Made by a program: the position numbers and the translations under genes. Shown piece by piece: positions 1-64,000 of a stretch of 64,000 nt of DNA; position 1 is the stretch's first letter; each line of letters opens with the position of its first letter. The notes beneath the pieces were generated by a model. The model had not been told where the DNA came from. It searched no databases and was given only the letters and a program-made list of their open reading frames with translations. This DNA is from Actinocorallia populi (GTDB lineage: Bacteria; Actinomycetota; Actinomycetes; Streptosporangiales; Streptosporangiaceae): the NCBI RefSeq assembly GCF_002995495.1, contig NZ_PVZV01000001.1, positions 930,001-994,000 on the forward strand, written 5' to 3'.

Positions 1-509
1 ATGCCCGCGTTGGAGCGGCCCTCGGCCATCGCCTTGAGGACGTCGAGCTCGCGGGGGGTGAGGCGGTCGAGGGGGTCGCTGCGCCGCCGGACGAGCAGCT
101 GGGAGACGACCTCGGGGTCCAGGACGGTGCCGCCCGAGGCGACCCGGCGCAGCCCGTCCAGGAAGTCCGCCACGTCGGCGACCCGGTCCTTCAGCAGGTA
201 GCCGACCCCGGCGGTCTCCCCGGACAGCAGGTCGGTGGCGTAGTGCTCCTCCACGTACTGGGACAGGACGAGCACCCCCATGCCCGGCCACTGCCGGCGG
301 ATGACCAGCGCGGCGCGGAGCCCCTCGTCGGTGTGCGTCGGCGGCATGCGGACGTCGGTGACGACGACGTCCGGCTGCTCCCGTTCGAGCTCCGTGAGGA
401 GCTCCTCGGCGGTTCCCACCGCCGACTGGATGGTGAATCCGGCACGTTCCAGCAGCCGGATGAGGCCTTCTCGCAGCAGTACCGAGTCTTCGGCGATCAC
501 GACGCGCAC
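1..509 (-). CDS. NarL/LuxR-family response regulator, 3' end beyond the window
   Basis: Cytoplasmic DNA-binding response regulator, partner of the kinase just upstream. The readable 169 residues begin RVVIAEDSVLLREGLIRLL, the standard receiver opening with its acidic pair. The phospho-acceptor Asp lies in VVVTDVRMPP and the conserved Lys in YLLKDRV. A linker leads into the start of a LuxR-type HTH (LTPRELDVLKAMAEGRSNAG), where the window ends. The GTG start at 509 lies inside the last codons of the kinase gene, giving a 13-bp overlap typical of translational coupling. Family is clear. Target genes cannot be inferred, because the HTH is cut and no operator is visible. Confidence 0.9.
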   Translation of the reverse strand, partial: MRVVIAEDSVLLREGLIRLLERAGFTIQSAVGTAEELLTELEREQPDVVVTDVRMPPTHTDEGLRAALVIRRQWPGMGVLVLSQYVEEHYATDLLSGETAGVGYLLKDRVADVADFLDGLRRVASGGTVLDPEVVSQLLVRRRSDPLDRLTPRELDVLKAMAEGRSNAG

Positions 510-1765
510 GGGAGCTCCGCGGTGAGGGTGGTGGGGCCGCCCACAGGGCTGTGGACGGTGAGGGTCCCGTCGATGGACTCGACGCGCTGGACCAGGCCGC
601 GCAGGCCGCTGCCCTTGCCGGGGTGGGCTCCGCCGATCCCGTCGTCGGTGACGACGACCCGGACGGTGCCGCGGACATGGGAGACGTTCACTTCCGCGCT
701 CCCCGCCTGGGCGTGCTTGGCGGCGTTGGCCAGGGCCTCGGAGACCACGAAGTAGGCGACGGCCTCGGTGGTCGGGGACGGCCGCGAGGGGAGGTCCACC
801 GCCAGCGTCACGGGAACGGGGGAGCGGGCCGCGATCCCCGAGAGGGCCGCGTCGAGCCCGCGGTCGTTCAGGACGGCCGGGTGCAGGCCGCGGACGAAGT
901 CGCGCAGCTCGGCGAGGGCCAGCTTGGCCTCCTCGTGCGCTTCGGCGATCTCCGGCAGGTCCGGGTTCATCGCCCGCGCCATCCCGAGGTTCATGGCCAG
1001 CGAGACGAGCCGCTGCTGGGTGCCGTCGTGCAGGTCGCGCTCGATCCGCCGCCGTTCGGCGTCGGCGGCGTCCACCACCGCGCTGCGGCTCTCGGTGAGC
1101 ACCTCGACGCGGTGCGAGAGCCTCTTCGCCTGGTCGGGGCCGAGGAGCGCGCGGGCCATCGCCAGGTCCAGGGCGGCCAGCGCGCGCACCACCCAGGGCG
1201 TGGCGAACAGAAGGAACACCCCGACGAGGACCAGCGCGGTCTCCAACTGGGCGTTGGAGGGGTCGATGAACTCGGCGTCGCGCAGCATGCGCGGTGCCGC
1301 CAGGGAGAGGGCGGACAGGAACAGCAGGCCGAAGGCCGTGCTCCAGAGGCCGGCCGCCAGGAGGGCGGAGCCCGTCTCCGTCACCGCGGCGACGACGTGG
1401 AACCACGCCTGGCGCCAGGTGTTGCGGTCGAACGCCTGGGCCACGAGGCGTTCGCGGCGCCCTTCCGGGTGGTTCCGGGGGAGCGGGTCCACCCGCTCGC
1501 CGAGGAGGCCGGCGAAGCGGCTCCGGTGCAGGCTCGCCAGGCCCCACACGAGGGGGAACAGCAGGGGCAGGACGACGGGGAGCGTCACCAGGAACACGGT
1601 GGACAAGAGCAGCAGGGCCAGCAGGACCAGCCCCGCCCCGGAGACGAGCGCGCCCATGACCAGGTGGGCCGTGGCCCACCAGGTCCGGGGGCGCACCGGG
1701 CCGAGAAGGATCTCGCGCCAGATCACGTCGGGTTTGTTCCTTTTCACGGTGATCACAGTAGGCAT
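497..1765 (-). CDS. Membrane sensor histidine kinase, HisKA_3 (NarX/DesK-like) type
   Basis: 422 residues. The N-terminal half (about residues 30-210) holds two pairs of hydrophobic segments and looks like the 'Sensor' (PF13796-type) membrane module. The dimerisation/phospho-acceptor box is IERDLHDGTQQR with His about 246. The C-terminal HATPase has the N box (SEALANAAKHA) and a glycine motif DDGIGGAHPGKGSGLRGLVQRV. It is co-transcribed with the response regulator at 1-509, whose start it overlaps. The signal sensed is unknown. Start ATG 1765 gives the full membrane domain; a few downstream GTG codons are possible alternatives. Confidence 0.92.
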   Translation of the reverse strand: MPTVITVKRNKPDVIWREILLGPVRPRTWWATAHLVMGALVSGAGLVLLALLLLSTVFLVTLPVVLPLLFPLVWGLASLHRSRFAGLLGERVDPLPRNHPEGRRERLVAQAFDRNTWRQAWFHVVAAVTETGSALLAAGLWSTAFGLLFLSALSLAAPRMLRDAEFIDPSNAQLETALVLVGVFLLFATPWVVRALAALDLAMARALLGPDQAKRLSHRVEVLTESRSAVVDAADAERRRIERDLHDGTQQRLVSLAMNLGMARAMNPDLPEIAEAHEEAKLALAELRDFVRGLHPAVLNDRGLDAALSGIAARSPVPVTLAVDLPSRPSPTTEAVAYFVVSEALANAAKHAQAGSAEVNVSHVRGTVRVVVTDDGIGGAHPGKGSGLRGLVQRVESIDGTLTVHSPVGGPTTLTAELPCAS

Positions 1766-1832
1766 GCCGGGGAGGCGGGACGACCCCCCTGATTACCGGT
1801 TCCATGGTGAAGCCAGTGCCACCTCCCGGCGG

Positions 1833-2417
1833 TCATGCCTTCCCCGCGGCGTAGGCGAGGACGTCCGCGCGACGGTAGAGGCGGCGGGTCCGGCCGCCGC
1901 CGAGCGGGACCTCCTCCACCGGCTCCGGCCAGCCCTTCGGGGGCCGGGAGGCGTAGACGGTGACCGTGCCCGGGGCCAGGCCGAGCAGGCGGCCGGCCTC
2001 GGCGAGGGTGAGCAGCTCCCTGTCGTGCTCCGCGGGCAGGGAGCCGTACCAGGCCGCCCACTCCTCGGTGTCCCAGTAGAGGGCCTTGCCGTGCCGGCGG
2101 GCGGGCTCGGGGTGGCCGTTGGCGCCGCGTGCCGCCCACAGCTCCTTCAGGGCGTGCCTGGAGAGGCCGTGGATCTCGGCGAGCCGGTCGCGGGTGGCCA
2201 GGCCGTCCGGGACGGCGGCCTCCGTCCCGCGGGCGGAGTACCAGGCGTGCCAGGCGCCGGCGTCCCAGGTGAGCTGCTGTCCGCGTCTGCCGTCCGGTTC
2301 GGGATGCCCGGTGGAGGCACGCTCCCGGAACCACTTCTCCAGGGTGCTCCTGCCCAGACCGTAGCGGTCCATGATCTCTGCGCGTGTTACGGAAGCCACG
2401 TCCACAGTCTCGGCCAT
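1833..2417 (-). CDS. Protein of three tandem excisionase/AlpA-like DNA-binding modules
   Basis: 194 residues that read as three successive helix-turn-helix modules. Module 1 (about 8-60) is VTRAEIMDRYGLGRSTLEKW...GHPEP...LTWDAGAWHAWY. Module 2 (about 70-130) is ATRDRLAEIHGLSRHALKEL...GHPEP...LYWDTEEWAAWY. Module 3 (about 135-190) is LTLAEAGRLLGLAPGTVTVY...GWPEP...RLYRRADVLAY. Each follows the MerR/Xis winged pattern: recognition helix, P-E-P turn, aromatic wing, final helix. It is divergent from the TVP38 gene, with a 51-bp shared control region. ATG 2417 was chosen because upstream codons run into that region and lose module similarity. No integrase or mobile element is near, so a regulator is likelier than a true excisionase. 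Confidence 0.75.
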   Translation of the reverse strand: MAETVDVASVTRAEIMDRYGLGRSTLEKWFRERASTGHPEPDGRRGQQLTWDAGAWHAWYSARGTEAAVPDGLATRDRLAEIHGLSRHALKELWAARGANGHPEPARRHGKALYWDTEEWAAWYGSLPAEHDRELLTLAEAGRLLGLAPGTVTVYASRPPKGWPEPVEEVPLGGGRTRRLYRRADVLAYAAGKA

Positions 2418-2468
2418 GTGTTCCGGCTTATGCGGCGGTGAGGGCCCTGACGGTAACCTTCCACCATC

Positions 2469-3191
2469 ATGAGAGGGCCAGCGGCACGTTTCACGTTGCT
2501 CATCGCCGGCGCGACGGTCGCGGCGGCGGCCGCGGCGTTCCTCGTCCCCGACCGGGACGGCCTGGCGGCGGCGCTGGAGTCGGCCGGCGGCCTCAACCCG
2601 TTCCTGGCGGTCCTGGGCACCTGGCTGCTGATCCTGGCCATGGTGCCGCGCACGGCACTGGCCTTCGTCTGCGGGCTGCTGTTCGGGCTCGGGCCGGGCG
2701 CCGGATACGTGCTCGTGGGCGCGCTGCTGGGCGCGAGCACCGCCTTCCTCGTCGGCCGCCTCCTGGGCCGGGAGTTCATCGACGGCGTGCTGTCGCGGGA
2801 GCACGCCGGATGGCGCGGCTCGCTGGCGGCCCGCATGGCGCGGCTCGACCACTGGCTGGGCCGCAACGGGGTCATCGGCGTGGTGACCGTCCGGTTCCTG
2901 CCCATCGCCCCCTACGGCCTGGTCTCCTATGCCTTCGGCACCTCCGCGACCCGCTACCGGGACTTCCTGTTCGGCAGCGCGGTGGGCGTGCTCCCCTCGA
3001 CCCTGGGGTACGCGGCGCTGGGCGCCGCCGTCTTCGGCCCCTCCGCCGCCTCGATGGGCGTCGCCGTCGTCGGAGGCCTGGGACTGCTGAGCCTGGTGGT
3101 GACCATTGGACTACACCGAGTACGCAAAAACGAGCCCCGCCCGTCGCCAGGACCGTCAAGACCGGATAACTTGAACATGGTCCGCCGGTGA
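2469..3191 (+). CDS. TVP38/TMEM64-family (VTT domain) membrane protein
   Basis: 240 residues with about five or six hydrophobic segments. The VTT/SNARE-associated core spans about residues 50-200. Typical elements are a Gly-rich stretch around GLLFGLGPGAGYVLVGALLGA, an F-[ML]-P-I-A-P-type re-entrant segment (VRFLPIAPYGLVSYAFG), and a closing VGVLPSTLGYAALGA. In other organisms DedA/TVP38/TMEM64 proteins are membrane proteins linked to lipid transbilayer movement and envelope homeostasis; the substrate here is unknown. There is no obvious ribosome-binding site before ATG 2469, so the transcript may be leaderless. The next gene (3225) follows after 33 bp on the same strand. Confidence 0.88.
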   Translation: MRGPAARFTLLIAGATVAAAAAAFLVPDRDGLAAALESAGGLNPFLAVLGTWLLILAMVPRTALAFVCGLLFGLGPGAGYVLVGALLGASTAFLVGRLLGREFIDGVLSREHAGWRGSLAARMARLDHWLGRNGVIGVVTVRFLPIAPYGLVSYAFGTSATRYRDFLFGSAVGVLPSTLGYAALGAAVFGPSAASMGVAVVGGLGLLSLVVTIGLHRVRKNEPRPSPGPSRPDNLNMVRR

Positions 3192-3224
3192 CCACAGAGA
3201 AGTGAGACTCCTGGAGGTCCCCCC

Positions 3225-4070
3225 GTGAAGATCCTGCTCGCCGGAGCCACCGGCGTGATCGGCCGCGCGCTGGTGCCCCAGCTCGTCGAGGCGGGTCACG
3301 AGGTTTCCGGCACGACCCGCCGCCGCGCCAAGGGCAAGCTGCTCGAAGGGCTGGGCGCGCACCCGGTCGTCGTGGACGTCCTGGACGCCAGGCGCCTGCG
3401 CAAGGCCGTCAAGGCCGAGCGCCCCGACGTCGTCATCCACCAGCTCACCGACCTCACGAGCGGGGACTTCGCGGCCAACGGCGCGCTGCGCGCCGCGGGC
3501 ACCCGCAACCTCGTCGACGCCGCGCTGGCCGCCGGCGTCGAAACGATGATCGCCCAGAGCATCGCCTGGCTGTACGTGCGCGGCGAGGAGCCCGCGACGG
3601 AGACCGACGTGCTCGACCCGGCGCTGCAGCCGTACCAGAGCATCGCCTCGCTGGAGCAGGACGTCGCGCGCATGCCCAAGGGCGTCGTCCTGCGGTACGG
3701 CGCGCTCTACGGGCCCGGCACCTGGTACGCCCCGGACGGCGCGATCGCCGACCGGGTGCGGCGCGCGGAGCTGGCGCTGACCCCGGCGTGGACGTCGTTC
3801 GTGCATGTGGAGGACGCGGCTGCCGCCACGGTCGCCGCCCTCGGCTGGGAGGCGGGTCCGGTCAACATCGTCGACGACGAGCCCGCGACGTTCCAGGAGT
3901 GGCTGCCGTCCTACGCCGCGGCGCTGGGCGCCCCGGAGCCGCGGTCGATCCGGCACGCCGCCGCCACCGGCCGTCCGGTCTCCAACGCCAAGGCCAAGGA
4001 GCTGGGCTGGAAGCCGCAGTACCCCACCTGGCGCACCGGGCTGCTGGCCGAGGCCGCTCCGGCGGAGTAG
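3225..4070 (+). CDS. NAD-dependent epimerase/dehydratase (extended SDR) family protein
   Basis: 281 residues. The Rossmann dinucleotide-binding motif is at the extreme N-terminus (KILLAGATGVIGRALVPQL, a GATGxIG form). A conserved acidic strand end follows (VVVDVLDARRL), and late residues NAKAKELGWKPQYPTWRTGL are the usual C-terminal signature of sugar-epimerase-like SDRs. The canonical YxxxK is not clear: the expected region reads QPYQSIASLEQD, so catalysis may be altered. GTG 3225 has a GGAGG ribosome-binding site at 3213-3217. The physiological substrate cannot be named. It is convergent with the ATP-binding protein gene ending at 4107. Confidence 0.85.
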   Translation: MKILLAGATGVIGRALVPQLVEAGHEVSGTTRRRAKGKLLEGLGAHPVVVDVLDARRLRKAVKAERPDVVIHQLTDLTSGDFAANGALRAAGTRNLVDAALAAGVETMIAQSIAWLYVRGEEPATETDVLDPALQPYQSIASLEQDVARMPKGVVLRYGALYGPGTWYAPDGAIADRVRRAELALTPAWTSFVHVEDAAAATVAALGWEAGPVNIVDDEPATFQEWLPSYAAALGAPEPRSIRHAAATGRPVSNAKAKELGWKPQYPTWRTGLLAEAAPAE

Positions 4071-4106
4071 CGGTGGCGCCTTCGGCCGCGTCCCGGCGGG
4101 AGCGGC

Positions 4107-4487
4107 TCAGAAGGTGACCGTGTACCAGAACCGGAGGCGCTGGTCCGACAGGCGCTCCCAGCCCCAGTCCTTGGCGAGGAAGTCCAGGATGTACAGGCCG
4201 CGGCCGCTCTCCCGGTCGCTGTCGGGCTCGTAGCGCAGGGCGGGCTCGCTGTGCCCGCCGCGGTCCACGACCTCGACCCGCACGAGCTGGTCGCTCAGCT
4301 CGGCGATGAGCTCCACCATGCCCCCGGGGCTGGCGTAGAGCACGCTGTTGCCGAAGGCCTCCGAGAGCAGCTGGACCGCCGCGTACTCGGCGGGGTGGTC
4401 GTGGCCGAGCCAGGAGGACAGCCATCTGCGCGCCACGCGCACCTGTTCCGGCCGACCGGGCAGGGTGATGCGCGTGGCGGTCAGCAT
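4107..4487 (-). CDS. RsbW-like ATP-binding regulator (HATPase_c_2), WhiJ-locus type
   Basis: 126 residues: one Bergerat-fold ATPase domain without kinase dimerisation segments. N box: AAVQLLSEAFGNSVLYA. G1: VEVVDRGGHSEPALR. G2: ESGRGLYILDFLAKDWGWE, followed by the typical W-Y terminal strand (RFWYTVTF). Proteins of this class are anti-sigma-like serine kinases. In Streptomyces they are routinely encoded beside WhiJ-like HTH and DUF397 genes, as here (divergent HTH gene at 4830, DUF397 at 5740). ATG 4487 has an AAGGA ribosome-binding site. An in-frame ATG at 4685 would add a proline-rich, non-conserved extension and was rejected. Confidence 0.88.
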   Translation of the reverse strand: MLTATRITLPGRPEQVRVARRWLSSWLGHDHPAEYAAVQLLSEAFGNSVLYASPGGMVELIAELSDQLVRVEVVDRGGHSEPALRYEPDSDRESGRGLYILDFLAKDWGWERLSDQRLRFWYTVTF

Positions 4488-4758
4488 GGTCGGTCCTTCG
4501 GTCGTTCGAACTCTTGCTCCATCGCCGGAACCTCCTGCGGTCGTGCGGGACACGACCGGCGGCCCGGGAAGCGGACCGCGGTGGACGGGCCTACCTGCGG
4601 ACTCTCCGGCACTCCCCCAGCGATCCACGGAGATCCCCACAAAGGTCCTCGAATCCCTTCGTTCAGCCCGAAGCTCTTCGATCAACCCCGAAGTTCTCTC
4701 CGTTACCGAGCCTCCGTGTCGCTACTCTCTGAGTGTGAGGCGCAACGGGGGGTCATGT

Positions 4759-4783
4759 AAAGCGCTTTCGTGGAATATTCCAC
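4759..4783. promoter_or_regulatory. Two adjacent perfect palindromes upstream of the XRE regulator
   Basis: AAAGCGCTTT (4759-4768) is followed one base later by GTGGAATATTCCAC (4770-4783); both are perfect palindromes. They lie about 50 bp before the HTH gene start at 4830, in the control region shared with the divergent ATPase gene. They are AT-richer than the surroundings and well placed for autoregulation by the XRE protein. No consensus for this regulator family is known to me, so the assignment is inference. Confidence 0.5.
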
Positions 4784-4829
4784 TTCCGTTCGTGCAGGCA
4801 CTCGGGGACCACACACCCAGGAGGGTTCC

Positions 4830-5723
4830 ATGACCTCAGGGCGGACCAGCCCGACAGTCCGCAGGCGGCGTCTCGCCGCCGAGATGCGCCGCCTGCGCGG
4901 CGCGCGCCAGGTGAACCTGGACGAGGTGGCCAGAGGCTCCGACGTGGGGCGGACCACCGTCTACCGCATCGAGCAGGCCTCCCACGCGCCGAAGGTGAAC
5001 GACATCCGGGCGCTGTGCCGCTACTACGAGCTCTCCGAGGAGGAGACGGAGGGGCTGGTGGCCCTGGCCCGGGAGAGCCGGCAGCGGGGCTGGTGGCAGC
5101 GCCCCGGCTCCTCCTCGTCCATCCCCTCCTGGTTCGAGACCTACATCGGGCTGGAGGAGGAGGCCTCGGAACTGCTGGTCTACGAGCCCGAACTGATCAC
5201 CGGGCTGCTGCAGACCGAGGACTACTACCGGTCGCTGCTGCGGATCGACCCGGTGCTGCCCGAGGAGAGCGTCGCCGAGCAGGACCGCCGGGTGGCCGTC
5301 AGGCTCAAGCGCCAGGAAAGGCTGAACGGCCCTGACGCGCCCAAGCTCTGGGTCATTCTGAACGAGGCCAGCATACGCCGGGTCGTGGGTGGCCGAACTG
5401 TCATGAAAAAGCAGTTGGAACAACTCATCGCGCTCTCCCGGCCGCGCCATGTCATGTTGCAGGTGCTACCTTTCTCGGCCGGTGCCCATGCCGCCGTCGA
5501 CGGCTCATTCCACATTTTGCATTTTCCCCGGCAGGCACATCCCTCGATCGTGTACCTTCAGTTCCGCCGCGGCAGCCTCTATTTGGAGGAACAGGCGGAT
5601 CTCGCGGAGTACACGGGGATCTACGAGCACCTGCGCGCCGTGGCGCTCTCCCCGGAGCTGTCGGTGGAGCTCATCGAGCAGGTCGCGGGGGAGCTGTCGT
5701 CTGCGCAGGAACGAATCATATGA
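4830..5723 (+). CDS. WhiJ-like XRE helix-turn-helix regulator with DUF5753 domain
   Basis: 297 residues. An N-terminal XRE HTH (about residues 12-70) contains EMRRLRGARQVNLDEVARGSDVGRTTVYRIEQ. A DUF5753 domain (about 90-285) has the characteristic WFETYIGLEEEASELLVYEPELITGLLQTEDYYRSLL and, later, GSFHILHFP and YLEEQADLAEY motifs. ATG 4830 has a strong AGGAGGG ribosome-binding site (4819-4825); an in-frame ATG at 4770 would start inside the palindrome and was rejected. It is followed 16 bp later by DUF397. In Streptomyces such HTH proteins act with small DUF397 partners and anti-sigma-like ATPases in developmental or antibiotic control. Confidence 0.93.
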   Translation: MTSGRTSPTVRRRRLAAEMRRLRGARQVNLDEVARGSDVGRTTVYRIEQASHAPKVNDIRALCRYYELSEEETEGLVALARESRQRGWWQRPGSSSSIPSWFETYIGLEEEASELLVYEPELITGLLQTEDYYRSLLRIDPVLPEESVAEQDRRVAVRLKRQERLNGPDAPKLWVILNEASIRRVVGGRTVMKKQLEQLIALSRPRHVMLQVLPFSAGAHAAVDGSFHILHFPRQAHPSIVYLQFRRGSLYLEEQADLAEYTGIYEHLRAVALSPELSVELIEQVAGELSSAQERII

Positions 5724-5739
5724 AAGCGGGGTGTTCTTA

Positions 5740-5931
5740 ATGCTGGAATTCTCCCGCCTTACCTGGCGGAAGAGCAGCCGGAGTGCGCAGAACGGGGCAT
5801 GTGTCGAGATCGGCACCTCCCGTCCCGGCGCGCCCGTGGCAATACGGGACAGCAAGAACCCGGAGGGTTGGAAACTGGCCTTCTCGCGGTCCGAGCTTCG
5901 TTCCTTCATGGCGAAGGTGAAGACGCTGTAG
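5740..5931 (+). CDS. DUF397 small acidic-type protein
   Basis: 63 residues with the full DUF397 pattern: an N-terminal W-R-K-S-S-R-S motif (LTWRKSSRSAQNGACVEIG), a central VAIRDSKNPEG and a terminal FSRSELRSFMAKVK. These proteins are typically encoded directly after XRE/DUF5753 genes and are thought to modulate the partner HTH protein. ATG 5740 was chosen; an in-frame GTG at 5731 is an alternative, and neither has a strong ribosome-binding site, consistent with coupling to the upstream gene (stop at 5723). It is followed at once by a strong intrinsic terminator. Confidence 0.9.
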   Translation: MLEFSRLTWRKSSRSAQNGACVEIGTSRPGAPVAIRDSKNPEGWKLAFSRSELRSFMAKVKTL

Positions 5932-5944
5932 CCGATTATATCTC

Positions 5945-5985
5945 GACGGGCGCGGCACTTCGGTGCCGCGCCCGTCTGCTTTTTT
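5945..5985 (+). terminator. Rho-independent terminator after the DUF397 gene
   Basis: A perfect 14-bp stem (5945-5958 pairing with 5963-5976) is closed by a TTCG tetraloop and followed by TGCTTTTTT. It lies 13 bp after the DUF397 stop codon. Convergent placement against the MFS gene ending at 6045 may also make it useful on the other strand, though only the plus strand has a T-run. Confidence 0.95.
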
Positions 5986-6044
5986 CGAGCATTTCCCGAA
6001 GGCTGTCGTTCCAATCGGGAATTCTCGTTCTGTAATTTTCCAGA

Positions 6045-7448
6045 TCAGCGCCGGTAGCGGATTCCGTGAAAGAGCGCGACGCCGCCGGCCAGCCAGGCCG
6101 CCCCCGCGACGATGAAGAAGCACGCCACGTAGTCGCCGAGTTCGGTGGCGCCGCCCCCGCCGGTGAGGATCGCCGCGACGACCGCGCCCGCGACCGCGCC
6201 GCCCGCCGTCCGCACCAGGGAGTTGACGCCGCTGGCGATGCCGCTGCTGTCCATCGGCACGTGCGCGACGGCCAGGGTGCCCAGGGCGGCGTAGGCGATG
6301 CCGAAGCCCAGGCCCTGGAGCACGCCGTAGGCGACGAAGTCCGAGCCGTGGGAGTTGGACAGGGCGAGCCAGAAGTAGGACGCACCGGCGAACACCGAGC
6401 CGATCGCCAGCGCGAACGCCGGACCGGTGCGCTCGGCCAGCCTCCCGGCGTAGGTGGAGGCGTAGAACATCACGACGGTGTTCGGCAGCGAGTACAGGCC
6501 GACGTCCAGCACCGAGCCGCCCAGCCCGTAACCCGCGCTCGACGGCGTCTGGATCAGGTTGGAGATCAGCGTGAACGAGGAGTACATCGAGAAGCCGAGC
6601 AGCAGGGACATCAGGTTCGCCGAGAGGGACCTGGGGCCCGCCAGCAGCGACAGCCGCACGAGCGGCTCGGCCACCCGCTGCTCGGTCAGCACCCAGGCCG
6701 CGCACAGGACGGCCGAGGCGGCGAACAGGCCGAGCACGCGCCCCGACGTCCAGCCCCAGGCGTTGCCCTGGCTGACGGCCAGCAGCAGGCACAGCAGCAT
6801 CAGGGCGGTGAGGACGGCTCCGGGGTAGTCGGGCCTGCCGCCGCGTCCGGCGCCCTCGGCGGGCACGCAGCGGGCGACGAGGGCCACGGAGGCCGCGCTG
6901 AGCACGGCCGCCACCCAGAAGACCGGGGCGTGGTGGGAGGTGACGGTGGCCAGCAGCCCGGTGACGAGCATGCCGAGGGTGCCGCCGATGCCCATGGTGG
7001 CGCTGACGAAGCCGATCGCGCCCATGATGCGGGCGGGCGGCAGCACGTCACGGATCACCCCGACCGCCAGCGGGAAGACCGCCACGCTGACGCCCTGCAC
7101 GGCCCTGCCGACGAACAGCACGCCCAGCGACGTCGCCAGGGCGCAGATCACCGACCCGGCCAGCAGCAGGCCGAGGGCCGTCAGGATCAGCGGCTTCTTG
7201 CCGTACATGTCGCCGAAGCGCGACAGCAGCGGGGTGGCGACGGCGCCCGACAGCAGGGAGGCGGTGAAGACCCAGGTGACCGTGGTGATCGAGGCGTCGA
7301 ACTCGGCCATCAGCGCGGGCAGCAGCGGGATGACCAGGGTCTGCTGGATGGCCACGAGGGAGCATCCGATCGCCAGCGCGACCAGGATCAGCCGCGGGCG
7401 GGGGGAGGAGAGGGAGTCGGAAGCGGGGGGATCGAGGGTGCTGGTCAC
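6045..7448 (-). CDS. MFS multidrug-type transporter (drug:proton antiporter-like)
   Basis: 467 residues and about 14 hydrophobic segments, an integral membrane exporter. MFS motif A is present in loop 2-3 (SRFGDMYGKKPLIL), and motif-C-like glycines in TM5 (FVSATMGIGGTLGMLVTGLL). The first segment has the VAIQQTLVIPLLPALMAEF pattern of the DHA2 group. GTG 7448 has an AGGAG ribosome-binding site. It sits between two WhiJ-like loci, and an inverted repeat at 7476-7497 overlaps the likely promoter. Substrate is unknown. Confidence 0.9.
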   Translation of the reverse strand: MTSTLDPPASDSLSSPRPRLILVALAIGCSLVAIQQTLVIPLLPALMAEFDASITTVTWVFTASLLSGAVATPLLSRFGDMYGKKPLILTALGLLLAGSVICALATSLGVLFVGRAVQGVSVAVFPLAVGVIRDVLPPARIMGAIGFVSATMGIGGTLGMLVTGLLATVTSHHAPVFWVAAVLSAASVALVARCVPAEGAGRGGRPDYPGAVLTALMLLCLLLAVSQGNAWGWTSGRVLGLFAASAVLCAAWVLTEQRVAEPLVRLSLLAGPRSLSANLMSLLLGFSMYSSFTLISNLIQTPSSAGYGLGGSVLDVGLYSLPNTVVMFYASTYAGRLAERTGPAFALAIGSVFAGASYFWLALSNSHGSDFVAYGVLQGLGFGIAYAALGTLAVAHVPMDSSGIASGVNSLVRTAGGAVAGAVVAAILTGGGGATELGDYVACFFIVAGAAWLAGGVALFHGIRYRR

Positions 7449-7475
7449 GGCGGTGCTCCTGGGGCGCTCCCGGAC

Positions 7476-7497
7476 TACTGATTTGTTAACCTCAGTA
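7476..7497. promoter_or_regulatory. Inverted repeat in the MFS promoter region
   Basis: TACTGA (7476-7481) and TCAGTA (7492-7497) form perfect 6-bp arms around a spacer containing GTTAAC. It is centred about 38 bp upstream of the MFS start (7448), in a locally AT-rich patch. The position suits an operator. No cognate TetR/MarR gene is adjacent, so the neighbouring HTH regulators are the only local candidates. Confidence 0.45.
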
Positions 7498-7538
7498 AGT
7501 TATCCGGGGGAGACCCGCCGGGGACCGCCAGGTCCGGC

Positions 7539-8030
7539 TCAGCGGAAGCAGCCGCAGTCCGCCATCGCCCACTCGGTGACCGAGGAGCCCGGGCCCGAGA
7601 CGTGCTCGTACTCCGCGCAGAGCATCTGGACGACGAACAGCCCGCGCCCGTCCTCGGCCAGGTCCTCCACCGGGACCGCGGGCCCGGCCGCCGCCAGCAG
7701 GAGCTCGGTCTGCGCGGTGACGTCACCGCGCAGCACCGGCTTGCCGATGGGCGGGGAGTGGTGGACCAGGCGCCCCCAGACCCGGTTCCTGCCGTGGACG
7801 ACGCTCAGGGAGACCTTGCCGTCGCCGCCGTGCTCGGCGCAGTTGCCGAGCAGCTCCGACACCACCAGCAGGAACTCGTCGCGGACGCGGCAGGAGGAGC
7901 CGAAGATGCCCCGCAGCCAGTCGCGGGCCGCCGTCCCGGCCCGCAGGTCCACCGGAAGGGTCCGTTCCGCCGTCCACCCGGGAGACGTGGACGGACCCAC
8001 CTGGCTGTCGACCGCGGGCGTTCTGTTCAC
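7539..8030 (-). CDS. RsbW-like ATP-binding regulator (second WhiJ-like locus)
   Basis: 163 residues with a single HATPase_c_2 domain: N box VRDEFLLVVSELLGNCAEHGGDGKV, G1 GRLVHHSPPIGKPVLRG (the usual D-x-G-x-G is poorly preserved), and G2 EDGRGLFVVQMLCAEYEH. Because the G1 Asp is replaced in this protein, ATP binding may be weaker than in its paralogue at 4107-4487. GTG 8030 has GGAG six bases upstream. It lies 89 bp downstream of the XRE gene on the same strand, so the two probably share a transcript. Confidence 0.82.
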   Translation of the reverse strand: MNRTPAVDSQVGPSTSPGWTAERTLPVDLRAGTAARDWLRGIFGSSCRVRDEFLLVVSELLGNCAEHGGDGKVSLSVVHGRNRVWGRLVHHSPPIGKPVLRGDVTAQTELLLAAAGPAVPVEDLAEDGRGLFVVQMLCAEYEHVSGPGSSVTEWAMADCGCFR

Positions 8031-8119
8031 GGATCGCTCCAGTCAGCGTGCTTCCGACGGACGTGCCTAAAACTAGGGATCGGGCCGCGCCCTCGTCCAG
8101 ATTGTTTCTCGGAGTTTCT

Positions 8120-8959
8120 TCAGGGTTTTGCGGCCTCGATCAGATTCTGCGCGGTACGGCCGTACGCCGAGGCCTCCACCAGGTGTTCGAAGGTCTTGAG
8201 GTAGTGCGCGACGTCCGCCGGCTGGCGGTTACGGATCTGCCCGGCGACCAGATCCGGACGGACCTCATCGGCGTCGTAGATCCAGAACCCCTCCCACGGC
8301 CAGACCGTGCGCGGCGCCCGCAGCGGCAGGATGCCCAGGGAGACGTTCACCTGCCCGCCCACGAAGTGCAGCAGCCGGTCGAGCTGCTCCAGCATGCCCT
8401 CCTCGTCGAGCATGGGAGCGTACAGGGCGGCCTCGGAGACGACGAAGCTGAAGCGCTTGGTCCCGTCGGCCAGGTGCTGCTGGAGCTTGAGCCGCTCCTC
8501 CGTCGCGGCGTCCACGTCGTTGGGCACCTCGCGGAACTCCATGATGGACGTCAGGTGCGCCTTGGCGTAGGCGGGGGTCTGCAGCAGCGACGGGATGGGG
8601 CTGTGCTGGAAGATGCGGAACTCCGACGTGCCCTCGTACTGGGGATTGAAGGATTCCTGGACCCGGCGCAGGCCGGTCTGCTCGATGCGGCGCCACTGGA
8701 TGTAGAGGTCGTCGATGTTGCGGACGGCCGCGATGAGGTCGGGCACGCTCTCGGGATTGCCGGTGGCGGTGCACCAGACGCGGATGTCGCGCTCGGTGGG
8801 GATCTGCACCCCGTTCTGGATCTTGGAGACCTTGGACTTGGCCCAGCCGACCTCGGCGGCGAGCGAGATGGTGTTGAGCGGTGACTCGGCGAGCAGCTGC
8901 CGCAGCCGGGCCGCGAGGATGCTCGCGGCCTCGTCGGCCCGCTCCTTGGTAGTGGGCAT
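8120..8959 (-). CDS. XRE helix-turn-helix regulator with DUF5753 domain
   Basis: 279 residues. An N-terminal HTH (about 10-70) contains LLAESPLNTISLAAEVGWAKSKVSKIQNG. The remainder is DUF5753-like, with IQWRRIEQTGLRRVQESFNPQYEGTSEFRIFQ and PSLLQTPAYAKAHL. It is paralogous in layout to the protein at 4830-5723 but only distantly similar. No DUF397 gene accompanies this copy. Together with the ATPase gene downstream it forms a second, partial WhiJ-like locus. Confidence 0.9.
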   Translation of the reverse strand: MPTTKERADEAASILAARLRQLLAESPLNTISLAAEVGWAKSKVSKIQNGVQIPTERDIRVWCTATGNPESVPDLIAAVRNIDDLYIQWRRIEQTGLRRVQESFNPQYEGTSEFRIFQHSPIPSLLQTPAYAKAHLTSIMEFREVPNDVDAATEERLKLQQHLADGTKRFSFVVSEAALYAPMLDEEGMLEQLDRLLHFVGGQVNVSLGILPLRAPRTVWPWEGFWIYDADEVRPDLVAGQIRNRQPADVAHYLKTFEHLVEASAYGRTAQNLIEAAKP

Positions 8960-9036
8960 CCCACGAAGCTACGCCGTTTGTTGCGAGTTGTCGCGGAGAG
9001 TTTCTTGATCACTCGGTGTTCGGCCCGCGCCGGATC

Positions 9037-9960
9037 TCAGGCCAGGTCGGACGGGTCGGTGTTGGCTCCGCAGAGGACGACGGCCACCGTGCCGGAGCCG
9101 TCGTCGAAGTGGGGCAGCCCGGCGTAGGCGGTCGCGGCGGAGTGCTCGACGGCGAGCCGGTAGCGCTCCCACAACCGCCGCCGCGCGTCGATGATCTCGA
9201 GGTCGGTGACGAGCAGGCTGTCGGAGCGGGTGGTCCGCGCGGTGTCCAGCGCCAGCCGGGACGCGCGCCGGGCGCCCAGGGCGTCGGCGGCGACCGAGTC
9301 GACGGTGACGTCCACGGGCCGGCCCGCCTCCAGCGCGGCGTTCAGCGCGCGGCAGTTCTCCGGCTCGACGACGACCGTGCGCAGCCCGTGGTGGTCGGCG
9401 GCGGTCGCGATCCCGGTGAACAGGCCGCCGCCTCCGGCCGAGATGACGATCGTGTCCAGCCGCGGCACCCGGGCGCGGATCTCGTCCACGAGAGTGCCCG
9501 CGCCGGCCGCGATCAGCGGGTCGTCGTAGGCGTGCGAGGCCAGCGCCCCGGACTCGGCGGTGAACTCCTGGCAGGCGCCGAGCGCGTCGGCGTACTCGGC
9601 GCCGACCTGGCGGACGTCCGCGCCGTAGCCGCGCAGCCGCTCGACCTTCACCTTCGGCGCGGTCTCGGGGACGAAGACCGTGGCGGGAACCCCGAACAGG
9701 CCCGCCGCCCAGGCGCACGCCATGCCGGCGTTGCCCCCGCTGGCGATGGCCACCCCGGCCGGGGGCAGCGTCCCGGCCTCCCGGTGGGCGAGCAGCAGGT
9801 TCAGCGCGCCGCGCGCCTTGAAGGAGCCGGTGTGCTGCATGAACTCCAGGGCGAACCACAGCGGGCCGTCGGCGTGCGCGACCGCGGTCTCGCGGATCCG
9901 CGAGGTGATGCGCCGGGCGGCCTGCTCGACGTCGCCGTAACCGATCTTCTGAGCCTCCAC
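9037..9960 (-). CDS. PLP-dependent serine/threonine dehydratase-like protein
   Basis: 307 residues, fold type II PLP enzyme. The cofactor Schiff-base lysine sits in GSFKARGALN. The asparagine loop reads ASGGNAGMACAWAA and the phosphate-binding glycine loop SAGGGGLFTG. These motifs match the threonine deaminase/serine racemase group, which deaminates hydroxy-amino acids to 2-oxo acids. No ACT regulatory domain is present, so it resembles the catabolic rather than the biosynthetic form. GTG 9960 (VEAQKIGYGDVEQAARRI) fits the family N-terminus. The gene follows the chromate transporter by 34 bp. Confidence 0.87.
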   Translation of the reverse strand: MEAQKIGYGDVEQAARRITSRIRETAVAHADGPLWFALEFMQHTGSFKARGALNLLLAHREAGTLPPAGVAIASGGNAGMACAWAAGLFGVPATVFVPETAPKVKVERLRGYGADVRQVGAEYADALGACQEFTAESGALASHAYDDPLIAAGAGTLVDEIRARVPRLDTIVISAGGGGLFTGIATAADHHGLRTVVVEPENCRALNAALEAGRPVDVTVDSVAADALGARRASRLALDTARTTRSDSLLVTDLEIIDARRRLWERYRLAVEHSAATAYAGLPHFDDGSGTVAVVLCGANTDPSDLA

Positions 9961-9994
9961 ACCGTCTCTTCTACCACCGCGTTTCCCCCGGCAA

Positions 9995-11158
9995 TCACCA
10001 GAGAAAGGCATGAACCAGTCCTATCGCCGCTCCTGCGGCGATGTACCACGCGTTGTTGATCCGGGTCCGCCACACCAGCACGAACGTGCCGAGGGCGATG
10101 GCCGCGGTGAGGGGATCGGTGACCGCGGTGCGGGCGAGCTGCCAGGAGACACCGGCCATCAGCGCGAGCGCGGCGGCGTTGACCCCGTCCAGCAGGGCGC
10201 CCGTCCAGTCCCGGGAACGCAGGAAGCCGGTGAGCCGGGTGAGCAGCCCGACGAACAGGAACGACGGCAGGAAGACGGCCACGGTGGCGAGGAACGCGCC
10301 GGGGAGCCCGGCGACGACGTAGCCGAGGAAGGTGGCGGTGGTGAAGACGGGGCCGGGGGTGACCTGCCCGACGGAGACGGCGTCGACGAGCTGCTGCTCG
10401 GTGATCCAGCCGAGCCGTTCCACGAAGTCGCCGCGCAGGAACGCCAGCAGGACGTAGCCGCTGCCGTACAGCACCGCGCCGATCTTCAGCATGGTGGCGA
10501 AGAGCTCGGCGAGCTGGGCTCCGGTCGGGTCGGGGAAGAGCGGGGAGCCGTCGGCGAACGGCAGCGGCACCAGGGCGCCCGGACCCCTCGCGCGGCGCGC
10601 CCGGAGCGCGGCGCGGGCCGCGGCGGCCGAGGCCGCGCCGCAGGCCAGGACGAGCAGCTCGTTGACGCCCGCCAGGTAGGCCGCGAGCGCGGCGGCGGCG
10701 AGCAGCCCGAGCCACACCGTCCTGAGCACGGCGCGCAGCAGGGCGAAGAGCGCGTGGGCGATGATCGCGATGACGGCGGGCACCACCCCGTACAGGACGC
10801 CCTCGACGGCCGGGGTGCTCCCGTGGCGCACGTACGCCCAGGCCAGCGCGGTGACCATCAGCGCGGCGGGCAGGATGAAGCAGACCCCGGCCGCGACCAG
10901 CCCCCGCCACCGCGCCCGCTCGTGGCCGAGGTGGATGGCCAGTTCGGTGGAGCTGGGGCCGGGGATGAGGTTGGTGGCGCCCATCAGGTCGGCGAACCGC
11001 CGGTCGGTGACCCAGCCCCGGCGCCGCACCAGCTCGTCGCGCATCAGCGCGGTGTGCGCGGCGGGCCCGCCGAACGCGATGGCGCCGAGCCTGAGGAACA
11101 GCCCGGCGACCTCCCGCCACGATCCGCGCGCCGGTGCCGCGTTCTCCTCGTCCGCCAT
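9995..11158 (-). CDS. chrA: Chromate transporter (CHR family, two-domain)
   Basis: 387 residues with two homologous CHR halves. The N half has RLGAIAFGGPAAHTALMRDELV and MGATNLIPGPSSTELAIHLG. The C half has KIGAVLYGSGYVLLAFLRGDFV and AVSVGQVTPGPVFTTATFLGYV. The paired FGGP and PGP motifs are diagnostic. Known members export chromate using the proton-motive force, while many actinobacterial homologues are untested. The gene is expressed on the minus strand ahead of the dehydratase gene. No chromate-responsive regulator is adjacent. Confidence 0.92.
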   Translation of the reverse strand: MADEENAAPARGSWREVAGLFLRLGAIAFGGPAAHTALMRDELVRRRGWVTDRRFADLMGATNLIPGPSSTELAIHLGHERARWRGLVAAGVCFILPAALMVTALAWAYVRHGSTPAVEGVLYGVVPAVIAIIAHALFALLRAVLRTVWLGLLAAAALAAYLAGVNELLVLACGAASAAAARAALRARRARGPGALVPLPFADGSPLFPDPTGAQLAELFATMLKIGAVLYGSGYVLLAFLRGDFVERLGWITEQQLVDAVSVGQVTPGPVFTTATFLGYVVAGLPGAFLATVAVFLPSFLFVGLLTRLTGFLRSRDWTGALLDGVNAAALALMAGVSWQLARTAVTDPLTAAIALGTFVLVWRTRINNAWYIAAGAAIGLVHAFLW

Positions 11159-11218
11159 CCCGGAATCCCACCACGCCCGGGTGAACCGGGGGTGAAACCG
11201 TGCGCCGGGACGGCCGGC

Positions 11219-12064
11219 TCAGTAACCCCACAGGCGGGTGATCTCGCGCAGCTCCTCGGGGACGTCCTCGCGGGAGGGCAGGGGACGGGCCCGCTGGATC
11301 CTGCCGGACTTGAGGTTGGCGCTCCAGTCGCCGAAGACCGGCTTGATCGGGCCGTGGTCGTGGGCGCCGTAGTCGAGCATCGAGGACTCCCACGGCACGC
11401 CGAGGTAGGCGCAGATCTTCTTCGTCACGTCGGCCGGGTCGGCGGTCAGGTCCTCGTAGCGGACGGTGAGGCCCTCCAGGCTCTGCCGGGCGGTCTCGAC
11501 GCCCGTCACGTAGTCGAGGACCTCCTTGACCACGGCGTCGCGGTCGGCGTCCTTGCGGCGGTTCAGGAGCGACTCGACGACGGACGCGGGATGGCGCTGC
11601 AGGAAGATGTAACGCGCCTCCGGCCAGGCCGAGGAGATGCGCTGCCACTGCAGGGCGTTGGAGGGGGTCTTGTCGACGATGATGGACTTCCTGCTCTTCA
11701 GCAGCTCGTGATGGAGCACCCGGTCCCACAGCAGGTGCTCCAGCTCGGTGAGGCTGAGTCCGACCGCGTCCATGATGTCCGCGGAGTACTTGCGGCTCGG
11801 CTCGACCTTGAGCGTGCGCAGGTGCAGCTCGTGCGGCGCGCGCAGGCGCGAGTGGCTGTTGAGCAGGACGCGCAGGAGGGTCGACCCCGACCGTACCGAC
11901 GAGAGGACGAAGACGGGCGAGGCGACCAGGCGTGTGGCCGACCGGTCGGGCAGTGGCGCCCTCCGCTTGAGCGCCACCCCCGGAGGCCTCACGGCCTCGA
12001 GCAGGTGTGCTCCCCTGCGCCGGATGGCCTTCTTGATCACGCGCTTGCGCTTGGCGTCCTGCAT
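11219..12064 (-). CDS. Sulfotransferase-family protein
   Basis: 281 residues. The PAPS 5'-phosphosulfate-binding loop is VFVLSSVRSGSTLLRVLL and the 3'-phosphate-binding segment is YIFLQRHPASVVESLL. VDKTPSNALQ in between is the usual Lys-Thr-Pro strand. A basic N-terminal tail (KRKRVIKKAIRRR) precedes the domain. It most resembles bacterial small-molecule/carbohydrate-type sulfotransferases (Sulfotransfer_3). The acceptor is unknown. ATG 12064 has only a close GAAGG upstream, and a start a few codons downstream is possible. No PAPS-synthesis genes are nearby. Confidence 0.88.
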   Translation of the reverse strand: MQDAKRKRVIKKAIRRRGAHLLEAVRPPGVALKRRAPLPDRSATRLVASPVFVLSSVRSGSTLLRVLLNSHSRLRAPHELHLRTLKVEPSRKYSADIMDAVGLSLTELEHLLWDRVLHHELLKSRKSIIVDKTPSNALQWQRISSAWPEARYIFLQRHPASVVESLLNRRKDADRDAVVKEVLDYVTGVETARQSLEGLTVRYEDLTADPADVTKKICAYLGVPWESSMLDYGAHDHGPIKPVFGDWSANLKSGRIQRARPLPSREDVPEELREITRLWGY

Positions 12065-12155
12065 CCTTCATCCCGGGGTCGACTCCTCCTGACCCCCAGG
12101 ACCGTACAGGTCGGACATGAAAAAAAGATAAAGATTCCGGAACGTTAGCGAATAT

Positions 12156-12911
12156 TCATGCAACCTTTGGGGGCTCGGGGGTGTCCTCCTCGCAGAGGTC
12201 GCGCGCCATGAGCGTGGCCCCGGCGACCGCGCCGGGCATGAACAGCACCGCGCCCAGCGGGATGAGGAACAGCACGGCGGTGGCGGTGCCGAAGCCCAGG
12301 GTCGTGGCGCGCCGCGACTTCAGCAGGGCGAACCGCTCCTTGCGCGACATCAGCCTGCGCTCCATGGCGATGCCGGTCAGCTCCCCGGTGAGGAAGTAGC
12401 CCGAGACGATGAGCGCGACGACGGGGACGACGGTCTGGCCGACGACGGGGATGAATCCCAGCGCGAAGAACAGCACGCCGAAGGCGAGCGCGGCGGCGCC
12501 CAGGATGAGCGCGTCGCGGACGCTCCGGCCGACGCCGCGCCAGAACGGCTCGTCGGGCTCCGGCGGGGCGCCGCCGACGGAGTCCTCCACCCGGGTGGCG
12601 AGCGCCTCGTAGAACGGCTCGCCGATGACGAGGGTGACGGCGGTGAACAGGAGCAGCGAGGCGAACAGCGCCGCCCCGAACACCGCGACGCCGGCGATGA
12701 CGCGCAGCGCGTCCCGCACCCCGGACGCCCAGTCGTCGGCGAACGGCGTCATCCACCGGACGAGGTCGCCGACCTGGAAGCCCAGCCAGGTCAGCAGGCC
12801 CGCGAACAGCACCAGGGACAGCAGCGCGGGGATCAGGCCGAACACCCATTGGGCGGGACGTCTGGCGACCCAGGAGATCCCCCGTCCCAGGTAGCGCACT
12901 CCATCGACCAT
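12156..12911 (-). CDS. EI24 domain (CysZ-like) membrane protein
   Basis: 251 residues and four or more long hydrophobic segments in the EI24/CysZ arrangement. The N-terminal segment RRPAQWVFGLIPALLSLVLFAGLL is followed by a long helical pair. The P-V-V-G-Q-T motif (LGFIPVVGQTVVPVVAL) precedes a segment ending in the conserved R-R-x-x-x-x-L-x-x-R (LLKSRRATTLGFG). CysZ proteins of this fold conduct sulfate; actinobacterial EI24 proteins are not characterised. ATG 12911 has a GGAGGAG ribosome-binding site at good spacing, which decides it over an in-frame upstream ATG at 12986. Confidence 0.9.
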   Translation of the reverse strand: MVDGVRYLGRGISWVARRPAQWVFGLIPALLSLVLFAGLLTWLGFQVGDLVRWMTPFADDWASGVRDALRVIAGVAVFGAALFASLLLFTAVTLVIGEPFYEALATRVEDSVGGAPPEPDEPFWRGVGRSVRDALILGAAALAFGVLFFALGFIPVVGQTVVPVVALIVSGYFLTGELTGIAMERRLMSRKERFALLKSRRATTLGFGTATAVLFLIPLGAVLFMPGAVAGATLMARDLCEEDTPEPPKVA

Positions 12912-13383
12912 TTCCCGCTCCTCCGCGCCGTCGTGTCGTCTCGCGGAGGCCAGTTTGCCAAAATGGCGGAGAAGTCCGGCCGCCACGTCCCGTAATCACA
13001 CGGCGTGCCGATGGCGCCACGCTTCACTTCTATCTTTTTGGTATCGATACCGGCTGTTCCGGCGGGGCCGCGCGGGAGGTTCGCACCGCCTTCATCAGCC
13101 CTCCTGTGCCGAAGAGGAGGGCATTCTTCTCGGTATTGGTCTTTTCGGGCAGGCCTTACACTCACACGCAGGACACCGCCTCAGGCCATGAACCCGCGTT
13201 ATGACGTTCCGTGTTCGAGCGGGAACATGCTGGCACGCCCGGCGGTCTTGAACCGGTCCGCTCACTAGGACCCCCCTCTTGCGGTGAGGTGTCCTTATTT
13301 TGGACAGTGGTTAAAGTCTCTTCACCTTCAGTACTGTGGGCGACCCTGGTCGGCCAGGAGACACGCAAATCGGAGCGGAAACG
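12912..13383. other. Non-coding control region before the conservon
   Basis: I find no credible gene in these 472 bases. They hold the divergent promoters of the EI24 gene and of the conservon. Visible elements are a perfect palindrome GGTATCGATACC (13040-13051), a 7-bp hairpin CCCTCCT/AGGAGGG (13099-13121), and a short inverted repeat TGTCC/GGACA (13290-13306) in the AT-richest part, about 80 bp before cvnA. The short frames here have atypical codon use and no recognisable motif. Confidence 0.55.
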
Positions 13384-15897
13384 TTGTTCAAACGCAGAAG
13401 ATCCCCAGTACCCCGCGGCGGGCGCCCGATCCTTCGGCGTATCGCCGCGCTGCTGGTCGTGCCGTTGCTCTCGCTGACGGTGCTGTGGGGGTACGCGGCG
13501 ACTACGACGATGAACGCCGCTCTGAAGAAGTTCAACTTCTCTGACAACTACGACATGCTCGGCATCCCGGCGAACACGCTGATGTTCACGCTGGCGATGG
13601 AGCGTTCGGCGGCCGCCGTGGTGGTGACCGGCAACGGCGCCGCCGCCGCGGCGGCCCAGGAGGGCCTCGCCCAGGCGAGGGGCGCCACGGACAAGACGCT
13701 CGCGTCGTTCATGGCCACGCTGCAGAACCCCGACGCCCTCGACGGCCTCAACCCCAAGGCCCGCGCCCAGCTTCCCGACACCCGCAAGGCCCTGGAGGGC
13801 CTGGACACGGTGCGGGGCAAGGCAGTGCCCGGACGGTCCACCCCGGTCGAGATCATCAACGAGTACAGCCGGCTCATCGAAGTGCTGTTCCGGATGTGCG
13901 CCTCCTTCACCAGCGTCAACGACCTGGACGTCGCGCGGGAGACCGCCGCGCTGATCTACATGGGCTGGTCGCGCGACCTGATGCTGCGCCAGAGCGCGCT
14001 GCTGAACACCCTCCCCAAGAACGCGAAGATCGACAGCGCCCGCCGTACCGCCTTCGCCGACTGGGCCGGCAGCCGCGAACGCTTCTTCGAGCTCTCGCTC
14101 CACGAGGTGTCGGGCAACATCGCCGACATCCTGCACGGCTTCGCCGAGAGCCCCGAGTTCCGCAGGTACGTCGAGCTGGAGCAGAGCTTCCTCACCGCCA
14201 AGACCGTGCCGAACCTCCAGGAGTGGCGGGCGCTCAACGAGCAGCTCGCCGGCGTCTGGATGGAGCGCGTCATGGCGAGCAGCGACATCCTGAAGGTCGA
14301 GCGGGTGGAGCCGGTCGGCCAGCGGATCATCGTGGAGTTCACGCTGGTCGCCGGACTCGGTCTGGTCGCGGTCATCGCCTCGCTCGTGCTGCTCACCCGG
14401 TTCGCCCGCAACGTCTCGGTGGAGCTGAAGGGGCTGCGCGGCGCCGCGCAGAACCTGGCGCAGGAGCGGCTGCCCCGGGTCGTGGCCCGGCTGCGGCGCG
14501 GCGAGGAGGTCGACCCCGTGGTCGAGGCGCCGCCGATCGAGACGGGCAAGACCCGCGAGATCAACGAGGTGGCCGAGGCGTTCGGCACCGTGCAGCACAC
14601 CGCGGTCGACGTGGCCGTCGCCGAGGCGCACCTGCGCAAGAGCATCGGCCAGGTCTTCGTCAACCTGTCGTGGCGCAGCCAGGCGCTGCTGCAGCGCCAG
14701 CTCCAGCTGCTCGACGTGATGGAGCGCCGCGCCTCCAGCCCCGAGGAGCTGGAGGACCTCTTCAAGCTCGACCACCTCACCACCCGCATGCGGCGGCACG
14801 CCGAGGGCCTGGTGATCCTCTCCGGCGCGCCCACCGTCCGCGCCTGGGACCACCCGGTCGAGATGGAGGACGTGGTGCGCGCCGCGCTCGGCGAGGTGGA
14901 GGACTACACCCGGGTCGAGGTCGCGGCCTCCACCGGCGTCGCGATCGAGGGCGAGGTCGTCGCCGACGTCATCCACCTGCTGGCCGAGCTCATCGAGAAC
15001 GCCACCATGTTCTCCCCGCCCACCACCGAGGTGCTGGTGCGGGCCGAGGCCGTCGCCAACGGCGTGGTCGTCGAGATCGTCGACCGCGGCATCGGCATCT
15101 ACCCCGAGCAGCTGGCCCTGCTCAACCGCAACCTCAGCCAGCCGCCGGAGTTCGACCTGGCCGACAGCGACCGGCTGGGCCTGTTCGTGGTGGCCCGCCT
15201 CGCCGCCCACCACGGCATCAAGGTCACGCTCCAGCCGTCGGTGTACGGCGGCACCACGGCGGTCGTCCTGATGCCCGAGACGCTGATCGTGCGTCCCGGC
15301 GGCGAGTCCCGCGGCAAGCGCGGGCAGCGGGCCGTGCAGGCCGGTTCGGGCGCTCCGTCCGAGCCCCGGGCCGTGACCGCCGGCGCGCACCGCGGCCCCG
15401 CGGCCCCGCCCTCCTCGTCGTCCACCGGCGCCACCACCATGGTGTCCGACCTGCCCGCGACCTCGTCGTCGGGCCGCTACACCCCGCCCCCGTCCAGCAC
15501 GCCTCTGCCCCCTTCGGTGCCCCCCATGGTCTCTGAGCAGTCTTCGCCGTTCTCCGGGTACGACCTTCCCCCGTCCGTTCCGGAGACCCCCCAGGAGCTG
15601 TTCCCCCAGGGGCAGCAGCAGGGACAGCAGCAGGAGCAGGAGCGCCGGGGCGGGGAAGGCCGCGGCAGGCTGCCGCGCCGGAACCGGCAGCAGCACCTCG
15701 CGCCGCAGCTGCGGAAGCAGTCCCAGCCCGGAGCCGGCGGCTCCTATGACAACAACGACGAAGACGGATTCGTCGAGCCCGACCCGGAGTTCAGCCGGGA
15801 TCTGATGTCCTCGCTGCAGTCGGGATGGCTGCAGGGGCGAAGCCCGGAGGACGAGACCACAGAGTTCGATACCTATGACGAACGGGAGAGGCCGTGA
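13384..15897 (+). CDS. cvnA: Conservon sensor kinase (CvnA, nitrate-sensor-like)
   Basis: About 837 residues. Domain order: cytoplasmic RRxRRIAALL tail; TM1 (IAALLVVPLLSLTVLWGYAA); a long extracytoplasmic NIT-type four-helix sensor region; TM2 (LVAGLGLVAVIASLVLL); a HAMP-like linker; a degenerate dimerisation helix (NLSWRSQALLQRQLQLLD); an HATPase (ELIENATMFSPP, VDRGIGIYP, SDRLGLFVVARLAAHHG); and a roughly 200-residue Pro/Gln/Ser-rich tail. No conserved phospho-acceptor His is obvious. TTG 13384 is preferred for its GGAG site; GTG 13336 is an alternative without one. It is the first gene of a four-gene overlapping operon; in Streptomyces, conservon proteins form a membrane complex resembling G-protein signalling. 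Confidence 0.93.
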   Translation: MFKRRRSPVPRGGRPILRRIAALLVVPLLSLTVLWGYAATTTMNAALKKFNFSDNYDMLGIPANTLMFTLAMERSAAAVVVTGNGAAAAAAQEGLAQARGATDKTLASFMATLQNPDALDGLNPKARAQLPDTRKALEGLDTVRGKAVPGRSTPVEIINEYSRLIEVLFRMCASFTSVNDLDVARETAALIYMGWSRDLMLRQSALLNTLPKNAKIDSARRTAFADWAGSRERFFELSLHEVSGNIADILHGFAESPEFRRYVELEQSFLTAKTVPNLQEWRALNEQLAGVWMERVMASSDILKVERVEPVGQRIIVEFTLVAGLGLVAVIASLVLLTRFARNVSVELKGLRGAAQNLAQERLPRVVARLRRGEEVDPVVEAPPIETGKTREINEVAEAFGTVQHTAVDVAVAEAHLRKSIGQVFVNLSWRSQALLQRQLQLLDVMERRASSPEELEDLFKLDHLTTRMRRHAEGLVILSGAPTVRAWDHPVEMEDVVRAALGEVEDYTRVEVAASTGVAIEGEVVADVIHLLAELIENATMFSPPTTEVLVRAEAVANGVVVEIVDRGIGIYPEQLALLNRNLSQPPEFDLADSDRLGLFVVARLAAHHGIKVTLQPSVYGGTTAVVLMPETLIVRPGGESRGKRGQRAVQAGSGAPSEPRAVTAGAHRGPAAPPSSSSTGATTMVSDLPATSSSGRYTPPPSSTPLPPSVPPMVSEQSSPFSGYDLPPSVPETPQELFPQGQQQGQQQEQERRGGEGRGRLPRRNRQQHLAPQLRKQSQPGAGGSYDNNDEDGFVEPDPEFSRDLMSSLQSGWLQGRSPEDETTEFDTYDERERP

Positions 15898-16307
15898 CTC
15901 AGCCACAGCCATCCGGTGAATTGAGCTGGATGCTCGATGACCTGGTCCAGCGGGTGGAGCAGGTGCATCAGGCGGTTCTGCTGTCCCGGGACGGGCTGGT
16001 GATGGGCGCCTCGCGCACTGTCTCCCAGGCGGACGCGGAATTCCTCGCGGCGCTGTCCTCCGGTTTCCACAGCCTGTCCAACGGGGCGCGGGAGCACTTC
16101 GGAGCCCGCCAGGTGCGCCAGGCCGTCATCGAGCTCGACGACAAGCTGTTCTTCGTCGTGCCGGCCGGCAGCGGCAGCTGCCTGGCGGTGCTGAGCACCG
16201 CCGGACCGAAGGCCGGTCTGGTCGCCTACGAGATGGCGCTGCTCATCAAGCGGGTGCGCCAGCATATGGCGGCCGCGCCACGCCGCCAGTCGGCGGGTGC
16301 CGGATGA
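15894..16307 (+). CDS. cvnB: Roadblock/LC7-domain protein (CvnB)
   Basis: 137 residues forming one roadblock/LC7 fold, LSWMLDDLVQRVEQVHQAVLLSRDGLVMGAS...AEFLAALSSGF, ending in an amphipathic helix MALLIKRVRQHM. Such proteins act as GTPase-regulating dimers (MglB-like) for the small GTPase encoded two genes downstream. GTG 15894 overlaps the cvnA stop by four bases, which implies translational coupling and nearly equal expression. Confidence 0.95.
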   Translation: MTQPQPSGELSWMLDDLVQRVEQVHQAVLLSRDGLVMGASRTVSQADAEFLAALSSGFHSLSNGAREHFGARQVRQAVIELDDKLFFVVPAGSGSCLAVLSTAGPKAGLVAYEMALLIKRVRQHMAAAPRRQSAGAG

Positions 16308-16690
16308 ACGGTCCAGAGGGGCGGCTGCCCCGGGAACGCTGGGTGGGCCGGGACGCCGGCCCCCTGGTCCGCCCTTACACGGTGACCAAGGGGCGCACCC
16401 AGCCCCGGGGCGTCCGCCTCGACCTGGTGACGATCCTGGTCGTGAGCGGCCGGGGCGCGGCGGAGAACGTCAGGTTGTCGAGCGAGCACCGGCGGCTGCT
16501 GGACCTCTGCCGGCGCCCGTCGACCACCGCCGACCTCGCCTCCGAGGTGGACCTCCCGCTCCGGGTGGTCCAGGTGCTCCTGGGCGACCTGTACCACCAC
16601 GGACTGATCGAAGAGGTCCGCCAACCCGCTCCCAAGCGTCCTGACGCTCACCTGCTGATGAGAGTGCTCGATGAACTTCGCCACCTCTGA
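16304..16690 (+). CDS. cvnC: DUF742 protein (CvnC)
   Basis: 128 residues with the DUF742 signature: LVRPYTVTKGRTQPRGVRLDLVTILVV, a middle winged-helix-like part LSSEHRRLLDLCRRPSTTADLASEVDLPLRVVQVLLGDL, and a C-terminal end with MRVLDELRHL. The winged-helix look suggests a protein- or DNA-binding adaptor, but the biochemical role in conservons is not settled. It overlaps cvnB by four bases (ATGA) and cvnD by 20. Confidence 0.94.
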   Translation: MNGPEGRLPRERWVGRDAGPLVRPYTVTKGRTQPRGVRLDLVTILVVSGRGAAENVRLSSEHRRLLDLCRRPSTTADLASEVDLPLRVVQVLLGDLYHHGLIEEVRQPAPKRPDAHLLMRVLDELRHL

Positions 16691-17267
16691 CGCCTCCCAC
16701 CGGGAGGTCGCGGAAGCCCCCACCGTCGCGCTGAAACTGCTGGTCGCCGGGGGCTTCGGCGTCGGCAAGACCACACTGGTCGGCGCGATCAGCGAGATCC
16801 GCCCGCTGCGCACCGAGGAGGACCTGACCGACGCCAGCGTCGGCGTCGACGACACCACCGGCGTGGAGCGCAAGTCCACCACCACGGTGGCGATGGACTT
16901 CGGCCGGCTGACCTTCAGCGGCGGCCTGCGGATCTACCTGTTCGGCACGCCGGGCCAGGAGCGCTTCTGGTTCATGTGGGACGAGATGGCCTACGGTGCG
17001 ACCGGCGCGATCGTCCTGGCCGACACCCGCAGGCTGGAGTCGAGCTTCGCCTCGATCGACTTCTTCGAGCAGCGCAGCATCCCGTTCGTGGTGGCGGCCA
17101 ACTGCTTCGAGGGCGCCCAGCGCTACAGCCCCGAGGAGATCCAGGACGCCCTGGACATCGGCCCCGGGGTCCCGGTGGTGCTGTGCGACGTGCGCCAGCG
17201 CGAGTCCGTCAAGACGGTCCTGGTCACCCTCATCGAGTACGTCCTGAGGCTCACCACCGCCGCCTGA
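16671..17267 (+). CDS. cvnD: Small GTPase of the conservon (CvnD)
   Basis: 198 residues, Ras/MglA-like P-loop GTPase. Walker A is AGGFGVGKTTLV (about 26-37). Switch II reads LFGTPGQERFWFMWDEM, the usual conservon DxxG replacement (G-T-P-G). The recognition loop is VAANCFEG in place of NKxD, which is normal for this subfamily. The gene begins inside cvnC and closes the operon. CvnD proteins cycle nucleotides under control of CvnA/B partners. A strong hairpin follows 30 bp later. Confidence 0.95.
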   Translation: MNFATSDASHREVAEAPTVALKLLVAGGFGVGKTTLVGAISEIRPLRTEEDLTDASVGVDDTTGVERKSTTTVAMDFGRLTFSGGLRIYLFGTPGQERFWFMWDEMAYGATGAIVLADTRRLESSFASIDFFEQRSIPFVVAANCFEGAQRYSPEEIQDALDIGPGVPVVLCDVRQRESVKTVLVTLIEYVLRLTTAA

Positions 17268-17296
17268 ACCCGCGGCCGGCCGCGTGCCGGGAAGGC

Positions 17297-17328
17297 GAGA
17301 GGGCCCGCCCGGAAGGGCGGGCCCTCTC
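17297..17328. terminator. Strong hairpin between cvnD and the convergent hydrolase gene
   Basis: A perfect 14-bp GC-rich stem (17297-17310 with 17315-17328) with a GGAA loop sits between two convergent genes, 29 bp after the cvnD stop and 33 bp from the hydrolase stop. It lacks a T-run, as do many actinomycete terminators, and would work in both directions. Confidence 0.8.
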
Positions 17329-17361
17329 CGTCACCGGAGGGGTGCGGCGACGCGGGAGGGG

Positions 17362-18357
17362 TCAGGAGTTGGGGATGACCGCGGCGAGCGGGAGGCTGCC
17401 GCCGAGGACCTGCATGAGGCGGCTGCCGCAGGTGGACAGGTCGTCGGAGTTCCCGCAGTAGTGGCTGGCGGTGTAGGAGCCGGTGGCCATGTCCCTGGCC
17501 CAGGTGGAGCTGTAGTCGCGCAGTCGCGAGACCTGGGTGGAGTTGGGGCTGCAGCCCGCGCCGATGACACCGATGGCGTCGGTGTTCTCACCCTCGGCGT
17601 CGATGTGGCAGCTGCCTCCGGAGGGCGCGATGCCCCCGTTGTACTTGGTCCAGACGAGCTGGACGCCGACGAAGTCGGCGCCGAGGGAGCCGAGCGCGCC
17701 GAAGGCGTTGTTGAAGAGGTTGCTGAGGCTGGGACGGGCCGCGATCTGCAGGACGGGGCGGGTGCCGTTCGCCGAGACCGCCTGGAGGTTGGCGGTGAAG
17801 TCGCTGCTGGCGACGCCGTCGAAGAGGATCGCGCCCTTCAGGTTCGCGTAGCCCAGGGAGGCCAGGCGGGCGCCGACGACGGAGGCGAAGTGGCCGCCCG
17901 CCGAGTGGCCGCCCACGATGTACTTGGCGGGCAGCGCCTTGCCGCTCGGCGGGGTGATGGTGCGGGCGTTCAGCGTGTCGCCCAGCGCGTTGCCGAGTCC
18001 CGGGTTGCCGGCGGTCATGTCGGCGTCGATGCAGAACACCATGACGCCCTTCTCGGCGATCGCCTTGCTGGTGTTCGTGAGGGTGTCGCAGTCGCGGCTG
18101 AAGCCGTGCTGGACGAGCATCAGCGCGGAGGCGGCGCCGTTCGGCAGGTACCACTTCAGGTCGTAGGAACTCCCACCGATGGTCGCCGTGTCGATGACGC
18201 AGGTGGTGGTGCTCGAGGAGTAGCCGCCGCAGCTCTCGGCGGCGCTCGCCGCAGGGGCGGCGGCGAACGTGGACGCGATGAGCGCGCCCACCGCGGCGGC
18301 GGCCGTGAGGAAGCCGGTTCTGATCTTCCTGGAACGCCTGCTGGGGGTGACCTTCAC
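17362..18357 (-). CDS. Secreted alpha/beta hydrolase
   Basis: 331 residues. A Sec-type signal peptide is clear: basic start KVTPSRRSRKIR, a hydrophobic core, and cleavage near PAASAAES (about residue 40). The mature part is an alpha/beta hydrolase with nucleophile elbow GGHSAGGHF (Ser about 152), an oxyanion region LMLVQHGFSRDC, and cysteines that may form disulfides. It resembles chlorophyllase/PHB-depolymerase-like actinobacterial hydrolases; the substrate is unknown. GTG 18357 has an AGGAGGAG ribosome-binding site. It is convergent with the conservon. Confidence 0.88.
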   Translation of the reverse strand: MKVTPSRRSRKIRTGFLTAAAAVGALIASTFAAAPAASAAESCGGYSSSTTTCVIDTATIGGSSYDLKWYLPNGAASALMLVQHGFSRDCDTLTNTSKAIAEKGVMVFCIDADMTAGNPGLGNALGDTLNARTITPPSGKALPAKYIVGGHSAGGHFASVVGARLASLGYANLKGAILFDGVASSDFTANLQAVSANGTRPVLQIAARPSLSNLFNNAFGALGSLGADFVGVQLVWTKYNGGIAPSGGSCHIDAEGENTDAIGVIGAGCSPNSTQVSRLRDYSSTWARDMATGSYTASHYCGNSDDLSTCGSRLMQVLGGSLPLAAVIPNS

Positions 18358-18494
18358 TGTCTCTCCTCCTGCTCTGCGGAGCGGGGTCGTACGGGCCGGC
18401 CCGAGGGCGCGGCGTGATGGATGACAGCGACGGCCCACCGGTTCCGGCGTCGCGCCGGCCGTCGTCTCGCCGAGGTGGGAAGGGACTCTGCTGT

Positions 18495-18527
18495 TTCCCT
18501 CATTGGAAAGCTGTTTCGCAGAGGGAA
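18495..18527. promoter_or_regulatory. Inverted repeat in the hydrolase upstream region
   Basis: TTCCCTC (18495-18501) pairs with GAGGGAA (18521-18527), and CTGTTTC/CTGTTCC-type short direct repeats cluster around them. This AT-richer patch lies about 140-170 bp upstream of the secreted hydrolase start (18357). Nothing else is visible in the 270 bases between the hydrolase and the DUF2254 gene. A regulatory role is inferred only from position. Confidence 0.3.
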
Positions 18528-18628
18528 CTTCTGTTCCGCAGATTAAGGTCTGTGGACGGCTCAGGCAATGCCTTGCGGCCATGGTTTTCCGGCGGGATTT
18601 CCGGTAGGGGACAGGGCCGTCCCGCCGC

Positions 18629-19975
18629 TCAGAGGGAGCGGGTCTCGCCGCTGCGGTCCCCGTAGGCCGAGGGGAGGTCGCCGTCCAGCGCCGCGTGGAC
18701 GCGCCGGAACATGTCCTCGACCTGGTCGATGTCATGGGGCAGGAGGCCGCGGTCGAGCTGGGCCCGGATGAGGCCGGCCTGCAGGGCGATCTGGTCGCGC
18801 TGCGAGTCGTCGCGGGCGACGGCCGCGACATCGCGCAGCATGCGGAGCAGGGCGTTCAGCGCGGCCGGTTCGTGACGGCCGTAGCGGCGGATCTGCCCGC
18901 AGGCCAGTTCGAGGTAGTAGGCCAGGTCGCGGTCGCGGACGATGACCTGCCCGCCGTCCCGCCCGTCCCCGTGGACGACCGGGCCGAGCCGCCGGCCGGT
19001 GAGCCTGACCAGGAGGTCGGCGAGGTGCCCGACGGCGTGCGCGGCGGTGACCGGATCGTTGACCGCGGGGGACAGCGCCTTGACCGCGATGTCGGCGAGC
19101 TGCCGCAGGCCCAGGGCCACGTCCTGCTCGTTGGTGCGCTCGTAGCCGATCTCGATGCCGTCCTGGACCGCCCTGTCGACCGCCGCGGGATCGGGCGCCC
19201 GGCCGTGCGGGGAGCGCCACCACACCGTCGCGACCGGGGAGCCCCGGACCACGTGGTCACCCGCCCGGACGGCGACCTCGATCGTGAGGCCGTGGGCGGC
19301 GGCCGCCCGCAGCAGCGCGTTGATGCGGAGCATCCGGACGAACCCGCTGCGGCGGGCCGGCAGCACCGTACCGCCGGGCGGCGTGGCGCCGGGGGAGCGC
19401 AGACTCTCGTCCCCGTACTCCGGATGGAACTTGTCGATCACCCGGTCCGTCTGGTCGTGGACGGTGAGCATCATCGTGTCCACCCGCAGCAGCTGCGCGA
19501 TGTGCGTGATGAAGTACAGGACGGCGCCCAGGGCGGCCAGGCTCAGGAGCGAGGCGAGGAACATCGTCAGATCGGGGGCCGGGCGTTCGCTCCGGATGTA
19601 CCGCAGCGCCACGGTGGTGAAGACGAAGGCGGCCACCAGCACGGACAGCACCCGCTTGATCCCCGGATCGTGGGCGAACTCGCGGAGCATCCTCGGCGAG
19701 AACTGCTGCGACGCCAGCTGGAGCGCCACCACGGTCAGGGAGAACGTCAGCCCCGTCACGGTGATGACCGAACCGGCCACCGCCTGCAGCAGGGTCGCGG
19801 CCGAATCGGCGTCGCCCTGCCAGCGCAACCAGAACGGCGGCCGCACGTTCTCCTCGTGCAGGCGTACGGTCAGAACCGCGAGGACGAAGGCCGCCAGGCT
19901 CGTGACGACGGGCCACAGCCACAGAGGCGTCCGGGCACGCTCCGCCTGCGGCGAGCGCGGGACGGGAAACCTCAT
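18629..19975 (-). CDS. DUF2254 membrane protein
   Basis: 448 residues. Four hydrophobic segments fill the first half: about 18-38; 62-85, in the family motif GSVITVTGLTFSLTVVALQLASQQFSPR; 108-128; and 140-160. A soluble C-terminal half contains RAGDHVVRGSPVATV, EIGYERTNEQDVALGLRQLADIAVKALSPAVNDPVTA, the most conserved block of the family. DUF2254 proteins are inner-membrane proteins of unknown function. The gene is divergent from the P450 gene at 20149 across 173 bp. Confidence 0.9.
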   Translation of the reverse strand: MRFPVPRSPQAERARTPLWLWPVVTSLAAFVLAVLTVRLHEENVRPPFWLRWQGDADSAATLLQAVAGSVITVTGLTFSLTVVALQLASQQFSPRMLREFAHDPGIKRVLSVLVAAFVFTTVALRYIRSERPAPDLTMFLASLLSLAALGAVLYFITHIAQLLRVDTMMLTVHDQTDRVIDKFHPEYGDESLRSPGATPPGGTVLPARRSGFVRMLRINALLRAAAAHGLTIEVAVRAGDHVVRGSPVATVWWRSPHGRAPDPAAVDRAVQDGIEIGYERTNEQDVALGLRQLADIAVKALSPAVNDPVTAAHAVGHLADLLVRLTGRRLGPVVHGDGRDGGQVIVRDRDLAYYLELACGQIRRYGRHEPAALNALLRMLRDVAAVARDDSQRDQIALQAGLIRAQLDRGLLPHDIDQVEDMFRRVHAALDGDLPSAYGDRSGETRSL

Positions 19976-20148
19976 GCCGGTTGGCTACCCGGTGCGTGGA
20001 TCTCCATGTCCGCCGGGCGGGCGGCCGGCGCTTTTCTCCAGAACTCCGCGGAGTCAGGGGAAAAGGCTGTACCGGGGACGGGAAATCTGCAAGTGTTCGG
20101 TTACCTTCTTGTCCTGTCCCGTCCGCTTCACCCAGCTGAAGGAACGAG

Positions 20149-21402
20149 ATGAGCCGCACTCTCTCCCTCCACGACGCCGGCCTCGCCCTGGCCGATCCGA
20201 GCGCCTACGCCGACGAGGGGCGGCTGCACGCCGCCCTGTCGCTGCTGCGCCGGGAGGCGCCCGTGCACCGGGTCGAGGCGCCGGGGTACAACCCGTTCTG
20301 GGCGATCACCCGGCACGCCGACATCATGGAGATCGAGCGGGACAACAAGCTGTTCCTCAGCGCGCCGCGCACGCTGCTGTCCACGGCGGAGATGGACCTC
20401 CTCCAGGCGCAGCAGCGGGAGCAGGGCATGGAGCTGCGCACGCTCGTCCACATGGACGACCCGCAGCACCGGGTGGTCCGGGCCATCGGGGCCGACTGGT
20501 TCCGGCCCAAGGCGATGCGGGCGATGCAGGCGCGGATCGACGAGCTGGCCCGCCAGTACGTCGACCGGATGGCCGAGCTGGGCGGCGAGTGCGACTTCGT
20601 GCAGCAGATCGCCGTGCACTACCCGCTGTACGTCATCCTGTCGCTGCTCGGGCTGCCCGAGTCGGACTTCCCCCGCATGCTGCGGCTCACCCAGGAGCTG
20701 TTCGGCAGCCAGGACGAGGAGCTGCGCCGCGGCGAGAGCCCCCAGGAGCAGATGAACACGCTCTTCGAGTTCTTCGACTACTTCAACGCGCTGACCGCGG
20801 CCCGCCGTGCGAACCCGACCGACGACCTGGCCTCGGCCATAGCCAACGCCGTCGTCGACGGCGGGCCGCTGTCGGACGTCGACACCGCCTCCTACTACGT
20901 GATCGTCGCGACGGCCGGGCACGACACCACCAGCGCCACGATCTCCGGCGGCCTGCACGCGCTCATCGAGAACCCCGACCAGCTCTGGCGGCTGAAGGAC
21001 GATCCGGCCCTGCTCCCCCTGGCCACCGACGAGATGATCCGCTGGGTCACCCCCGTCAAGGAGTTCATGCGCACGGCCGCCGCCGACACCGAGATCCGCG
21101 GCGTGCCCGTCGCGAAGGGCGAGTCGGTACTGCTGTCGTACCCGTCGGCCAACCGCGACGAGGAGGTCTTCGACGACCCGTTCCGCTTCGACGTGGGCCG
21201 CGATCCCAACCGCCACCTGGCCTTCGGCTTCGGCGTGCACTACTGCCTGGGCGCCGCGCTGGCCCGCATGGAGATCCAGGCCCTGTACCGCGAGCTCCTG
21301 CCCCGCCTGCGCTCGGTCGAGCTCGCGGGCGTCCCCCGGCGGACCGCCACGACGTTCGTCGGCGGCCTCAAGCACCTGCCCGTCCGCTACGTCCTGGAGT
21401 AG
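20149..21402 (+). CDS. Cytochrome P450
   Basis: 417 residues, soluble bacterial class I P450. I-helix oxygen-activation motif: ATAGHDTTSA (about 255-264). The K-helix E-x-x-R equivalent is DEMIRW. The heme-binding loop FGFGVHYCLGAALARME carries the thiolate Cys. No ferredoxin or reductase gene is nearby, so electrons must come from elsewhere. ATG 20149 has GAAGGA upstream. The closest recognisable groups are actinobacterial lipid/xenobiotic P450s, but I cannot name a CYP family. It is followed 63 bp later by an unrelated hypothetical gene, with a small hairpin between. Confidence 0.93.
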   Translation: MSRTLSLHDAGLALADPSAYADEGRLHAALSLLRREAPVHRVEAPGYNPFWAITRHADIMEIERDNKLFLSAPRTLLSTAEMDLLQAQQREQGMELRTLVHMDDPQHRVVRAIGADWFRPKAMRAMQARIDELARQYVDRMAELGGECDFVQQIAVHYPLYVILSLLGLPESDFPRMLRLTQELFGSQDEELRRGESPQEQMNTLFEFFDYFNALTAARRANPTDDLASAIANAVVDGGPLSDVDTASYYVIVATAGHDTTSATISGGLHALIENPDQLWRLKDDPALLPLATDEMIRWVTPVKEFMRTAAADTEIRGVPVAKGESVLLSYPSANRDEEVFDDPFRFDVGRDPNRHLAFGFGVHYCLGAALARMEIQALYRELLPRLRSVELAGVPRRTATTFVGGLKHLPVRYVLE

Positions 21403-21415
21403 GGGCGACCCGGCC

Positions 21416-21433
21416 GCCGGGAAAAATCCCGGC
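21416..21433. terminator. Short hairpin after the P450 gene
   Basis: GCCGGGA (21416-21422), AAAA loop, TCCCGGC (21427-21433): a perfect 7-bp stem 14 bp after the P450 stop, without a T-run. It may separate the P450 transcript from the AbiEii-like module that follows. Confidence 0.4.
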
Positions 21434-21465
21434 AGGACGTCACCCCTCCCTGCGATCATGGGGAA

Positions 21466-22131
21466 ATGGCCGCAAAAGCCAATAACCACCCCATGGTCTC
21501 GGCGGGAGACTTCGAGACCCACCTGACCGTCCGCTGCGGCGGGCCGGAGATCGAGGACCTGGCGCGGTGGGCCGCCGCCCGAGGCCTGAAGTTCGGCCAC
21601 ATCGTGCTCGCCCGGGGCCGCGTCGCCTCGCAGCCGATGCTGACGGTACGCGGCTCCGGCACCCTCTCCGGCGTGCTGGCGGACGCGGCCCGGACGGCCA
21701 AGGCCCTGGCGGCGGACGGCTTCGAGGTCACGCGGACGAAGGTGGAGGCCGCCCCCTGGAACGAAGGCGTCCCCGCCGACGACGGGGAGGCGCTGGCGTG
21801 GGGGCCCGGCCGTTACTTCGAACACCACCTGAAGCTGCTGCTGGAGCCCGCAGCCGACCTCGCCGAACTCACGGCGCTGGTCGTCCCGTACGCCGCACAC
21901 CTGTCGCGCAACGCCCGTCGGCTGCGCGACGACGGCTTGGCCGAGCGGTTCGTGACGCAGCGCTGCCGTCTGGTGGGCGCCCCCGCGGCCGAACGGCGCC
22001 TCGCCGCGCTGACCGCGGTGCTGGAGGAGAACCGCTACCGGATCGCCGAGGTGGAACGGGAGTTCGTGGTCTTCGACGATGACGGGTCGCTGGACGACGG
22101 CTGGATCGAGGAAGGGGAGCCGGAAGCATGA
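21466..22131 (+). CDS. Unknown protein with internal duplication, partner of AbiEii-like enzyme
   Basis: 221 residues, soluble, no signal or membrane segment. It reads as two related halves. The first begins FETHLTVRCGG (about 16) and ends GFEVTRTKVEA. The second begins FEHHLKLLL (about 119) and ends YRIAEVEREFVVFD. Both pass through a basic/aromatic central strand. The repeated FE-x-H-L strand suggests a duplicated alpha/beta fold. The tail is strongly acidic (DDDGSLDDGWIEEGEPE). Its stop overlaps the next start by four bases (ATGA), so the two products are almost certainly made together. Function is unknown; an inhibitor or substrate-adaptor role for the nucleotidyltransferase is inference. 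Confidence 0.7.
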   Translation: MAAKANNHPMVSAGDFETHLTVRCGGPEIEDLARWAAARGLKFGHIVLARGRVASQPMLTVRGSGTLSGVLADAARTAKALAADGFEVTRTKVEAAPWNEGVPADDGEALAWGPGRYFEHHLKLLLEPAADLAELTALVVPYAAHLSRNARRLRDDGLAERFVTQRCRLVGAPAAERRLAALTAVLEENRYRIAEVEREFVVFDDDGSLDDGWIEEGEPEA

Positions 22132-23459
22132 CGAACGAGTGGCGCAGATTCCGCTGGGGGCCGTGGCCCGCGGACAGCCGGGTCCCCGGGACGCCCCCGG
22201 ACGAGGCGACCCGCGCCGAGATGGAGCTGCCCAGGACGTTGCGGCCGGTCCCCGGCGAGGACGTGCTGCAGCGTCCGGTGTTCGACCCGGCTCTGAAGCA
22301 CTACGCCCGCGCGATGAAGGCGGGCGACCCGGCGTTCGCCCACCGCGACGCGGCCGTCCGCTGGTACGCGGCCCGCGACGCCGCCTTCGGCCACGTCCTC
22401 GAAGCGGTCGCGGAGTCCGAGTGGGCCGACCACCTGGTGCTGCGCGGCAGCGTCCTGCTGGCCTCCTGGTTCGGCGCCGGGGCACGCCCTCCGGGCGACC
22501 TGGACTTCGTGGTCGTGCCCCGCAACTGGAAGCTGGAGGACGAGCGCACCGACCGCATGCTCGCCGACCTGGCACGGCTCGCCGAGCGGGTCTCGCGGAG
22601 CGGTGCCGGGGACGTGCTGCTGTCGGCAGACGAAGCGGTCAGCGACGAGATCTGGACCTACGACCGGGTGCCGGGCAGACGGCTGGTCCTGCCCTGGCGG
22701 GCCGAAGGAGTGCCCGCGGGCTCCGTCCAGCTCGACTTCGTCTTCGGCGAGCGGCTCGCCGAACCGCCGTCCCCCACCCTCCTGCACCGGTCCGAAGGAG
22801 AGCCCCTGACGCTGCTGGCGGCGACTCCGGAGCAGTCCCTGGCCTGGAAGGTCCTCTGGCTGGTCGAGGACATGTATCCCAGGGCCAAGGACCTGTACGA
22901 CGCGATGCTGCTGGCCGAGGCGGTCACGGTGGACGCCCGGCTGCTCCACCGGACGTTCACCGCCGCCGACGACCGCTACGCGACGCACCCTCCGAGTTTC
23001 CAGGACCTGCTGGAAGCCGTCCGGTACATCGACTGGGAGGAGTTCTCCGCCGAGTACCCCGAAGCTCCACCCGTCGCCGATCCCGGCGCGGAGCGGCTGC
23101 TCGACGCCCTGCTCCCGGCCTTCGCCGAACCCCTCGAACCGGCGGAGGCGCAGTACGAGCGTCGCATGTCGGTGCTCGAACGGTACGTCGAGAACGCTCG
23201 GCGGGTGCTGGCCGAGCAGGGGCGGGAGGCGTTCCACCGGGACCTGGCGGCCGGCAGGCTCCGGATCACCGATGCCGCGCTGGTCGCCAACGAGGTGCTG
23301 GAACGCCCCGTGCACGACCTCGAGACGACCGCCTGGGAACTGCTCGACAGTCCCGAGTGGCCCCGCCGCCAGGCCGACCTCTACCGGCGCCATCCCCGGT
23401 GGCTGGAGGCCGATCTGGCCCGCCTGAGCGGGGTCACAGGGCGGCCGGAGCGATCCTGA
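22128..23459 (+). CDS. AbiEii/AbiGii-like nucleotidyltransferase
   Basis: 443 residues. The nucleotidyltransferase core (about 85-290) shows LVLRGSVLLASWFGAGARPPGDLDFVV: G-S followed by a D-x-D pair (about D124 and D126) that would bind metal and NTP. The family's later lysine/aspartate motif reads SLAWKVLWLVEDMYPRAKDLYDAMLL. AbiEii-type proteins include toxins that nucleotidylate tRNA or NTPs, but many genomic copies are untested. A 60-residue N-terminal extension and about 150 C-terminal helical residues are additional to the core. The gene overlaps its upstream partner by four bases and the convergent PAS gene by 26. Confidence 0.82.
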   Translation: MTNEWRRFRWGPWPADSRVPGTPPDEATRAEMELPRTLRPVPGEDVLQRPVFDPALKHYARAMKAGDPAFAHRDAAVRWYAARDAAFGHVLEAVAESEWADHLVLRGSVLLASWFGAGARPPGDLDFVVVPRNWKLEDERTDRMLADLARLAERVSRSGAGDVLLSADEAVSDEIWTYDRVPGRRLVLPWRAEGVPAGSVQLDFVFGERLAEPPSPTLLHRSEGEPLTLLAATPEQSLAWKVLWLVEDMYPRAKDLYDAMLLAEAVTVDARLLHRTFTAADDRYATHPPSFQDLLEAVRYIDWEEFSAEYPEAPPVADPGAERLLDALLPAFAEPLEPAEAQYERRMSVLERYVENARRVLAEQGREAFHRDLAAGRLRITDAALVANEVLERPVHDLETTAWELLDSPEWPRRQADLYRRHPRWLEADLARLSGVTGRPERS

Positions 23460-24762
23460 TCTTGTCGAGGTGGGTCTGGAGGAAGGCCGGGTCGAAGGGG
23501 ACGATCGCGGACTCGTATTGGCGGCCGAGGGTGCGCAGGAGCTCCATCCACTCCCAGCTGGCGGAGATCTCGGTGTCGATGGGGCGGACCTTGTCGCCCA
23601 GGGCGGGGCCCGCCTTGTGGCGGAGGACGAGGTTGCGCCACTGGCCGATGAAGCGGCGGAACTCCTCCAGCAGCGTCCCGGTCTCCGCGACGAGTCCGGC
23701 GACGCCGCGCAGGGCGGCGTTGACCCGCTGGACCTGCTCGGACATCTCCACGATGACGGCCTCGGCGGCGTCGCACAGCAGCGGCACCGCGCCGAGGGAC
23801 TCCGGCGGCGCGTCGCCGTCGAAGACCTCGGCGGCGAACGCGGCGGCCATGTCGTTGTAGAGGCTCGCCAGCGAGATCTGGAACCGCAGGTGCGCGATGT
23901 CGGACTTCAGCCGGCCGAACTCCGTCTGCAGACGTTCCAGAGCGGTGACCGACCTGGTCATCGGCTTGGCCATGACGCGGGCGACGTTCGCCAGCACCGG
24001 CGCGGAGTCCTCGACGAGCTCCGACGCCTGCTGGGCGGCGGTCACCGAGGCGTGCAGCCGGTGCGCGATGTCGAGAACCCTGGTGGAGGTGGAGGCGAGC
24101 TCGTCGCCGAGCTTCTGGTAGCCCGCCAGGCGCCCGACGAGCTCGTCGAGCACCCCGTCCAGCGCGCCCGTCCCGGCCAGCACCTCCGCGATGGAGCCCC
24201 GGGCGCCCGGCCGGTCGTAGACCATGGACACCACCTGGCTCCTCGCGGCGACCTCCTCGGGCAGCGCGTGGAGCATGAACTCCCGGTAGGAGGAGTACCC
24301 CCGCTTCCACAGGGACGCCTCGATCTCGGCGGCGCCGAGCAGGGCGGCCTCGTGGCGGCTCATCCCGTTCTCGTGGATCGCGGCCCGCTCGACGCGCAGC
24401 GCGTGCGCGTACACCCGCTGGATGAGCTCGAACAGCGGGCTGTGCGGAGCCGTGCGGATCGAGACGTAACCGTCGTGCAGCGGGCCGATCGCGGCGAACA
24501 CCCAGTAGGAGCCGCCGTCCTTGGTGCGGTTCTTGATGTAGGCGCCCACCGGTCGTCCGGCGTTGAGCCCGTCCCAGACCAGCCGGAACAGCCCGGCCGG
24601 CATCTCGGGGTGGCGCACCGTGTTGTGCGGCGCCCCGACCAGTTCCTCCAGCGGGTAGCCGGAGACCCTGACGAACACGGAGTTGCCCTGCCGGATCACA
24701 CCGCGCCGGTCCGTGGTGGAGAAGAACATCTCCTCCGCGTTCATCGTCCTCAGGTCCCCCAT
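23434..24762 (-). CDS. Aer-like PAS-domain protein without a chemoreceptor signalling domain
   Basis: 442 residues. An N-terminal PAS domain (about 15-115) is of the Aer type: GNSVFVRVSGYPLEELVGAPHN, RHPEMPAGLFRLVWDGLNAG, then YIKNRTKDGGSYWVFA. In Aer this fold binds FAD and feeds a methyl-accepting signalling hairpin. Here the remaining 330 residues are alpha-helical, partly coiled-coil (LASTSTRVLDIAHRLHASVTAAQQAS; FGRLKSDIAHLRFQISLASLYNDMAAAF), with no hydrophobic segment and no canonical MCP tip. No chemotaxis or kinase gene is adjacent. It is probably a cytosolic redox or energy sensor of unknown output. Its 3' end overlaps the AbiEii-like gene by 26 bp. Confidence 0.8.
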   Translation of the reverse strand: MGDLRTMNAEEMFFSTTDRRGVIRQGNSVFVRVSGYPLEELVGAPHNTVRHPEMPAGLFRLVWDGLNAGRPVGAYIKNRTKDGGSYWVFAAIGPLHDGYVSIRTAPHSPLFELIQRVYAHALRVERAAIHENGMSRHEAALLGAAEIEASLWKRGYSSYREFMLHALPEEVAARSQVVSMVYDRPGARGSIAEVLAGTGALDGVLDELVGRLAGYQKLGDELASTSTRVLDIAHRLHASVTAAQQASELVEDSAPVLANVARVMAKPMTRSVTALERLQTEFGRLKSDIAHLRFQISLASLYNDMAAAFAAEVFDGDAPPESLGAVPLLCDAAEAVIVEMSEQVQRVNAALRGVAGLVAETGTLLEEFRRFIGQWRNLVLRHKAGPALGDKVRPIDTEISASWEWMELLRTLGRQYESAIVPFDPAFLQTHLDKIRIAPAAL

Positions 24763-24865
24763 GGCCTGTCCCTTTCCCCGAGGCCGCGAGCGCGGCGAGA
24801 TCTTACTGAGTGCACCCTAAGCCAGGATCTTTCCATGACCTTTTCGGGGGCGAAGGGAGAACGGG

Positions 24866-25165
24866 TCAGCGGGCGGGAGAGGCCTGCATGTCGAAATTGA
24901 TCTGGGAGCCGTCGACGGAGGTGACGGTGACCTGGACGTCCCGCTGGGTGAAGTCGTTGCCGGTCATGGTGCAGGTGATCGTGGCACCGACCTCGCCGGG
25001 CAGGTCGCCGGGGCAGCTGACGCCCAGCGCGCCGCCGACCATCTGGCCGCCGATCTTGTCGCTGATCTGCTGCTCGACGTCGGCGGCGGCCACGGAGGCG
25101 GAGCAGGCGGTGAGGGCGGCCAGCAGGGCGGCGCCCAGCAGGGCGAGGGCCGTCGGCTTGCGCAT
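24866..25165 (-). CDS. DUF4333 lipoprotein
   Basis: 99 residues. A lipoprotein signal peptide ends in a lipobox LTAC (Cys about 21), so it should be membrane-anchored on the outer face. The mature part is DUF4333: VEQQISDKIGGQMVGGALGVSCPGDLPGEVGATITCTM...VQVTVTSVDGSQINFDM, with two cysteines likely disulfide-bonded. ATG 25165 was chosen for the signal peptide. Gene order SARP (upstream) then this gene, with a homologous lipoprotein gene on the other side of the SARP gene, is notable. Molecular function is unknown. Confidence 0.87.
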   Translation of the reverse strand: MRKPTALALLGAALLAALTACSASVAAADVEQQISDKIGGQMVGGALGVSCPGDLPGEVGATITCTMTGNDFTQRDVQVTVTSVDGSQINFDMQASPAR

Positions 25166-25262
25166 GGCGGTTCCTTCGGGTCCGTGAGTGATGCCTCGAC
25201 GATCCCCGGGCGGTTGTCCCCCCGCCCAGTGGCCGCGGTCCTGTTCGGTAGGGGATGTCCGG

Positions 25263-28200
25263 TTACTGTGGCCGGGACAGCGCCGCGGCCTCGGCCGGGG
25301 CGAGGCGACCGCCGCGTTCCAGCTCCTCGGCGAAGGCGGTCTCGCCGAGGGCGGCGCGGCAGGCCGAGGTGACGCGTTCGAGGTCGTCCCGCTCGATGGG
25401 CGAGGGCGGCAGCGCGTCGGCCTTGCGCGCGCGGGACACCGCGCCCAGCACCGCCGCGGCGTCCCGGTGGCGTCCCGCCGCGGCCAGCGCGCAGGCCACG
25501 CCCTCCAGGGCGCCGGTCCTGTCGCGGACCGCGGCCAGGCGTTCGGCGTCGTCGAAGGCCGCCAGGTGCAGGGCCAGGGCCTGCTCGGGCCGGCCGCGCA
25601 GCTCGGCGACGAAACCCGACTCCAGGAGGAGCATCGGCCGCTGCGGGGGAGGGGTGCCGTCCGGGGCGGGCGTGGCACGGGACAGGAGCGCGTCCAGGTG
25701 CTCCTCGGCGGTGTCCAGGTCGCCGTCGCGGCGGGAGGCGTAGGCCAGGACGGTCCGGGCGAACGTGACGCCCGCGTCGGAGCCCTGCTCGCGGGCGAGC
25801 CGCAACGCCTCCGTCGCGTACTCCACAGCCTGTGGACGGTCGCCCGAGAGCACGGCGAGCCAGCCGAGCCAGGACAGCTGCCCGGCGACCTCCGGCCACA
25901 GGCCCAGCTCCTCGGCCAGGCGCAGCCCGTCGCGGTGCAGCCGCGCGGCGCGGGCCAGGTCGCCGGTCAGCTCGGCCAGCCCCGCCAGCCACTGCGTGGC
26001 GTTCAGCCGCCCCCAGCGGTCGCCGATCCGGTCGAACAGCGCGGCGCTGCGGGTGGCGTCGGCCTTCAGCGCGTCCTGGTCGCTCCGGAGATGGGCGATC
26101 TTGGCGCGGGCCATGAGGACGGCCGCCTCGCCCCACAGGTCGCCGTCCCTCCGGAAGCCCGCGAGCAGGCGCTCCAGCAGCTCCTCCGTCCCGGCGGGGT
26201 CGGTGTGGCCGAGGCAGGCGAACGCCTGGAACCAGCCGGCGCGGGAAGGGGCGTCCACCGGCTCGACGCTCTCGCCCAGGAGCCGGACGAAACCGTTCCG
26301 CCAGGCCGTCGCCTCGACGACCAGGGGCGAGTCGGCCTCGGCGGCGGCCAGGGCCGATTCCAGGGATCGCCGGGCCTCGCCGAGACGGCCGCGCAGGAAC
26401 CAGTACCAGGCGAGGGCGCAGGCCAGACGGAGCCGCTCCGGTCCCGGCGCGCCCTCCAGGGCCGCCCGCAGGTTGGCGGCCTCGGCGTCGAGCAGGATCA
26501 GCCAGCGGCGCTGCTCGGGGCCGCACAGCTCGGCGCGTTCGACGAAGGCGAGGTAGTAGGCGCGGTGGCGCAACCGGATCGGCTCGGTCTCCCCCGCTTC
26601 CGCCAGCTTGTCCGCGCAGTAGGCGGCGACGGACTCCAGCAGGCCGTACCGGGGACCCTCGGACGTCTCGGACAGCACGACGAGCGAGCGGTCCACCAGG
26701 CGGGCGAGCAGCTCCGGCACGTCCAGACCGGGCTCGGCGCACACATCCTCGGCGGCCTCGGGCGTCCAGCCGTCGGCGGAGGCGGACAGGCGGCGCAGCA
26801 CGGTCCGCTCGGGGGCGGTCAGCAGCTCCCAGCTCCAGTCGATCATGGCCAGGAGGGTGCGCTGCCGGGGAGGCGCGCCGCGGTAGCCGGTGGACAACAA
26901 CCGGAACCTGTCGTCCAGCCGGGACACGACACCGCGCAGGCCGAGCGTGCGGACCCTGGTCGCGGCCAGCTCCAGCGCCAGCGGGATGCCGTCCAGCCGG
27001 CGGCACAGCAGCGCGACGGCCTCGGCGTTCTCCCCGTCGAGCGTGAAACCGGGAGAAGAGGCGGCCGCGCGGGCGGCGAACAGCCGGACGGCACCGGAAC
27101 CGCGCACCTCCTCGGGAGCGGCGTCGCGCTGGGGGACCTCCAGGGGAGGGACGTTCCAGACGTGCTCGCCGTCCAGGGCCAGGGGCTCCCGGCTGGTCGC
27201 CAGGACGCGCAGGCCGGGGGCGCCGCGCAGGAGCTCGTCCACCAGGTCCGCGGCGGCCTCGACGACGTGCTCGCAGTTGTCCAGGACGAGCAGCAGCTCG
27301 CGCGGTCCCAGGAGGGAGACGGGGTCGGCCGGTTCGCTCTCCCGCACGTCCAGAGCGGCCAGCACGGTGTCGGCGACCGCCTCGGGGCCCGTCCCGGCCA
27401 GCTCGACGAGCCGCACGCCGTCCCGGAAACCGCCCATGACACGGGCGGCGGTCTCCAGGCCGAGCCGGGTCTTGCCGACGCCGCCCGGACCGGTGAGCGT
27501 CACCAGCCGTCCGGCGTCCAGGAGGGAGCACAGCTCGGCGACGGCCCCGTCCCGGCCGATCAGCTCCGTGCGCGCGGCGGGGAGGTTGGAGGCGCGGGGA
27601 GCGGGCGCGGCAAGGGACGGGTCCTGCCGCAGGACCGCCCGGTGCAGGTCCGTCAGGACCGTCCCGGGATCGAGGCCGAGCTCGTCGGCGAGGAGTTTGC
27701 GCGACTCCTCATAGGAGGCCAGGGCCTCGCTCTGCCTGCCCGAGGCGTACAGGGCGCGCATGTGCGCGGCGCGCAGGCGCTCGCGCAGCGGATGCGCCGC
27801 CAGCAGCGCGCCGAGCTCGCCGACCAGCGCGGTGTGCTCGCCCAGCGCCAGACGGGCCTCGGCGGCGTCCTCCCACGCGGTGAGGCGCTGTTCTTCCAGC
27901 CGTGCGGCCGCGGCCTGGGCGAACGGCTCGTCGGCGAAGTCGGCGAACGCGCGGCCGCGCCACAACGCCAGGGCGTCGGCCAGGAGGGCGGCCTTCTCCG
28001 CGGAGGTCCCGGCTTCCGCGGCCCCGGCCAGGAGGCGCTGGAAGCGCAGGACGTCCAGGGCGCCATCGTCCAGGGCCAGGCGGTAGCCGCCGGGCTGGAA
28101 GACGACGAGGCCGCGTGCGCCCGGCTCAGCGTCCTCCAGCGCCCGCCGCAGCTGCGAGACCTTCGCCGACAGCGCGCCGGCCGGGTTGCGGCGCGGCGGG

Positions 28201-28370
28201 TCGTCGCCCCACAGGTCGTCGATGAGCCGGTCGGCGGAGACGCTGCGGCCCTCGTGGAGCAGCAGCACGGCCAGCAGCGCCCGCACCTTGAGGCCGGGCA
28301 CGGGGACGGGCCCGCCATCGGCGGTCCACACCGCGAGCGGACCGAGAACCCCGAAACGCATGCGCCACAT
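25263..28370 (-). CDS. AfsR/SARP-type regulator with BTAD, NB-ARC ATPase and TPR-like repeats
   Basis: 1035 residues. Order: an OmpR-like winged HTH (about 3-95: RFGVLGPLAVWTADGG, VRALLAVLLLHEGRSVSADRLIDDLWGDDPP); the BTAD (about 100-245, ending ADELGLDPGTVLTDLHRAVL); an NB-ARC/STAND ATPase (ELIGRDGAVAEL, Walker A LTGPGGVGKTRL, RELLLVLDNCEHV, ATSREPL); then about 450 residues of helical TPR-like repeats. Family members activate secondary-metabolism or developmental genes. ATG 28370 and ATG 28361 are both possible; neither has a ribosome-binding site, so the mRNA may be leaderless. No biosynthetic cluster adjoins, so the regulon is probably elsewhere or includes the flanking DUF4333 genes. Confidence 0.93.
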   Translation of the reverse strand: MWRMRFGVLGPLAVWTADGGPVPVPGLKVRALLAVLLLHEGRSVSADRLIDDLWGDDPPRRNPAGALSAKVSQLRRALEDAEPGARGLVVFQPGGYRLALDDGALDVLRFQRLLAGAAEAGTSAEKAALLADALALWRGRAFADFADEPFAQAAAARLEEQRLTAWEDAAEARLALGEHTALVGELGALLAAHPLRERLRAAHMRALYASGRQSEALASYEESRKLLADELGLDPGTVLTDLHRAVLRQDPSLAAPAPRASNLPAARTELIGRDGAVAELCSLLDAGRLVTLTGPGGVGKTRLGLETAARVMGGFRDGVRLVELAGTGPEAVADTVLAALDVRESEPADPVSLLGPRELLLVLDNCEHVVEAAADLVDELLRGAPGLRVLATSREPLALDGEHVWNVPPLEVPQRDAAPEEVRGSGAVRLFAARAAASSPGFTLDGENAEAVALLCRRLDGIPLALELAATRVRTLGLRGVVSRLDDRFRLLSTGYRGAPPRQRTLLAMIDWSWELLTAPERTVLRRLSASADGWTPEAAEDVCAEPGLDVPELLARLVDRSLVVLSETSEGPRYGLLESVAAYCADKLAEAGETEPIRLRHRAYYLAFVERAELCGPEQRRWLILLDAEAANLRAALEGAPGPERLRLACALAWYWFLRGRLGEARRSLESALAAAEADSPLVVEATAWRNGFVRLLGESVEPVDAPSRAGWFQAFACLGHTDPAGTEELLERLLAGFRRDGDLWGEAAVLMARAKIAHLRSDQDALKADATRSAALFDRIGDRWGRLNATQWLAGLAELTGDLARAARLHRDGLRLAEELGLWPEVAGQLSWLGWLAVLSGDRPQAVEYATEALRLAREQGSDAGVTFARTVLAYASRRDGDLDTAEEHLDALLSRATPAPDGTPPPQRPMLLLESGFVAELRGRPEQALALHLAAFDDAERLAAVRDRTGALEGVACALAAAGRHRDAAAVLGAVSRARKADALPPSPIERDDLERVTSACRAALGETAFAEELERGGRLAPAEAAALSRPQ

Positions 28371-28460
28371 CGTAGGGCGGAACCGGCCGTGAGGAAGCCG
28401 TCCGGACCGCGCCCACCGCGCCGCCCGGCGTGCGTGCGGCGCCCTGCCCGGCGCCCCGGT

Positions 28461-28769
28461 TCAGGGCCGCCCCGTCCCGCCCAGCCGGATGCCGTAGGAG
28501 AGCTCGCCGCCCCGGACGCCGGTGATCGTCACCTTCACGGGGTAGACGACGCCGTGCGGGGCCGTCACCTCGCACGACTGCGCGGTCCCGGCCTTTCCCG
28601 ACAGGTCTCCGGCGCAGCTCACGCCGAGGACCTGCAGGCCTTCGCGGGTGTACTTGTCCTTGATCTCCTGCTCCAGCACGGCCTTCTCCACCGAGGGCGC
28701 CCCCGGGGAGGAGCATCCGGCGGCCAGGCCCGTGCCGAGCAGCGCTCGCAGCAGTCCGCGTATCCCCAT
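28461..28769 (-). CDS. DUF4333 lipoprotein (second copy)
   Basis: 102 residues. Signal peptide with lipobox LAAGC (Cys about 19), then SSPGAPSVEKAVLEQEIKDKY and the DUF4333 motif LGVSCAGDLSGKAGTAQSCEVT...YPVKVTITGVRGGELSYGI, with the same two-cysteine spacing as the protein at 24866-25165. The two are diverged paralogues on either side of the SARP gene, all on one strand. ATG 28769 fits the signal peptide; an earlier in-frame ATG at 28874 would put extra polar residues before it. Divergent from the DUF72 gene. Confidence 0.85.
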   Translation of the reverse strand: MGIRGLLRALLGTGLAAGCSSPGAPSVEKAVLEQEIKDKYTREGLQVLGVSCAGDLSGKAGTAQSCEVTAPHGVVYPVKVTITGVRGGELSYGIRLGGTGRP

Positions 28770-28834
28770 TCCCCGAGGGTGGCGCCACGGCCGTCCCGTC
28801 ACCCAGAGGCACAGGTCCCGGATAACGTCGAGGT

Positions 28835-29689
28835 ATGCGGCTTCATGTGGGATGTGCGATGTGGACGCATACATCGTGGCAGGGGAGATTTCTGTCGTCG
28901 CGGCTTCCGGCAGGGGAGCGGCTGCGGTCGTATGCGAGCTGGTGCAACACGGTGGAGGGGAACACGACGTTCTACGCCACGCCGAGCAGGAGCACCGTGG
29001 AGTCGTGGGCGCGGCAGACGTACCCCGACTTCCGGTTCGTCCTGAAACTGCCCAAGCCGGTCACGCACGAGCGGCGGCTCACCGGCGTCGAGCAGGACCT
29101 CGACCCCTTCCTGGAGGTGATCGAGCCGCTCGGGCCGCGGGTCCACGCCCTGTGGGTGCAGCTGCCCGGCTCGTTCGGGCCGCTCGACCTGGCGCTGCTG
29201 TCGGGGTTCATGCGGAGGCTGCCGCGTTCCTACCGGTACGCCGTGGAGGTCCGGCACCGGGCGTTCTTCGAGGACGAGCGCTCCGCGCGGCTCCTGGAGA
29301 AGGTGCTCGCGGAGACGGGCGCCGAATGGGTGCCGTTCGACACCGCGTTCTTCTTCCGGAGCCCGCCCACCACGGACGCCGAACGCGAAGGCTGGGCGCG
29401 CAAGCCCCGCATGCCGCGCCGCGTCCGCGCCCTGACGGACCGCCCGATCGTCCGCTACCTGGGCCGGGACGACGCCGAGGCCACCGCCCGCAGCTGGCGT
29501 CCCTGGGTCGACACGGTCGCCGCCTGGCTCGAGGAGGGCCGCTCGCCCACCTTCTTCCTGCACACCCCCGACAACAGGGAGGCCCCCGCCCTGGCCCGGC
29601 GCTTCCACGACGACGTCCGAGCCCTCCTGCCGGAACTGGAACCCCTCCCCGAACCGATCGTCGACGACGAACCCCTCACCCTCTTCTGA
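28835..29689 (+). CDS. DUF72 TIM-barrel protein
   Basis: 284 residues. DUF72 opens with LHVGCAMWTHTSWQGRFL and continues LRSYASWCNTVEGNTTFYATPSRSTVESWARQTYPDFRFVLKLPKPVTHERRL, the conserved nucleus of the family. LWVQLPGSFGP and the helix RSYRYAVEVRHRAFF are the next conserved barrel elements, and the C-terminal PTFFLHTPDNREAPALARRF closes the barrel. The family is structurally related to TIM-barrel endonuclease-like proteins but its function is unknown. ATG 28835 matches the family start. Confidence 0.92.
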   Translation: MRLHVGCAMWTHTSWQGRFLSSRLPAGERLRSYASWCNTVEGNTTFYATPSRSTVESWARQTYPDFRFVLKLPKPVTHERRLTGVEQDLDPFLEVIEPLGPRVHALWVQLPGSFGPLDLALLSGFMRRLPRSYRYAVEVRHRAFFEDERSARLLEKVLAETGAEWVPFDTAFFFRSPPTTDAEREGWARKPRMPRRVRALTDRPIVRYLGRDDAEATARSWRPWVDTVAAWLEEGRSPTFFLHTPDNREAPALARRFHDDVRALLPELEPLPEPIVDDEPLTLF

Positions 29690-29749
29690 ACCCGAGCACA
29701 CCGAGGCCGGACCGGGGCGCGTGGCGGCCGGGCGGGGCGGCGGCCCGGG

Positions 29750-30382
29750 TCAGAGGCCCGCTTCGCGGGCGCGGATGATGGCCTGGGCGCGGTCGGAGAC
29801 ACGGAGCTTGGCCAGGACGTTCGAGACGTGGTTGCGGACCGTCTTGGCGCTGAGACCGAGGCGGGCGGCGATCTGCGGGTTGCTCAGGTGGCGGGCGAGC
29901 AGGGACAGGACCTCCTTCTCCCGTTCGGTGAGCTCGGGGAAGGGGTCCGCGGGAACCCTGCCCATCCGGCCGAAGTAGTCGGCCAGGCGGGCGGCCACGA
30001 CCGGACCGAAGATCGCCTCGCCCTCGGCGACCGCGTGGAGCGAACGCAGGATCTCGCCCCGCCGCGCGCCCTTGAGGACATAGCCGCGGGCGCCCGCGCG
30101 GATCGCGGCGAGCACCGAGTCGTCGTCGTCCGACATGCTCAGCACCAGCACCCGCACATGCGGATGCGTCCTGGCGATCCGGGCGGTGGCCTCGATGCCG
30201 CCCATCCCCGGCATGGCCAGGTCCATCAGGACGACGTCCGGCTGCGCGCCGGGAAGCAGCGCGAGCGCCTGCTCACCGCTGGCCGCCTCGTCCACGACCT
30301 CCACGTCGGCCGCCGACGCCAGCAGCGCCCGCAACCCGCTGCGGAACGACTCGTGGTCGTCGACGATCAGCACCCGCAACAT
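29750..30382 (-). CDS. NarL/LuxR-family response regulator
   Basis: 210 residues. The receiver domain (1-120) has LRVLIVDDHESFRSGLRALL, phospho-acceptor VVLMDLAMPGMGG (Asp about 54) and switch Lys in GYVLKGARRGEI. The C-terminal LuxR HTH (about 145-205) is LTEREKEVLSLLARHLSNPQIAARLGLSAKTVRNHVSNVLAKL. Its ATG shares one base with the stop of the preceding kinase gene (TGATG), so the pair is translationally coupled and forms one two-component system. Confidence 0.95.
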   Translation of the reverse strand: MLRVLIVDDHESFRSGLRALLASAADVEVVDEAASGEQALALLPGAQPDVVLMDLAMPGMGGIEATARIARTHPHVRVLVLSMSDDDDSVLAAIRAGARGYVLKGARRGEILRSLHAVAEGEAIFGPVVAARLADYFGRMGRVPADPFPELTEREKEVLSLLARHLSNPQIAARLGLSAKTVRNHVSNVLAKLRVSDRAQAIIRAREAGL

Positions 30383-32538
30383 CAGGCCCCCAACGGAAGA
30401 ACCGCACGCACCGTGGTGCCCCGGCCCGGCACGGACTCCACTGTGAACACCCCGCCCAGCTCCACGGCACGCTCCCGCATCGACTCCAGCCCCACCCCGC
30501 CGGACGCGCTTCCGCCGAGGCCCGTCACGGCCTTCCCGGCGAACCCGGGCCCGGCGACCGGCTCCGCGCCACCGGTCACCGTCCCTCCGCGGTCCGGCCG
30601 GGCTCCCGTGGCGGACCCGCCGTCGAGGCCGACGGGCGGCTTCCGTACCGGCCGCGGCCCTTCGTCGCCGTCCCTGCCGGACGGGATTTCGGCGGAGTCC
30701 GTGAGCACGCCGGCGGGGGCGCCGCGGCCGTTGTCGGAGACCTGGACGGTGAGGGCGCCGGCGTCGGTGGACAGGACGAGGAGGCAGTCCTCGGCGTGGG
30801 CATGGCGCCATACGTTGGTGACGGCCTCGGTGGCGATGCGGTAGGCGGCGACCTCGGCGGCGGCGCCCAGCGGGGGCAGGGCGTCCGGGCGGGCCAGCCG
30901 GATGCGCGGGCCGCCGGGAGGGCGGCCGTCCACGAAGGCCTGGAGGGCGCCGCCCAGGCCGAGGGTGTCGAGGGCGGGCGGGCGCAGGCCGTCGACGAGC
31001 CGGCGGACCTCGCCGATCGCGGTCTCCGTTCCCGTCACGATCTCCTCCAGCAGCGTCCTGGCGCGTTCGGGGTCGCCGTCCAACAACTCCTGGACGGCTT
31101 CGGCGCGCATGGTGAGCGAGGCCAGCGTAGGGCCGAGCCCGTCGTGCAGCTCACGGCGGAGCCTGCGGCGCTCCTCCTCCCTGGCCGTGACCAGTTCCTC
31201 CCGGGACTGCTGGAGGTGCACGGCCACCGCGATCTGCCCGGCGAGATCCTGCAGCAGCCTGAGGTCGGCCGCGCCGAGCTCGCGCTCCCCCGGCCGGGGA
31301 GAGAGGAGCAGCCGGCCGACCGTCCTGCCGTTGTGCGCGAGGGGCAGCGAGACGGGATCCCCGCTCGGCTTCCCGTGCGCCACCACCACCCCCGTGGCGG
31401 AGACCTCCACCGCCACGTACGGCAGGCGCAGCGCCTCGGCCACCGCCCGTGCCGCACCGGCCGTGGCCTCCGGCCCCTCCAGATGCCTTCCCAACCTCGT
31501 GAGCACAGCGTACGGCTCGCCGCGCTGCCCGTACATCAGCCTGTGGACGACCTGCTGGACCCGCTCGCGGAGCGGAGCGAAGACCAGCGCGATGACCCCG
31601 GTGGCCAGCAGGGAGACGGGCAGCCCCGCCTCGAACAGCGCGCCGAGGCGGTTGACGACCAGCACGTACCCGCCGACGACGCACGCCGTCAGGGTGGCGT
31701 AGACGAGCGTCCGGCTGATCAGGAGGTCGATGTCGAACAACCCGTGGCGCAGGATCGCGATCGCGATCGCCACCGGGATCAGCAGCATGGCCGCCACACC
31801 GAGGACCTCGCCCGGCAGGCTCCCCACCGGCCACATGTCCGGCCGCCCGTCCGTCAGGCCGATCACCAGCCGCCCGACGACCCCGGCCGCGGACAGGCCC
31901 GCCGCGTAGGCGAGCCACTTGAACGGCCGTGCCGCCTCCCCCTCGGCCCGCCGCGCCCGGGCGACCACCACGGCCACCCCGGCGAAGAACAACACGCTGA
32001 TCAGCAGGTCGAACGCGATCTCCACGGTCCCGGCGACGCCCGCGAAACCCGCCACTCCGTAAGGGTTGGGGACTCCGCCGGCGACCTGCCCGTTCACCCC
32101 GGGCCGCAAAGCCGAGACCGCGCCCGTCACGATCCCGGCCCCCACGGCCGCGACGACCACCGGCCGCCACCGCGGCCCCGGCAGCCGCCCGTCCGGGAAG
32201 TACAGCGGAAGCAGGATCAGCGCCAGGTTCGCCGGCACCCACAACCAGGTCTGCGGCCATCCCGCGGGCCCGGCCAGAGGCCCTTCCCCCCGGATGGCGT
32301 ACCCTCCGCACGCGTCCATCGCCGCGAACGAGAACGCGCTCACCAGCAGCAGCCGCCCCACCGCGTTCCCCGGCCGCCGGTGGGAGATCAGCCCCCCGAC
32401 CACCGCGCAGGCCGCCACGTGGATCAGATGCCCGAGTTCACGGACCTCCGTTCCGTTGGCCAGCCCCAGCCCCGCGGCCGCCCCGATCAGGACGACCGTG
32501 ACCCCGCCCCACACCGGCCCCCAGAACGCCCTCAGCAT
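30382..32538 (-). CDS. Membrane sensor histidine kinase with a long insert in the ATP lid
   Basis: 718 residues. About eight hydrophobic segments (1-315) form the sensor. A GAF-like region follows (about 345-440), then HisKA_3 with RRELHDGLGPTLASLT (His about 465). The HATPase has TEAVTNVWRHAHA, DNGRG (602-606) and GVGLESMRERA (681-691). Between the two glycine boxes lies a 74-residue Gly/Pro/Arg-rich linker, much longer than the usual lid of about 10-20 residues. ATG 32538 has GGGAGG at good spacing; ATG 32544 would sit directly on that site. Upstream of and coupled to the regulator at 29750. Confidence 0.92.
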   Translation of the reverse strand: MLRAFWGPVWGGVTVVLIGAAAGLGLANGTEVRELGHLIHVAACAVVGGLISHRRPGNAVGRLLLVSAFSFAAMDACGGYAIRGEGPLAGPAGWPQTWLWVPANLALILLPLYFPDGRLPGPRWRPVVVAAVGAGIVTGAVSALRPGVNGQVAGGVPNPYGVAGFAGVAGTVEIAFDLLISVLFFAGVAVVVARARRAEGEAARPFKWLAYAAGLSAAGVVGRLVIGLTDGRPDMWPVGSLPGEVLGVAAMLLIPVAIAIAILRHGLFDIDLLISRTLVYATLTACVVGGYVLVVNRLGALFEAGLPVSLLATGVIALVFAPLRERVQQVVHRLMYGQRGEPYAVLTRLGRHLEGPEATAGAARAVAEALRLPYVAVEVSATGVVVAHGKPSGDPVSLPLAHNGRTVGRLLLSPRPGERELGAADLRLLQDLAGQIAVAVHLQQSREELVTAREEERRRLRRELHDGLGPTLASLTMRAEAVQELLDGDPERARTLLEEIVTGTETAIGEVRRLVDGLRPPALDTLGLGGALQAFVDGRPPGGPRIRLARPDALPPLGAAAEVAAYRIATEAVTNVWRHAHAEDCLLVLSTDAGALTVQVSDNGRGAPAGVLTDSAEIPSGRDGDEGPRPVRKPPVGLDGGSATGARPDRGGTVTGGAEPVAGPGFAGKAVTGLGGSASGGVGLESMRERAVELGGVFTVESVPGRGTTVRAVLPLGA

Positions 32539-32620
32539 CCCCATCCCTCCCAAGGCCGCCGCCACTCTAACCAGCCGTCCGTCCCGCCCGCCCGGGACGA
32601 TGTCCCGGACCCGCGCGCCG

Positions 32621-32650
32621 CGGCACTTCGGCCGGGCGGCCGAAGTGCCG
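32621..32650. terminator. GC-rich hairpin after the MFS gene
   Basis: A perfect 13-bp stem (32621-32633 with 32638-32650) and a four-base loop GGGC lie 16 bp beyond the MFS stop codon (32667), before the kinase gene that starts at 32538 on the same strand. No T-run follows. It would separate the FMN-reductase/MFS transcript from the two-component operon. Confidence 0.75.
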
Positions 32651-32666
32651 GTGGGCGCGGACGTGA

Positions 32667-34109
32667 TCAGGCCGTCGGGCCGTCCTCCGGGGTGCGGCGG
32701 CGAGGGAGGAACAGGGCGGGGACGAGGGCGGCCGCCAGGAGGGCGGCGACCCAGAGGTAGGTGGCCTGGAAGGCGTCGGCGAGGACGGGGGCCGCCGAGG
32801 CGGGGAGGGAGAACGCCTGGTCGAGGTCGTGGACGCGGGGGAACCGGTCGGCGACGGCGTCGGTCAGGCGGGCCGAGATGAGCGCGGTCCCCGTCGCGAC
32901 GGACACCTGCTGGACGATCATCAGGCCGGTGCTGGCGGCGGGCGCCTCGTCGTGGGAGAGGCCCCGGGTGCCCGCGGCCGTGGCGGGCATGAGCGCCATG
33001 CCGATCCCGACGCCCATGACGGCCATCGATGCCATGAGCCGCCAGTAGGGGGTGTCGGCGGTGGCCTGGAGCAGGAACAGCAGGACTCCGGCGGGCGCGA
33101 TGAGGGTGCCGAGGGCGACGATCCGGCCGGGCGGGACCCGGTCGACGAGCCGGGTCGCCACCTGCATGGTGATGCCGGTGGCCAGGACCTGCGGGATGCC
33201 GAGCATGCCGGTCGTCGCGGCGTCCTCGCCGCGGACGATCTGGTAGTAGAGCGGGAGCACCGACATCGACCCGAAGTACGCGGCCGCGGCGAACGTCAGG
33301 GTGCCGGCCGAGGCGGCGAGGCGGGGGCGGCGGAACAGCCGGAGCTGGATGAGCGGCTCGTCGGCGGTGAGCGCCCGGACCACGAACGCCGCGCCCAGGA
33401 CCGCGCCCAGGACGGTGAACACCGCGCCGCCGCCGGTCAGCCCGTAGATCAGCGAGGCGAGCGCGGGTGAGAGCAGCGCCAGGCCGAGCACGTCCAGGGG
33501 GCGGCGGGACCGGGCCGGGTCGGCGGGCAGCAGCCGGGCGGCCAGCAGCCCGCCGGCCAGCCCGACCGGGATGTTCACCAGGAAGATCCAGCGCCAGGAC
33601 GCCTCGTCGACCAGGAAGCCGCCCAGGACCGGGCCGATCAGCGGGCCGATCAGCGGCGGGATGCCGAGCATGCTCATCAGGCGGCCGTTCGCGCCGCTCC
33701 CCGCGGCGCGCAGCACGATCGTCATGCCGACCGGCATCAGCAGGCCCCCGCCGAACCCCTGCAGCACCCGGAAGGCGACCAGCGACCACACGTCCCACGC
33801 CAGCCCGCACAGGACCGAGCCGAGCACGAACAGGCCGATCGCGGTGAGGTAGAGCCGCTTCGTCCCGAACCGGCCGACCGCCCACGCGGTGACCGGGATG
33901 ATCGTCGCCAGGCCGAGCACGTATCCGGTGGTCACCCACTGGATCGTGGTCAGCGGAGAGCGGAACTCCTGGGCGAGCGAGCCGAGCGCGATGTGCACGA
34001 TCGTCGTGTCGAGCACCACCATCAGCGAGTTCATCACGACGACGAGCGCGATGGTCGTTGGCCGTGGCGCGATGCGCGGCGCGGCCGGGGCTGCGGCGAC
34101 GGCGGTCAT
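32667..34109 (-). CDS. EmrB/QacA-type (DHA2) MFS efflux transporter
   Basis: 480 residues and about 14 membrane segments. DHA2 hallmarks: TM1 NSLMVVLDTTIVHIALGSLAQEF, loop LAVGRFGTKR-like motif A (AWAVGRFGTKRLYL), TM5 motif C region GIPPLIGPLIGPVLGGFLVDEASWRWIF. It probably exports a drug or a redox-active metabolite. ATG 34109 overlaps the stop of the upstream FMN reductase gene by four bases (ATGA), so both are made together under the divergent TetR encoded at 34787. Confidence 0.93.
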   Translation of the reverse strand: MTAVAAAPAAPRIAPRPTTIALVVVMNSLMVVLDTTIVHIALGSLAQEFRSPLTTIQWVTTGYVLGLATIIPVTAWAVGRFGTKRLYLTAIGLFVLGSVLCGLAWDVWSLVAFRVLQGFGGGLLMPVGMTIVLRAAGSGANGRLMSMLGIPPLIGPLIGPVLGGFLVDEASWRWIFLVNIPVGLAGGLLAARLLPADPARSRRPLDVLGLALLSPALASLIYGLTGGGAVFTVLGAVLGAAFVVRALTADEPLIQLRLFRRPRLAASAGTLTFAAAAYFGSMSVLPLYYQIVRGEDAATTGMLGIPQVLATGITMQVATRLVDRVPPGRIVALGTLIAPAGVLLFLLQATADTPYWRLMASMAVMGVGIGMALMPATAAGTRGLSHDEAPAASTGLMIVQQVSVATGTALISARLTDAVADRFPRVHDLDQAFSLPASAAPVLADAFQATYLWVAALLAAALVPALFLPRRRTPEDGPTA

Positions 34110-34687
34110 GCCGGCACCCGCAACGACTTCAGCGCTCCCGCCCAGGCGACGACCTCGTCCAGCATCGTGGTCAGGGCCGGCTCCTGATGGGGGCCCGGGG
34201 TGAGGGTCCCCGGCTCGAGCGGGTCGGAGATGGCGAAGTCGTGGTGTATCGACAGCGCGACCTGGGTGCGGACGGTCGCGACCTTCAACTCCGCCAGCAC
34301 CTGCCGCAGGTGCTCCGCCGCCCGGACCCCGCCGTTGATCCCGTAGGTCACGAAACCGGCGGCCTTGTCGTTCCATTCGGCGTACAGGAAGTCGATGGCG
34401 TTCTTCAGCGGCGCGGGGAAGGAGTGGTTGTACTCGGGGACCACGAAGACGAATCCGTCGTAGGCGCCGACCGCCTCGGCCCAGTGCAGGGTGTGCGCCC
34501 GCTCGTAGGCGCCGAAGATCGCGGGCGCCGTCTCGTCGAGGTGCGGCAGGGCGTGGTCGTGCAGGTCCAACACCTCGAACGTCACCTCGGGCCGGTGCCG
34601 CCCGGCGGCCTCGAGGACCCAGTCGGTCACGTTCCCGCCCCGTCGTCCGGGCCGGGTGCTACCGGTGATGATGGCAATGCGCGTCAT
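34106..34687 (-). CDS. NADPH-dependent FMN reductase/quinone reductase-like flavoprotein
   Basis: 193 residues, flavodoxin-like fold. The FMN phosphate loop is IITGSTRPGRRGGNVTDWV (about 6-24). VFVVPEYNHSFPAPLKNAIDFLY is the highly conserved P-E-Y-N-x-S-x-P-x-x-L-K-N-x-I-D motif. It likely reduces quinones, azo compounds or chromate using NAD(P)H. ATG 34687 has a GAGGAG ribosome-binding site and excludes an upstream in-frame ATG (34756) that lies inside the operator. First gene of a two-gene operon with an MFS exporter, which suggests joint reduction and export of a toxic aromatic. Confidence 0.93.
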   Translation of the reverse strand: MTRIAIITGSTRPGRRGGNVTDWVLEAAGRHRPEVTFEVLDLHDHALPHLDETAPAIFGAYERAHTLHWAEAVGAYDGFVFVVPEYNHSFPAPLKNAIDFLYAEWNDKAAGFVTYGINGGVRAAEHLRQVLAELKVATVRTQVALSIHHDFAISDPLEPGTLTPGPHQEPALTTMLDEVVAWAGALKSLRVPA

Positions 34688-34729
34688 GGTGCTCTCCTCG
34701 TATGGATCCGGTGGGCCGATACGAGTAAA

Positions 34730-34768
34730 GTACAACGTGTATTGCAATAACTGCAACGATGGTTGTAC
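34730..34768. promoter_or_regulatory. Nested palindromes between the TetR gene and the FMN reductase operon
   Basis: GTACAAC (34730-34736) and GTTGTAC (34762-34768) form outer 7-bp arms. Between them lies a perfect palindrome TATTGCAATA (34740-34749) and a repeat of the TGCAA core. The block is centred in the 99-bp divergent region and overlaps the likely promoters of both transcripts, the classical layout for a TetR that represses itself and its target. Confidence 0.75.
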
Positions 34769-34786
34769 CTATGTGAGGTGGAACAC

Positions 34787-35386
34787 ATGACTCCGCGGAC
34801 GGACAAGCGGCGGGCGATCCTGGACGGCGCGTTGGAGGTCTTCGCCAGGGACGGCTACACGCGCGCCAGCATCGACGTGATCGCCAGGGAGGCCGCCGTC
34901 TCCACCCGGACGATCTACAACCACTTCCAGGACAAGGCCGCCCTGTTCCAGGCGGTGATCTCCGAGAGCACCGACCAGGTCGCCGGGGCGCACATCGCCC
35001 TCATCGACTCCCACCTCCGCAAGGTCACCGACCTGGAGGACGACCTCACCGAACTGGGCCTGGCCCTGGTGCGGCTGGGCCCCGCGGGCTACGCCCGGCA
35101 CTTCTCCCTGGTCCGCCACATCCAGGCCGACGCCGACCACGTCCCCGAGGCCGTCATCCGGGCCTGGCAGGAGGCCGGCCCCCTGCGCGTGCGCCGCCAC
35201 TTCGCCGAGCGCCTCGCCGCCCTCCCGGACCTGCGCGTCGAGGACCCCATCCGCGCCGCCCACCACTTCATGGTCCTGATCGACCCCGGCTCGTCCTACG
35301 ACGCCCCCGCCCCCGCCCCCGACGAGCCCTACGTCCGCGCGGGCGTCCGCGCCTTCCTGTACGGCTACCACGCCGCTGACCGCTGA
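34787..35386 (+). CDS. TetR-family repressor
   Basis: 199 residues. N-terminal HTH (about 6-52): KRRAILDGALEVFARDGYTRASIDVIAREAAVSTRTIYNHFQDKAALFQAV. The C-terminal ligand domain resembles TetR_C_7-type (AefR-like) regulators: VRHIQADADHVPEAVIRAWQEAGP. ATG 34787 has GAGGTGG upstream; an in-frame ATG at 34763 lies within the operator and was rejected. Divergent from the FMN reductase/MFS operon it presumably controls. The stop codon lies inside a 7-bp tandem repeat (35375-35437), so repeat slippage would alter the last codons. Confidence 0.93.
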   Translation: MTPRTDKRRAILDGALEVFARDGYTRASIDVIAREAAVSTRTIYNHFQDKAALFQAVISESTDQVAGAHIALIDSHLRKVTDLEDDLTELGLALVRLGPAGYARHFSLVRHIQADADHVPEAVIRAWQEAGPLRVRRHFAERLAALPDLRVEDPIRAAHHFMVLIDPGSSYDAPAPAPDEPYVRAGVRAFLYGYHAADR

Positions 35387-35437
35387 CCGCTGACCGCTGA
35401 GGGCTGAGGGCTGACGGCTGACGGCTGACGGCTGACC
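35375..35437 (+). repeat. Nine tandem 7-bp units spanning the tetR stop codon
   Basis: Nine head-to-tail copies of GCTGA plus CC, GG or CG (three GCTGACC, two GCTGAGG, three GCTGACG, one GCTGACC). The tetR stop TGA (35384-35386) is supplied by the second unit. Because the unit is not a multiple of three but each copy carries a TGA, loss or gain of a unit upstream of the stop would change the terminal residues rather than greatly extend the protein. Confidence 0.9.
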
Positions 35438-35537
35438 GGCGGGCGATGCCGCGCGCCCGGACTCCGGCATTCATGGCACATGGCGAGAGGGGCGAGACCT
35501 CCGGAGGGATCCGGAGACCGGGTTCCATCACTGGGTC

Positions 35538-35943
35538 TGCACTCCTCCAACGTGGTCGGGGTGCTGGAGGCCGTGCCCCGACGTGGGTGGGGTGTAGGAG
35601 TCTGCATCCCGGCGTGGTCGGGGTGCTGGAGGCCGTGCCCCGACGTGGGTGGGGTGCCGGAGATTGCACCTCGGTGTGCGCGGGGTGCCCGAGGCCGTAC
35701 TCCGGCGTGGGGGTGCTCGATGCTGCATCCCGGTGTGGGAGGAGCGCCGGAGGCCGCATCCCGGTGTGGGCGGAGCGCCGGGGGTCGCATCCCGGTGTGG
35801 GCGGGGTGTCGGAGGTCGCCTCCGGTGTGGGTGGGGCGCAGGAGACTGCACTCCGGTCTGAGTGGGGTGTCGGAGGCCGTGCCCCGACGTGGGCGGGATG
35901 CTCGAAGCCGCACTCCGGTGTGGGTGGGGTGTCGGAAAAGCGG
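35538..35943. repeat. Degenerate 31-bp minisatellite, about 13 units
   Basis: About 13 consecutive units of 30-31 bp, typified by CATCCCGGTGTGGGCGGGG then TGTCGGAGGTCG. Units alternate between a CATCCCGG and a TGCCCCGAC opening. A 44-bp stretch is repeated exactly at 35551-35594 and 35613-35656 (62 bp apart, two units). Because 31 is not a multiple of three and the unit has few stops, long frames are open on both strands, but their translations merely cycle through the unit and show no domain. I regard the array as non-coding. It fills the gap between tetR and the PARG-like gene. Confidence 0.88.
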
Positions 35944-35962
35944 TTGCTTCGTGCGGTGGTCC

Positions 35963-35977
35963 CTGAGATGTTCTCAG
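35963..35977. promoter_or_regulatory. Palindrome touching the start of the PARG-like gene
   Basis: CTGAGA (35963-35968), TGT, TCTCAG (35972-35977): a perfect inverted repeat ending one base before ATG 35979. No ribosome-binding site is present, so the transcript is probably leaderless with the palindrome over the core promoter, where a repressor would block initiation. A TTGCTT at 35944-35949 is a possible -35 element. Confidence 0.55.
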
Positions 35978-35978
35978 T

Positions 35979-36770
35979 ATGAGATTGAATCGAAGGAAGA
36001 TCGCCGAGGAGACGGTGGCGATCCTCGAGGCCGGCCGCTACGAGGTGGGCGGGCGGACCGTGCGGGTCGGTGAGCGGATCGCGGCGGCCGTCGAAGGGGC
36101 GCGGTTGTACCTGCCGGACGGGTTCACCGAGCCGGTGGGGGCCGCGCGGCATGAGACGGTCGTGGAGCTGACCCGGGAGACGACCCTGGAGGCGGCGCGG
36201 AGGCTCGGGCGGGACGTCGTCGCGTTGAACTTCGCCTCCGCCAAGAACCCGGGAGGGGGGTTCCTACGCGGAGCGCATGCCCAGGAGGAGGCGCTGGCGC
36301 GGGCCTCGGGGCTGTACCCGACGCTGTGCCGGTTCCAGGAGGAGTACTACGACTTCCACCGGGCGGCCCGGGACCTGCGCTACTCGGACCGCATGATCTA
36401 CTCGCCCGGCGTCCCCGTCTTCCGGGACGAGGCCGGAGCGCTGCTGGACGAGCCGTATGCCGTCTCGTTCATCACCTCCCCGGCGCCGAACCGCGGGGCG
36501 CTCCCGCCGGGAACCGACGTCTCCGAGGCGTTGCGGCGCAGGGCTTGGAAGGTCCTCGCCCTGGCCGCGGCCGAAGGACACGAACACCTCGTCCTCGGGG
36601 CGTGGGGGTGCGGGGTCTTTCGCAACGACCCCGCCGAGGTCGCGGCGGTCTGGTCAGACCTGCTGGCCGGCCCCTTCACGGGACGGTTCGCCCGCGTCGC
36701 CATGGCCGTCTGGGACCCGGACGGCACCACCCCGCAGTACCGGGCGTTCGCGCGCGTCTTCCCGGCGTGA
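35979..36770 (+). CDS. Bacterial-type poly(ADP-ribose) glycohydrolase-like macrodomain protein (TIGR02452)
   Basis: 263 residues. The N-terminus RRKIAEETVAILEAGRYEVGGRTV is typical of TIGR02452 proteins. The catalytic signature is complete: NFASAKNPGGGFLRGAHAQEEALARAS, where GGG (92-94) is followed by seven residues and then QEE (102-104), the PARG motif in which the last Glu residues attack the ribose-ribose bond. Later VSFITSPAPNRG and VLGAWGCGVFRNDP are the other ADP-ribose-binding loops. It should hydrolyse poly- or terminal ADP-ribose. No ADP-ribosyltransferase gene is visible in this window. Probable leaderless start; its last 117 bases are antisense to the MMPL gene end. Confidence 0.9.
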   Translation: MRLNRRKIAEETVAILEAGRYEVGGRTVRVGERIAAAVEGARLYLPDGFTEPVGAARHETVVELTRETTLEAARRLGRDVVALNFASAKNPGGGFLRGAHAQEEALARASGLYPTLCRFQEEYYDFHRAARDLRYSDRMIYSPGVPVFRDEAGALLDEPYAVSFITSPAPNRGALPPGTDVSEALRRRAWKVLALAAAEGHEHLVLGAWGCGVFRNDPAEVAAVWSDLLAGPFTGRFARVAMAVWDPDGTTPQYRAFARVFPA

Positions 36771-38816
36771 GCGGCCGCGCAGGAAGGAGGGCGCCCACCA
36801 GTTCGCCGGGCCGGCCAGGCGCAGCAGGGCCGGGGCCAGGACGCCCCGGATGAGGGTGGCGTCGACGAGGACGGCCAGGGCCATGCCGATGCCGAGCTGC
36901 TTGAGGAAGACCACGCCGCCGGTGGCGTAGGCGGCGAAGGAGACGGCGAGGATCCCGGCCGCGGCGGTGACGAGCGGGGCGCTGCGGCCGATGCCCGCGG
37001 GGATCGCGGCCAGGGCGTCACCGGTGCGGTCGTACTCCTCCTTGATCCGGGACAGCAGCAGCACCTCGTAGTCCATCGACAGCCCGTAGGCGATGCAGAA
37101 CATCAGGATCGGGATGCTCGGCTCGATCGACCCCGTCGGGGTGAAGCCGAGCAGGCCCGCGAGGTTGCCGTCCTGGAAGACGAAGACGAGCGCGCCGAAC
37201 ATCACGCTCAGGCTCAGCAGGTTCAGCACCGACGCCTTGAGCGGCGCGACGAGGCTGCGCGTCATCGCGAAGAGGATCACGAACGTGATGAGCACGATCA
37301 GCCCGGCGACCAGCGGCAGCCGTTCGGTGACGCCGTCCCGGTAGTCGGTGAGCTCGGCCGGGTAGCCGCCGACCCGCACGTCGAACGGCGCCGGCACGGC
37401 GCGGACCTCCCGGACCACCGCGGTGGCGTCGGCCTCGAGCCGCTCGCCGGAGACGATGACGTGCAGGAGCGTGCCGTCCCCGGCGGAGTCCACCCGGACG
37501 ACGCCGTCGATCCCGGCGAGGCGCCGGGCGTAGGGGCCGGTCTGCGAGGGCGGCGCGCCGGGCTCGGCGACGACGTTGATCGCGTCGGCCTCCTCGACCG
37601 GGAAGCCCTCGCGGATCTGGTCGTACATCTGCCGGGCCGGCGCGGACGAGGGCAGCACCCGGTCGTCCGGCAGCCCGAACCGCACGTCGAGGAAGGGCGC
37701 CCCGAGCAGCAGGACGAGTGCGAGCGCCGCCCCGCCGAGCAGCAGCGGACGCCGCATGACGCGCTGGGCGACGCGGAACCAGAACCCCTCCTCGGCGGGG
37801 CGTGCCGGACGGTCCACGCGGCGCCCCAGCAGGACGAGCGCCGCGGGCAGCAGCACCACGGCCCCGAAGACGGCCGCGGCGACCACCGCGACGCTGGCGT
37901 AGGCGAAGGAGCTGAGGAACGGGAAGGGGAACACCAGCAGCACCGACAGGGACGCCGCGACGGTCGCCCCGCTGAACAGGACCGTCCGGCCCGCGCCGGA
38001 GACCGTCCGCGCCACCGCGTCCGCCACCTCCCCGCCGGCGCGCAGCTCCTCCCGGAACCGGAAGATGACGAAGAGCCCGTAGTCGACGCCGAGTCCGATG
38101 CCCATGACGAGGGCGATGTTGGAGGCGAAGGTGGAGAGCTCGGTGAACTGAAGGAAGCCCCGCATCAGCGCCAGCGAGCCGAGCACCGAGAACAACCCGA
38201 CGCCGAGCGTCGCGAGCGCCGCCGACCAGCGCCGGTAGACGGCGAACAGCAGGAGCAGGACGAGCGGGACGACGAGGAGCTCGGCCCGGACGAAGTCCTG
38301 CCGCGCCTGCTCCATGACCTGGCGGAAGACCTCGTCCCCGCCGCCGACCTCCACTTTCAGCACCGCGTCGTCGCGGGTGTACTCCGGCACGAGCCGGGGC
38401 AGCAGGCCGCGCCGGACCTGGTCGGCGTCGCCCGGCGCCCAGGCGAGCACGAGCGCGCGGGCGCCGTCCTGGCTGCGGAGCGTCTCCGGCCGGCCCCGGC
38501 TCCAGTACGACCAGGCGTCGCCGACGCCCGGTTCGGCGGCGAGGCGCCGGGTGAGCAGCGCCGCGGCCTCGGCGACGGCCGGGTCGTCGACGTTCCCGCC
38601 CCGGGCGGTGACGAGGAGGGCGAGGTTGGGGCTGCCGGTGCCGAAACGTTCGGCCATGTCCGCCCTGGCCTGCAGGGATTCGGATCCGGGTGCCTCGAAG
38701 CGGTTGAGGGACAGGGCGTTGATCGTCCCCGCTCCGACGGCGCCGGCCAGGACGGTGAGCAGCAGGCCGAAGGCGAGGATCCACCGAGGTGCGCGCACGA
38801 TGAGACGGCTGGGCAT
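36654..38816 (-). CDS. MMPL-family RND transporter
   Basis: 720 residues with two MMPL repeats, each a single N-terminal membrane helix, a periplasmic-type loop and a five-helix bundle. Recognisable parts: VMGIGLGVDYGLFVIFRFREEL and FCIAYGLSMDYEVLLLSRIKEEY, the paired G-x-x-x-D-Y motifs carrying the proton-relay Asp residues. Actinobacterial MMPL proteins export lipids or metabolites. ATG 38816 has AGGGGGG upstream. Conserved sequence ends near WWAPSFLRG; the last 38 codons lie antisense to the PARG-like gene and look like a non-conserved tail. Divergent TetR at 38916. Confidence 0.93.
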   Translation of the reverse strand: MPSRLIVRAPRWILAFGLLLTVLAGAVGAGTINALSLNRFEAPGSESLQARADMAERFGTGSPNLALLVTARGGNVDDPAVAEAAALLTRRLAAEPGVGDAWSYWSRGRPETLRSQDGARALVLAWAPGDADQVRRGLLPRLVPEYTRDDAVLKVEVGGGDEVFRQVMEQARQDFVRAELLVVPLVLLLLFAVYRRWSAALATLGVGLFSVLGSLALMRGFLQFTELSTFASNIALVMGIGLGVDYGLFVIFRFREELRAGGEVADAVARTVSGAGRTVLFSGATVAASLSVLLVFPFPFLSSFAYASVAVVAAAVFGAVVLLPAALVLLGRRVDRPARPAEEGFWFRVAQRVMRRPLLLGGAALALVLLLGAPFLDVRFGLPDDRVLPSSAPARQMYDQIREGFPVEEADAINVVAEPGAPPSQTGPYARRLAGIDGVVRVDSAGDGTLLHVIVSGERLEADATAVVREVRAVPAPFDVRVGGYPAELTDYRDGVTERLPLVAGLIVLITFVILFAMTRSLVAPLKASVLNLLSLSVMFGALVFVFQDGNLAGLLGFTPTGSIEPSIPILMFCIAYGLSMDYEVLLLSRIKEEYDRTGDALAAIPAGIGRSAPLVTAAAGILAVSFAAYATGGVVFLKQLGIGMALAVLVDATLIRGVLAPALLRLAGPANWWAPSFLRGRSRREDARERPVLRGGAVRVPDGHGDAGEPSREGAGQQV

Positions 38817-38837
38817 GGGCCCCCCTGATAGGATTTT

Positions 38838-38888
38838 ACGAGAGGTCGCTCGTGTTTTCCCTTCCCGAGAATACGAGCAATCACTCGT
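38838..38888. promoter_or_regulatory. Two copies of ACGAG-N6-CTCGT between MMPL and TetR genes
   Basis: Identical 5-bp arms ACGAG/CTCGT with six-base spacers occur at 38838-38853 (spacer AGGTCG) and 38873-38888 (spacer CAATCA). Their centres are 35 bp apart, within the 99-bp divergent region. The copies flank both probable promoters. They are very likely operators for the TetR at 38916, repressing itself and the MMPL exporter. Confidence 0.82.
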
Positions 38889-38915
38889 ACTTTCAACACG
38901 ACGGGGAGGAGATCC

Positions 38916-39521
38916 GTGACGGAACGTCCGAGGCGCAGGCAGGCCCGGGGCGAGCAGCGCATGGCGGAGATCCTCACGGCCGCCGCCGAGGTCTTCGCCC
39001 GCTCCGGCTACGAGGCCGCCACCACCAACGCGATCGCCGCCGAGGCGGGCATCTCGCCCGGCTCGCTCTACCAGTTCTTCGCCAACAAGGAGGCGATCGC
39101 CCGCGCCCTGGCCGACCGCTTCGTCACCCGGATGCGCGCCGCCCACGAGGCGGCCTTCACCGGAAGCGATCCGGCGGACCTCTCCCTGCCCGAGCTCCTC
39201 GACCGCGTCATCGACCCGATCATCGAGTTCAACCTCGCCAACCCCGGCTTCAAGGCGCTCTTCGCCCGTCCCGACATGCCCGCCGGGCTGGCGGAGGCCG
39301 CGCGGCCCATCCAGGAGGCGCTCTTCGCCCGCGTCACGGCCATCGTCGCCGTCCGGGCCCCGGCGCTCAGCCCGGCCGAACGCGCCCTCACCGCCCGGGT
39401 CCTCATCCAGGTCTTCCAGGCGATGGTCCCCCTGATCATCGCCGCGCCGCCGGAGGAGCGCCCCCTCCTCACGACCGAGCTCAAACACCTCCTCGGCCGC
39501 TACCTCGCCCCTCTCACCTGA
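38916..39521 (+). CDS. TetR-family repressor of the MMPL exporter
   Basis: 201 residues. HTH (about 12-58): RMAEILTAAAEVFARSGYEAATTNAIAAEAGISPGSLYQFFANKEAIARALADRF, with the S-L-Y-Q-F-F-x-N-K-E signature. The all-helical C-terminal domain contains EFNLANPGFKALFARPDMP. GTG 38916 is preceded by GGGGAGGAG. Transcribed away from the MMPL gene, with a duplicated operator between. Inducing ligand unknown, plausibly the exporter's substrate. Confidence 0.93.
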   Translation: MTERPRRRQARGEQRMAEILTAAAEVFARSGYEAATTNAIAAEAGISPGSLYQFFANKEAIARALADRFVTRMRAAHEAAFTGSDPADLSLPELLDRVIDPIIEFNLANPGFKALFARPDMPAGLAEAARPIQEALFARVTAIVAVRAPALSPAERALTARVLIQVFQAMVPLIIAAPPEERPLLTTELKHLLGRYLAPLT

Positions 39522-39825
39522 GCTCCGACCGGGCGGCGCGGAGGAGACGCGCTCCGTCCGCCGGACCGGCGTGGCCGGCCCGCCCCCAGGGCGCGCACCG
39601 GCTCGACCCGCCGCCCGGGGTCCTCACCTCGCAGGCGCACCCTGGACGGCTTCCGGCCTGGGCGCGGCCCGAGCCGGAGCGGTGGCGGGCCGCCCCGGCG
39701 GCGGCACGCCCCGGCCGGTTCGTACGGGCGGCGTTCCGCCCGCCCGGCCCGAGCCGGGGCAGCGGGCGGCCCACCTCGCGACGGCATGCCCCGGCCGGTT
39801 CGTACGGGGGTGAAAGCCCGGCCGA
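39522..39825. repeat. Convergent intergenic region with a 26-bp near-perfect duplication
   Basis: These 304 very GC-rich bases separate a TetR gene and the convergent enoyl-CoA hydratase gene. I see no gene. A 26-bp segment containing CCCCGGCCGGTTCGTACGGG occurs near 39703-39728 and again near 39783-39808 with one difference (CAC/CAT), 80 bp apart. GCCCGAGCCGG is also repeated. The purpose is unknown; the second copy lies close to the hydratase stop and may include part of a terminator structure. Confidence 0.6.
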
Positions 39826-40494
39826 TCAGGTGTTCTCGACGGGGGCGCGCAGGGCCGTGACGGCGGGGGCGAACATCGTCGACTTGATCGCGGCGAGGGT
39901 GGCGCGGTCCTTGCCGGCCAGGGGGCGCACCCGTTCGGCCGCGGCCGCGAGCAGGCCGTCCTCGGCGGCGACGGCGTCCACGAGGCCGAGCTCGCGGGCC
40001 TGGGGGCCGCCGAAGCGGCTGCCGGTGGTCATGGAGGCGACGGCGGCGGCGGGCGTCAGCTTGCCCTGGATGAGCGCGGCCATCCCCGGGGTGAAGGGGA
40101 TGTCGATGTCGGCTTCGGGGAAGCAGAAGTAACCGCGGTCCTCGCGCATGACGCGGAAGTCGTGGGCCATTGCGAGCATCGCGCCCGCGCCGAACGCGTG
40201 GCCGTTGACCGCTGCGATCGTCGGGACGGGCAGGGTGAGGACGCGGGCGAACAACCCGTGGACCTGGGTGACGTAGGACGTCAGCTGGTCGGGGTGCCCG
40301 CCGAGCCACTCCAGGTCCAGGCCGTTGGAGAAGAACTTGCCCTGCCCGGTCGTGACGAGAGCGGCCGGACCCGGGTGGTCGACGATTTCGTCCAGCAGGG
40401 CGTGGGCCTGCTTCAGCCAGTCCGGGGAGAAGCGGTTCTCGTCGCCGCCCAGTTCCAGGACGAAGACGGGGTCCTCGCGGCGCAGCTCAGGCAT
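39826..40494 (-). CDS. Enoyl-CoA hydratase/isomerase-family protein
   Basis: 222 residues, shorter than the usual 255-265 of crotonases. The oxyanion-hole segments are present: LVTTGQGKFFSNGLDLEWL (about 45-63) and AAVNGHAFGAGAMLAMAHDFRVM (about 94-116). The catalytic Glu positions of true hydratases are not obvious: after the second loop the sequence reads REDRGYFCFPEADIDIPFTPGMAAL, more like delta3-delta2-enoyl-CoA isomerases. The product probably acts on fatty-acyl-CoA. Its start lies within the last bases of the upstream TetR gene (8-bp overlap). Confidence 0.88.
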   Translation of the reverse strand: MPELRREDPVFVLELGGDENRFSPDWLKQAHALLDEIVDHPGPAALVTTGQGKFFSNGLDLEWLGGHPDQLTSYVTQVHGLFARVLTLPVPTIAAVNGHAFGAGAMLAMAHDFRVMREDRGYFCFPEADIDIPFTPGMAALIQGKLTPAAAVASMTTGSRFGGPQARELGLVDAVAAEDGLLAAAAERVRPLAGKDRATLAAIKSTMFAPAVTALRAPVENT

Positions 40495-41146
40495 GGTCGT
40501 TCCTTTCGGGACGGCCGTCGCCCCCGGCGGGCAACGGCACGGTGAGTACGGCGCGGACGGCGGCCTCCAGCCGTCGCCGCAGGTCCGCGGAGATCCGCAC
40601 GGGTCCCAGGGCCGGTCCGGCCAGCACCCGGCCGAACAACGCGGTCGGCAGGTCCACCACGCAGGTGGTGACGACCCCGACCGCCGTCGCATCGGCCCGC
40701 CCCCACACCGCTTCGGCGAGCCGTACCAGCAGTGCCACCAGCCGCCGGTCCAGTCCCATCAGCGCCTCGGCGACGTCCTGCGGTAGTTGCGGTCCCAGCA
40801 GCCGATCACTCCGGACGCTCATCAGCATCCGAGCCCCCGCGGGACGTCGCAGGGCGAACTCCGCAGGCATGTCCGCGGCGACCGCCACGGCTTTGACGGG
40901 GTCTCCGCTCTGCAGAGCAGAGTCGACCAACGTGGTCTGCAGCTTCAGGAAGTCGTCTCCCGCGCGCAGCCACGTCCGTCCCAGCAGCGCCGGCACGGAT
41001 CCGAACGCATGGTAGATCGCTCCGTTCGAGACTCCGGCGGCGGCGGAGAGCCTCCGCACGGTGAACCCTTCCAGCCCTTCCCGGGCCACGAGTTCCTCGG
41101 CCACGTCGAGAATCTGGTCAAGGTCGTGCATCCGCGGGCGAGCCAT
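40487..41146 (-). CDS. TetR-family regulator
   Basis: 219 residues. HTH (about 8-52): LDQILDVAEELVAREGLEGFTVRRLSAAAGVSNGAIYHAFGSVPALLGRTW, with the AIYHAFGS recognition-helix end. The C-terminal helical domain is not closely assignable. It is first in a two-gene operon with the enoyl-CoA hydratase/isomerase. A perfect 14-bp palindrome 15 bp upstream of its ATG is the likely operator, so the operon appears autoregulated. Confidence 0.92.
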   Translation of the reverse strand: MARPRMHDLDQILDVAEELVAREGLEGFTVRRLSAAAGVSNGAIYHAFGSVPALLGRTWLRAGDDFLKLQTTLVDSALQSGDPVKAVAVAADMPAEFALRRPAGARMLMSVRSDRLLGPQLPQDVAEALMGLDRRLVALLVRLAEAVWGRADATAVGVVTTCVVDLPTALFGRVLAGPALGPVRISADLRRRLEAAVRAVLTVPLPAGGDGRPERNDHA

Positions 41147-41160
41147 GCGTCAACCATAAC

Positions 41161-41174
41161 AGAGCATATGCTCT
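41161..41174. promoter_or_regulatory. Perfect palindrome AGAGCATATGCTCT
   Basis: A 14-bp uninterrupted palindrome in an AT-rich patch, 15 bp upstream of the TetR start at 41146. Position and symmetry suit a TetR operator overlapping the promoter of the TetR/enoyl-CoA hydratase operon. Confidence 0.75.
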
Positions 41175-41365
41175 AAAACTTCCCCACCCTCGGGCGTTCC
41201 GGGCATCGTGCCCGCCGGAGCGTATGCGCCTCCTCCGCGGAGCCGTCGTCCGCCGAAACCGGCAGGTCTTCGAGCAGGTGAGGTACTCCTCCCGTATCGG
41301 GGGATCGTTTTCACTTTTCTTCCCACCGGACCAATCCGCCGGGGCGGCCGCGGCGAATCAGAGGC

Positions 41366-42931
41366 GTGAGGACCGAGGGAACGAGCAGGGGCCAAGCGGC
41401 CGTGGGAGGCCTGGCGTCGGCATCGGCGGCCGCAGGCGTCGCCGAACTGCTGGCGGCACTGGCCGGTCCGCGTCCGGGTCCGCTCTTCGCGGTGGGTTCA
41501 GCGGTGATCGACCGCACCCCCGAATGGCTCAAGCGGTTCGCCATCCGCACCTTCGGCGAGAACGACAAGCAGATCCTGCTGGCGGGCATCGCGGTGGCCG
41601 TCGCGACGACGGCGGTACTGCTGGGACTCGCCGCCCGGCGCCGGCCGGCATGGGCCGCGGCGGGAATGTTCGCGGCCGGCCTGGCGGGAGCCGTCGCGGC
41701 CGTCACACGACCGGCCGCAGGCGTGCTCGACGCGGTGCCCTCCCTGGGCGGCGCCCTCGTCGGAGCCGCCCTGCTCTGGGTCCTGACGGGAGCACGGCCC
41801 GCCCTCGGCGCGACACGAGAAAGCCCCCTTTTCGGGCCCGCAGGTGCTGACATGCCGGAGCAACGGGCCGGGAGGAGGCTCTTTCTGCTCGGGTCCGCGG
41901 GCGCCGTGGTGGCGGCTGTAGGAGGACCGCCCCTCAGCCGGATGCTGCGGGAGGCGCGGAGCGTCGAGTCGGCCCGGCGCGCGGTGCGCTTGCCCCGGCC
42001 CGCACGGACCGCCGCGCCGCTTCCGGCGGGCACGGATCTGAGGCTTCCCGGGCTCGGCCCGTTCGTCACTCCGAACCGGGACTTCTACCGGGTGGACACG
42101 GCGCTCGTCCTGCCGCAGGTCGATCCGGCCGAGTGGACGCTGCGGATCCACGGGCTGGTGGAACGGCCGGTGGAGCTGAGTTTCGACGAGTTGTTGCGGC
42201 GGCCGCTCGTCGAACACGACATCACCCTGACGTGCGTGTCGAACGAGGTGGGCGGGCCCTACGTCGGCAACGCGCGCTGGCTCGGCCTCCCGCTGGCCGG
42301 GCTGCTGCGGGAGGCCGGGGTGCGGGCGGGCGCCGACCAGCTGCTCAGCCGCTCGGCCGACGGCTGGACCTGCGGGACGCCCCTGGAGAGCGTGCTCGAC
42401 GGACGGCAGGCGCTGCTCGCCGTGGGCATGAACGGGGAACCGCTGCCGGTCGCGAACGGCTTCCCGGCCCGGCTCGTCGTGCCCGGCCTGTACGGGTACG
42501 CCTCGGCCACCAAGTGGGTGGTCGACCTCGAGATCACCTGCTTCACCGACAGCGAGGCCTACTGGGTGGCGCGCGGCTACGCCGAGGACGCCCCCATCAA
42601 GACCCTCACGCGCATCGACGTGCCGCGCCCGCTGCGGCGCCTTCCCTCCGGACGCACCATGGTCGCGGGCGTCTCCTGGGCGCAGCGCCGCGGCATCGCG
42701 GCCGTCGAGGTGCGCGTGGACGGCGGTCCTTGGCGGCAGGCGCACCTCGCGTCCGTCCCGGGCACCGACACCTGGCGGCAGTGGGTCCTGGAGTGGAACG
42801 CCGCTCCCGGAACCCACCGCATCGAGGCCAGAGCCACCGACACGACGGGGGCGACCCAGCCTCCGGCACGCGTCCCACCGTTTCCCGACGGCGCCACCGG
42901 ATGGCATTCGGTCGTCGTCACCGTCATCTGA
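41366..42931 (+). CDS. Membrane-anchored molybdopterin oxidoreductase, sulfite-oxidase family
   Basis: 521 residues. An N-terminal membrane part has about four or five hydrophobic segments (residues 12-190), ending RRLFLLGSAGAVVAAVGG, then an external molybdenum domain (about 215-420). There, VEHDITLTCVSNEVGGPYVGNARWLG holds the Mo-ligating Cys, and GYASATKWVVDLEITCF is also typical. The C-terminal part is the Ig-like dimerisation domain (IAAVEVRVDGGPWRQAHL, WRQWVLEWNAAPGTHRIEARATD). The electron acceptor and substrate are unknown. GTG 41366 has a weak ribosome-binding site. The gene is followed 16 bp later by the fasciclin lipoprotein, probably in one transcript. Confidence 0.9.
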   Translation: MRTEGTSRGQAAVGGLASASAAAGVAELLAALAGPRPGPLFAVGSAVIDRTPEWLKRFAIRTFGENDKQILLAGIAVAVATTAVLLGLAARRRPAWAAAGMFAAGLAGAVAAVTRPAAGVLDAVPSLGGALVGAALLWVLTGARPALGATRESPLFGPAGADMPEQRAGRRLFLLGSAGAVVAAVGGPPLSRMLREARSVESARRAVRLPRPARTAAPLPAGTDLRLPGLGPFVTPNRDFYRVDTALVLPQVDPAEWTLRIHGLVERPVELSFDELLRRPLVEHDITLTCVSNEVGGPYVGNARWLGLPLAGLLREAGVRAGADQLLSRSADGWTCGTPLESVLDGRQALLAVGMNGEPLPVANGFPARLVVPGLYGYASATKWVVDLEITCFTDSEAYWVARGYAEDAPIKTLTRIDVPRPLRRLPSGRTMVAGVSWAQRRGIAAVEVRVDGGPWRQAHLASVPGTDTWRQWVLEWNAAPGTHRIEARATDTTGATQPPARVPPFPDGATGWHSVVVTVI

Positions 42932-42947
42932 AACAAGGAGAAGCATC

Positions 42948-43553
42948 ATGAAGCGTGCCGTCCTCACCGCGGGGATCATTCTGGCGCTCGGCCTCGGCAC
43001 CGCCGCGTGCGGTGCCGACGAGGAGACCGAAGCCGCCTCCGGGAACCCCGCCACCACGTCGGCATCGCAGGCGCCCGCGGGTGAGAACTTCGGCCCGGGT
43101 TGCGCGGCGGTTCCCAAGGACGGCCCCGGCAGCTTCACCGGAATGGCCGCCGACCCCGTCGCCACCGCGGCCTCCAACAACCCCGTCCTGTCCACCCTCG
43201 TCACCGCGGTGAAGAAGGCGGGCTTGGTCGACACCCTCAACTCCGCCCAGGACATCACCGTCTTCGCCCCGGCAAACGACGCTTTCGCCAAGATCCCCGA
43301 AGCCGACCTGAACAAGGTCCTCGCCGACGAGAAGACGCTGACCGGCGTCCTCACCTACCACGTCGTCGAGGGCCGCAAGACGCCCGCCGACCTTGCCTCC
43401 GGATCCTTCAAGACCCTGCAGGGCGGCACCGTCACCGCTAAGGGAGGCGGCACCGACTACACCGTCAACGGGGCGAAGGTGGTCTGCGGAAACGTGCAGA
43501 CCGGCAACGCCACCGTCTACATCATCGACACTGTCCTGATGCCTGCGAAGTGA
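42948..43553 (+). CDS. Fasciclin-domain lipoprotein (MPT70/MPT83-like)
   Basis: 201 residues. A lipoprotein signal peptide ends at lipobox GTAAC (Cys about 21), followed by a Thr/Ser/Ala linker and one FAS1 domain (about 70-200) with DITVFAPANDAFAKIP, LTYHVVEGRK and VYIIDTVLMPAK. Extracytoplasmic, membrane-anchored. In Mycobacterium tuberculosis the homologous MPT70/MPT83 genes are controlled by SigK, and here sigK and rskA follow directly. ATG 42948 has AAGGAG. A 15-bp perfect hairpin immediately after the stop separates it from sigK. Confidence 0.93.
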   Translation: MKRAVLTAGIILALGLGTAACGADEETEAASGNPATTSASQAPAGENFGPGCAAVPKDGPGSFTGMAADPVATAASNNPVLSTLVTAVKKAGLVDTLNSAQDITVFAPANDAFAKIPEADLNKVLADEKTLTGVLTYHVVEGRKTPADLASGSFKTLQGGTVTAKGGGTDYTVNGAKVVCGNVQTGNATVYIIDTVLMPAK

Positions 43554-43558
43554 AGCCC

Positions 43559-43596
43559 CTCACCGGAGCCGCCGGTCAGGAGGCGGCTCCGGTGAG
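43559..43596 (+). terminator. Perfect 15-bp hairpin between fasciclin gene and sigK
   Basis: Positions 43559-43573 pair perfectly with 43582-43596 around an eight-base loop, starting six bases after the fasciclin stop. No T-run. It probably terminates or attenuates transcription, allowing high fasciclin output relative to the downstream sigma factor, or it stabilises the fasciclin mRNA 3' end. Confidence 0.8.
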
Positions 43597-43629
43597 ACCC
43601 ACGCGTCCCGCCAACGACCAGGGAGAGAG

Positions 43630-44229
43630 ATGAGTGATCCGTTCGCCGAGGGCGCTCGGGACACCTCGCAGCAGACCGAAGACGACGCTCCTGAGGGACT
43701 GGCCGCACTGCTGCAGTACGTGGCCTGCGGTGACCGACGGGCGTTCGAACTCGTCTACGAGCAGGTGTCGGGGCCCGTCTACGGCACGATCCTGCGCGTC
43801 GTACGCGACCCTGCGCAGACCGAGGAGGTCGCGCAGGAGACACTGGTCCAGGTGTGGAGAGAGGCTTCGCGGTTCGACCCGCTCCGGGGGAGCCCGATGG
43901 CCTGGATCCTCACACTCGCCCACCGGCGGGCCGTCGATCGCGTTCGCAGCGTTCAAGCCGGTTCCGCTCGGGAGCAGCGGGCGGGATACGTGGAGCGGGA
44001 GCACGACCACGTGGTCGAAGAAGTCGAGACCCGGCTCGACCGCGAACGGGTACGCCGCTGCCTCGGTGGTCTCACCGGGTTGCAACGCGAGTCCCTCACG
44101 CTCGCCTACTACTCGGGGTACACCTATCCCGAGGTGGCCGGACTGCTGAATGTGCCGCTCGGCACCGTCAAGACCCGCATGCGCGACGCTCTCATCCGGA
44201 TGCGCGACTGCCTGGGAGTGGACCGATGA
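43630..44229 (+). CDS. sigK: ECF sigma factor, SigK group
   Basis: 199 residues. Sigma region 2 (about 35-105) contains FELVYEQVSGPVYGTILRVVRDPAQTEEVAQETLVQVWREASRFDP and MAWILTLAHRRAVDRVRS. Region 4 (about 135-190) contains LTGLQRESLTLAYYSGYTYPEVAGLLNVPLGTVKTRMRDALIRMRDCLG. The SigK identity rests on sequence style, the RskA-type partner overlapping by four bases, and the adjacent FAS1 lipoprotein gene. It is held inactive by RskA at the membrane until regulated proteolysis. ATG 43630 has GGGAGAG upstream. Confidence 0.9.
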   Translation: MSDPFAEGARDTSQQTEDDAPEGLAALLQYVACGDRRAFELVYEQVSGPVYGTILRVVRDPAQTEEVAQETLVQVWREASRFDPLRGSPMAWILTLAHRRAVDRVRSVQAGSAREQRAGYVEREHDHVVEEVETRLDRERVRRCLGGLTGLQRESLTLAYYSGYTYPEVAGLLNVPLGTVKTRMRDALIRMRDCLGVDR

Positions 44230-44936
44230 ACGCCCACGACATGCACAGCCTCCTGGCTCCCTACACGCTGCACGCGCTCACTGATGTCGAACGCCGCCGT
44301 TTCGAACACCACCTCACCGAGTGCGAGAGCTGCGCCGAGGAACTGCGAGGCTTGAACGAGACGGCTGCGATGCTCGGAGTCGCCCTCTCCCGACGTCCTC
44401 CGGCGGTGCTGCGCGAACGCGTCATGGAGGAGGTCTCCCGTACTCGGCAGCTTCCGCCGAGGGTCGGGAACCACCGCAGGTGGCGCTGGAACCTTCCGGG
44501 TACCCCGTTGCTGTTCCTTGCCGCCGCAGCTGTCATCACCGCCGTCCTCTTCACGGGCTTCACCGTTTTCTCGAGCTCTGACCAGGTGCGCCACCCCGAC
44601 CCGCAGATCGACGCGGTGCTGTCCGCCTCGGACGCCCGTGACGTCGAATTCCGGCTGGCCGGAGGAGGCAGCGGAACCCTCGTCGTGTCCCGCTCTCTGA
44701 ACAAGGCGTTCATCACGATGGACGGCCTGCCCGCCATCCCCGCCACCCGCGCCTACGAGCTGTGGCTCCTCGGCCCCGGAACTCCACGTCCAGCCGGCCT
44801 GATGCATGACACCCGCGGCTCGCGGCTGCTCACCGCCCTCGACGACGCGACCCAGGTGGGCGTCACCGTCGAGCGCGCCGAAGGGGTCTCCGCCCCCACC
44901 AGCGCGCCGATCTTCACCTTGCGCCTCCCCGGCTGA
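44226..44936 (+). CDS. rskA: Anti-sigma-K factor RskA
   Basis: 236 residues. The N-terminal cytoplasmic anti-sigma domain contains the zinc-type motif HHLTECESCAEEL (H-x3-C-x2-C). One transmembrane helix (LLFLAAAAVITAVLFTGFTVF, about 98-118) follows, then an extracytoplasmic RskA domain (VEFRLAGGGSGTLVVSRSLNKAFITMDGLP, YELWLLGPGTPRPAGLM). It sequesters SigK and releases it after intramembrane proteolysis. The start overlaps the sigK stop (ATGA), fixing near-equal synthesis. Confidence 0.92.
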   Translation: MNAHDMHSLLAPYTLHALTDVERRRFEHHLTECESCAEELRGLNETAAMLGVALSRRPPAVLRERVMEEVSRTRQLPPRVGNHRRWRWNLPGTPLLFLAAAAVITAVLFTGFTVFSSSDQVRHPDPQIDAVLSASDARDVEFRLAGGGSGTLVVSRSLNKAFITMDGLPAIPATRAYELWLLGPGTPRPAGLMHDTRGSRLLTALDDATQVGVTVERAEGVSAPTSAPIFTLRLPG

Positions 44937-44989
44937 CCCCGGTTTCCGGGAAGCCTGCAGAAAGGGGCAATTTCGGCCATGATTCCGCA

Positions 44990-45006
44990 ATACCCCCTAT
45001 GGGTAT
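44990..45006. promoter_or_regulatory. CsoR-like operator (copper-box) before the DUF4396 gene
   Basis: ATACCC (44990-44995), a five-base spacer CCTAT, then GGGTAT (45001-45006): a perfect inverted repeat matching the TACCC-N-GGGTA pattern of CsoR/RcnR-family metal-responsive repressors. It sits about 50-65 bp upstream of the DUF4396 start, in promoter position. No csoR gene is in the window, so the repressor would be encoded elsewhere. Confidence 0.72.
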
Positions 45007-45057
45007 ACGGTTAGTCATGTCGGACAGCGGTACAGAGGAGAGCGGGGTCGACTGGCC

Positions 45058-45561
45058 ATGGACCACACCGAGCACCACCATGGACACTCCGGGCACCAAG
45101 GGCACGACCATGGGCACACGGCGGCGGGGGCCTCCTGGAGCACGGCGGTGAAAGCCACCCTGCACTGCTTGATGGGATGCGCCATCGGCGAGATCCTGGG
45201 CATGGTCATCGGCACCGCGTTGGGCTGGGGCAACGTCCAGACGATGACCCTGGCGATAACGCTGGCGTTCTTGTTCGGCTACTCGTTCACCTTGTTCGCC
45301 GTCCGGCGGGCCGGAGTGCGCCTCAGGCAGGCGGTCAGGGTGGCGCTGGCCGCGGACACCGTCTCCATCGCCGTCATGGAGCTCGTCGACAACGGCATCA
45401 TCGCCCTCACCCCCGGCGCGATGGACGCCCACCTGACGGACGCCCTCTTCTGGTCGGCCCTCCTGGGCGGTTTCGTCGTCGCCTTCGTCATCACCACCCC
45501 CGTCAACAAGTGGCTGATCGGCCGAGGCAAGGGCCACGCCGTCGTCCACGCCTACCACTGA
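45058..45561 (+). CDS. DUF4396 membrane protein with His-rich N-terminus
   Basis: 167 residues. The first 20 residues are extraordinarily His-rich (DHTEHHHGHSGHQGHDHGH), a likely cytosolic or external metal-binding tail. The rest is DUF4396: WSTAVKATLHCLMGCAIGEILGMVIG, three further hydrophobic segments, and FWSALLGGFVVAFVITTPVNKWLI. The Cys in LHCLMGC and conserved Glu could form a metal path. With the CsoR-like box upstream this suggests a copper-responsive membrane protein (handling or uptake); that is inference. ATG 45058 lacks a good ribosome-binding site. Confidence 0.88.
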   Translation: MDHTEHHHGHSGHQGHDHGHTAAGASWSTAVKATLHCLMGCAIGEILGMVIGTALGWGNVQTMTLAITLAFLFGYSFTLFAVRRAGVRLRQAVRVALAADTVSIAVMELVDNGIIALTPGAMDAHLTDALFWSALLGGFVVAFVITTPVNKWLIGRGKGHAVVHAYH

Positions 45562-45637
45562 CCGAACACCCGACGAGCGCCCCCGGCCAGGGGACGCTTC
45601 TCCTTCCACGCCACCGGCCGTACGCAACGACCCCTGC

Positions 45638-45800
45638 GGCTGCATGGAACGGCTCCGCCGGTCGTACGGAACGGCTTCTGGTGGCTGCGGGAGGTTCCGC
45701 CGGTTGTACGAGCGGCTCTCGGCGCTCGCAGGGACGGCTTCCCGCAGTTGTGCGGAACGGTTTCCGGCGGCTGCATGGAACGGCTCTCGGTGGGTGCGCA
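45638..45800. repeat. Degenerate tandem array, about 23-bp period
   Basis: The gap between the DUF4396 gene and the ABC ATPase gene (45562-45868) contains about seven degenerate units of 19-24 bp typified by TGCGGAACGGTTTCCGGCGG. The segment GCGGCTGCATGGAACGGCT occurs exactly at both ends of the array (near 45637 and 45769). No gene is apparent. The open frames through it only cycle through the repeat. Confidence 0.75.
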
Positions 45801-45868
45801 CTTCCGGGAGGCCGGCCCTGGTGCGGGGGCATCGGGTGGAGGCGGTGCTCCAGGGCCGGTCCTCGGAG

Positions 45869-46699
45869 TCAGTCCTGGAGCGGGGGCTCCGGGGTGGAGG
45901 CGGCGCTCCAGCGGCCGTTGGCGCGAGTGATGGTGATGGGGTGGTCGAAGCAGGCGCTGATCAGGCCGGTGGTGAGGGTGGCGGGGGCCGGTCCGGCGGT
46001 CAGGACGGCGCCGCGGCGGAGGAGCAGGGCGTGGGTGGTGGTGGCGGGCAGCTCCTCCAGGTGGTGGGTGACCAGGACGGACGTGAGGGCGGGGTGGCGG
46101 CGGCGCAGGGCGTCCAGACGGGACAGCAGGCGTTCGCGGGCGACGAGGTCGAGGCCGGTGGCGGGCTCGTCCAGCAGGAGCAGGTCCGGTTCGGGCATGA
46201 GGGCGCGGGCGATCAGGGCGCGGCCGCGCTCCCCCTGGGAGAGCTCGGGCCAGCGGGCCGCGGCGCGGTCGGTGAGCCCCATCAGCTCGATGAGCTCGGC
46301 CGCGCGGCTTCGCTGCCCGTCGGTGGGCGTCCAGCGGGGCACCAGTTCGATGGTGCCGGTCACGCCGGTGAGGACGACCTCGAGCACGGTGCGCGCCGAC
46401 TGCAGCGGGTGGCGCGGGTTGACGTGGCCGATCCGCATCCGCAGGTCCTGGACGTTGACGCGCCCCAACCGGTGGCCGAGGATCTCGGCGGTGCCGCGGG
46501 TCGGGTGCGTGTAGGCGCCGAGGACGGACAGCAGCGTGCTCTTGCCCGCGCCGTTGGGCCCCAGCAGCGCCCAGTGCTCACCGGCGCGCACCGTCATCGA
46601 GACCTCGTCCAGCAGAAGCTTGCCGTCCCGCACGAGATCCAGCTTCTGGATGTCCAGCACCACTTCGGACAGAACCGGAGACGGGACCACGGTCGGCAA
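45869..46699 (-). CDS. Free-standing ABC transporter ATP-binding protein
   Basis: 276 residues, one ABC ATPase domain: Walker A LLGPNGAGKSTLLSVL (about 46-61), Q-loop region IGHVNPRH, signature LSQGERGRALIARAL, Walker B DLLLLDEPATGLD and H-loop VLVTHHLEEL. It is of the ModF/YlmA-like group that often lacks a membrane partner gene. No permease is adjacent. TTG 46699 has a GGAG site six bases upstream and is chosen. It is downstream of, but 150 bp away from, the DUF5682 operon on the same strand. Confidence 0.9.
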   Translation of the reverse strand: MPTVVPSPVLSEVVLDIQKLDLVRDGKLLLDEVSMTVRAGEHWALLGPNGAGKSTLLSVLGAYTHPTRGTAEILGHRLGRVNVQDLRMRIGHVNPRHPLQSARTVLEVVLTGVTGTIELVPRWTPTDGQRSRAAELIELMGLTDRAAARWPELSQGERGRALIARALMPEPDLLLLDEPATGLDLVARERLLSRLDALRRRHPALTSVLVTHHLEELPATTTHALLLRRGAVLTAGPAPATLTTGLISACFDHPITITRANGRWSAASTPEPPLQD

Positions 46700-46850
46700 G
46701 GCACTCTCCTCATCAGCGGGAACGAACCCCCGGCACAGGACCGGTGATCTCGCAAACTACCCGCACCCCACGAGCCCGTCAGCCGCACCCCGCCAGAGTC
46801 CCCTGCCTGCGCTCGCAGGAGCCCGCCTTCAGCTCCCTTGGAGGCCGTCC

Positions 46851-49800
46851 CTATTTCCCAAGGGCCGCGATGGCGGCGGCGGTTTCGGGGTGGCGGGCCA
46901 GGAGGGCGGTCACCTCCTCCGGGCCGCCTGCGGGGGACGGGGCAGGGGTCTGCCAGACGGGGTCGTGGCCCAGGAGGGCTGCGATGGCGTCGCAGGGGGC
47001 CGGGTGGGCGGACAGGAGGGCGGCGGCGGGGGTGGCAGGGGCTCGGGGTTCCCTGCGTGCGGGCCGCCGGCGCTCCCAGGGCGGGGTCCAGGCGTCGAGG
47101 GCGGGGAGGGCGGCGGGGAAGGTGCGGTCGGCCTCGCGGACGAGAGTGGGCAGAAGGCCGCCGGAACCGGCGCGCAGGGTGGTGATGAGCTTGGGGAGCC
47201 AGGGGAGGAGGACGGCGTCGGGGAGGCGGCCGAAGGCCTTGGACAGGAGTTCCACGACGAAGGGGGTGAGGGTGGGGACGGGGTCGAGGGCGTGGATGAA
47301 GCCGTTCAGGTAGTGGGGGAAGGCCTCGATGGAGAAGGGGTTGTCGAGCAGGCCGTCGCACAGGGCGCGCAGCTCGTCCTGGGGCAGCAGGCCCAGGCGG
47401 GAGCGTGCGGCCCACAGCAGGGCGACCTTGGCGGGGGACTCGGGGTGGGACTGGCGTACGGCCAGCTCCAGCTGGGTGTGGTCGCAGCCCAGGGACAGGG
47501 CGAGGCCCTCCATGCCGAACAGGAAGCCCAGCATGGCCGCGACCTGCCGGACACCGCCGGCGTCGTCGGTGAAGGCCGTCGGCAGCAGTGTGCAGTAGTG
47601 CGCGTAGCCGGTGGTGACGAACTCCTCGCACCAGCGGGGAAGGGCGGGTTCCGCCGCACGGTGGTGGGTGAGCAGGCGGCGGATGCGGCGCAGCACCTCG
47701 GGCGCGTCGTCGACGTCGCGTTCGGCGGCCAGGAGCTCCACGGCCCGCACGCCGAGCTCGTCGGGGAGCCGCCGCCCCGGCAGGAAGCGGATGGCGTCCT
47801 CCACGGCGGCCAGCGCGGTGGAGGCGGTGGCCTGGGGATGCCGGACGGCGCGGCGCAGCCGCTGCTCCAGCACCTGCTCGACGGTCACGCCCTCGTAGCC
47901 GAGTTCGACCAGGGCGCGCTGGTCGCGGCCGAGCGCCAGGTCCCAGCTCTCCTGGATGGAGCGTTCACCCAGCTCGCGGGAGCCCATGATGGGCCGGACG
48001 GTGCCCTTGGGCAGCAGCCGGTGCAGGATCCACAGCAGGTCCGAGCAGGGCGCCAGCTCGGGCCGGGTCTTCAGGTCCATCAGGGCCCGCTGGATCGTGC
48101 GCGCCTGCAGGTTCAGCCCGAGCGGCTCCAGCCTGTCGAGCACGTCCCGCGCCAGCGGCGGCAGCGACTCGTACCCGACCTGGCCGATCCGGTCGCCGCC
48201 GAGCAGGATCTCGCACAGCCGGGCGACGTCGCGCCGGCCCGGCACCGTGTCCTTCTCGATGCAGGTGACGGCCGCGTCCTGGAAGTCGTACGGCGTCGGC
48301 CGCCGCCGGTTCCGCATGTTCGCCAGCAGCACCGACGTCTCGAACACCGCGATCGCGTCCGCCGTGCTGGCCTGATATCCGTTCCGCCGGGCCAGCCGCA
48401 CGATGTCCACACACCAGCCGAGCAACTCGCCCTCGTCGAGCACGTTCTGCGCCGGCGGCTCCGCCAGGAACCCCGACAACCGGTCGTCCACCGACTCCGG
48501 GAGGGCGCTCGGCCGCACCCGTTCGTCCGCTCCCACCTGCGCTTCGGTGCCTGGAGCCGCTCGGCCCGTCTTCACAGGACCTTCGTGCGGCCCGTTCGCC
48601 GGGGGAGCGGCGGCCGTCTGTCCGGCCTGCCGGTGCGTCTCCTCCGGGAGCGCGGGACCGCGGTGCTGCGGCGTGGAGACGGGCGGAACGGAGACGTCCA
48701 GGGCCTCCTGCCCGGCCCGGCCGCGGGCGCTCTTGTGGTTTTTGAGGCGGAAGGGCTTCACGCCGGTGTGCTTGAGGGCCTTGGACCAGGTGGCGGCGGC
48801 GATCGAGACGGAGCCGGGCGCGAGCCCGAACTGGGCTTCGATGGCCGAGTGGCTGGACGGGATGAGGCCGTACTGCCAGCGGGTCTTCGTACGGGGCTCG
48901 ATCTCGTGGGAAGCCGTGGCCGCGAGACCGAACTGCTCGACGCGGCTGGCGGCGTGGAAGGCGCCGCAGACGTACAGGCAGTCGGACGGGTCGGTGCCGG
49001 ACGCGGCGAGGTGTTCGCGCATGCGCGTCCACATGTGGCGTTCGCGCTCCTCGTCGCGGCCTTCGTCGCCGTCGCGGCGCAACCGCCGGAACAGGCTGCC
49101 GACCATGACCATGACCTGGCGGTAGGTGTCGTAATCGGCACCGGACAGCGGCTGCTCCACGTACTGGTCCCACCACTCCGACCAGTGGCGGACCTTGCCG
49201 TGGTGCAGCAGGTACCGCTCCAGCTCGGCGAAGCGGGGGCGCAGGTCGCCCAGCTCGACGCCCACCGAGTCGCCGTGCAGCGCGGCCTCCTCTTCGGACG
49301 TGGCGGACGCACCGGAGGCCCGGGGCGTGCCCGGCACGTCGGACTCGGGTGCTTCCTCTCCCCGGCGGCGCGGCTGCCACTGGAAGACGTGGTCGCTCGA
49401 ACGGTCCACCGGCACCAGCTCGACGCCCGGCGTCTCCAGCGCGTAGGCGATGGCCTGGTACTCGGCGGACGCCTCCGTCACCGGCGCGATCACGCTCAGC
49501 GGCGCCCACTCGGCGGGGAAACCGTCGAGCTCGGTGGCGAACGCCTGCAGCGCGACGGGCAGGCGGCAGTTGCGCAGCTCCCCGAGCAGCGGCCCGAGGT
49601 CCTCGCACAACTCCAGGTAGACGACCTTCGGCCGCTTCTCCCGCAACCTCCGCGCCATGGCCAGCGCGGAGGACGGCGAGTGGTGGCATACCGGGAAGAT
49701 CTCGAGTTCCTCGTGCAGTGCCCGGTCGACGTCGTCGACCATGCCGGCGAGGATCCCGGACAGCCCGTCCGGGCCCTCGGCGAAGGCTCCGGCGGCGTCG

Positions 49801-49883
49801 AGCAGCTGTTCGCGGAGCGCGGCGAACGGGTTCATCGGGTACGCGGCGTGCGGCCCCGCCCGCAGGACGGGCAGGGGGAACAC
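46851..49883 (-). CDS. DUF5682 (YehM-like) protein, last gene of the MoxR/vWA operon
   Basis: 1010 residues. The N-terminal region (about 60-320) resembles the TraB/TIKI/EreA hydrolase superfamily: FPVCHHSPSSA (66-72), PKVVYLELCEDL (85-96), then ERERHMWTRMREHL (279-292) and CLYVCGAFHAASRVEQFGL (302-320), i.e. His near the start, Glu after a strand, an R-x-x-M helix and a G-A-x-H. A Pro/Ala/Ser-rich linker (about 390-450) precedes about 550 helical residues homologous to DUF5682. GTG 49883 has a strong GGGAGGG site. Cytoplasmic. Likely the effector or substrate of the MoxR-vWA pair encoded upstream; function unproven. Confidence 0.85.
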   Translation of the reverse strand: MFPLPVLRAGPHAAYPMNPFAALREQLLDAAGAFAEGPDGLSGILAGMVDDVDRALHEELEIFPVCHHSPSSALAMARRLREKRPKVVYLELCEDLGPLLGELRNCRLPVALQAFATELDGFPAEWAPLSVIAPVTEASAEYQAIAYALETPGVELVPVDRSSDHVFQWQPRRRGEEAPESDVPGTPRASGASATSEEEAALHGDSVGVELGDLRPRFAELERYLLHHGKVRHWSEWWDQYVEQPLSGADYDTYRQVMVMVGSLFRRLRRDGDEGRDEERERHMWTRMREHLAASGTDPSDCLYVCGAFHAASRVEQFGLAATASHEIEPRTKTRWQYGLIPSSHSAIEAQFGLAPGSVSIAAATWSKALKHTGVKPFRLKNHKSARGRAGQEALDVSVPPVSTPQHRGPALPEETHRQAGQTAAAPPANGPHEGPVKTGRAAPGTEAQVGADERVRPSALPESVDDRLSGFLAEPPAQNVLDEGELLGWCVDIVRLARRNGYQASTADAIAVFETSVLLANMRNRRRPTPYDFQDAAVTCIEKDTVPGRRDVARLCEILLGGDRIGQVGYESLPPLARDVLDRLEPLGLNLQARTIQRALMDLKTRPELAPCSDLLWILHRLLPKGTVRPIMGSRELGERSIQESWDLALGRDQRALVELGYEGVTVEQVLEQRLRRAVRHPQATASTALAAVEDAIRFLPGRRLPDELGVRAVELLAAERDVDDAPEVLRRIRRLLTHHRAAEPALPRWCEEFVTTGYAHYCTLLPTAFTDDAGGVRQVAAMLGFLFGMEGLALSLGCDHTQLELAVRQSHPESPAKVALLWAARSRLGLLPQDELRALCDGLLDNPFSIEAFPHYLNGFIHALDPVPTLTPFVVELLSKAFGRLPDAVLLPWLPKLITTLRAGSGGLLPTLVREADRTFPAALPALDAWTPPWERRRPARREPRAPATPAAALLSAHPAPCDAIAALLGHDPVWQTPAPSPAGGPEEVTALLARHPETAAAIAALGK

Positions 49884-49933
49884 CGCTCCCTCCCTTCACG
49901 GAGACGGAGAGTGGGCTTCGAGACGGGCGGAGG

Positions 49934-51058
49934 TCAGGACAGCTTCGCGATCGCCTCTCGACCGCCCTCCAGGAAGCCCTTCCACGGTCCGTCCTCGTCC
50001 TGCTTGGAGCGGGGCTCGACGACGCCGTGCCAGAACTTGTTGAGGATCGCCAGGTCCTCGGGGCTGCGCCGGGCCAGCGAGCCGACCATCGACCCGGCGA
50101 GCGTCTCGGCGCGCAGCGCGCGGTCGCCGAAGAACTGGCTGTGCAGGATCGCGTCCTCCAGCACGCCGATCTGCTCGGCGGTGGACAGCGACGACTCCAG
50201 CCGCTCGTCGTCGCTGCTCGCCGAGGCCGCGGCGGCCCGCAGGTCGGCGAAACTCTGCAGCAGCACGTCCAGCAGGGTGGGCGGCACGTCCAGCTCGATC
50301 TGGTGGCGGCGCAGCAGTTCGGTGGTGCGGAACCGGACGATCTCCGCCTCGCTGTTCTTGCTCGCCACCATGGGGATGCGCACGAAGTTGAACCGGCGCT
50401 TGAGCGCGGACGACAGGTCGTTCACGCCGCGGTCGCGGCTGTTGGCCGTGGCGATGACGGAGAACCCGGGCTTGGCGAAGACGATGTTGTCGCCGTTGCC
50501 GTCGCTCAGTTCGGGGATCGACACGTACTTCTCCGACAGGATGGAGATCAGCGCGTCCTGCACGTCGCTGGTGGAGCGGGTGAGCTCCTCGAACCGGCCG
50601 ACGACGCCCCGCTCCATCGCCGTCATGATCGGCGAGGGGATCAACGACTCCCGCGACTGCCCCTTGGCGATCACCATGGAGACGTTCCACGAGTACTTGA
50701 TGTGGTCCTCGGTGGTGCCGGCCGTGCCCTGCACCACCAGCGTGGAGTTGCGGCAGATCGCCGCCGACAGCAGTTCGGCCAGCCAGCTCTTGCCGGTGCC
50801 GGGGTCGCCGATGAGCAGCAGACCCCGGTCGGACGCGAGCGTCACGATGGCGCGCTCGACGATGCTCCGGTCGCCGAACCACTTCTGGGGGATCTCGCGC
50901 TCCAGCCCGTCGGACCGCTCCGAGCCGAGGACGAACGTGCGGATCATCCTGGGGCTGAGCCGCCACGAGAACGGCCTGTGCCCGTCGTCGGCGGACTCCA
51001 GCCAGTCGAGCTCCTCGGCGTACTTCACCTCGGCGGGGGCGCGCAGCAGGTCACTCAT
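49934..51058 (-). CDS. MoxR-family AAA+ ATPase (YehL-like)
   Basis: 374 residues. Walker A is IGDPGTGKSWL (about 83-93), sensor 1 VIATANSRDRG (Asn about 206), arginine-finger region ALKRRFNF. The Walker B position reads GRFEELTRSTSDVQDALISIL, so the usual Asp-Glu-x-Asn-Arg is Glu-Glu-x-Thr-Arg. MoxR proteins act with vWA proteins as chaperone-like complexes that remodel or load cofactors into clients. The vWA gene ends eight bases upstream and an intervening GGAGAA serves as ribosome-binding site. Third-from-last in a five-gene operon with DUF5682 next. Confidence 0.93.
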   Translation of the reverse strand: MSDLLRAPAEVKYAEELDWLESADDGHRPFSWRLSPRMIRTFVLGSERSDGLEREIPQKWFGDRSIVERAIVTLASDRGLLLIGDPGTGKSWLAELLSAAICRNSTLVVQGTAGTTEDHIKYSWNVSMVIAKGQSRESLIPSPIMTAMERGVVGRFEELTRSTSDVQDALISILSEKYVSIPELSDGNGDNIVFAKPGFSVIATANSRDRGVNDLSSALKRRFNFVRIPMVASKNSEAEIVRFRTTELLRRHQIELDVPPTLLDVLLQSFADLRAAAASASSDDERLESSLSTAEQIGVLEDAILHSQFFGDRALRAETLAGSMVGSLARRSPEDLAILNKFWHGVVEPRSKQDEDGPWKGFLEGGREAIAKLS

Positions 51059-51066
51059 CGGTTCTC

Positions 51067-52347
51067 CTAGTCGAGGAAGTTCTTGAGCTCGAAGACGAGC
51101 TTGCGGATGTGACCCGAGATCACGGGGGTGCCCAGGTCCTTGAAGCGCTGGCGGAACCACGGGTTCACGCTCTGGTGGCCGGAGCTGTTGACCGAGCCGA
51201 CCGGGATGAACCTCACCCCGGAGCGGTGCACCTCCTGGATGCCGTCGAACAGCGGCTGGGACCGGTCGAACTCGTAGAAGTCCGAGATCCACACCATCAC
51301 GGTGTTCCGCGGGTCGGCGATCTTCGGGCGGGCCATGGCCATGGCGACGGGGCCGTCGTTGCCGCCGCCGAGCCTGGTGCGCAGCAGCACCTCGAACGGG
51401 TCGTCCACCCAGGGGGTGAGGTCGAGCGCGCGGGTGTCGTAGGCGATGAGGTGCACGTCGACCTTGGGCAGCCCGGCGAAGATCGACGCGAGGATGGTGC
51501 AGTTGACCATCGAGTCGACCATCGAGCCGGACTGGTCGACCACCACGATCAGGCGGGCGGGCGTGGTGCGCTTGGCGGTCTGCCTGAAGAACAGCCGGTC
51601 GACGTAGAGGCGCTCGTCCTCCGGGCTCCAGTTGGTGAGGTTCTTCCAGATCGTCCGGTCGAGGTCGAGGTTGCGGAACACCCGCTTGGGCGGCACCGAG
51701 CGGTCGATCTTCCCGGTGCTGGTCTGCTGCACCTGGGTGCGCAGCACCTCGGCGACCTCGTCGACGTACCGGCGGATCAACGCCTTGGCGTTGGCCAGCG
51801 CCACGCCCGAGAGGTTGGCCTTGTCGCGCAGCAGCTGCTCGATGAGCGACATGCTCGGCTTGAGCTGCCGGGCGAGCGCGGGGTCGGCCAGCACCTCGCG
51901 CAGCCGCATCCGGCTGACGAGGTCGCCTTCGAGCTCGCCCAGCACGCCGCCGAGCTCGGCGGCGCCCGCCTCGCCCGCGGCGCGTTCCAGCCAGTGCCGG
52001 TCGCGCTGCCAGTCGGCCAGCGCCGAGGCCGTCACCTGGCCCGAGCCGGTGGCGAACACGTTGAGCAGCAGCTTGGAGAAGAGCGCGGCCCGCCGTACCC
52101 GCTCGCCCGGGGCCTCGTCCAGGTCCGTGGTCTCGGACAGCTCCTGGAATCCGGCCTCCAGTTCGGGAAAGCGCTGCACCAGGTTGTCGACCGAGACGCC
52201 CGGGTCGAGCAGCGCCGGGGGCAGCCCGAGGTCGTCGACGACGGCGACGCTCGCCGCCTCCAGCGACGGCTGCTCCTCGGGGTCGAACAGGCGGGCCAGG
52301 AGCCTCCAGTAGAGGACCTGCCGCCGGTGCGCTTCGGCTTCGCTCAT
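51067..52347 (-). CDS. vWA-domain protein (YehP-like)
   Basis: 426 residues. The N-terminal 230 residues are helical and family-specific. A C-terminal von Willebrand A domain (about 265-410) has an intact MIDAS: VVVDQSGSMVDSM (D271, S273, S275) with VMVWISDFYEF later. It therefore should bind a divalent metal and a partner protein. Together with the MoxR ATPase it forms the expected chaperone pair. It overlaps the upstream gene by four bases (ATGA) and is spaced eight bases from the ATPase gene. Confidence 0.94.
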   Translation of the reverse strand: MSEAEAHRRQVLYWRLLARLFDPEEQPSLEAASVAVVDDLGLPPALLDPGVSVDNLVQRFPELEAGFQELSETTDLDEAPGERVRRAALFSKLLLNVFATGSGQVTASALADWQRDRHWLERAAGEAGAAELGGVLGELEGDLVSRMRLREVLADPALARQLKPSMSLIEQLLRDKANLSGVALANAKALIRRYVDEVAEVLRTQVQQTSTGKIDRSVPPKRVFRNLDLDRTIWKNLTNWSPEDERLYVDRLFFRQTAKRTTPARLIVVVDQSGSMVDSMVNCTILASIFAGLPKVDVHLIAYDTRALDLTPWVDDPFEVLLRTRLGGGNDGPVAMAMARPKIADPRNTVMVWISDFYEFDRSQPLFDGIQEVHRSGVRFIPVGSVNSSGHQSVNPWFRQRFKDLGTPVISGHIRKLVFELKNFLD

Positions 52348-53735
52348 CTGCGCAGCAACCTTCCCGCCCGTTCACGAAGGACGGCCACGGAGTCACCGGA
52401 CCTGGCCTCGGCCTTGACGACCTTCGGGTCGGTGGGGCCCAGCGCCCAGTCGCCGGTGTGCGCCTCGAACGGCTTGCGTTTGGCCGTCCCCTGGACGGCG
52501 AGCGGCTGGGCCTTCCACCGTCCGGCGTCCCAGCGGACCAGCCCGACGCACGCGGAGGAGGCCTTGACGAGCTCGGACGTGAGGGGACCGCAGGACGGCA
52601 GCCGGTCGAAGTCGACATCGAGGACGCGGTCGCCCAGCCGGAACCCGTCGCCGTCGACGGTGTACCCCTCGAGCAGCACGGGCTCGGCGATGCGCACCGG
52701 GTGGCGTTCCAGCGGAGGCACCGCGGGAGCGAGGGCCCCGGTGAGCATGACCCGGGCGGTGGTGAAGGGGTCGGCCGGCTCGCCTGCCGCGGCCTGCCCG
52801 TCCTGCCAGACCAGGTCGCCTCCCGCCAGGAGCGGCATTCCGGAGATCTCCAGGACACGGCGTTCGGCCAGCGCGCCCAGCAGCACGGGATGGTCGGACA
52901 GCAGCCGCCACACCGCGGGCCCGGCGATGGTGTCGACCTTCGCCGCGGCGGCGCTCGCCCGGACCAGCCGGGTCCGGGCGCCGCCGGACGGCTCCAGAAC
53001 GGCGTGCACCTGGATCTGCACGGCGGTGTCGTGCTCGTGCACGTCCACGCCGAGCACGAGCAGCCGCCCCGACACCTCTTCAGCGGGTTCGGCCGCGCAC
53101 GCGCGGCCCCCGGCCTGGGCGAGCAGCAGCGCCCGCGACCACAGGTCGGCCCAGCGCCGGACGGGCAGCCGCTCAGCCGTCCCGACCGGGCTGAACGCCC
53201 GCAGTTCGGACGCGAGCCCGTCGAGCAGCACCGCGGGCCTGCGCAGCGCGGGCACCGCGAACAGCGCCTCGATCACCCGATCGGCGGAGGACACCAGGTC
53301 GTACCCCACCCCGCGCCAGCCGGTGATGGCCAGTTCGTGCAGCCAGGCCCGGCATCCGCCGAGCAGGTCGTCGGACACCGGCGGGGCGGGCGGCCGCGTC
53401 CACTCGTCACGGTCGCGGCCGAGCGCGGCGTCCAGCGAGTGGAGCAGCGCGTCGTGCACGGCGCCGAGCAGCGCGGCCCTGCCACCGGCCAGTACCGCGA
53501 GGTGCTCCTCGGTGACGGAGCCCGCGGTGAGCTTTTCGACGGCCTCGGCCACCGCTTCGCCGATCGGCGAGACGGCCAGGGCCGCGGCCAGCGCCTCCAG
53601 GGCCTCCAGCCGTTCCGGGTCGAGCCGGGCGAACCCGTGGACGAGCGCGTCGTCGAACCCCGCGACCAGGCCGAGCGCCTCCTCGACGCCCTCGGGAGAC
53701 GCGCCGAGCAGTTCGGAGAGCTGGATCTCGAGCAT
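52344..53735 (-). CDS. Unknown protein of the MoxR/vWA operon
   Basis: 463 residues, soluble, Ala/Leu-rich. The first half is helical (AVSPIGEAVAEAVEKLTAGSVTEE, WLHELAITGWRGVGYDLVSSADRVI). The second half has beta-rich segments (RVMLTGALAPAVPPLERHPVRIAEPVLLEGYTV, GDRVLDVDFDRLPSCGPL). I recognise no catalytic motif. It lies between the SWIM gene (one-base TGATG overlap) and the vWA gene (four-base overlap), so it is an integral operon member. It may correspond to the non-SWIM part of YehQ-type proteins, in which case a fused ancestor has been split; this is inference. Confidence 0.82.
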   Translation of the reverse strand: MLEIQLSELLGASPEGVEEALGLVAGFDDALVHGFARLDPERLEALEALAAALAVSPIGEAVAEAVEKLTAGSVTEEHLAVLAGGRAALLGAVHDALLHSLDAALGRDRDEWTRPPAPPVSDDLLGGCRAWLHELAITGWRGVGYDLVSSADRVIEALFAVPALRRPAVLLDGLASELRAFSPVGTAERLPVRRWADLWSRALLLAQAGGRACAAEPAEEVSGRLLVLGVDVHEHDTAVQIQVHAVLEPSGGARTRLVRASAAAAKVDTIAGPAVWRLLSDHPVLLGALAERRVLEISGMPLLAGGDLVWQDGQAAAGEPADPFTTARVMLTGALAPAVPPLERHPVRIAEPVLLEGYTVDGDGFRLGDRVLDVDFDRLPSCGPLTSELVKASSACVGLVRWDAGRWKAQPLAVQGTAKRKPFEAHTGDWALGPTDPKVVKAEARSGDSVAVLRERAGRLLRR

Positions 53736-54271
53736 CAGCGCACCGCCCCGGCCGCCGGGAACCAGTGCAGCTCCGGGACGGGCACCGTGGTGCCCGGCAG
53801 CTCCAGGTAGGACAGGTGCCGCAGGAAACGGCTGAACACGACCGCCGCGTCCGAGGGCTCCGGCGAACCGCCGAGGGCGCTCACCAGGTCGCCGCTCTCG
53901 TCGACGTCGACCTTCAGGTACCGCGCGACGCGCTCCAGCCCGTACTGCAGCACCGCCTCGTCGGCGAGGGCCCGCAGGTGCTTGCAGGGCAGCCCGCGCA
54001 GCCCGCCGCACGGCCGGTTGTTGTTCGTCCGGCAGTTGTAGGCGTGGCTGCCCGCGCTGATCGATGAGACGTACACGCGGCTGATGTCCGAGCCGCTCGA
54101 CACGACCCCCTGCAACCGCCCGTCCGCCAGTTCCACGAAGGGAACCTTCGCCAGCTTGCGCGGCCGCGCCGGCGGGACTATTCGCACCGCGCTCCGCCGC
54201 TCCCAGCCGGCCTCGTCCACGTCCAAGCCCATGCCTCCCGTCACCGACCGGTCTCTGACGACCTCGATCAT
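53735..54271 (-). CDS. SWIM-type zinc-finger protein (YehQ N-terminal-like)
   Basis: 178 residues. The SWIM-like element is at about 77-102: HAYNCRTNNNRPCGGLRGLPCKHLRALADEA. It has C80, C88, C96 and H98, i.e. C-x7-C-x7-C-x-H rather than the classical C-x-C-xn-C-x-H. Preceding strands (LQGVVSSGSDISRVYVSSI) match the usual SWIM context. It should bind zinc and nucleic acid or protein. First gene of the five-gene operon. ATG 54271 has no clear ribosome-binding site. The FAD oxidase gene ends 68 bp upstream on the same strand. Confidence 0.85.
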   Translation of the reverse strand: MIEVVRDRSVTGGMGLDVDEAGWERRSAVRIVPPARPRKLAKVPFVELADGRLQGVVSSGSDISRVYVSSISAGSHAYNCRTNNNRPCGGLRGLPCKHLRALADEAVLQYGLERVARYLKVDVDESGDLVSALGGSPEPSDAAVVFSRFLRHLSYLELPGTTVPVPELHWFPAAGAVR

Positions 54272-54339
54272 GGGCGGCAAGCTACTTCGGGCCTCCGACA
54301 AAATCATGCGGCCCGCGCACAGGCGTGGCCGTCCGCCGA

Positions 54340-55857
54340 TCAGGGAAGCGCGGAGGCCGGGGCGCTGAGCGGGGAGCCGATGCCCTGGGCGTAGCGGAGG
54401 ACGCCGCCGGGGTCGCAGTGTTCCTTCACTTTCAGGAGACGGTCGTAGTTGGGGCCGTAGTAGGCGTCGTGCCAGCCGACGAGGTCGGGGTCGGGGAAGT
54501 TGACGTAGGCGGCCGTGGTGCGCAGGTCGTGGCACAGCAGCCGGTACACGGTGTCGAGTCGGCGGAGCATGCGGTCCACCGATTCGGCGGAGGCCTTCGA
54601 AGCCCAGGAGGCGCCGATGTCGATCACAAAGGTGGCCTGGCGGTGGGGAAAGGCCGTCTCGGCAGAGGAGACGGACGCGGTGGCGCCTCCCATCGCGAAC
54701 AGCGTGACATGGCCGGAGGCACCGGGCACGTCCGGCTTCCAGTAGCGGATCCAATCCGTGACGGCCGCGACGGCCTGCGACGTCGGCCACCGATCGGGTA
54801 CCAGGGATTTGGAGGCCATCGCCTCCGGGCGCTCCTCCATCGCCAGGTGCTTCTGCGCCGCCCAGAAGCCGCGCTGCTCGATGAGCCGCTTGTCCGGGCC
54901 CAGGGACAACATCGGGGCCATGAGCCTCCTCAGCCGGTCCTCGTCGCCGAGGCACTGGCCGAGTAGCGCGATCGAGGGCAGTCCCCGCCCAGGGTGAGAG
55001 AAACCGACGCGGACGTCGAGGTCGCCCGTGTGGTCGCGCTGGAGCAGTTCCCGGAGCATCTCCATCAGCGTGACCCCGTGGTGCGGGGCGAAAGAGAAGT
55101 CGAACACCGTGGAGACCTGCCGGTCGACTCTGACGGCGTCGAAGACGAAGGCCGTGTTGATGCCGAAGTTGCCTCCGGCCCCGCCGCGGCAGGCCCAGAA
55201 CAGGTCGGCGTTCTCCTTTTCGCTCGCGCGCACCAGGGTCCCGTCGGCCAGGACCAGCCGGGTCTCCACCAGCCGGTCGCAGCTCAGCCCCCATTTGCGG
55301 TCGTTGAATCCCAGCCCGCCGCCGAGCGTCAACCCGGCGACGCCCACTCCGGGGCAGCGCCCTCCGGGGAAGTACAGTCCGGTGCCTCCGACTCCGGCCC
55401 GGTAGACGTCGGAGTTGGTCGCGCCACCTCCCACCGCGAGGCGGTCGCCGTGCGGAAACACCTCGCTGATGCGCCGGAGGTCGATCAGCAGGCCGGGTGT
55501 GGTGGAGTGCCCGGCGTAGTTGTGGCCGCCCGAGCGCGGCGTCAGCGGCATACCGTGCTCGACGGCCCACCGGAGGGCCGCCTGGACGTCGCGCTCGGTG
55601 GCGCAGGAGACGATGCCGGCCGGCCGGAGGTCCGCGTAACGCAGGTTCTGCGGCAGGGCGAGCTTGGCGTATCCGGTGTCGTCGGGGCGGTGGAGGCGTG
55701 CCGCGGGGCTGAGCGCCCGGCGGAGGCTCCGCCAGGCCGACCGGTCGGGAACGGCTCGTCGGAGGGCCGCCGCGGGAGCGGGTCCGAGCAGACCGGCGGC
55801 CATCCCGCCGGCGGCGATCCGTGCTCCCGCTCGCAGAACATCACGTCGATTGCGCAT
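54340..55857 (-). CDS. Tat-exported berberine-bridge-type FAD oxidoreductase
   Basis: 505 residues. A twin-arginine-type signal (RNRRDVLRAGARIAAGGMAAGLL) precedes a PCMH-type FAD domain. RSGGHNYAGHS carries the His and GGRCPGVGVAGLTLGGGLGF the Cys of bicovalent flavinylation. The C-terminal BBE motif is AYVNFPDPDLVGWHDAYYGPNYDRLLKVKEHCDPGGVLRYAQGI. It should oxidise an alcohol, sugar or alkaloid-like compound outside the cell, reducing oxygen. A 17-bp palindrome 72 bp upstream may control it. The TetR gene lies upstream on the same strand. Confidence 0.93.
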   Translation of the reverse strand: MRNRRDVLRAGARIAAGGMAAGLLGPAPAAALRRAVPDRSAWRSLRRALSPAARLHRPDDTGYAKLALPQNLRYADLRPAGIVSCATERDVQAALRWAVEHGMPLTPRSGGHNYAGHSTTPGLLIDLRRISEVFPHGDRLAVGGGATNSDVYRAGVGGTGLYFPGGRCPGVGVAGLTLGGGLGFNDRKWGLSCDRLVETRLVLADGTLVRASEKENADLFWACRGGAGGNFGINTAFVFDAVRVDRQVSTVFDFSFAPHHGVTLMEMLRELLQRDHTGDLDVRVGFSHPGRGLPSIALLGQCLGDEDRLRRLMAPMLSLGPDKRLIEQRGFWAAQKHLAMEERPEAMASKSLVPDRWPTSQAVAAVTDWIRYWKPDVPGASGHVTLFAMGGATASVSSAETAFPHRQATFVIDIGASWASKASAESVDRMLRRLDTVYRLLCHDLRTTAAYVNFPDPDLVGWHDAYYGPNYDRLLKVKEHCDPGGVLRYAQGIGSPLSAPASALP

Positions 55858-55928
55858 GACTTCCCCCCTGGGACGTGCGGAGTGGGTACTCGCGCCGGTG
55901 CCTCCGGCGACACGGCCGCCCTACCGAT

Positions 55929-55945
55929 GATCACCCCGGGTGATC
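55929..55945. promoter_or_regulatory. Palindrome GATCACCC-C-GGGTGATC before the FAD oxidase
   Basis: Perfect 8-bp arms around a single base, 72-88 bp upstream of the FAD oxidase start (55857) and 95 bp downstream of the TetR stop. Suitable as an operator or activator site for the oxidase gene. The binding protein is unknown. Confidence 0.55.
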
Positions 55946-56039
55946 GTCCGAAATCTCCCGTCAGGAGAAAGTTCTGGTCACGGGGCGAGGCCCGCGCCGT
56001 ACCGCGCGGGGACCGGGCAGGGGGGCGTGGCCCCGCGGG

Positions 56040-56687
56040 TCAGCGGAGGCGGTGGTGCAGGGGGGCGGCCAGGTCGGTGGTGGTCAGGAGGAGGGCCACG
56101 GTGTAGTCGACGAGGTGGTCGCGGGTGATGCCGAGCTCGCCGCGCAGCCAGGCGGCGATCAGGTCCCACAGGCCCGAGGTGAGGGTCAGGCCGGTCAGCT
56201 CCAGGTCGGTGTCCGACAGGGGGTGCGGGTCGAGCAGCTCGCGGGTCTGGGCCGTGAAGATCGTGGTGAGGGACTGGATGATCTGGCGCCTGCGCTCCTG
56301 GAGCAGGGGGTGGGCGGGGAACTCGTGCGCCAGGATGCGGGAGAGGCGCGGGTCGGCGGTGAGGAAGTCGACGGTGGCGTCCACGGAGGCGCGGACCCGC
56401 TCCTGCAGGTCGCGGGGGGAGCTGCGGGCGGCGTCGAGGATCGCGGCGGTGCCCCGGGCCGCCTGCTCGTCGACGATCGCCAGCAGCAGGGCGTCCCGGT
56501 CGGCGAAGCTCTCGTAGAAGTACCGGTCGTTGAGGCCGGCCTGGGTGCACACGCCCCGGACGGTCGTGGCGGCCCAGCCCCGGGTGCCCAGCAGCTCCAG
56601 GCCCGCTTCGAGCAGCGCGGCGCGGCGCAGGGCCCGGCGCTGCTCGGCGGGCACTCCGCGGTAGGGGCGGGTGCGTGGGGATGTCAC
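56040..56687 (-). CDS. TetR-family regulator
   Basis: 215 residues. HTH (about 15-62): LRRAALLEAGLELLGTRGWAATTVRGVCTQAGLNDRYFYESFADRDALLLAIV, with the unusual recognition end LNDRYFYESF seen in a group of actinobacterial TetR proteins. The C-terminal domain contains SRILAHEFPAHPLLQERRRQIIQSL. GTG 56687 was chosen; an in-frame ATG at 56819 would extend it across the operator into the P450 start. It is divergent from the P450/DUF1214/sulfotransferase operon, with a 28-bp perfect inverted repeat between. Confidence 0.9.
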   Translation of the reverse strand: MTSPRTRPYRGVPAEQRRALRRAALLEAGLELLGTRGWAATTVRGVCTQAGLNDRYFYESFADRDALLLAIVDEQAARGTAAILDAARSSPRDLQERVRASVDATVDFLTADPRLSRILAHEFPAHPLLQERRRQIIQSLTTIFTAQTRELLDPHPLSDTDLELTGLTLTSGLWDLIAAWLRGELGITRDHLVDYTVALLLTTTDLAAPLHHRLR

Positions 56688-56750
56688 AGCACCCGATTGT
56701 GCCGCACCTCTTGACGCCGTCCCGAATTTTGGTGATCGTTGACACCGGAT

Positions 56751-56778
56751 ATTTCTGGTGTTCTCGTACACCAGAAAT
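56751..56778. promoter_or_regulatory. 28-bp operator with perfect 11-bp arms
   Basis: ATTTCTGGTGT (56751-56761), spacer TCTCGT, ACACCAGAAAT (56768-56778): one of the strongest inverted repeats in the window, in the 124-bp region between the TetR gene and the divergent P450 operon. The ACACC half-element recurs just upstream (near 56742). Very probably the TetR binding site controlling both directions. Confidence 0.85.
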
Positions 56779-56811
56779 GGATCACGGCTGAGGCGGGAAA
56801 GGCGGTCACCG

Positions 56812-58176
56812 GTGACCACGGACTACTCCACAGGACCCTCGGGATTCACCCTCGAGGACGTCAACCTGGGCGACCTGCGCTTCTGGGAACGGCCGCTGGA
56901 CGAGCGGGCGCAGGGGTTCGCCGTACTGCGCGCCCAGCCCGGTCCGCAGTTCTTCACCCTCCCCAAGATGCCCTTCGTCGGACAGCAGCCCGGCTCCTGG
57001 GCGCTCGTCCGCCACGCCGACGTGGCCGAGGCCAGCCGCAACCCCGAGGTGTTCAGCAGCGAGCCCACCGCCACCCAGCCGATCGACGCGCCGGGCATCG
57101 TCGACAGGTACTTCCGCTCGATGATCGACATGGACGACCCGCGGCACGCCAAGATCCGCCGGATCGTCTCCCGCGCGTTCAGCCCCCGGATGCTGGCCAA
57201 GGCCGAGGACGACATCGCGGCACGCGCCAAGCGCATCGTGGACGAGCTGATCGAGGCGGGCCCCGGCGTGGACTTCGTCGCCAACGCGGCGGTGCGGCTG
57301 CCCGTCGAGGTCATCTGCGACATGCTCGGCATCCCGGCCGAGCAGCACGCGAAGGTGGTGAAGCTGAGCAACATCAGCACCGGCTACACCGACCCCGAGT
57401 ACGTGGGCGCCACCATGGACTACAGCACCGGTGTCGGCAAGATGAGCCACCTCGGGATGGCACGGTCGATGGGCACGATCGCCTCGGCGGGCTGGCAGCT
57501 GCACCGGCTGGCGACCAAGCTCGGCAAGGAGCGGATCGCCAAGCCCACCGACGACCTCACCTCCGCGCTGGTGAACGCCAACATCGACGGCGAGCAGCTG
57601 ACCCCCCAGGAGTTCGGCGCGTTCTTCCTGCTGCTGGTCGTCGCCGGCAACGAGACCACCCGCAACGCCCTCGCGCACACCCTGAAGCTGCTCACCGACC
57701 ACCCCGACCAGCGCGCGCTGCTGATGGAGGACTTCGACGGCCGCATCGCCGGAGCCATCGAGGAGGTCATCCGCTACGCCAGCCCGGTCATCTTCATGCG
57801 CCGCAACGTCACCCGCGACCACGAGATGAACGGCCACCAGTACCGCAAGGGCGACAAGGTGATGCTGTACTACTGGGCCGCCAACCGCGACGAAGCGGTC
57901 TTCACCGACCCCGAGAAGTTCGACATCACCCGCTCGCCGAACCCGCACATCGGCTTCGGCGGCCCCGGCCCGCACTTCTGCCTGGGCGCCAACCTGGCCC
58001 GGCGAGAGCTCACCGTGATGCTGCGGGAGCTGTACACCCGCCTGCCCGACATCCGCTCCGAAGGCGAGCCGGACCGGCTGTTGTCCGGATTCATCAACGG
58101 ATACAAGCGGCTGAACTGCACCTTCACCCCGCCGACGTCCGTTCCGGCCGGTCGTTCCGCGAGCGAAGGCTCCTGA
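56812..58176 (+). CDS. Cytochrome P450, CYP124/125/128-like
   Basis: 454 residues. Motifs: I-helix VVAGNETTRNALAH (about 278-291), K-helix EEVIRYASP, and heme loop FGGPGPHFCLGANLARRE with the thiolate Cys. A-G-N-E-T-T-R-N and the F-G-G-x-G-x-H-x-C loop are typical of the mycobacterial group hydroxylating sterol or isoprenoid side-chain ends (CYP124, CYP125, CYP128). GTG 56812 is chosen; an in-frame ATG at 56758 starts inside the operator. The next gene begins four bases after its stop. With DUF1214 and sulfotransferase genes it suggests hydroxylation then sulfation of a lipid. Confidence 0.92.
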   Translation: MTTDYSTGPSGFTLEDVNLGDLRFWERPLDERAQGFAVLRAQPGPQFFTLPKMPFVGQQPGSWALVRHADVAEASRNPEVFSSEPTATQPIDAPGIVDRYFRSMIDMDDPRHAKIRRIVSRAFSPRMLAKAEDDIAARAKRIVDELIEAGPGVDFVANAAVRLPVEVICDMLGIPAEQHAKVVKLSNISTGYTDPEYVGATMDYSTGVGKMSHLGMARSMGTIASAGWQLHRLATKLGKERIAKPTDDLTSALVNANIDGEQLTPQEFGAFFLLLVVAGNETTRNALAHTLKLLTDHPDQRALLMEDFDGRIAGAIEEVIRYASPVIFMRRNVTRDHEMNGHQYRKGDKVMLYYWAANRDEAVFTDPEKFDITRSPNPHIGFGGPGPHFCLGANLARRELTVMLRELYTRLPDIRSEGEPDRLLSGFINGYKRLNCTFTPPTSVPAGRSASEGS

Positions 58177-58179
58177 TCG

Positions 58180-59271
58180 GTGACAGGCGCCGACCGGCCT
58201 GAAGCCAAGGCGTGGGAGACGTTCGTCGACGCCTTGCAGACGGCCGGACGGCGCCTGGCCGCAGACACGGAGGACCTGGACGAGCTGGAACGCGCCGACG
58301 CCTACCGGGCGTTGCTCCGCGGGCTGCACAACCAGCTCGCCCGCTTCGAGGTCGACCGGGAGCGTCCGGAACTGGTGCCGTTCAACGGGTGGCGGCAGAA
58401 GTTCTTCATGGACAACCCGGACTTCCGATACCGGGTGGCCGACATCCGTCCCGGCTGCTGCTACCGCGTCACGGGGAACCCGGGGGCCGCCGCCTACACG
58501 TCGATCACGGTGTACGCAGGGTCGGGGAGGGCGGGAGCCGAGGCCGTCGCCCGGCTCGACAGCGACGATCTGCGGTTCGACGAGGCGGGGAACTTCACCG
58601 TCACGCTCGGCGGTAACCGGCCTGAGGAAGGCGACTGGCTGCCGCTCCCCGAGAAGAGCAACGCGTTGTGGGTGCGCTACTTCCACGATGACGCCGGTGA
58701 CGAGACGGGTTGGTGCACCCTGGAACGGGTCGGCCCCGTCGAATCCGTGCCGCCTCCCATAGACCCGGCGCGCTTCACCCACCACCTCAACCGCCTCGCC
58801 GGGACCATGGGCTTCCTTCCCGCGGCTTTCAAGATGGCCGCGGACGCCGACCTTGCGCAGCCCAACGAGATCCGCCACTGGTCGGAGATGGCGGGTGGTG
58901 CCGTCTACACCGAACCCGGCATTCACTACCTTCGCGGAGGCTGGGAACTCGGGCCGGGCGAGGCGCTGGTGATCGAAGGCGATGTGGTGCCCTGCCGGTA
59001 CTGGAACGTCCTGCTCTACAGCCGCTTCCTCAACTCGCTCGACCACCGGTACCGCTCCGTGTCCCGTACCGGGGCGACCGCGAGCGTGAAAGACGGACGG
59101 TACCGCTTCGTACTCGCCGCCGAAGACCCCGGTTCGGCCGCCGGTGACTGGTTGGACACCGAAGGCCGTCCGTTCGGGATCGTCGTTCTGCGCTGGCTGC
59201 GACCCGAACGGGCTCCCGAACTGCCGTCCGTCCGCCGCTGTCGCCTTGAAGAGTTGCGGAGCGAGACATGA
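58180..59271 (+). CDS. DUF1214-containing protein of the P450/sulfotransferase operon
   Basis: 363 residues, no signal peptide. The C-terminal part (about 240-355) fits DUF1214: YLRGGWELGPGEALVIEGDVVPCRYWNVLLYSRF, then DGRYRFVLAAEDPGSAAGDWLDTEGRPFGIVVLRWLRPE, with the conserved W-L and final L-R-x-x-x-P. The N-terminal half contains FRYRVADIRPGCCYRVTGNPGAAAYTSITVYAG. DUF1214 proteins have no established activity. GTG 58180 follows the P450 stop directly, and its own stop overlaps the sulfotransferase start by four bases, so it is a fixed part of the pathway. Confidence 0.85.
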   Translation: MTGADRPEAKAWETFVDALQTAGRRLAADTEDLDELERADAYRALLRGLHNQLARFEVDRERPELVPFNGWRQKFFMDNPDFRYRVADIRPGCCYRVTGNPGAAAYTSITVYAGSGRAGAEAVARLDSDDLRFDEAGNFTVTLGGNRPEEGDWLPLPEKSNALWVRYFHDDAGDETGWCTLERVGPVESVPPPIDPARFTHHLNRLAGTMGFLPAAFKMAADADLAQPNEIRHWSEMAGGAVYTEPGIHYLRGGWELGPGEALVIEGDVVPCRYWNVLLYSRFLNSLDHRYRSVSRTGATASVKDGRYRFVLAAEDPGSAAGDWLDTEGRPFGIVVLRWLRPERAPELPSVRRCRLEELRSET

Positions 59272-60500
59272 CGATGTGGAAGCCGATGCCGCGAACGGCG
59301 GAGGCCACCGCCGTATACGACGCGGCGGAAGCCGATCGCAGCGCTCGGCCCGAGCGTTACCGCCTGGGAAAAGCCTCCGTGGACGCGGTCGTCTCCCGAG
59401 CGGCCAAAGGCGTTGACGGTACTTTCCTGGGTGACCCTTCGGAGTGGCGAGAAGGGCTTGAACGGTACCTGGAGTCGGCAGAGGAGGACGGCCGTCTGAA
59501 CGCCATCGGCGTGAAGGTGGCGTTCGGGACAGCGGTGGCGAGACTGCGCGCCCGACTCTTGATGAACCGACACCTCGCAGCCTGTCCGGAGATCAGCGAA
59601 CGTCCCCTCACCCCGCCGATCGTCATCGTCGGCGGCTGGCGCACCGGCACGACCTTCCTGTTCCGCCTCCTCGCCACGGATCCCAGATTCCGTGCCCCTC
59701 TCTCCGCGGAGCTGAGCACCCCGTGGCGCTTCGACGGCGCGACGGAGAGCAGACGCGAAGAACTCCTCGACGCGCCGGCCGGTTCCCAGGACCACCTTCA
59801 CTTCCTCAATCCCGCCCTGGCCACCGTCCATGACTTCGGCTCCCGCCTCCCAGAAGAGTGCGTACTGGCCATGGGCGGCGACTTCCGCAACTGGGGCTTC
59901 AGTTCCACCATGCGGCTGGACTCCTACAGCGCTTGGCTGGCCGACCAAGATCTCACCGCCTCCTACGCTCGCTACCGCGAAATCCTGCAGACCCTCGACG
60001 CGGAAGACGGCCGCCGCTGGGTCCTCAAAGCCCCCGCCCACCTCCCGGAACTCCCTCGCCTGGCGGCCGCCTTCCCCGGCGCGTGCATCGTCCACCTGCA
60101 CCGCGACATCGTCGAGACCATCGCCTCCGGTGCCAGCCTGTTCTCGGTCTTCCGCTCCACCTACAGCGACGACGTGGACCCCTGCGACGTGGCCCGCTTC
60201 CAGACGGACCAGACCGAACTGTGGCTCCGCCGCGCCTCCGCCTTCCGCGACTCGGCCGCCGCATCGTCCGTCGAGATCGTGGACGTGCGCTACCGGGACC
60301 TCGTCTCCACCACCGCGTCGGTGCTGAAGCGGATCTACACCGCGGCCGGAATCGAGCCGCCCGGCGATCCGGAGGGCATGATCGCCGACTACCACGCCAC
60401 CCGGCCCCGCCACGGCAGGGGCGTCCACCGCTACACGCCCGCGCAGTTCGGCCTGGACGAGAATGAACTGCGCCGTAGGTGGGCCTTTTCCGGTTTTTGA
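59268..60500 (+). CDS. PAPS-dependent sulfotransferase (Sulfotransfer_3 type)
   Basis: 410 residues. The 5'-phosphosulfate loop is IVIVGGWRTGTTFLFRLL (about 117-134). The 3'-phosphate segment is CIVHLHRDIVETIASGASLF with its Arg/Ser. WVLKAPAHLPEL is the Lys strand between. This is the long bacterial form resembling mycobacterial Stf3, the sulfotransferase of the omega-sulfated menaquinone pathway, which in M. tuberculosis is encoded beside the P450 CYP128. Third gene of the operon, overlapping the DUF1214 gene by four bases. The acceptor is probably the hydroxyl installed by the P450. Confidence 0.9.
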   Translation: MTMWKPMPRTAEATAVYDAAEADRSARPERYRLGKASVDAVVSRAAKGVDGTFLGDPSEWREGLERYLESAEEDGRLNAIGVKVAFGTAVARLRARLLMNRHLAACPEISERPLTPPIVIVGGWRTGTTFLFRLLATDPRFRAPLSAELSTPWRFDGATESRREELLDAPAGSQDHLHFLNPALATVHDFGSRLPEECVLAMGGDFRNWGFSSTMRLDSYSAWLADQDLTASYARYREILQTLDAEDGRRWVLKAPAHLPELPRLAAAFPGACIVHLHRDIVETIASGASLFSVFRSTYSDDVDPCDVARFQTDQTELWLRRASAFRDSAAASSVEIVDVRYRDLVSTTASVLKRIYTAAGIEPPGDPEGMIADYHATRPRHGRGVHRYTPAQFGLDENELRRRWAFSGF

Positions 60501-60759
60501 GTGACTGCCAGAAAATGTGGCGGTTCGATGGCATCGATCAGCCTGCGGGCGGGAATCGAGACAGTCAGGTCGTCACCGGCCGGAGGGCGGGCGGCCCGCC
60601 GTCCGGGCGCAGGACCGGCCGCGATCTTCGGGCGGAGGCGCGGAACGGAGGGCCCCGCGATCACGGGTCGCGGAAATGTCGGTGGCGAGTGACAGCATGG
60701 TCGCAGCAGGTGACGCCGCCGGGCACGAGGCCCGGGGCGGCTTCTACCGGAGGTGCCAG

Positions 60760-61551
60760 ATGTCCGAAGTCACGGGTCCCCTCGCTCCGGGGACGCCCTG
60801 CTGGATCGATCTGATGGTCCCCGACCAGCGGGCGGCCCTCGACTTCTACCGCGAGCTGTTCGGCTGGGAGGGCGAGATCGGCCCGTCCGAGTCCGGCGGG
60901 TACGCGGTCTGCACGCTGAACGGAAGCCCCGTCGCGGGGATCATGGCGAGGCTGCCCACCGAGGGCGGCGTGCCCGCGCCGCCGAACGTCTGGACGGTCT
61001 ACCTGGCCACCGCCGACGCCGACGGCACCGAGAAAGTGATCACCGATGCGGGCGGGTCCGTCCTGCTGCCCGCGATGGACGTCATGGGCCTGGGCCGCAT
61101 GGCGGTCGCGGCCGACCCGCAGGGCGCGGCGTTCGGGCTCTGGGAGGCCCGGGACTTCGCGGGCTTCCAGATCTCCGGAGAGGCGGACTCCGTCGTCTGG
61201 GTCGAGCTCAACACCTTCGACGTCGCCGCCGCGGGCGACTTCTACCGCACCGCGCTCGCCCTGGAGACGGCCCCCATGCAGGGCGCCGAAGGCTACTACT
61301 CCCTGAACGCCGGCGGAGAGGTGGTCGGCGGCATGGGCGTCCCGGACGACGCGCCCTCCGGCACCCCGCCGCACTGGCTCGTCTACTTCGCCGTCGACGA
61401 CCCCGACGCCACCGTCGAGAAGCTCACCCGTGCCGGCGGGACCGTCCTCCGTCCCCCCTTCGACATGATCGCCGGCCGCATGGCCGTCGTGCAGGACCCC
61501 CAGGGCGCGATGTTCGCCCTGCTCAAGCCCGAGCCCATGAACCCCACCTGA
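60760..61551 (+). CDS. Two-domain VOC (glyoxalase/bleomycin-resistance-like) protein
   Basis: 263 residues made of two VOC modules. Module 1 (about 8-125) has GTPCWIDLMVPDQRAALDFYRELFGWEG and RMAVAADPQGAAFGLWE. Module 2 (about 130-260) has VVWVELNTFDVAAAGDFYRTALALE and RMAVVQDPQGAMFALLKPE. Each pairs a beta-alpha-beta-beta-beta unit with a D-P-Q-G-A-x-F-x-L end. It may bind small molecules or metals; function is not predictable. ATG 60760 has a GGAGG ribosome-binding site; upstream in-frame codons lack conserved sequence. The 259 bases before it hold no gene. Confidence 0.9.
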   Translation: MSEVTGPLAPGTPCWIDLMVPDQRAALDFYRELFGWEGEIGPSESGGYAVCTLNGSPVAGIMARLPTEGGVPAPPNVWTVYLATADADGTEKVITDAGGSVLLPAMDVMGLGRMAVAADPQGAAFGLWEARDFAGFQISGEADSVVWVELNTFDVAAAGDFYRTALALETAPMQGAEGYYSLNAGGEVVGGMGVPDDAPSGTPPHWLVYFAVDDPDATVEKLTRAGGTVLRPPFDMIAGRMAVVQDPQGAMFALLKPEPMNPT

Positions 61552-61711
61552 CCGCCGGGCGACCCGCGCCTCGGAACGGGACCGCCCGGGTCCGTTTCGA
61601 CGGCCGGGCCGGGTTGAACGCGGAGCAGGACCGCCCGAGACCGGCTTGACGGATGGGCAGGGCCGGAACTGACGGGGATCTGGGTCCTGGGGCGCTGCCG
61701 GTCGAGCGGGC

Positions 61712-61818
61712 GGGGCTCGGGCCGGGGTGCCGCATGGGGGCCGTGCAGGGGCTCGGGGCGGGGTGCCGCTCGGGTCGTGTGCGGGGCTCAGGCCGGGGTG
61801 CCGCGCGGGTGGCGTGCG
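61712..61818. repeat. Three degenerate units of about 36 bp overlapping the PAP2 gene end
   Basis: Three units starting GGGGCTC at 61712, 61748 and 61783, each continuing with a GGCCGGGGTGCCGC core. The third runs into the last codons of the PAP2-type gene (stop at 61788), whose C-terminal residues HPRGTPA are therefore repeat-derived. Rest of the 61552-61787 gap shows no gene. Confidence 0.65.
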
Positions 61819-62531
61819 GGGGAGGGGAGGACGGGAGCCCCCGGGGAGCGGATGAGGAGGAGGGCGAGGGTCAGGAGGGCGGTGGCCACGACGGCGTCGA
61901 GCCAGTAGTGGTTGGCGGTGGCGACGACGACGAAGAGGGTGAGGGCGGGGTGGGCCAGCCAGAGCCAGCGCCAGGGGGTGCGGGTGACGGCGATGAGGCC
62001 GATCGCGACGACCAGGGCCCAGCCGATGTGCAGGGAGGGCATGGCGGCGAACTGGTTGGCCAGGCCCTCGGTGTCGACCTCGCCGTAGGGGGAGGGGCCG
62101 ACGAGGCGGCCGGTGTCGATGAGGCCGAAGCCCGGGACCATGCGGGGCGGGGCCAGAGGGAAGGCCAGGTGCAGCAGGAGGGCCGTGCCGGTGAGCACGG
62201 TCAGGGTGCGGCGCACCCAGACGTAGTGCGCGGGGTGGCGGCTGAACATCCAGACGAGGAACACGATCGTCGCGGGGAAGTGGACGGTGGTGTAGAAGAC
62301 GTTGGCGGCCTTCTGCAGGACCTCGCCGTGCAGGATCAGCGCCTGGACGGACGCCTCGTGGGGCAGGTGGGCCGCGCGTTCCCAGCTCCAGACCCGGGTG
62401 GCGTTGGCGAAGGCGTCGCTCAGGTTGCCGTCGGCCAGCAGCCGCCCCAGCCGGTACACGCCGTACAGGACGGTGATGAGGGCGAGTTCGGCGAGGACCC
62501 TCGGACGGGAGGCGGGGGGCGCCTGCTGCAC
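61788..62531 (-). CDS. PAP2-superfamily membrane phosphatase/phosphotransferase-like protein
   Basis: 247 residues and about six membrane segments. Conserved motif C2 is QFAAMPSLHIGWALVVAIG (P-S-L-H) and motif C3 is ATANHYWLDAVVATALL (H-Y-x-x-D). The C1 K-x6-R-P motif is not evident, so it fits the PAP2_3/inositol-phosphotransferase (Aur1/Ipt1-like) branch, which acts on lipid phosphates or transfers phospho-inositol groups. GTG 62531 has AAAGGAAAG upstream. It is downstream of the MMPL gene on the same strand, with a strong hairpin between. Confidence 0.9.
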   Translation of the reverse strand: MQQAPPASRPRVLAELALITVLYGVYRLGRLLADGNLSDAFANATRVWSWERAAHLPHEASVQALILHGEVLQKAANVFYTTVHFPATIVFLVWMFSRHPAHYVWVRRTLTVLTGTALLLHLAFPLAPPRMVPGFGLIDTGRLVGPSPYGEVDTEGLANQFAAMPSLHIGWALVVAIGLIAVTRTPWRWLWLAHPALTLFVVVATANHYWLDAVVATALLTLALLLIRSPGAPVLPSPARHPRGTPA

Positions 62532-62598
62532 GGCACTTTCCTTTCTGGACCGACCGCCCGAAGCCGGAACCGGCGCTCGCCGGTGGCGGGCGTGGGAA

Positions 62599-62632
62599 GG
62601 CGGGTCCCGCCGTGGGGGTGGCGGGACCCGCC
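62599..62632. terminator. Perfect 13-bp hairpin between MMPL and PAP2 genes
   Basis: 62599-62611 pairs perfectly with 62620-62632 around the loop GTGGGGGT, 12 bp beyond the MMPL stop codon (62644). No T-run. It is likely a transcription terminator or processing stem for the MMPL transcript, so the PAP2 gene probably has its own promoter. Confidence 0.78.
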
Positions 62633-62643
62633 GGGGGCGGGGC

Positions 62644-64000
62644 TTAGCGGGGGGCTCCGGCGGGTTCGGGAAGGCGGGGTTCGGGGGCGTCGAGGGCGCG
62701 GCGGAGTTTCTCGCCCTCGATGTCGAGGTCGGGCAGGGCGCGGTCCAGGGGGCGGGGGAGCCACCAGGCGGCCTTGCCCAGGAGCGCCATCACCGCGGGG
62801 ACCAGGGTCATGCGGACGATGAAGGCGTCGATGAAGACGCCGACGGCCAGGGCGAAGCCGATGGACTTGATGATGGGGTCGGGGGTGAGCACGAAGCCGG
62901 CGAACACCGCGATCATGATGAGGGCGGCGGCGGTGACGACGCGGGCGTTGTGGCCCAGGCCGTTGACGGTGGCCTGGCGGGGGGAGTCGCCGTGGACGAA
63001 GTCCTCGCGCATCCGGGAGACGAGGAACACCTCGTAGTCCATGGCCAGCCCGAACAGGATGCCGATCAGGATGATGGGCAGGAAGCTGACCAGGGGGCCG
63101 GGGGTGTCCACGCCGACCAGCCCGGCGAGGTGGCCCTGCTGGAAGACCAGGACGGTGAGGCCGAAGGTGGAGCCGACGGTCAGCAGGAACCCGGCCGCCG
63201 CCTTGACGGGCACCAGCACCGAGCGGAAGACCAGCATCAGCAGCAGGACCGACAGGCCCACCACCAGCAGCAGGTAGACCGGCAGGGCGTCGGCGAGCTT
63301 GGCGGAGATGTCGATGCCGATCGCGGTGACGCCGGTCAGCGCGACCTCGGCGCCTCGCACGTCGGCGACCCGGTCGCGGATGGCGTGGACGGTGTCCTCG
63401 GTCGCGGTGTCGGTGGGGCCGGTGGCCGGGATGACGGCGACCAGCGCCGTGGTCCCCGCCTCGTTGAACTGGGCGGGCGCGACGGCCTGCACGCCCTTGA
63501 CGCCGCCGATGAGAGCGGTGGTCCGTTCGGCGGCCGCGCGGGTGGCGGCGGCGTCGCCGCCGGAGACCACGGCGACCAGCCGCCCGTTGAAGCCCTCGCC
63601 GAACCCTTCGCTGGTCAGGTCGTAGGCCTTGCGCTGGGGGGTGTCCTCGGCCGCGGTGCCGGCGTCGGGCAGGGCCAGGTGCATGTCGGTCACCGGGAGG
63701 GCCAGCGCGCCCAGCGCCAGCACTCCGGCCAGCAGGACGGGCACGCGCACCCGGATGACGAAACGCCCCCACCGGTAGCCGAAGGGCTCCTTGCCGTGCG
63801 CGGCCGCGGCGGCCCCGGCGCCGGTGCGCCGCTTGCGGGGGAGGATCCTGGCCCCGGCGAAGGCGAGCACCGCGGGCAGCAGGGTCAGCGCCACCAGCAC
63901 GGCCACCGTGACGGTGGCGGCCGCGGCCAGGCCCATGGCGGTCAGGAACGGGATGCCGACGACGGCCAGGCCCGCCAGGGCGATGACCACGGTGGCGCCG
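62644..64000 (-). CDS. MMPL-family RND transporter, 5' end beyond the window
   Basis: The visible 452 residues cover the end of the first MMPL bundle (GATVVIALAGLAVVGIPFLTAMGLAAAATVTVAVLVALTLLPAVLAF), the second external loop (LPDAGTAAEDTPQRKAYDLTSEGFGEGFNGRLVAVV), and the whole second bundle with GILFGLAMDYEVFLVSRMREDF. The tail reads WWLPRPLDRALPDLDIEGEKL. The pattern is of the YdfJ/ActII-3-type actinobacterial exporter. The frame remains open to the right edge, so the true start lies outside. It is distinct from the MMPL protein at 36654-38816, which lacks the TPQRKAYD-type motif. Confidence 0.95.
   Translation of the reverse strand, partial: GATVVIALAGLAVVGIPFLTAMGLAAAATVTVAVLVALTLLPAVLAFAGARILPRKRRTGAGAAAAAHGKEPFGYRWGRFVIRVRVPVLLAGVLALGALALPVTDMHLALPDAGTAAEDTPQRKAYDLTSEGFGEGFNGRLVAVVSGGDAAATRAAAERTTALIGGVKGVQAVAPAQFNEAGTTALVAVIPATGPTDTATEDTVHAIRDRVADVRGAEVALTGVTAIGIDISAKLADALPVYLLLVVGLSVLLLMLVFRSVLVPVKAAAGFLLTVGSTFGLTVLVFQQGHLAGLVGVDTPGPLVSFLPIILIGILFGLAMDYEVFLVSRMREDFVHGDSPRQATVNGLGHNARVVTAAALIMIAVFAGFVLTPDPIIKSIGFALAVGVFIDAFIVRMTLVPAVMALLGKAAWWLPRPLDRALPDLDIEGEKLRRALDAPEPRLPEPAGAPR

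Follow-up and report, generated by a model that had tools for sequence, protein, structure and literature searches.

What does an operon do that sets a MoxR AAA+ ATPase and a vWA protein beside a DUF5682 protein, and how closely is it related to the E. coli yehLMPQ cluster? The locus lies in a 64,000-nucleotide window from Actinocorallia populi (the whole stretch of DNA analysed) and consists of five minus-strand genes at 46851..54271, whose tight packing in the first-pass annotation agrees with our coordinates. The gene for a SWIM-like, putatively zinc-binding protein of 178 aa (54271-53735; ligands C-x7-C-x7-C-x-H) overlaps that of a 463-aa protein (53735-52344) by 1 bp, within TGATG. A 4-bp overlap leads into the gene for a YehP-like vWA protein (52347-51067, 426 aa), for which VWA_CoxE was the best-matching vWA family (103.9 bits, Pfam), and an 8-bp gap separates this from the YehL-type MoxR AAA+ ATPase gene (51058-49934, 374 aa; AAA_5, 123.8 bits, Pfam). 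The DUF5682 gene comes last (49883-46851; PF18934, 111.2 bits against a Pfam cut-off of 26). Its product has 1010 aa if read from GTG 49883, which gives the 50-bp gap to the MoxR gene described earlier, or 994 aa if read from ATG 49835, the residue at which most of six DUF5682 relatives begin, which gives 98 bp.

Conservation of the five-gene set

The five families co-occur in other genomes, contrary to the first of the outcomes by which the first-pass annotation would have been refuted. Taking the best 80 of 540 loci among the matches listed, we found the order SWIM-like/463-aa/vWA/MoxR/DUF5682 whole in 76, the other four being interrupted by contig ends; because the best matches were taken, these loci lean to close kin. 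In the same best 80 of 540, the 463-aa gene was present in 78 loci and the SWIM-like gene in 76, with contig ends cutting the remainder, and no neighbouring gene family recurred in more than eight. All six further loci selected by a strong DUF5682 match carried the identical five genes in the same order, at least three of them in genomes already in the 80-locus set, so that the two sets overlap. The five-gene arrangement exceeds chance.

Across 200 genomes of the order, searches with the 463-aa protein (E ≤ 0.001) and with 212 aa from the N-terminal part of DUF5682 (E ≤ 1e-30) each found matches in 82, and 81 of the 83 genomes holding either one held both. Only one of the genes was found in G365 and G319, whose assemblies consist of about 810 and 1050 contigs. 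G314 and G281 have both, but on separate contigs, giving co-presence only, not adjacency. The system was absent from both same-genus genomes searched. The window's own genome has three DUF5682 systems.

Alignments combined the window with 59 (A3) or 70 (A4) of the 76 complete loci. In the MoxR protein, the Walker A motif, the EE of Walker B and the RR that we take to be the Arg finger were identical in 77/77 rows, as were the MIDAS DxSxS and later D of the vWA protein.

Kinship with E. coli yehLMPQ

The window's MoxR is 39% identical to YehL (E about 1e-81) and matches RavA at E 0.6, and its vWA protein is 33% identical to YehP (E 3e-45), with no match to ViaA; rows L187 and L188 of this comparison, read on the wrong strand, were left out. 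DUF5682 is more divergent, with 28% identity to YehM over 98 aa by BLASTP; profile comparison with the YehM family gave Prob 99.9 over 672 columns. The three MoxR copies adjoining DUF5682 in the window's genome match one another, the next-best place being at E 2e-4. Judged by sequence comparison with YehL, RavA and these own-genome copies, the MoxR is of the YehL subfamily, and the MoxR, vWA and DUF5682 proteins are, on these matches, relatives of YehL, YehP and YehM. The three families lay together in 14/14 loci of the canonical DUF5682 type and were adjacent in 76 of the 80 window-type loci (best 80 of 540), four being cut. The earlier description of a yehLMPQ-like system thus stands for these three parts, whereas its identification of the SWIM-like protein with YehQ is only suggested, given an odd ligand spacing and no significant profile test.

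As in E. coli, the three families are adjacent on a single strand. However, the yeh order is L-M-P-Q, the DUF4132 gene yehI upstream has no conserved equivalent beside the window operon, the SWIM-like part is only 178 aa with a ligand spacing unlike that of YehQ, and the 463-aa gene is additional. YehL is described as one of two MoxR proteins in E. coli K-12 MG1655 (PMC3893208). In the literature searched, DUF5682 was unmentioned, yehL, yehM and yehP appeared together in one genome announcement, and the titles listed for the yeh gene names included no functional paper on YehL partners.

In the SWIM-like protein, C80, C88, C96 and H98 were identical in 70/70 rows kept of 77, after exclusion of rows of at least 260 aa. 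The SWIM zinc finger motif is CxCxnCxH. Because no Pfam model matched at E ≤ 1, PF04434 included, and because the ligands are spaced as C-x7-C-x7-C-x-H, we call the protein SWIM-like only. It scored hhalign Prob 0.2 against YehQ and 2.5 against the type-B SWIM group, and z 2.8 and 2.2, respectively, in shuffle tests (control 0.7); the two accepted SWIM groups themselves align poorly with each other (hhalign Prob 9.7). It is a plausible but unproven counterpart of YehQ.

The 463-aa protein matched nothing in Pfam, PADLOC or NCBIfam at E ≤ 1. Its likeness to the C-terminal half of YehQ or type-B SWIM is appealing by eye, but its profile (75 of 79 rows retained, those outside 420-540 aa being excluded) gave hhalign Prob 0.2 and 0.1, shuffle z 0.3 and 1.5 and no HMM match; it is at most a possible counterpart of that half. 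As a DUF5691 protein it was rejected (hhalign Prob 0.2, shuffle z 0.8).

A further arrangement, SWIM-DUF5691-MoxR-DUF5682-vWA, occurs in the window's own genome (C3), at L132-L135 and L140, and in Deinococcus (L169). Its DUF5682 and vWA proteins are homologous to those of the window, and the MoxR of C3 and L169 are about 43-44% identical to the window's, but DUF5691 stands where the window has the 463-aa gene, and order or strand differs. Both locus types coexist in the window's genome. RavA-ViaA shares the logic of a MoxR ATPase with a vWA partner, but neither subunit significantly matches the window's by sequence.

Natural fusions point to a functional link within the operon. One open frame encodes both DUF5682 and vWA in three of the 14 canonical-type loci (L006, in the window's genome, L139 and L141), and an annotated protein at L173 also joins the two; in L173 and L006 the PF18934 and VWA_CoxE models are both matched over the whole of the model. 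Because they are joined in one open frame at four other loci, DUF5682 and vWA probably act together, and an interaction between the two is probably what these fusions reflect.

A candidate TraB/TIKI-like site in DUF5682

We located a set of invariant residues in the N-terminal third of DUF5682, in a proposed TraB/TIKI-like domain of approximate extent 48930..49700 on the minus strand. Numbered from ATG 49835, the motifs are H51-H52 (I), E75 (II), R264-E265 (III) and G291-H294 (IV). The residues H, H, E, R, E, M, G and H were identical in 77/77 window-type rows; in canonical rows the second H was kept in 22/23 and each of the others in 23/23. The candidate catalytic residues were also invariant among 13 DUF5682 N-termini that are 21-55% identical to YehM. 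This set, H / E / RE..M / GxxH, resembles the signature of TraB/GumN hydrolases, and DUF5682 shares with TraB, of the TIKI superfamily, the form H...E...R[NDE]xx[MW]...GxxH, with its His, Glu, Arg and His motifs in the TraB order. Unlike TraB/GumN, DUF5682 has a shorter H-E spacing, a long C-terminal half and linkage to MoxR-vWA.

Profile similarity between the two families was not significant. With a TraB/GumN profile of eight usable rows (the L145 row was empty), hhalign gave E 0.001 for a single comparison and Prob 20-22, below usual significance; the alignment spans RExxM and GxxH, and at low stringency both GxxH and E line up in register. Controls gave Prob 0.1-0.2 for two unrelated families and 0.4 for TraB against Ere. 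Our in-house aligner gave z 2.6 for DUF5682 against TraB, with 1/25 shuffles higher and an unrelated control reaching 1.9, and z 2.3 for the window-type profile alone, the end of that alignment being out of register. An initial pattern of the four motifs proved too restrictive, matching 1/23 canonical, 5/80 window-type and 5/8 TraB rows, and was loosened afterwards. The loosened signature matched 119 of 4271 ORFs: 103 were assigned to DUF5682 by HHxP, and the remaining 16, judged by eye, comprised 10 DUF5682 and 6 TraB proteins. The Pfam TraB model matched none of six DUF5682 pieces, sequence search found no solved-structure relative, and the ChaN family, sought as a yardstick in 100 genomes, had no member there.

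A 2His/2Glu set has been described for RRSP (PMC6254334). Motif I of DUF5682 reads GxRHH in the canonical and PVCHH in the window type and lacks the first Glu of that set, as do the TraB rows of the hhalign comparison above. Because this Glu is absent, we treat DUF5682 as a lead and not as a TIKI/TraB member; on balance we lean slightly towards a TIKI fold for its N-terminus. Kinship with Ere was rejected: the motifs were in place with the canonical profile but hhalign gave Prob 0.7, the window-type profile was out of register, and 0/13 Ere rows had this form of the signature.

A possible MoxR-vWA switch and its alternatives

Gene set and fixed order, the family of three parts, the conservation of ATPase and MIDAS residues and of a candidate catalytic set, and the fusions elsewhere are the observations from which a mechanism can be drawn. 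We regard it as possible, though short of probable, that the operon encodes a MoxR-vWA machine acting on a TraB-like DUF5682 hydrolase, which it would remodel or switch. The YehL-type MoxR would form a ring that, with the MIDAS-bearing vWA protein as adaptor, binds and remodels DUF5682, an action that we infer from linkage and fusion. The N-terminal third of DUF5682 would be the hydrolase domain, and ATP hydrolysis may toggle this putative enzyme between a held state and an active or metal-loaded one; catalysis, the direction of control and the target are conjectural. The SWIM-like and 463-aa proteins might serve as a sensing or targeting arm.

A rather unlikely alternative, though the best of the rivals, is a maturation chaperone: MoxR-vWA would insert a metal into DUF5682 or an outside complex, or help to assemble either, in the manner proposed for CbbQO, NorQD and RavA-ViaA. 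DUF5682 would then be a client or a scaffold in place of a regulated hydrolase. VWA_CoxE is the best vWA family here. Complex assembly and maturation are also the roles given for studied MoxR-vWA pairs (PMC7159879; PMC3893208). Moreover, of 5426 E. coli genomes, 5162 (about 95%) contained yehLMPQ at a coverage of 80% or more, as a housekeeping role would predict. However, no client is in sight outside the operon, because no gene family recurs beside it in more than eight of the best 80 of 540 loci, and a passive scaffold would need none of the invariant candidate catalytic residues.

The conflict or stress-response role raised in the first-pass annotation found little encouragement on its conflict side. 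By analogy with the MoxR-vWA ternary conflict systems, which also combine MoxR, vWA and further components (Kaur et al. 2020, PMC7159879), DUF5682 could be the effector of a conflict or anti-phage system, which we judge improbable. The main text of that paper mentions none of YehL, SWIM, DUF5682, bpX and TraB; the window operon has no VMAP domain at E ≤ 1 (Pfam), and its MoxR matches bpMoxR at 14.8 bits, under the cut-off of 27. Presence is patchy, as the 82 of 200 genomes with the 463-aa protein and the two same-genus genomes without the system attest, and the operon is a self-contained cassette. A Streptomyces plasmid copy adjoins an N-6 DNA methylase, an Iodobacter plasmid carries a canonical-type copy next to restriction-modification genes, and, as noted, the window's own genome has three DUF5682 systems. 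On the other hand, no defence neighbour recurs (best 80 of 540 loci). The PADLOC matches, MoxR to mad8 (21.3 bits, E 4e-5, over 21-122 of 314) and vWA to TerY (17.4 bits, E 6e-4, over 6-39 of 277) with two weaker ones, are partial and of a general ATPase/vWA kind; PADLOC gave no match for the remaining three proteins, and the gene set fits no defence model. In an actinobacterial tree of 79 rows (quick method, simple model, no bootstrap), family labels changed nine times, against a minimum of five and a mean of 44.9 for shuffled labels, which suggests mostly vertical inheritance. Because the tree clusters by family and yehLMPQ is near-core in E. coli, a role dedicated to phage defence is less likely.

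More improbable still is a stress or quality-control system in which DUF5682 is a non-enzymatic structural hub and the SWIM-like and 463-aa proteins attach to nucleic acid or to damaged protein, since the H/E/R/H set is invariant, even though the SWIM-like gene is so constant and Pfam gives the C-terminal half of DUF5682 no domain besides the DUF5682 model.

Implications of a possible motor-gated DUF5682

Extending the switched-hydrolase proposal, we suggest more tentatively that DUF5682/YehM may define an extensive and so far unrecognised group of TIKI-fold hydrolases under the control of a MoxR-vWA motor. Such chaperone-switched, protease-like machines would be retained by almost every E. 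coli and by numerous actinobacteria, and their accessory modules would be interchangeable: SWIM, DUF5691, DUF4132 and, in the window operon, a 463-aa protein of its own. If DUF5682 indeed proves to be a hydrolase gated by a motor, what a cluster carried by about 95% of E. coli genomes does could be tested with a handful of point mutations, and an enzymatic output would join complex assembly among the activities of MoxR-vWA systems.

A conserved five-gene unit

The first-pass annotation had described five minus-strand genes at window 46851..54271, encoding SWIM-like, unassigned, vWA, MoxR and DUF5682 proteins and packed with overlaps of 1 and 4 bp and gaps of 8 and 50 bp. All five genes were present and the spacing was correct; the 50-bp figure presupposes a GTG start at 49883, and the majority of six DUF5682 relatives begin at the residue equivalent to ATG 49835. 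Pfam matched DUF5682, AAA_5 and VWA_CoxE on the operon proteins, and found no match at E ≤ 1 on the SWIM-like protein or on the 463-aa protein encoded between the SWIM-like and vWA genes.

The neighbourhood survey suggested by that annotation bore out the grouping. Among the 80 named loci compared (the best 80 of 540), the five families co-occurred in the same order in 76, and the other four were interrupted by contig ends. When flanking ORFs within 8 kb of these best 80 of 540 loci were clustered, no family occurred in more than 8/80. The unit is thus the five genes, and the window's upstream oxidase-like and downstream ABC-type genes (named by eye) are outside it. An apparent FAD-linked oxidase gene (54340-55857) lies just upstream on the operon strand, separated from the SWIM-like start by 68 bp, with a cytochrome P450 gene farther away on the plus strand (56758-58176), both identified by eye. 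Plus-strand translations at 43630-44936, also read by eye, look like those of an ECF-type sigma factor and, after it, a protein resembling a zinc-finger anti-sigma factor.

Distribution, inheritance and a possible defence role

Within the order, the 463-aa protein occurred in 82/200 genomes (E ≤ 0.001) and the 212-aa N-terminal piece of DUF5682 in 82/200 (E ≤ 1e-30); 81 genomes were common to both lists, and the single exception on each side was a highly fragmented assembly. Among 41 near genomes, our own included, seven carried the 463-aa protein and eight carried DUF5682. The seven strong DUF5682 carriers were those same seven genomes, and the eighth (G015) had a weak match (6e-4) and a locus with divergent MoxR and vWA relatives only.

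Despite patchy presence across genomes, inheritance of the operon looks mostly vertical, because only nine changes of family label are needed on the 79-row vWA+MoxR tree, where the minimum is 5 and shuffled labels average 44.9. The window fell in a group of 20 rows (SH-aLRT 98) with 12 Thermomonosporaceae, five Nocardiaceae and two Streptomyces. Occasional jumps are possible on this tree, for example for these two Streptomyces, which are placed beside Actinomadura.

A defence role for the operon, though in keeping with its patchiness and with the existence of plasmid-borne copies, is less likely: the vWA+MoxR tree clusters by family, and in PADLOC only MoxR and vWA had matches, both partial, with nothing found for the remaining three proteins. 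Furthermore, the phage collection held no match to the window DUF5682, its sole YehM match was an unverified faecal contig, and 5162/5426 E. coli genomes have yehLMPQ at 80% coverage or more. The 463-aa protein was found in five plasmid-collection records, two below 1 Mb, one of which was inspected, and the others of 3-12 Mb, which may be chromosomes or large replicons. Four entries of the plasmid collection (NZ_OL790696.1, NZ_CP134663.1, NZ_CP141089.1 and NZ_OL790811.1), all of 4-5 Mb, carry usually chromosomal E. coli or Proteus genes and look like chromosomes, so they should be excluded when plasmid-borne copies are counted.

Kinship with yehLMPQ

The proposed likeness to E. coli yehLMPQ held for three proteins. 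The window MoxR matched YehL (39% identity, E 1e-81) and was not significantly similar to RavA (E 0.6), the vWA protein matched YehP (33% identity, E 3e-45) and not ViaA, and window-type DUF5682 matched the canonical family by profile (Prob 99.9 across 672 profile columns; 99.5 for the N-terminus alone). The likeness did not extend to gene order, which in E. coli K-12 runs from the DUF4132 gene yehI through small yehK to yehL-yehM-yehP-yehQ; unlike the canonical type, the window type has another order, a private extra gene (that of the 463-aa protein), and no DUF4132 or DUF5691 neighbours.

Contigs C3 and C5 of the A. populi genome each hold a further DUF5682 system. Counting these, MoxR, DUF5682 and vWA occurred together in 14/14 canonical-type actinobacterial loci, and accessory genes varied: 9/14 had a type-B SWIM gene and 6/14 had DUF5691. 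YehQ-like matches were found in loci L143 and L142. An AAA ATPase was listed beside DUF5682 in all seven named plasmid loci, with vWA as a separate gene in five, fused in L173, and not listed in L171, whose gene table is incomplete.

The type-B SWIM gene on C3 (L005 5568-6677), read from 5568, lacks the CxC...CxH ligands, and the same gene in Rhizobium Kim5 (L170 3081-4492) is distributed over two frames. On Iodobacter fluviatilis plasmid pl1 (L166 10537-12593), the annotation divides a YehQ-like protein between two genes that overlap, which may reflect a real split or a frameshift; the pair adjoins a type I restriction-modification set.

In the literature searched, we found no mention of DUF5682, one genome announcement naming yehL, yehM and yehP together, and no paper title about DUF4132, MoxR, SWIM and DUF5691 proteins when these were searched in pairs. 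A search with any of the four yeh names returned no functional study by title among the matches listed. Four papers mention yehL together with MoxR, among them PMC3893208, and a passage of PMC10910872 concerns other vWA-MoxR systems.

The DUF5682 N-terminus

Only 23 columns were invariant among 13 diverse DUF5682 N-termini (21-55% identity to YehM), including YehM H11, H12, E35, R175, E176, M179, G199 and H202. This H/H/E/R/E/M/G/H set was kept in 77/77 window-type rows (own numbering) and, residue by residue, in 23/23 canonical rows, or 22/23 for the second H.

TraB is a member of the TIKI superfamily, and the TraB/GumN proteins compared carry GxxH, E, R[ND]xx[MW] and GxxH motifs. The DUF5682 family aligned with TraB in hhalign at E 0.001 and Prob 20-22, via RExxM and GxxH, with the first GxxH and E in register at low stringency; comparison values were Prob 0.4 for TraB against Ere and 0.1-0.2 for two unrelated profiles. 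A four-motif signature, loosened after a narrower first version failed, matched 21/23 canonical, 80/80 window-type, 6/8 TraB and 0/13 Ere rows. It also matched 119/4271 ORFs of the collected loci, 103 with the DUF5682-type HHxP (pattern count) and 16 that by eye were ten DUF5682 and six TraB.

Other comparisons spoke against kinship with TraB. Pfam TraB matched none of six DUF5682 pieces. Our in-house aligner gave z 2.6 for DUF5682 against TraB (1/25 shuffles higher; one control z 1.9) and z 2.3 for the window-type profile alone, with the alignment end out of register; that profile also aligned out of register with Ere. For the TIKI enzyme RRSP, PMC6254334 describes a 2His/2Glu set common to other TIKI enzymes and proposes a His-Glu pair as water activator; it also counts Ere-type and ChaN structures in the superfamily. 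The first Glu of that set is absent from DUF5682, which matched no solved structure by sequence. The TraB/Tiki literature yielded no title on DUF5682 or YehM among the matches listed. On balance, a TIKI fold for the DUF5682 N-terminus is slightly more likely than not, and we leave DUF5682 outside the superfamily rather than filing it as a member.

Fusions and proposed mechanism

A single open frame spans DUF5682 and vWA in 3/14 canonical-type loci (L006, on our own C5, L139 and L141). The L006 fusion covers the full PF18934 and VWA_CoxE profiles, as does the annotated 1257-aa protein of L173. These natural fusions argue that DUF5682 and vWA act together. A large unrecognised gene neighbours all three fused canonical-type loci; in L006 (C5 93000-111000), the fusion (7564-11577) lies behind a 1647-aa protein (1326-6269) whose best Pfam match reaches only E 0.23, and L139 and L141 have the same pair.

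The rows compared showed no variation in the Walker A, Walker B, MIDAS or putative zinc-ligand residues, so the MoxR motor and vWA adaptor should be functional. PMC7159879 describes MoxR-vWA pairs as capturing a substrate peptide and remodelling the substrate at ATP cost. Beyond MoxR, vWA and DUF5682 acting together, we infer every step of the following scheme: MoxR-vWA would remodel DUF5682, this remodelling would switch or load its putative hydrolase site, and the SWIM-like and 463-aa proteins may serve in sensing or targeting.
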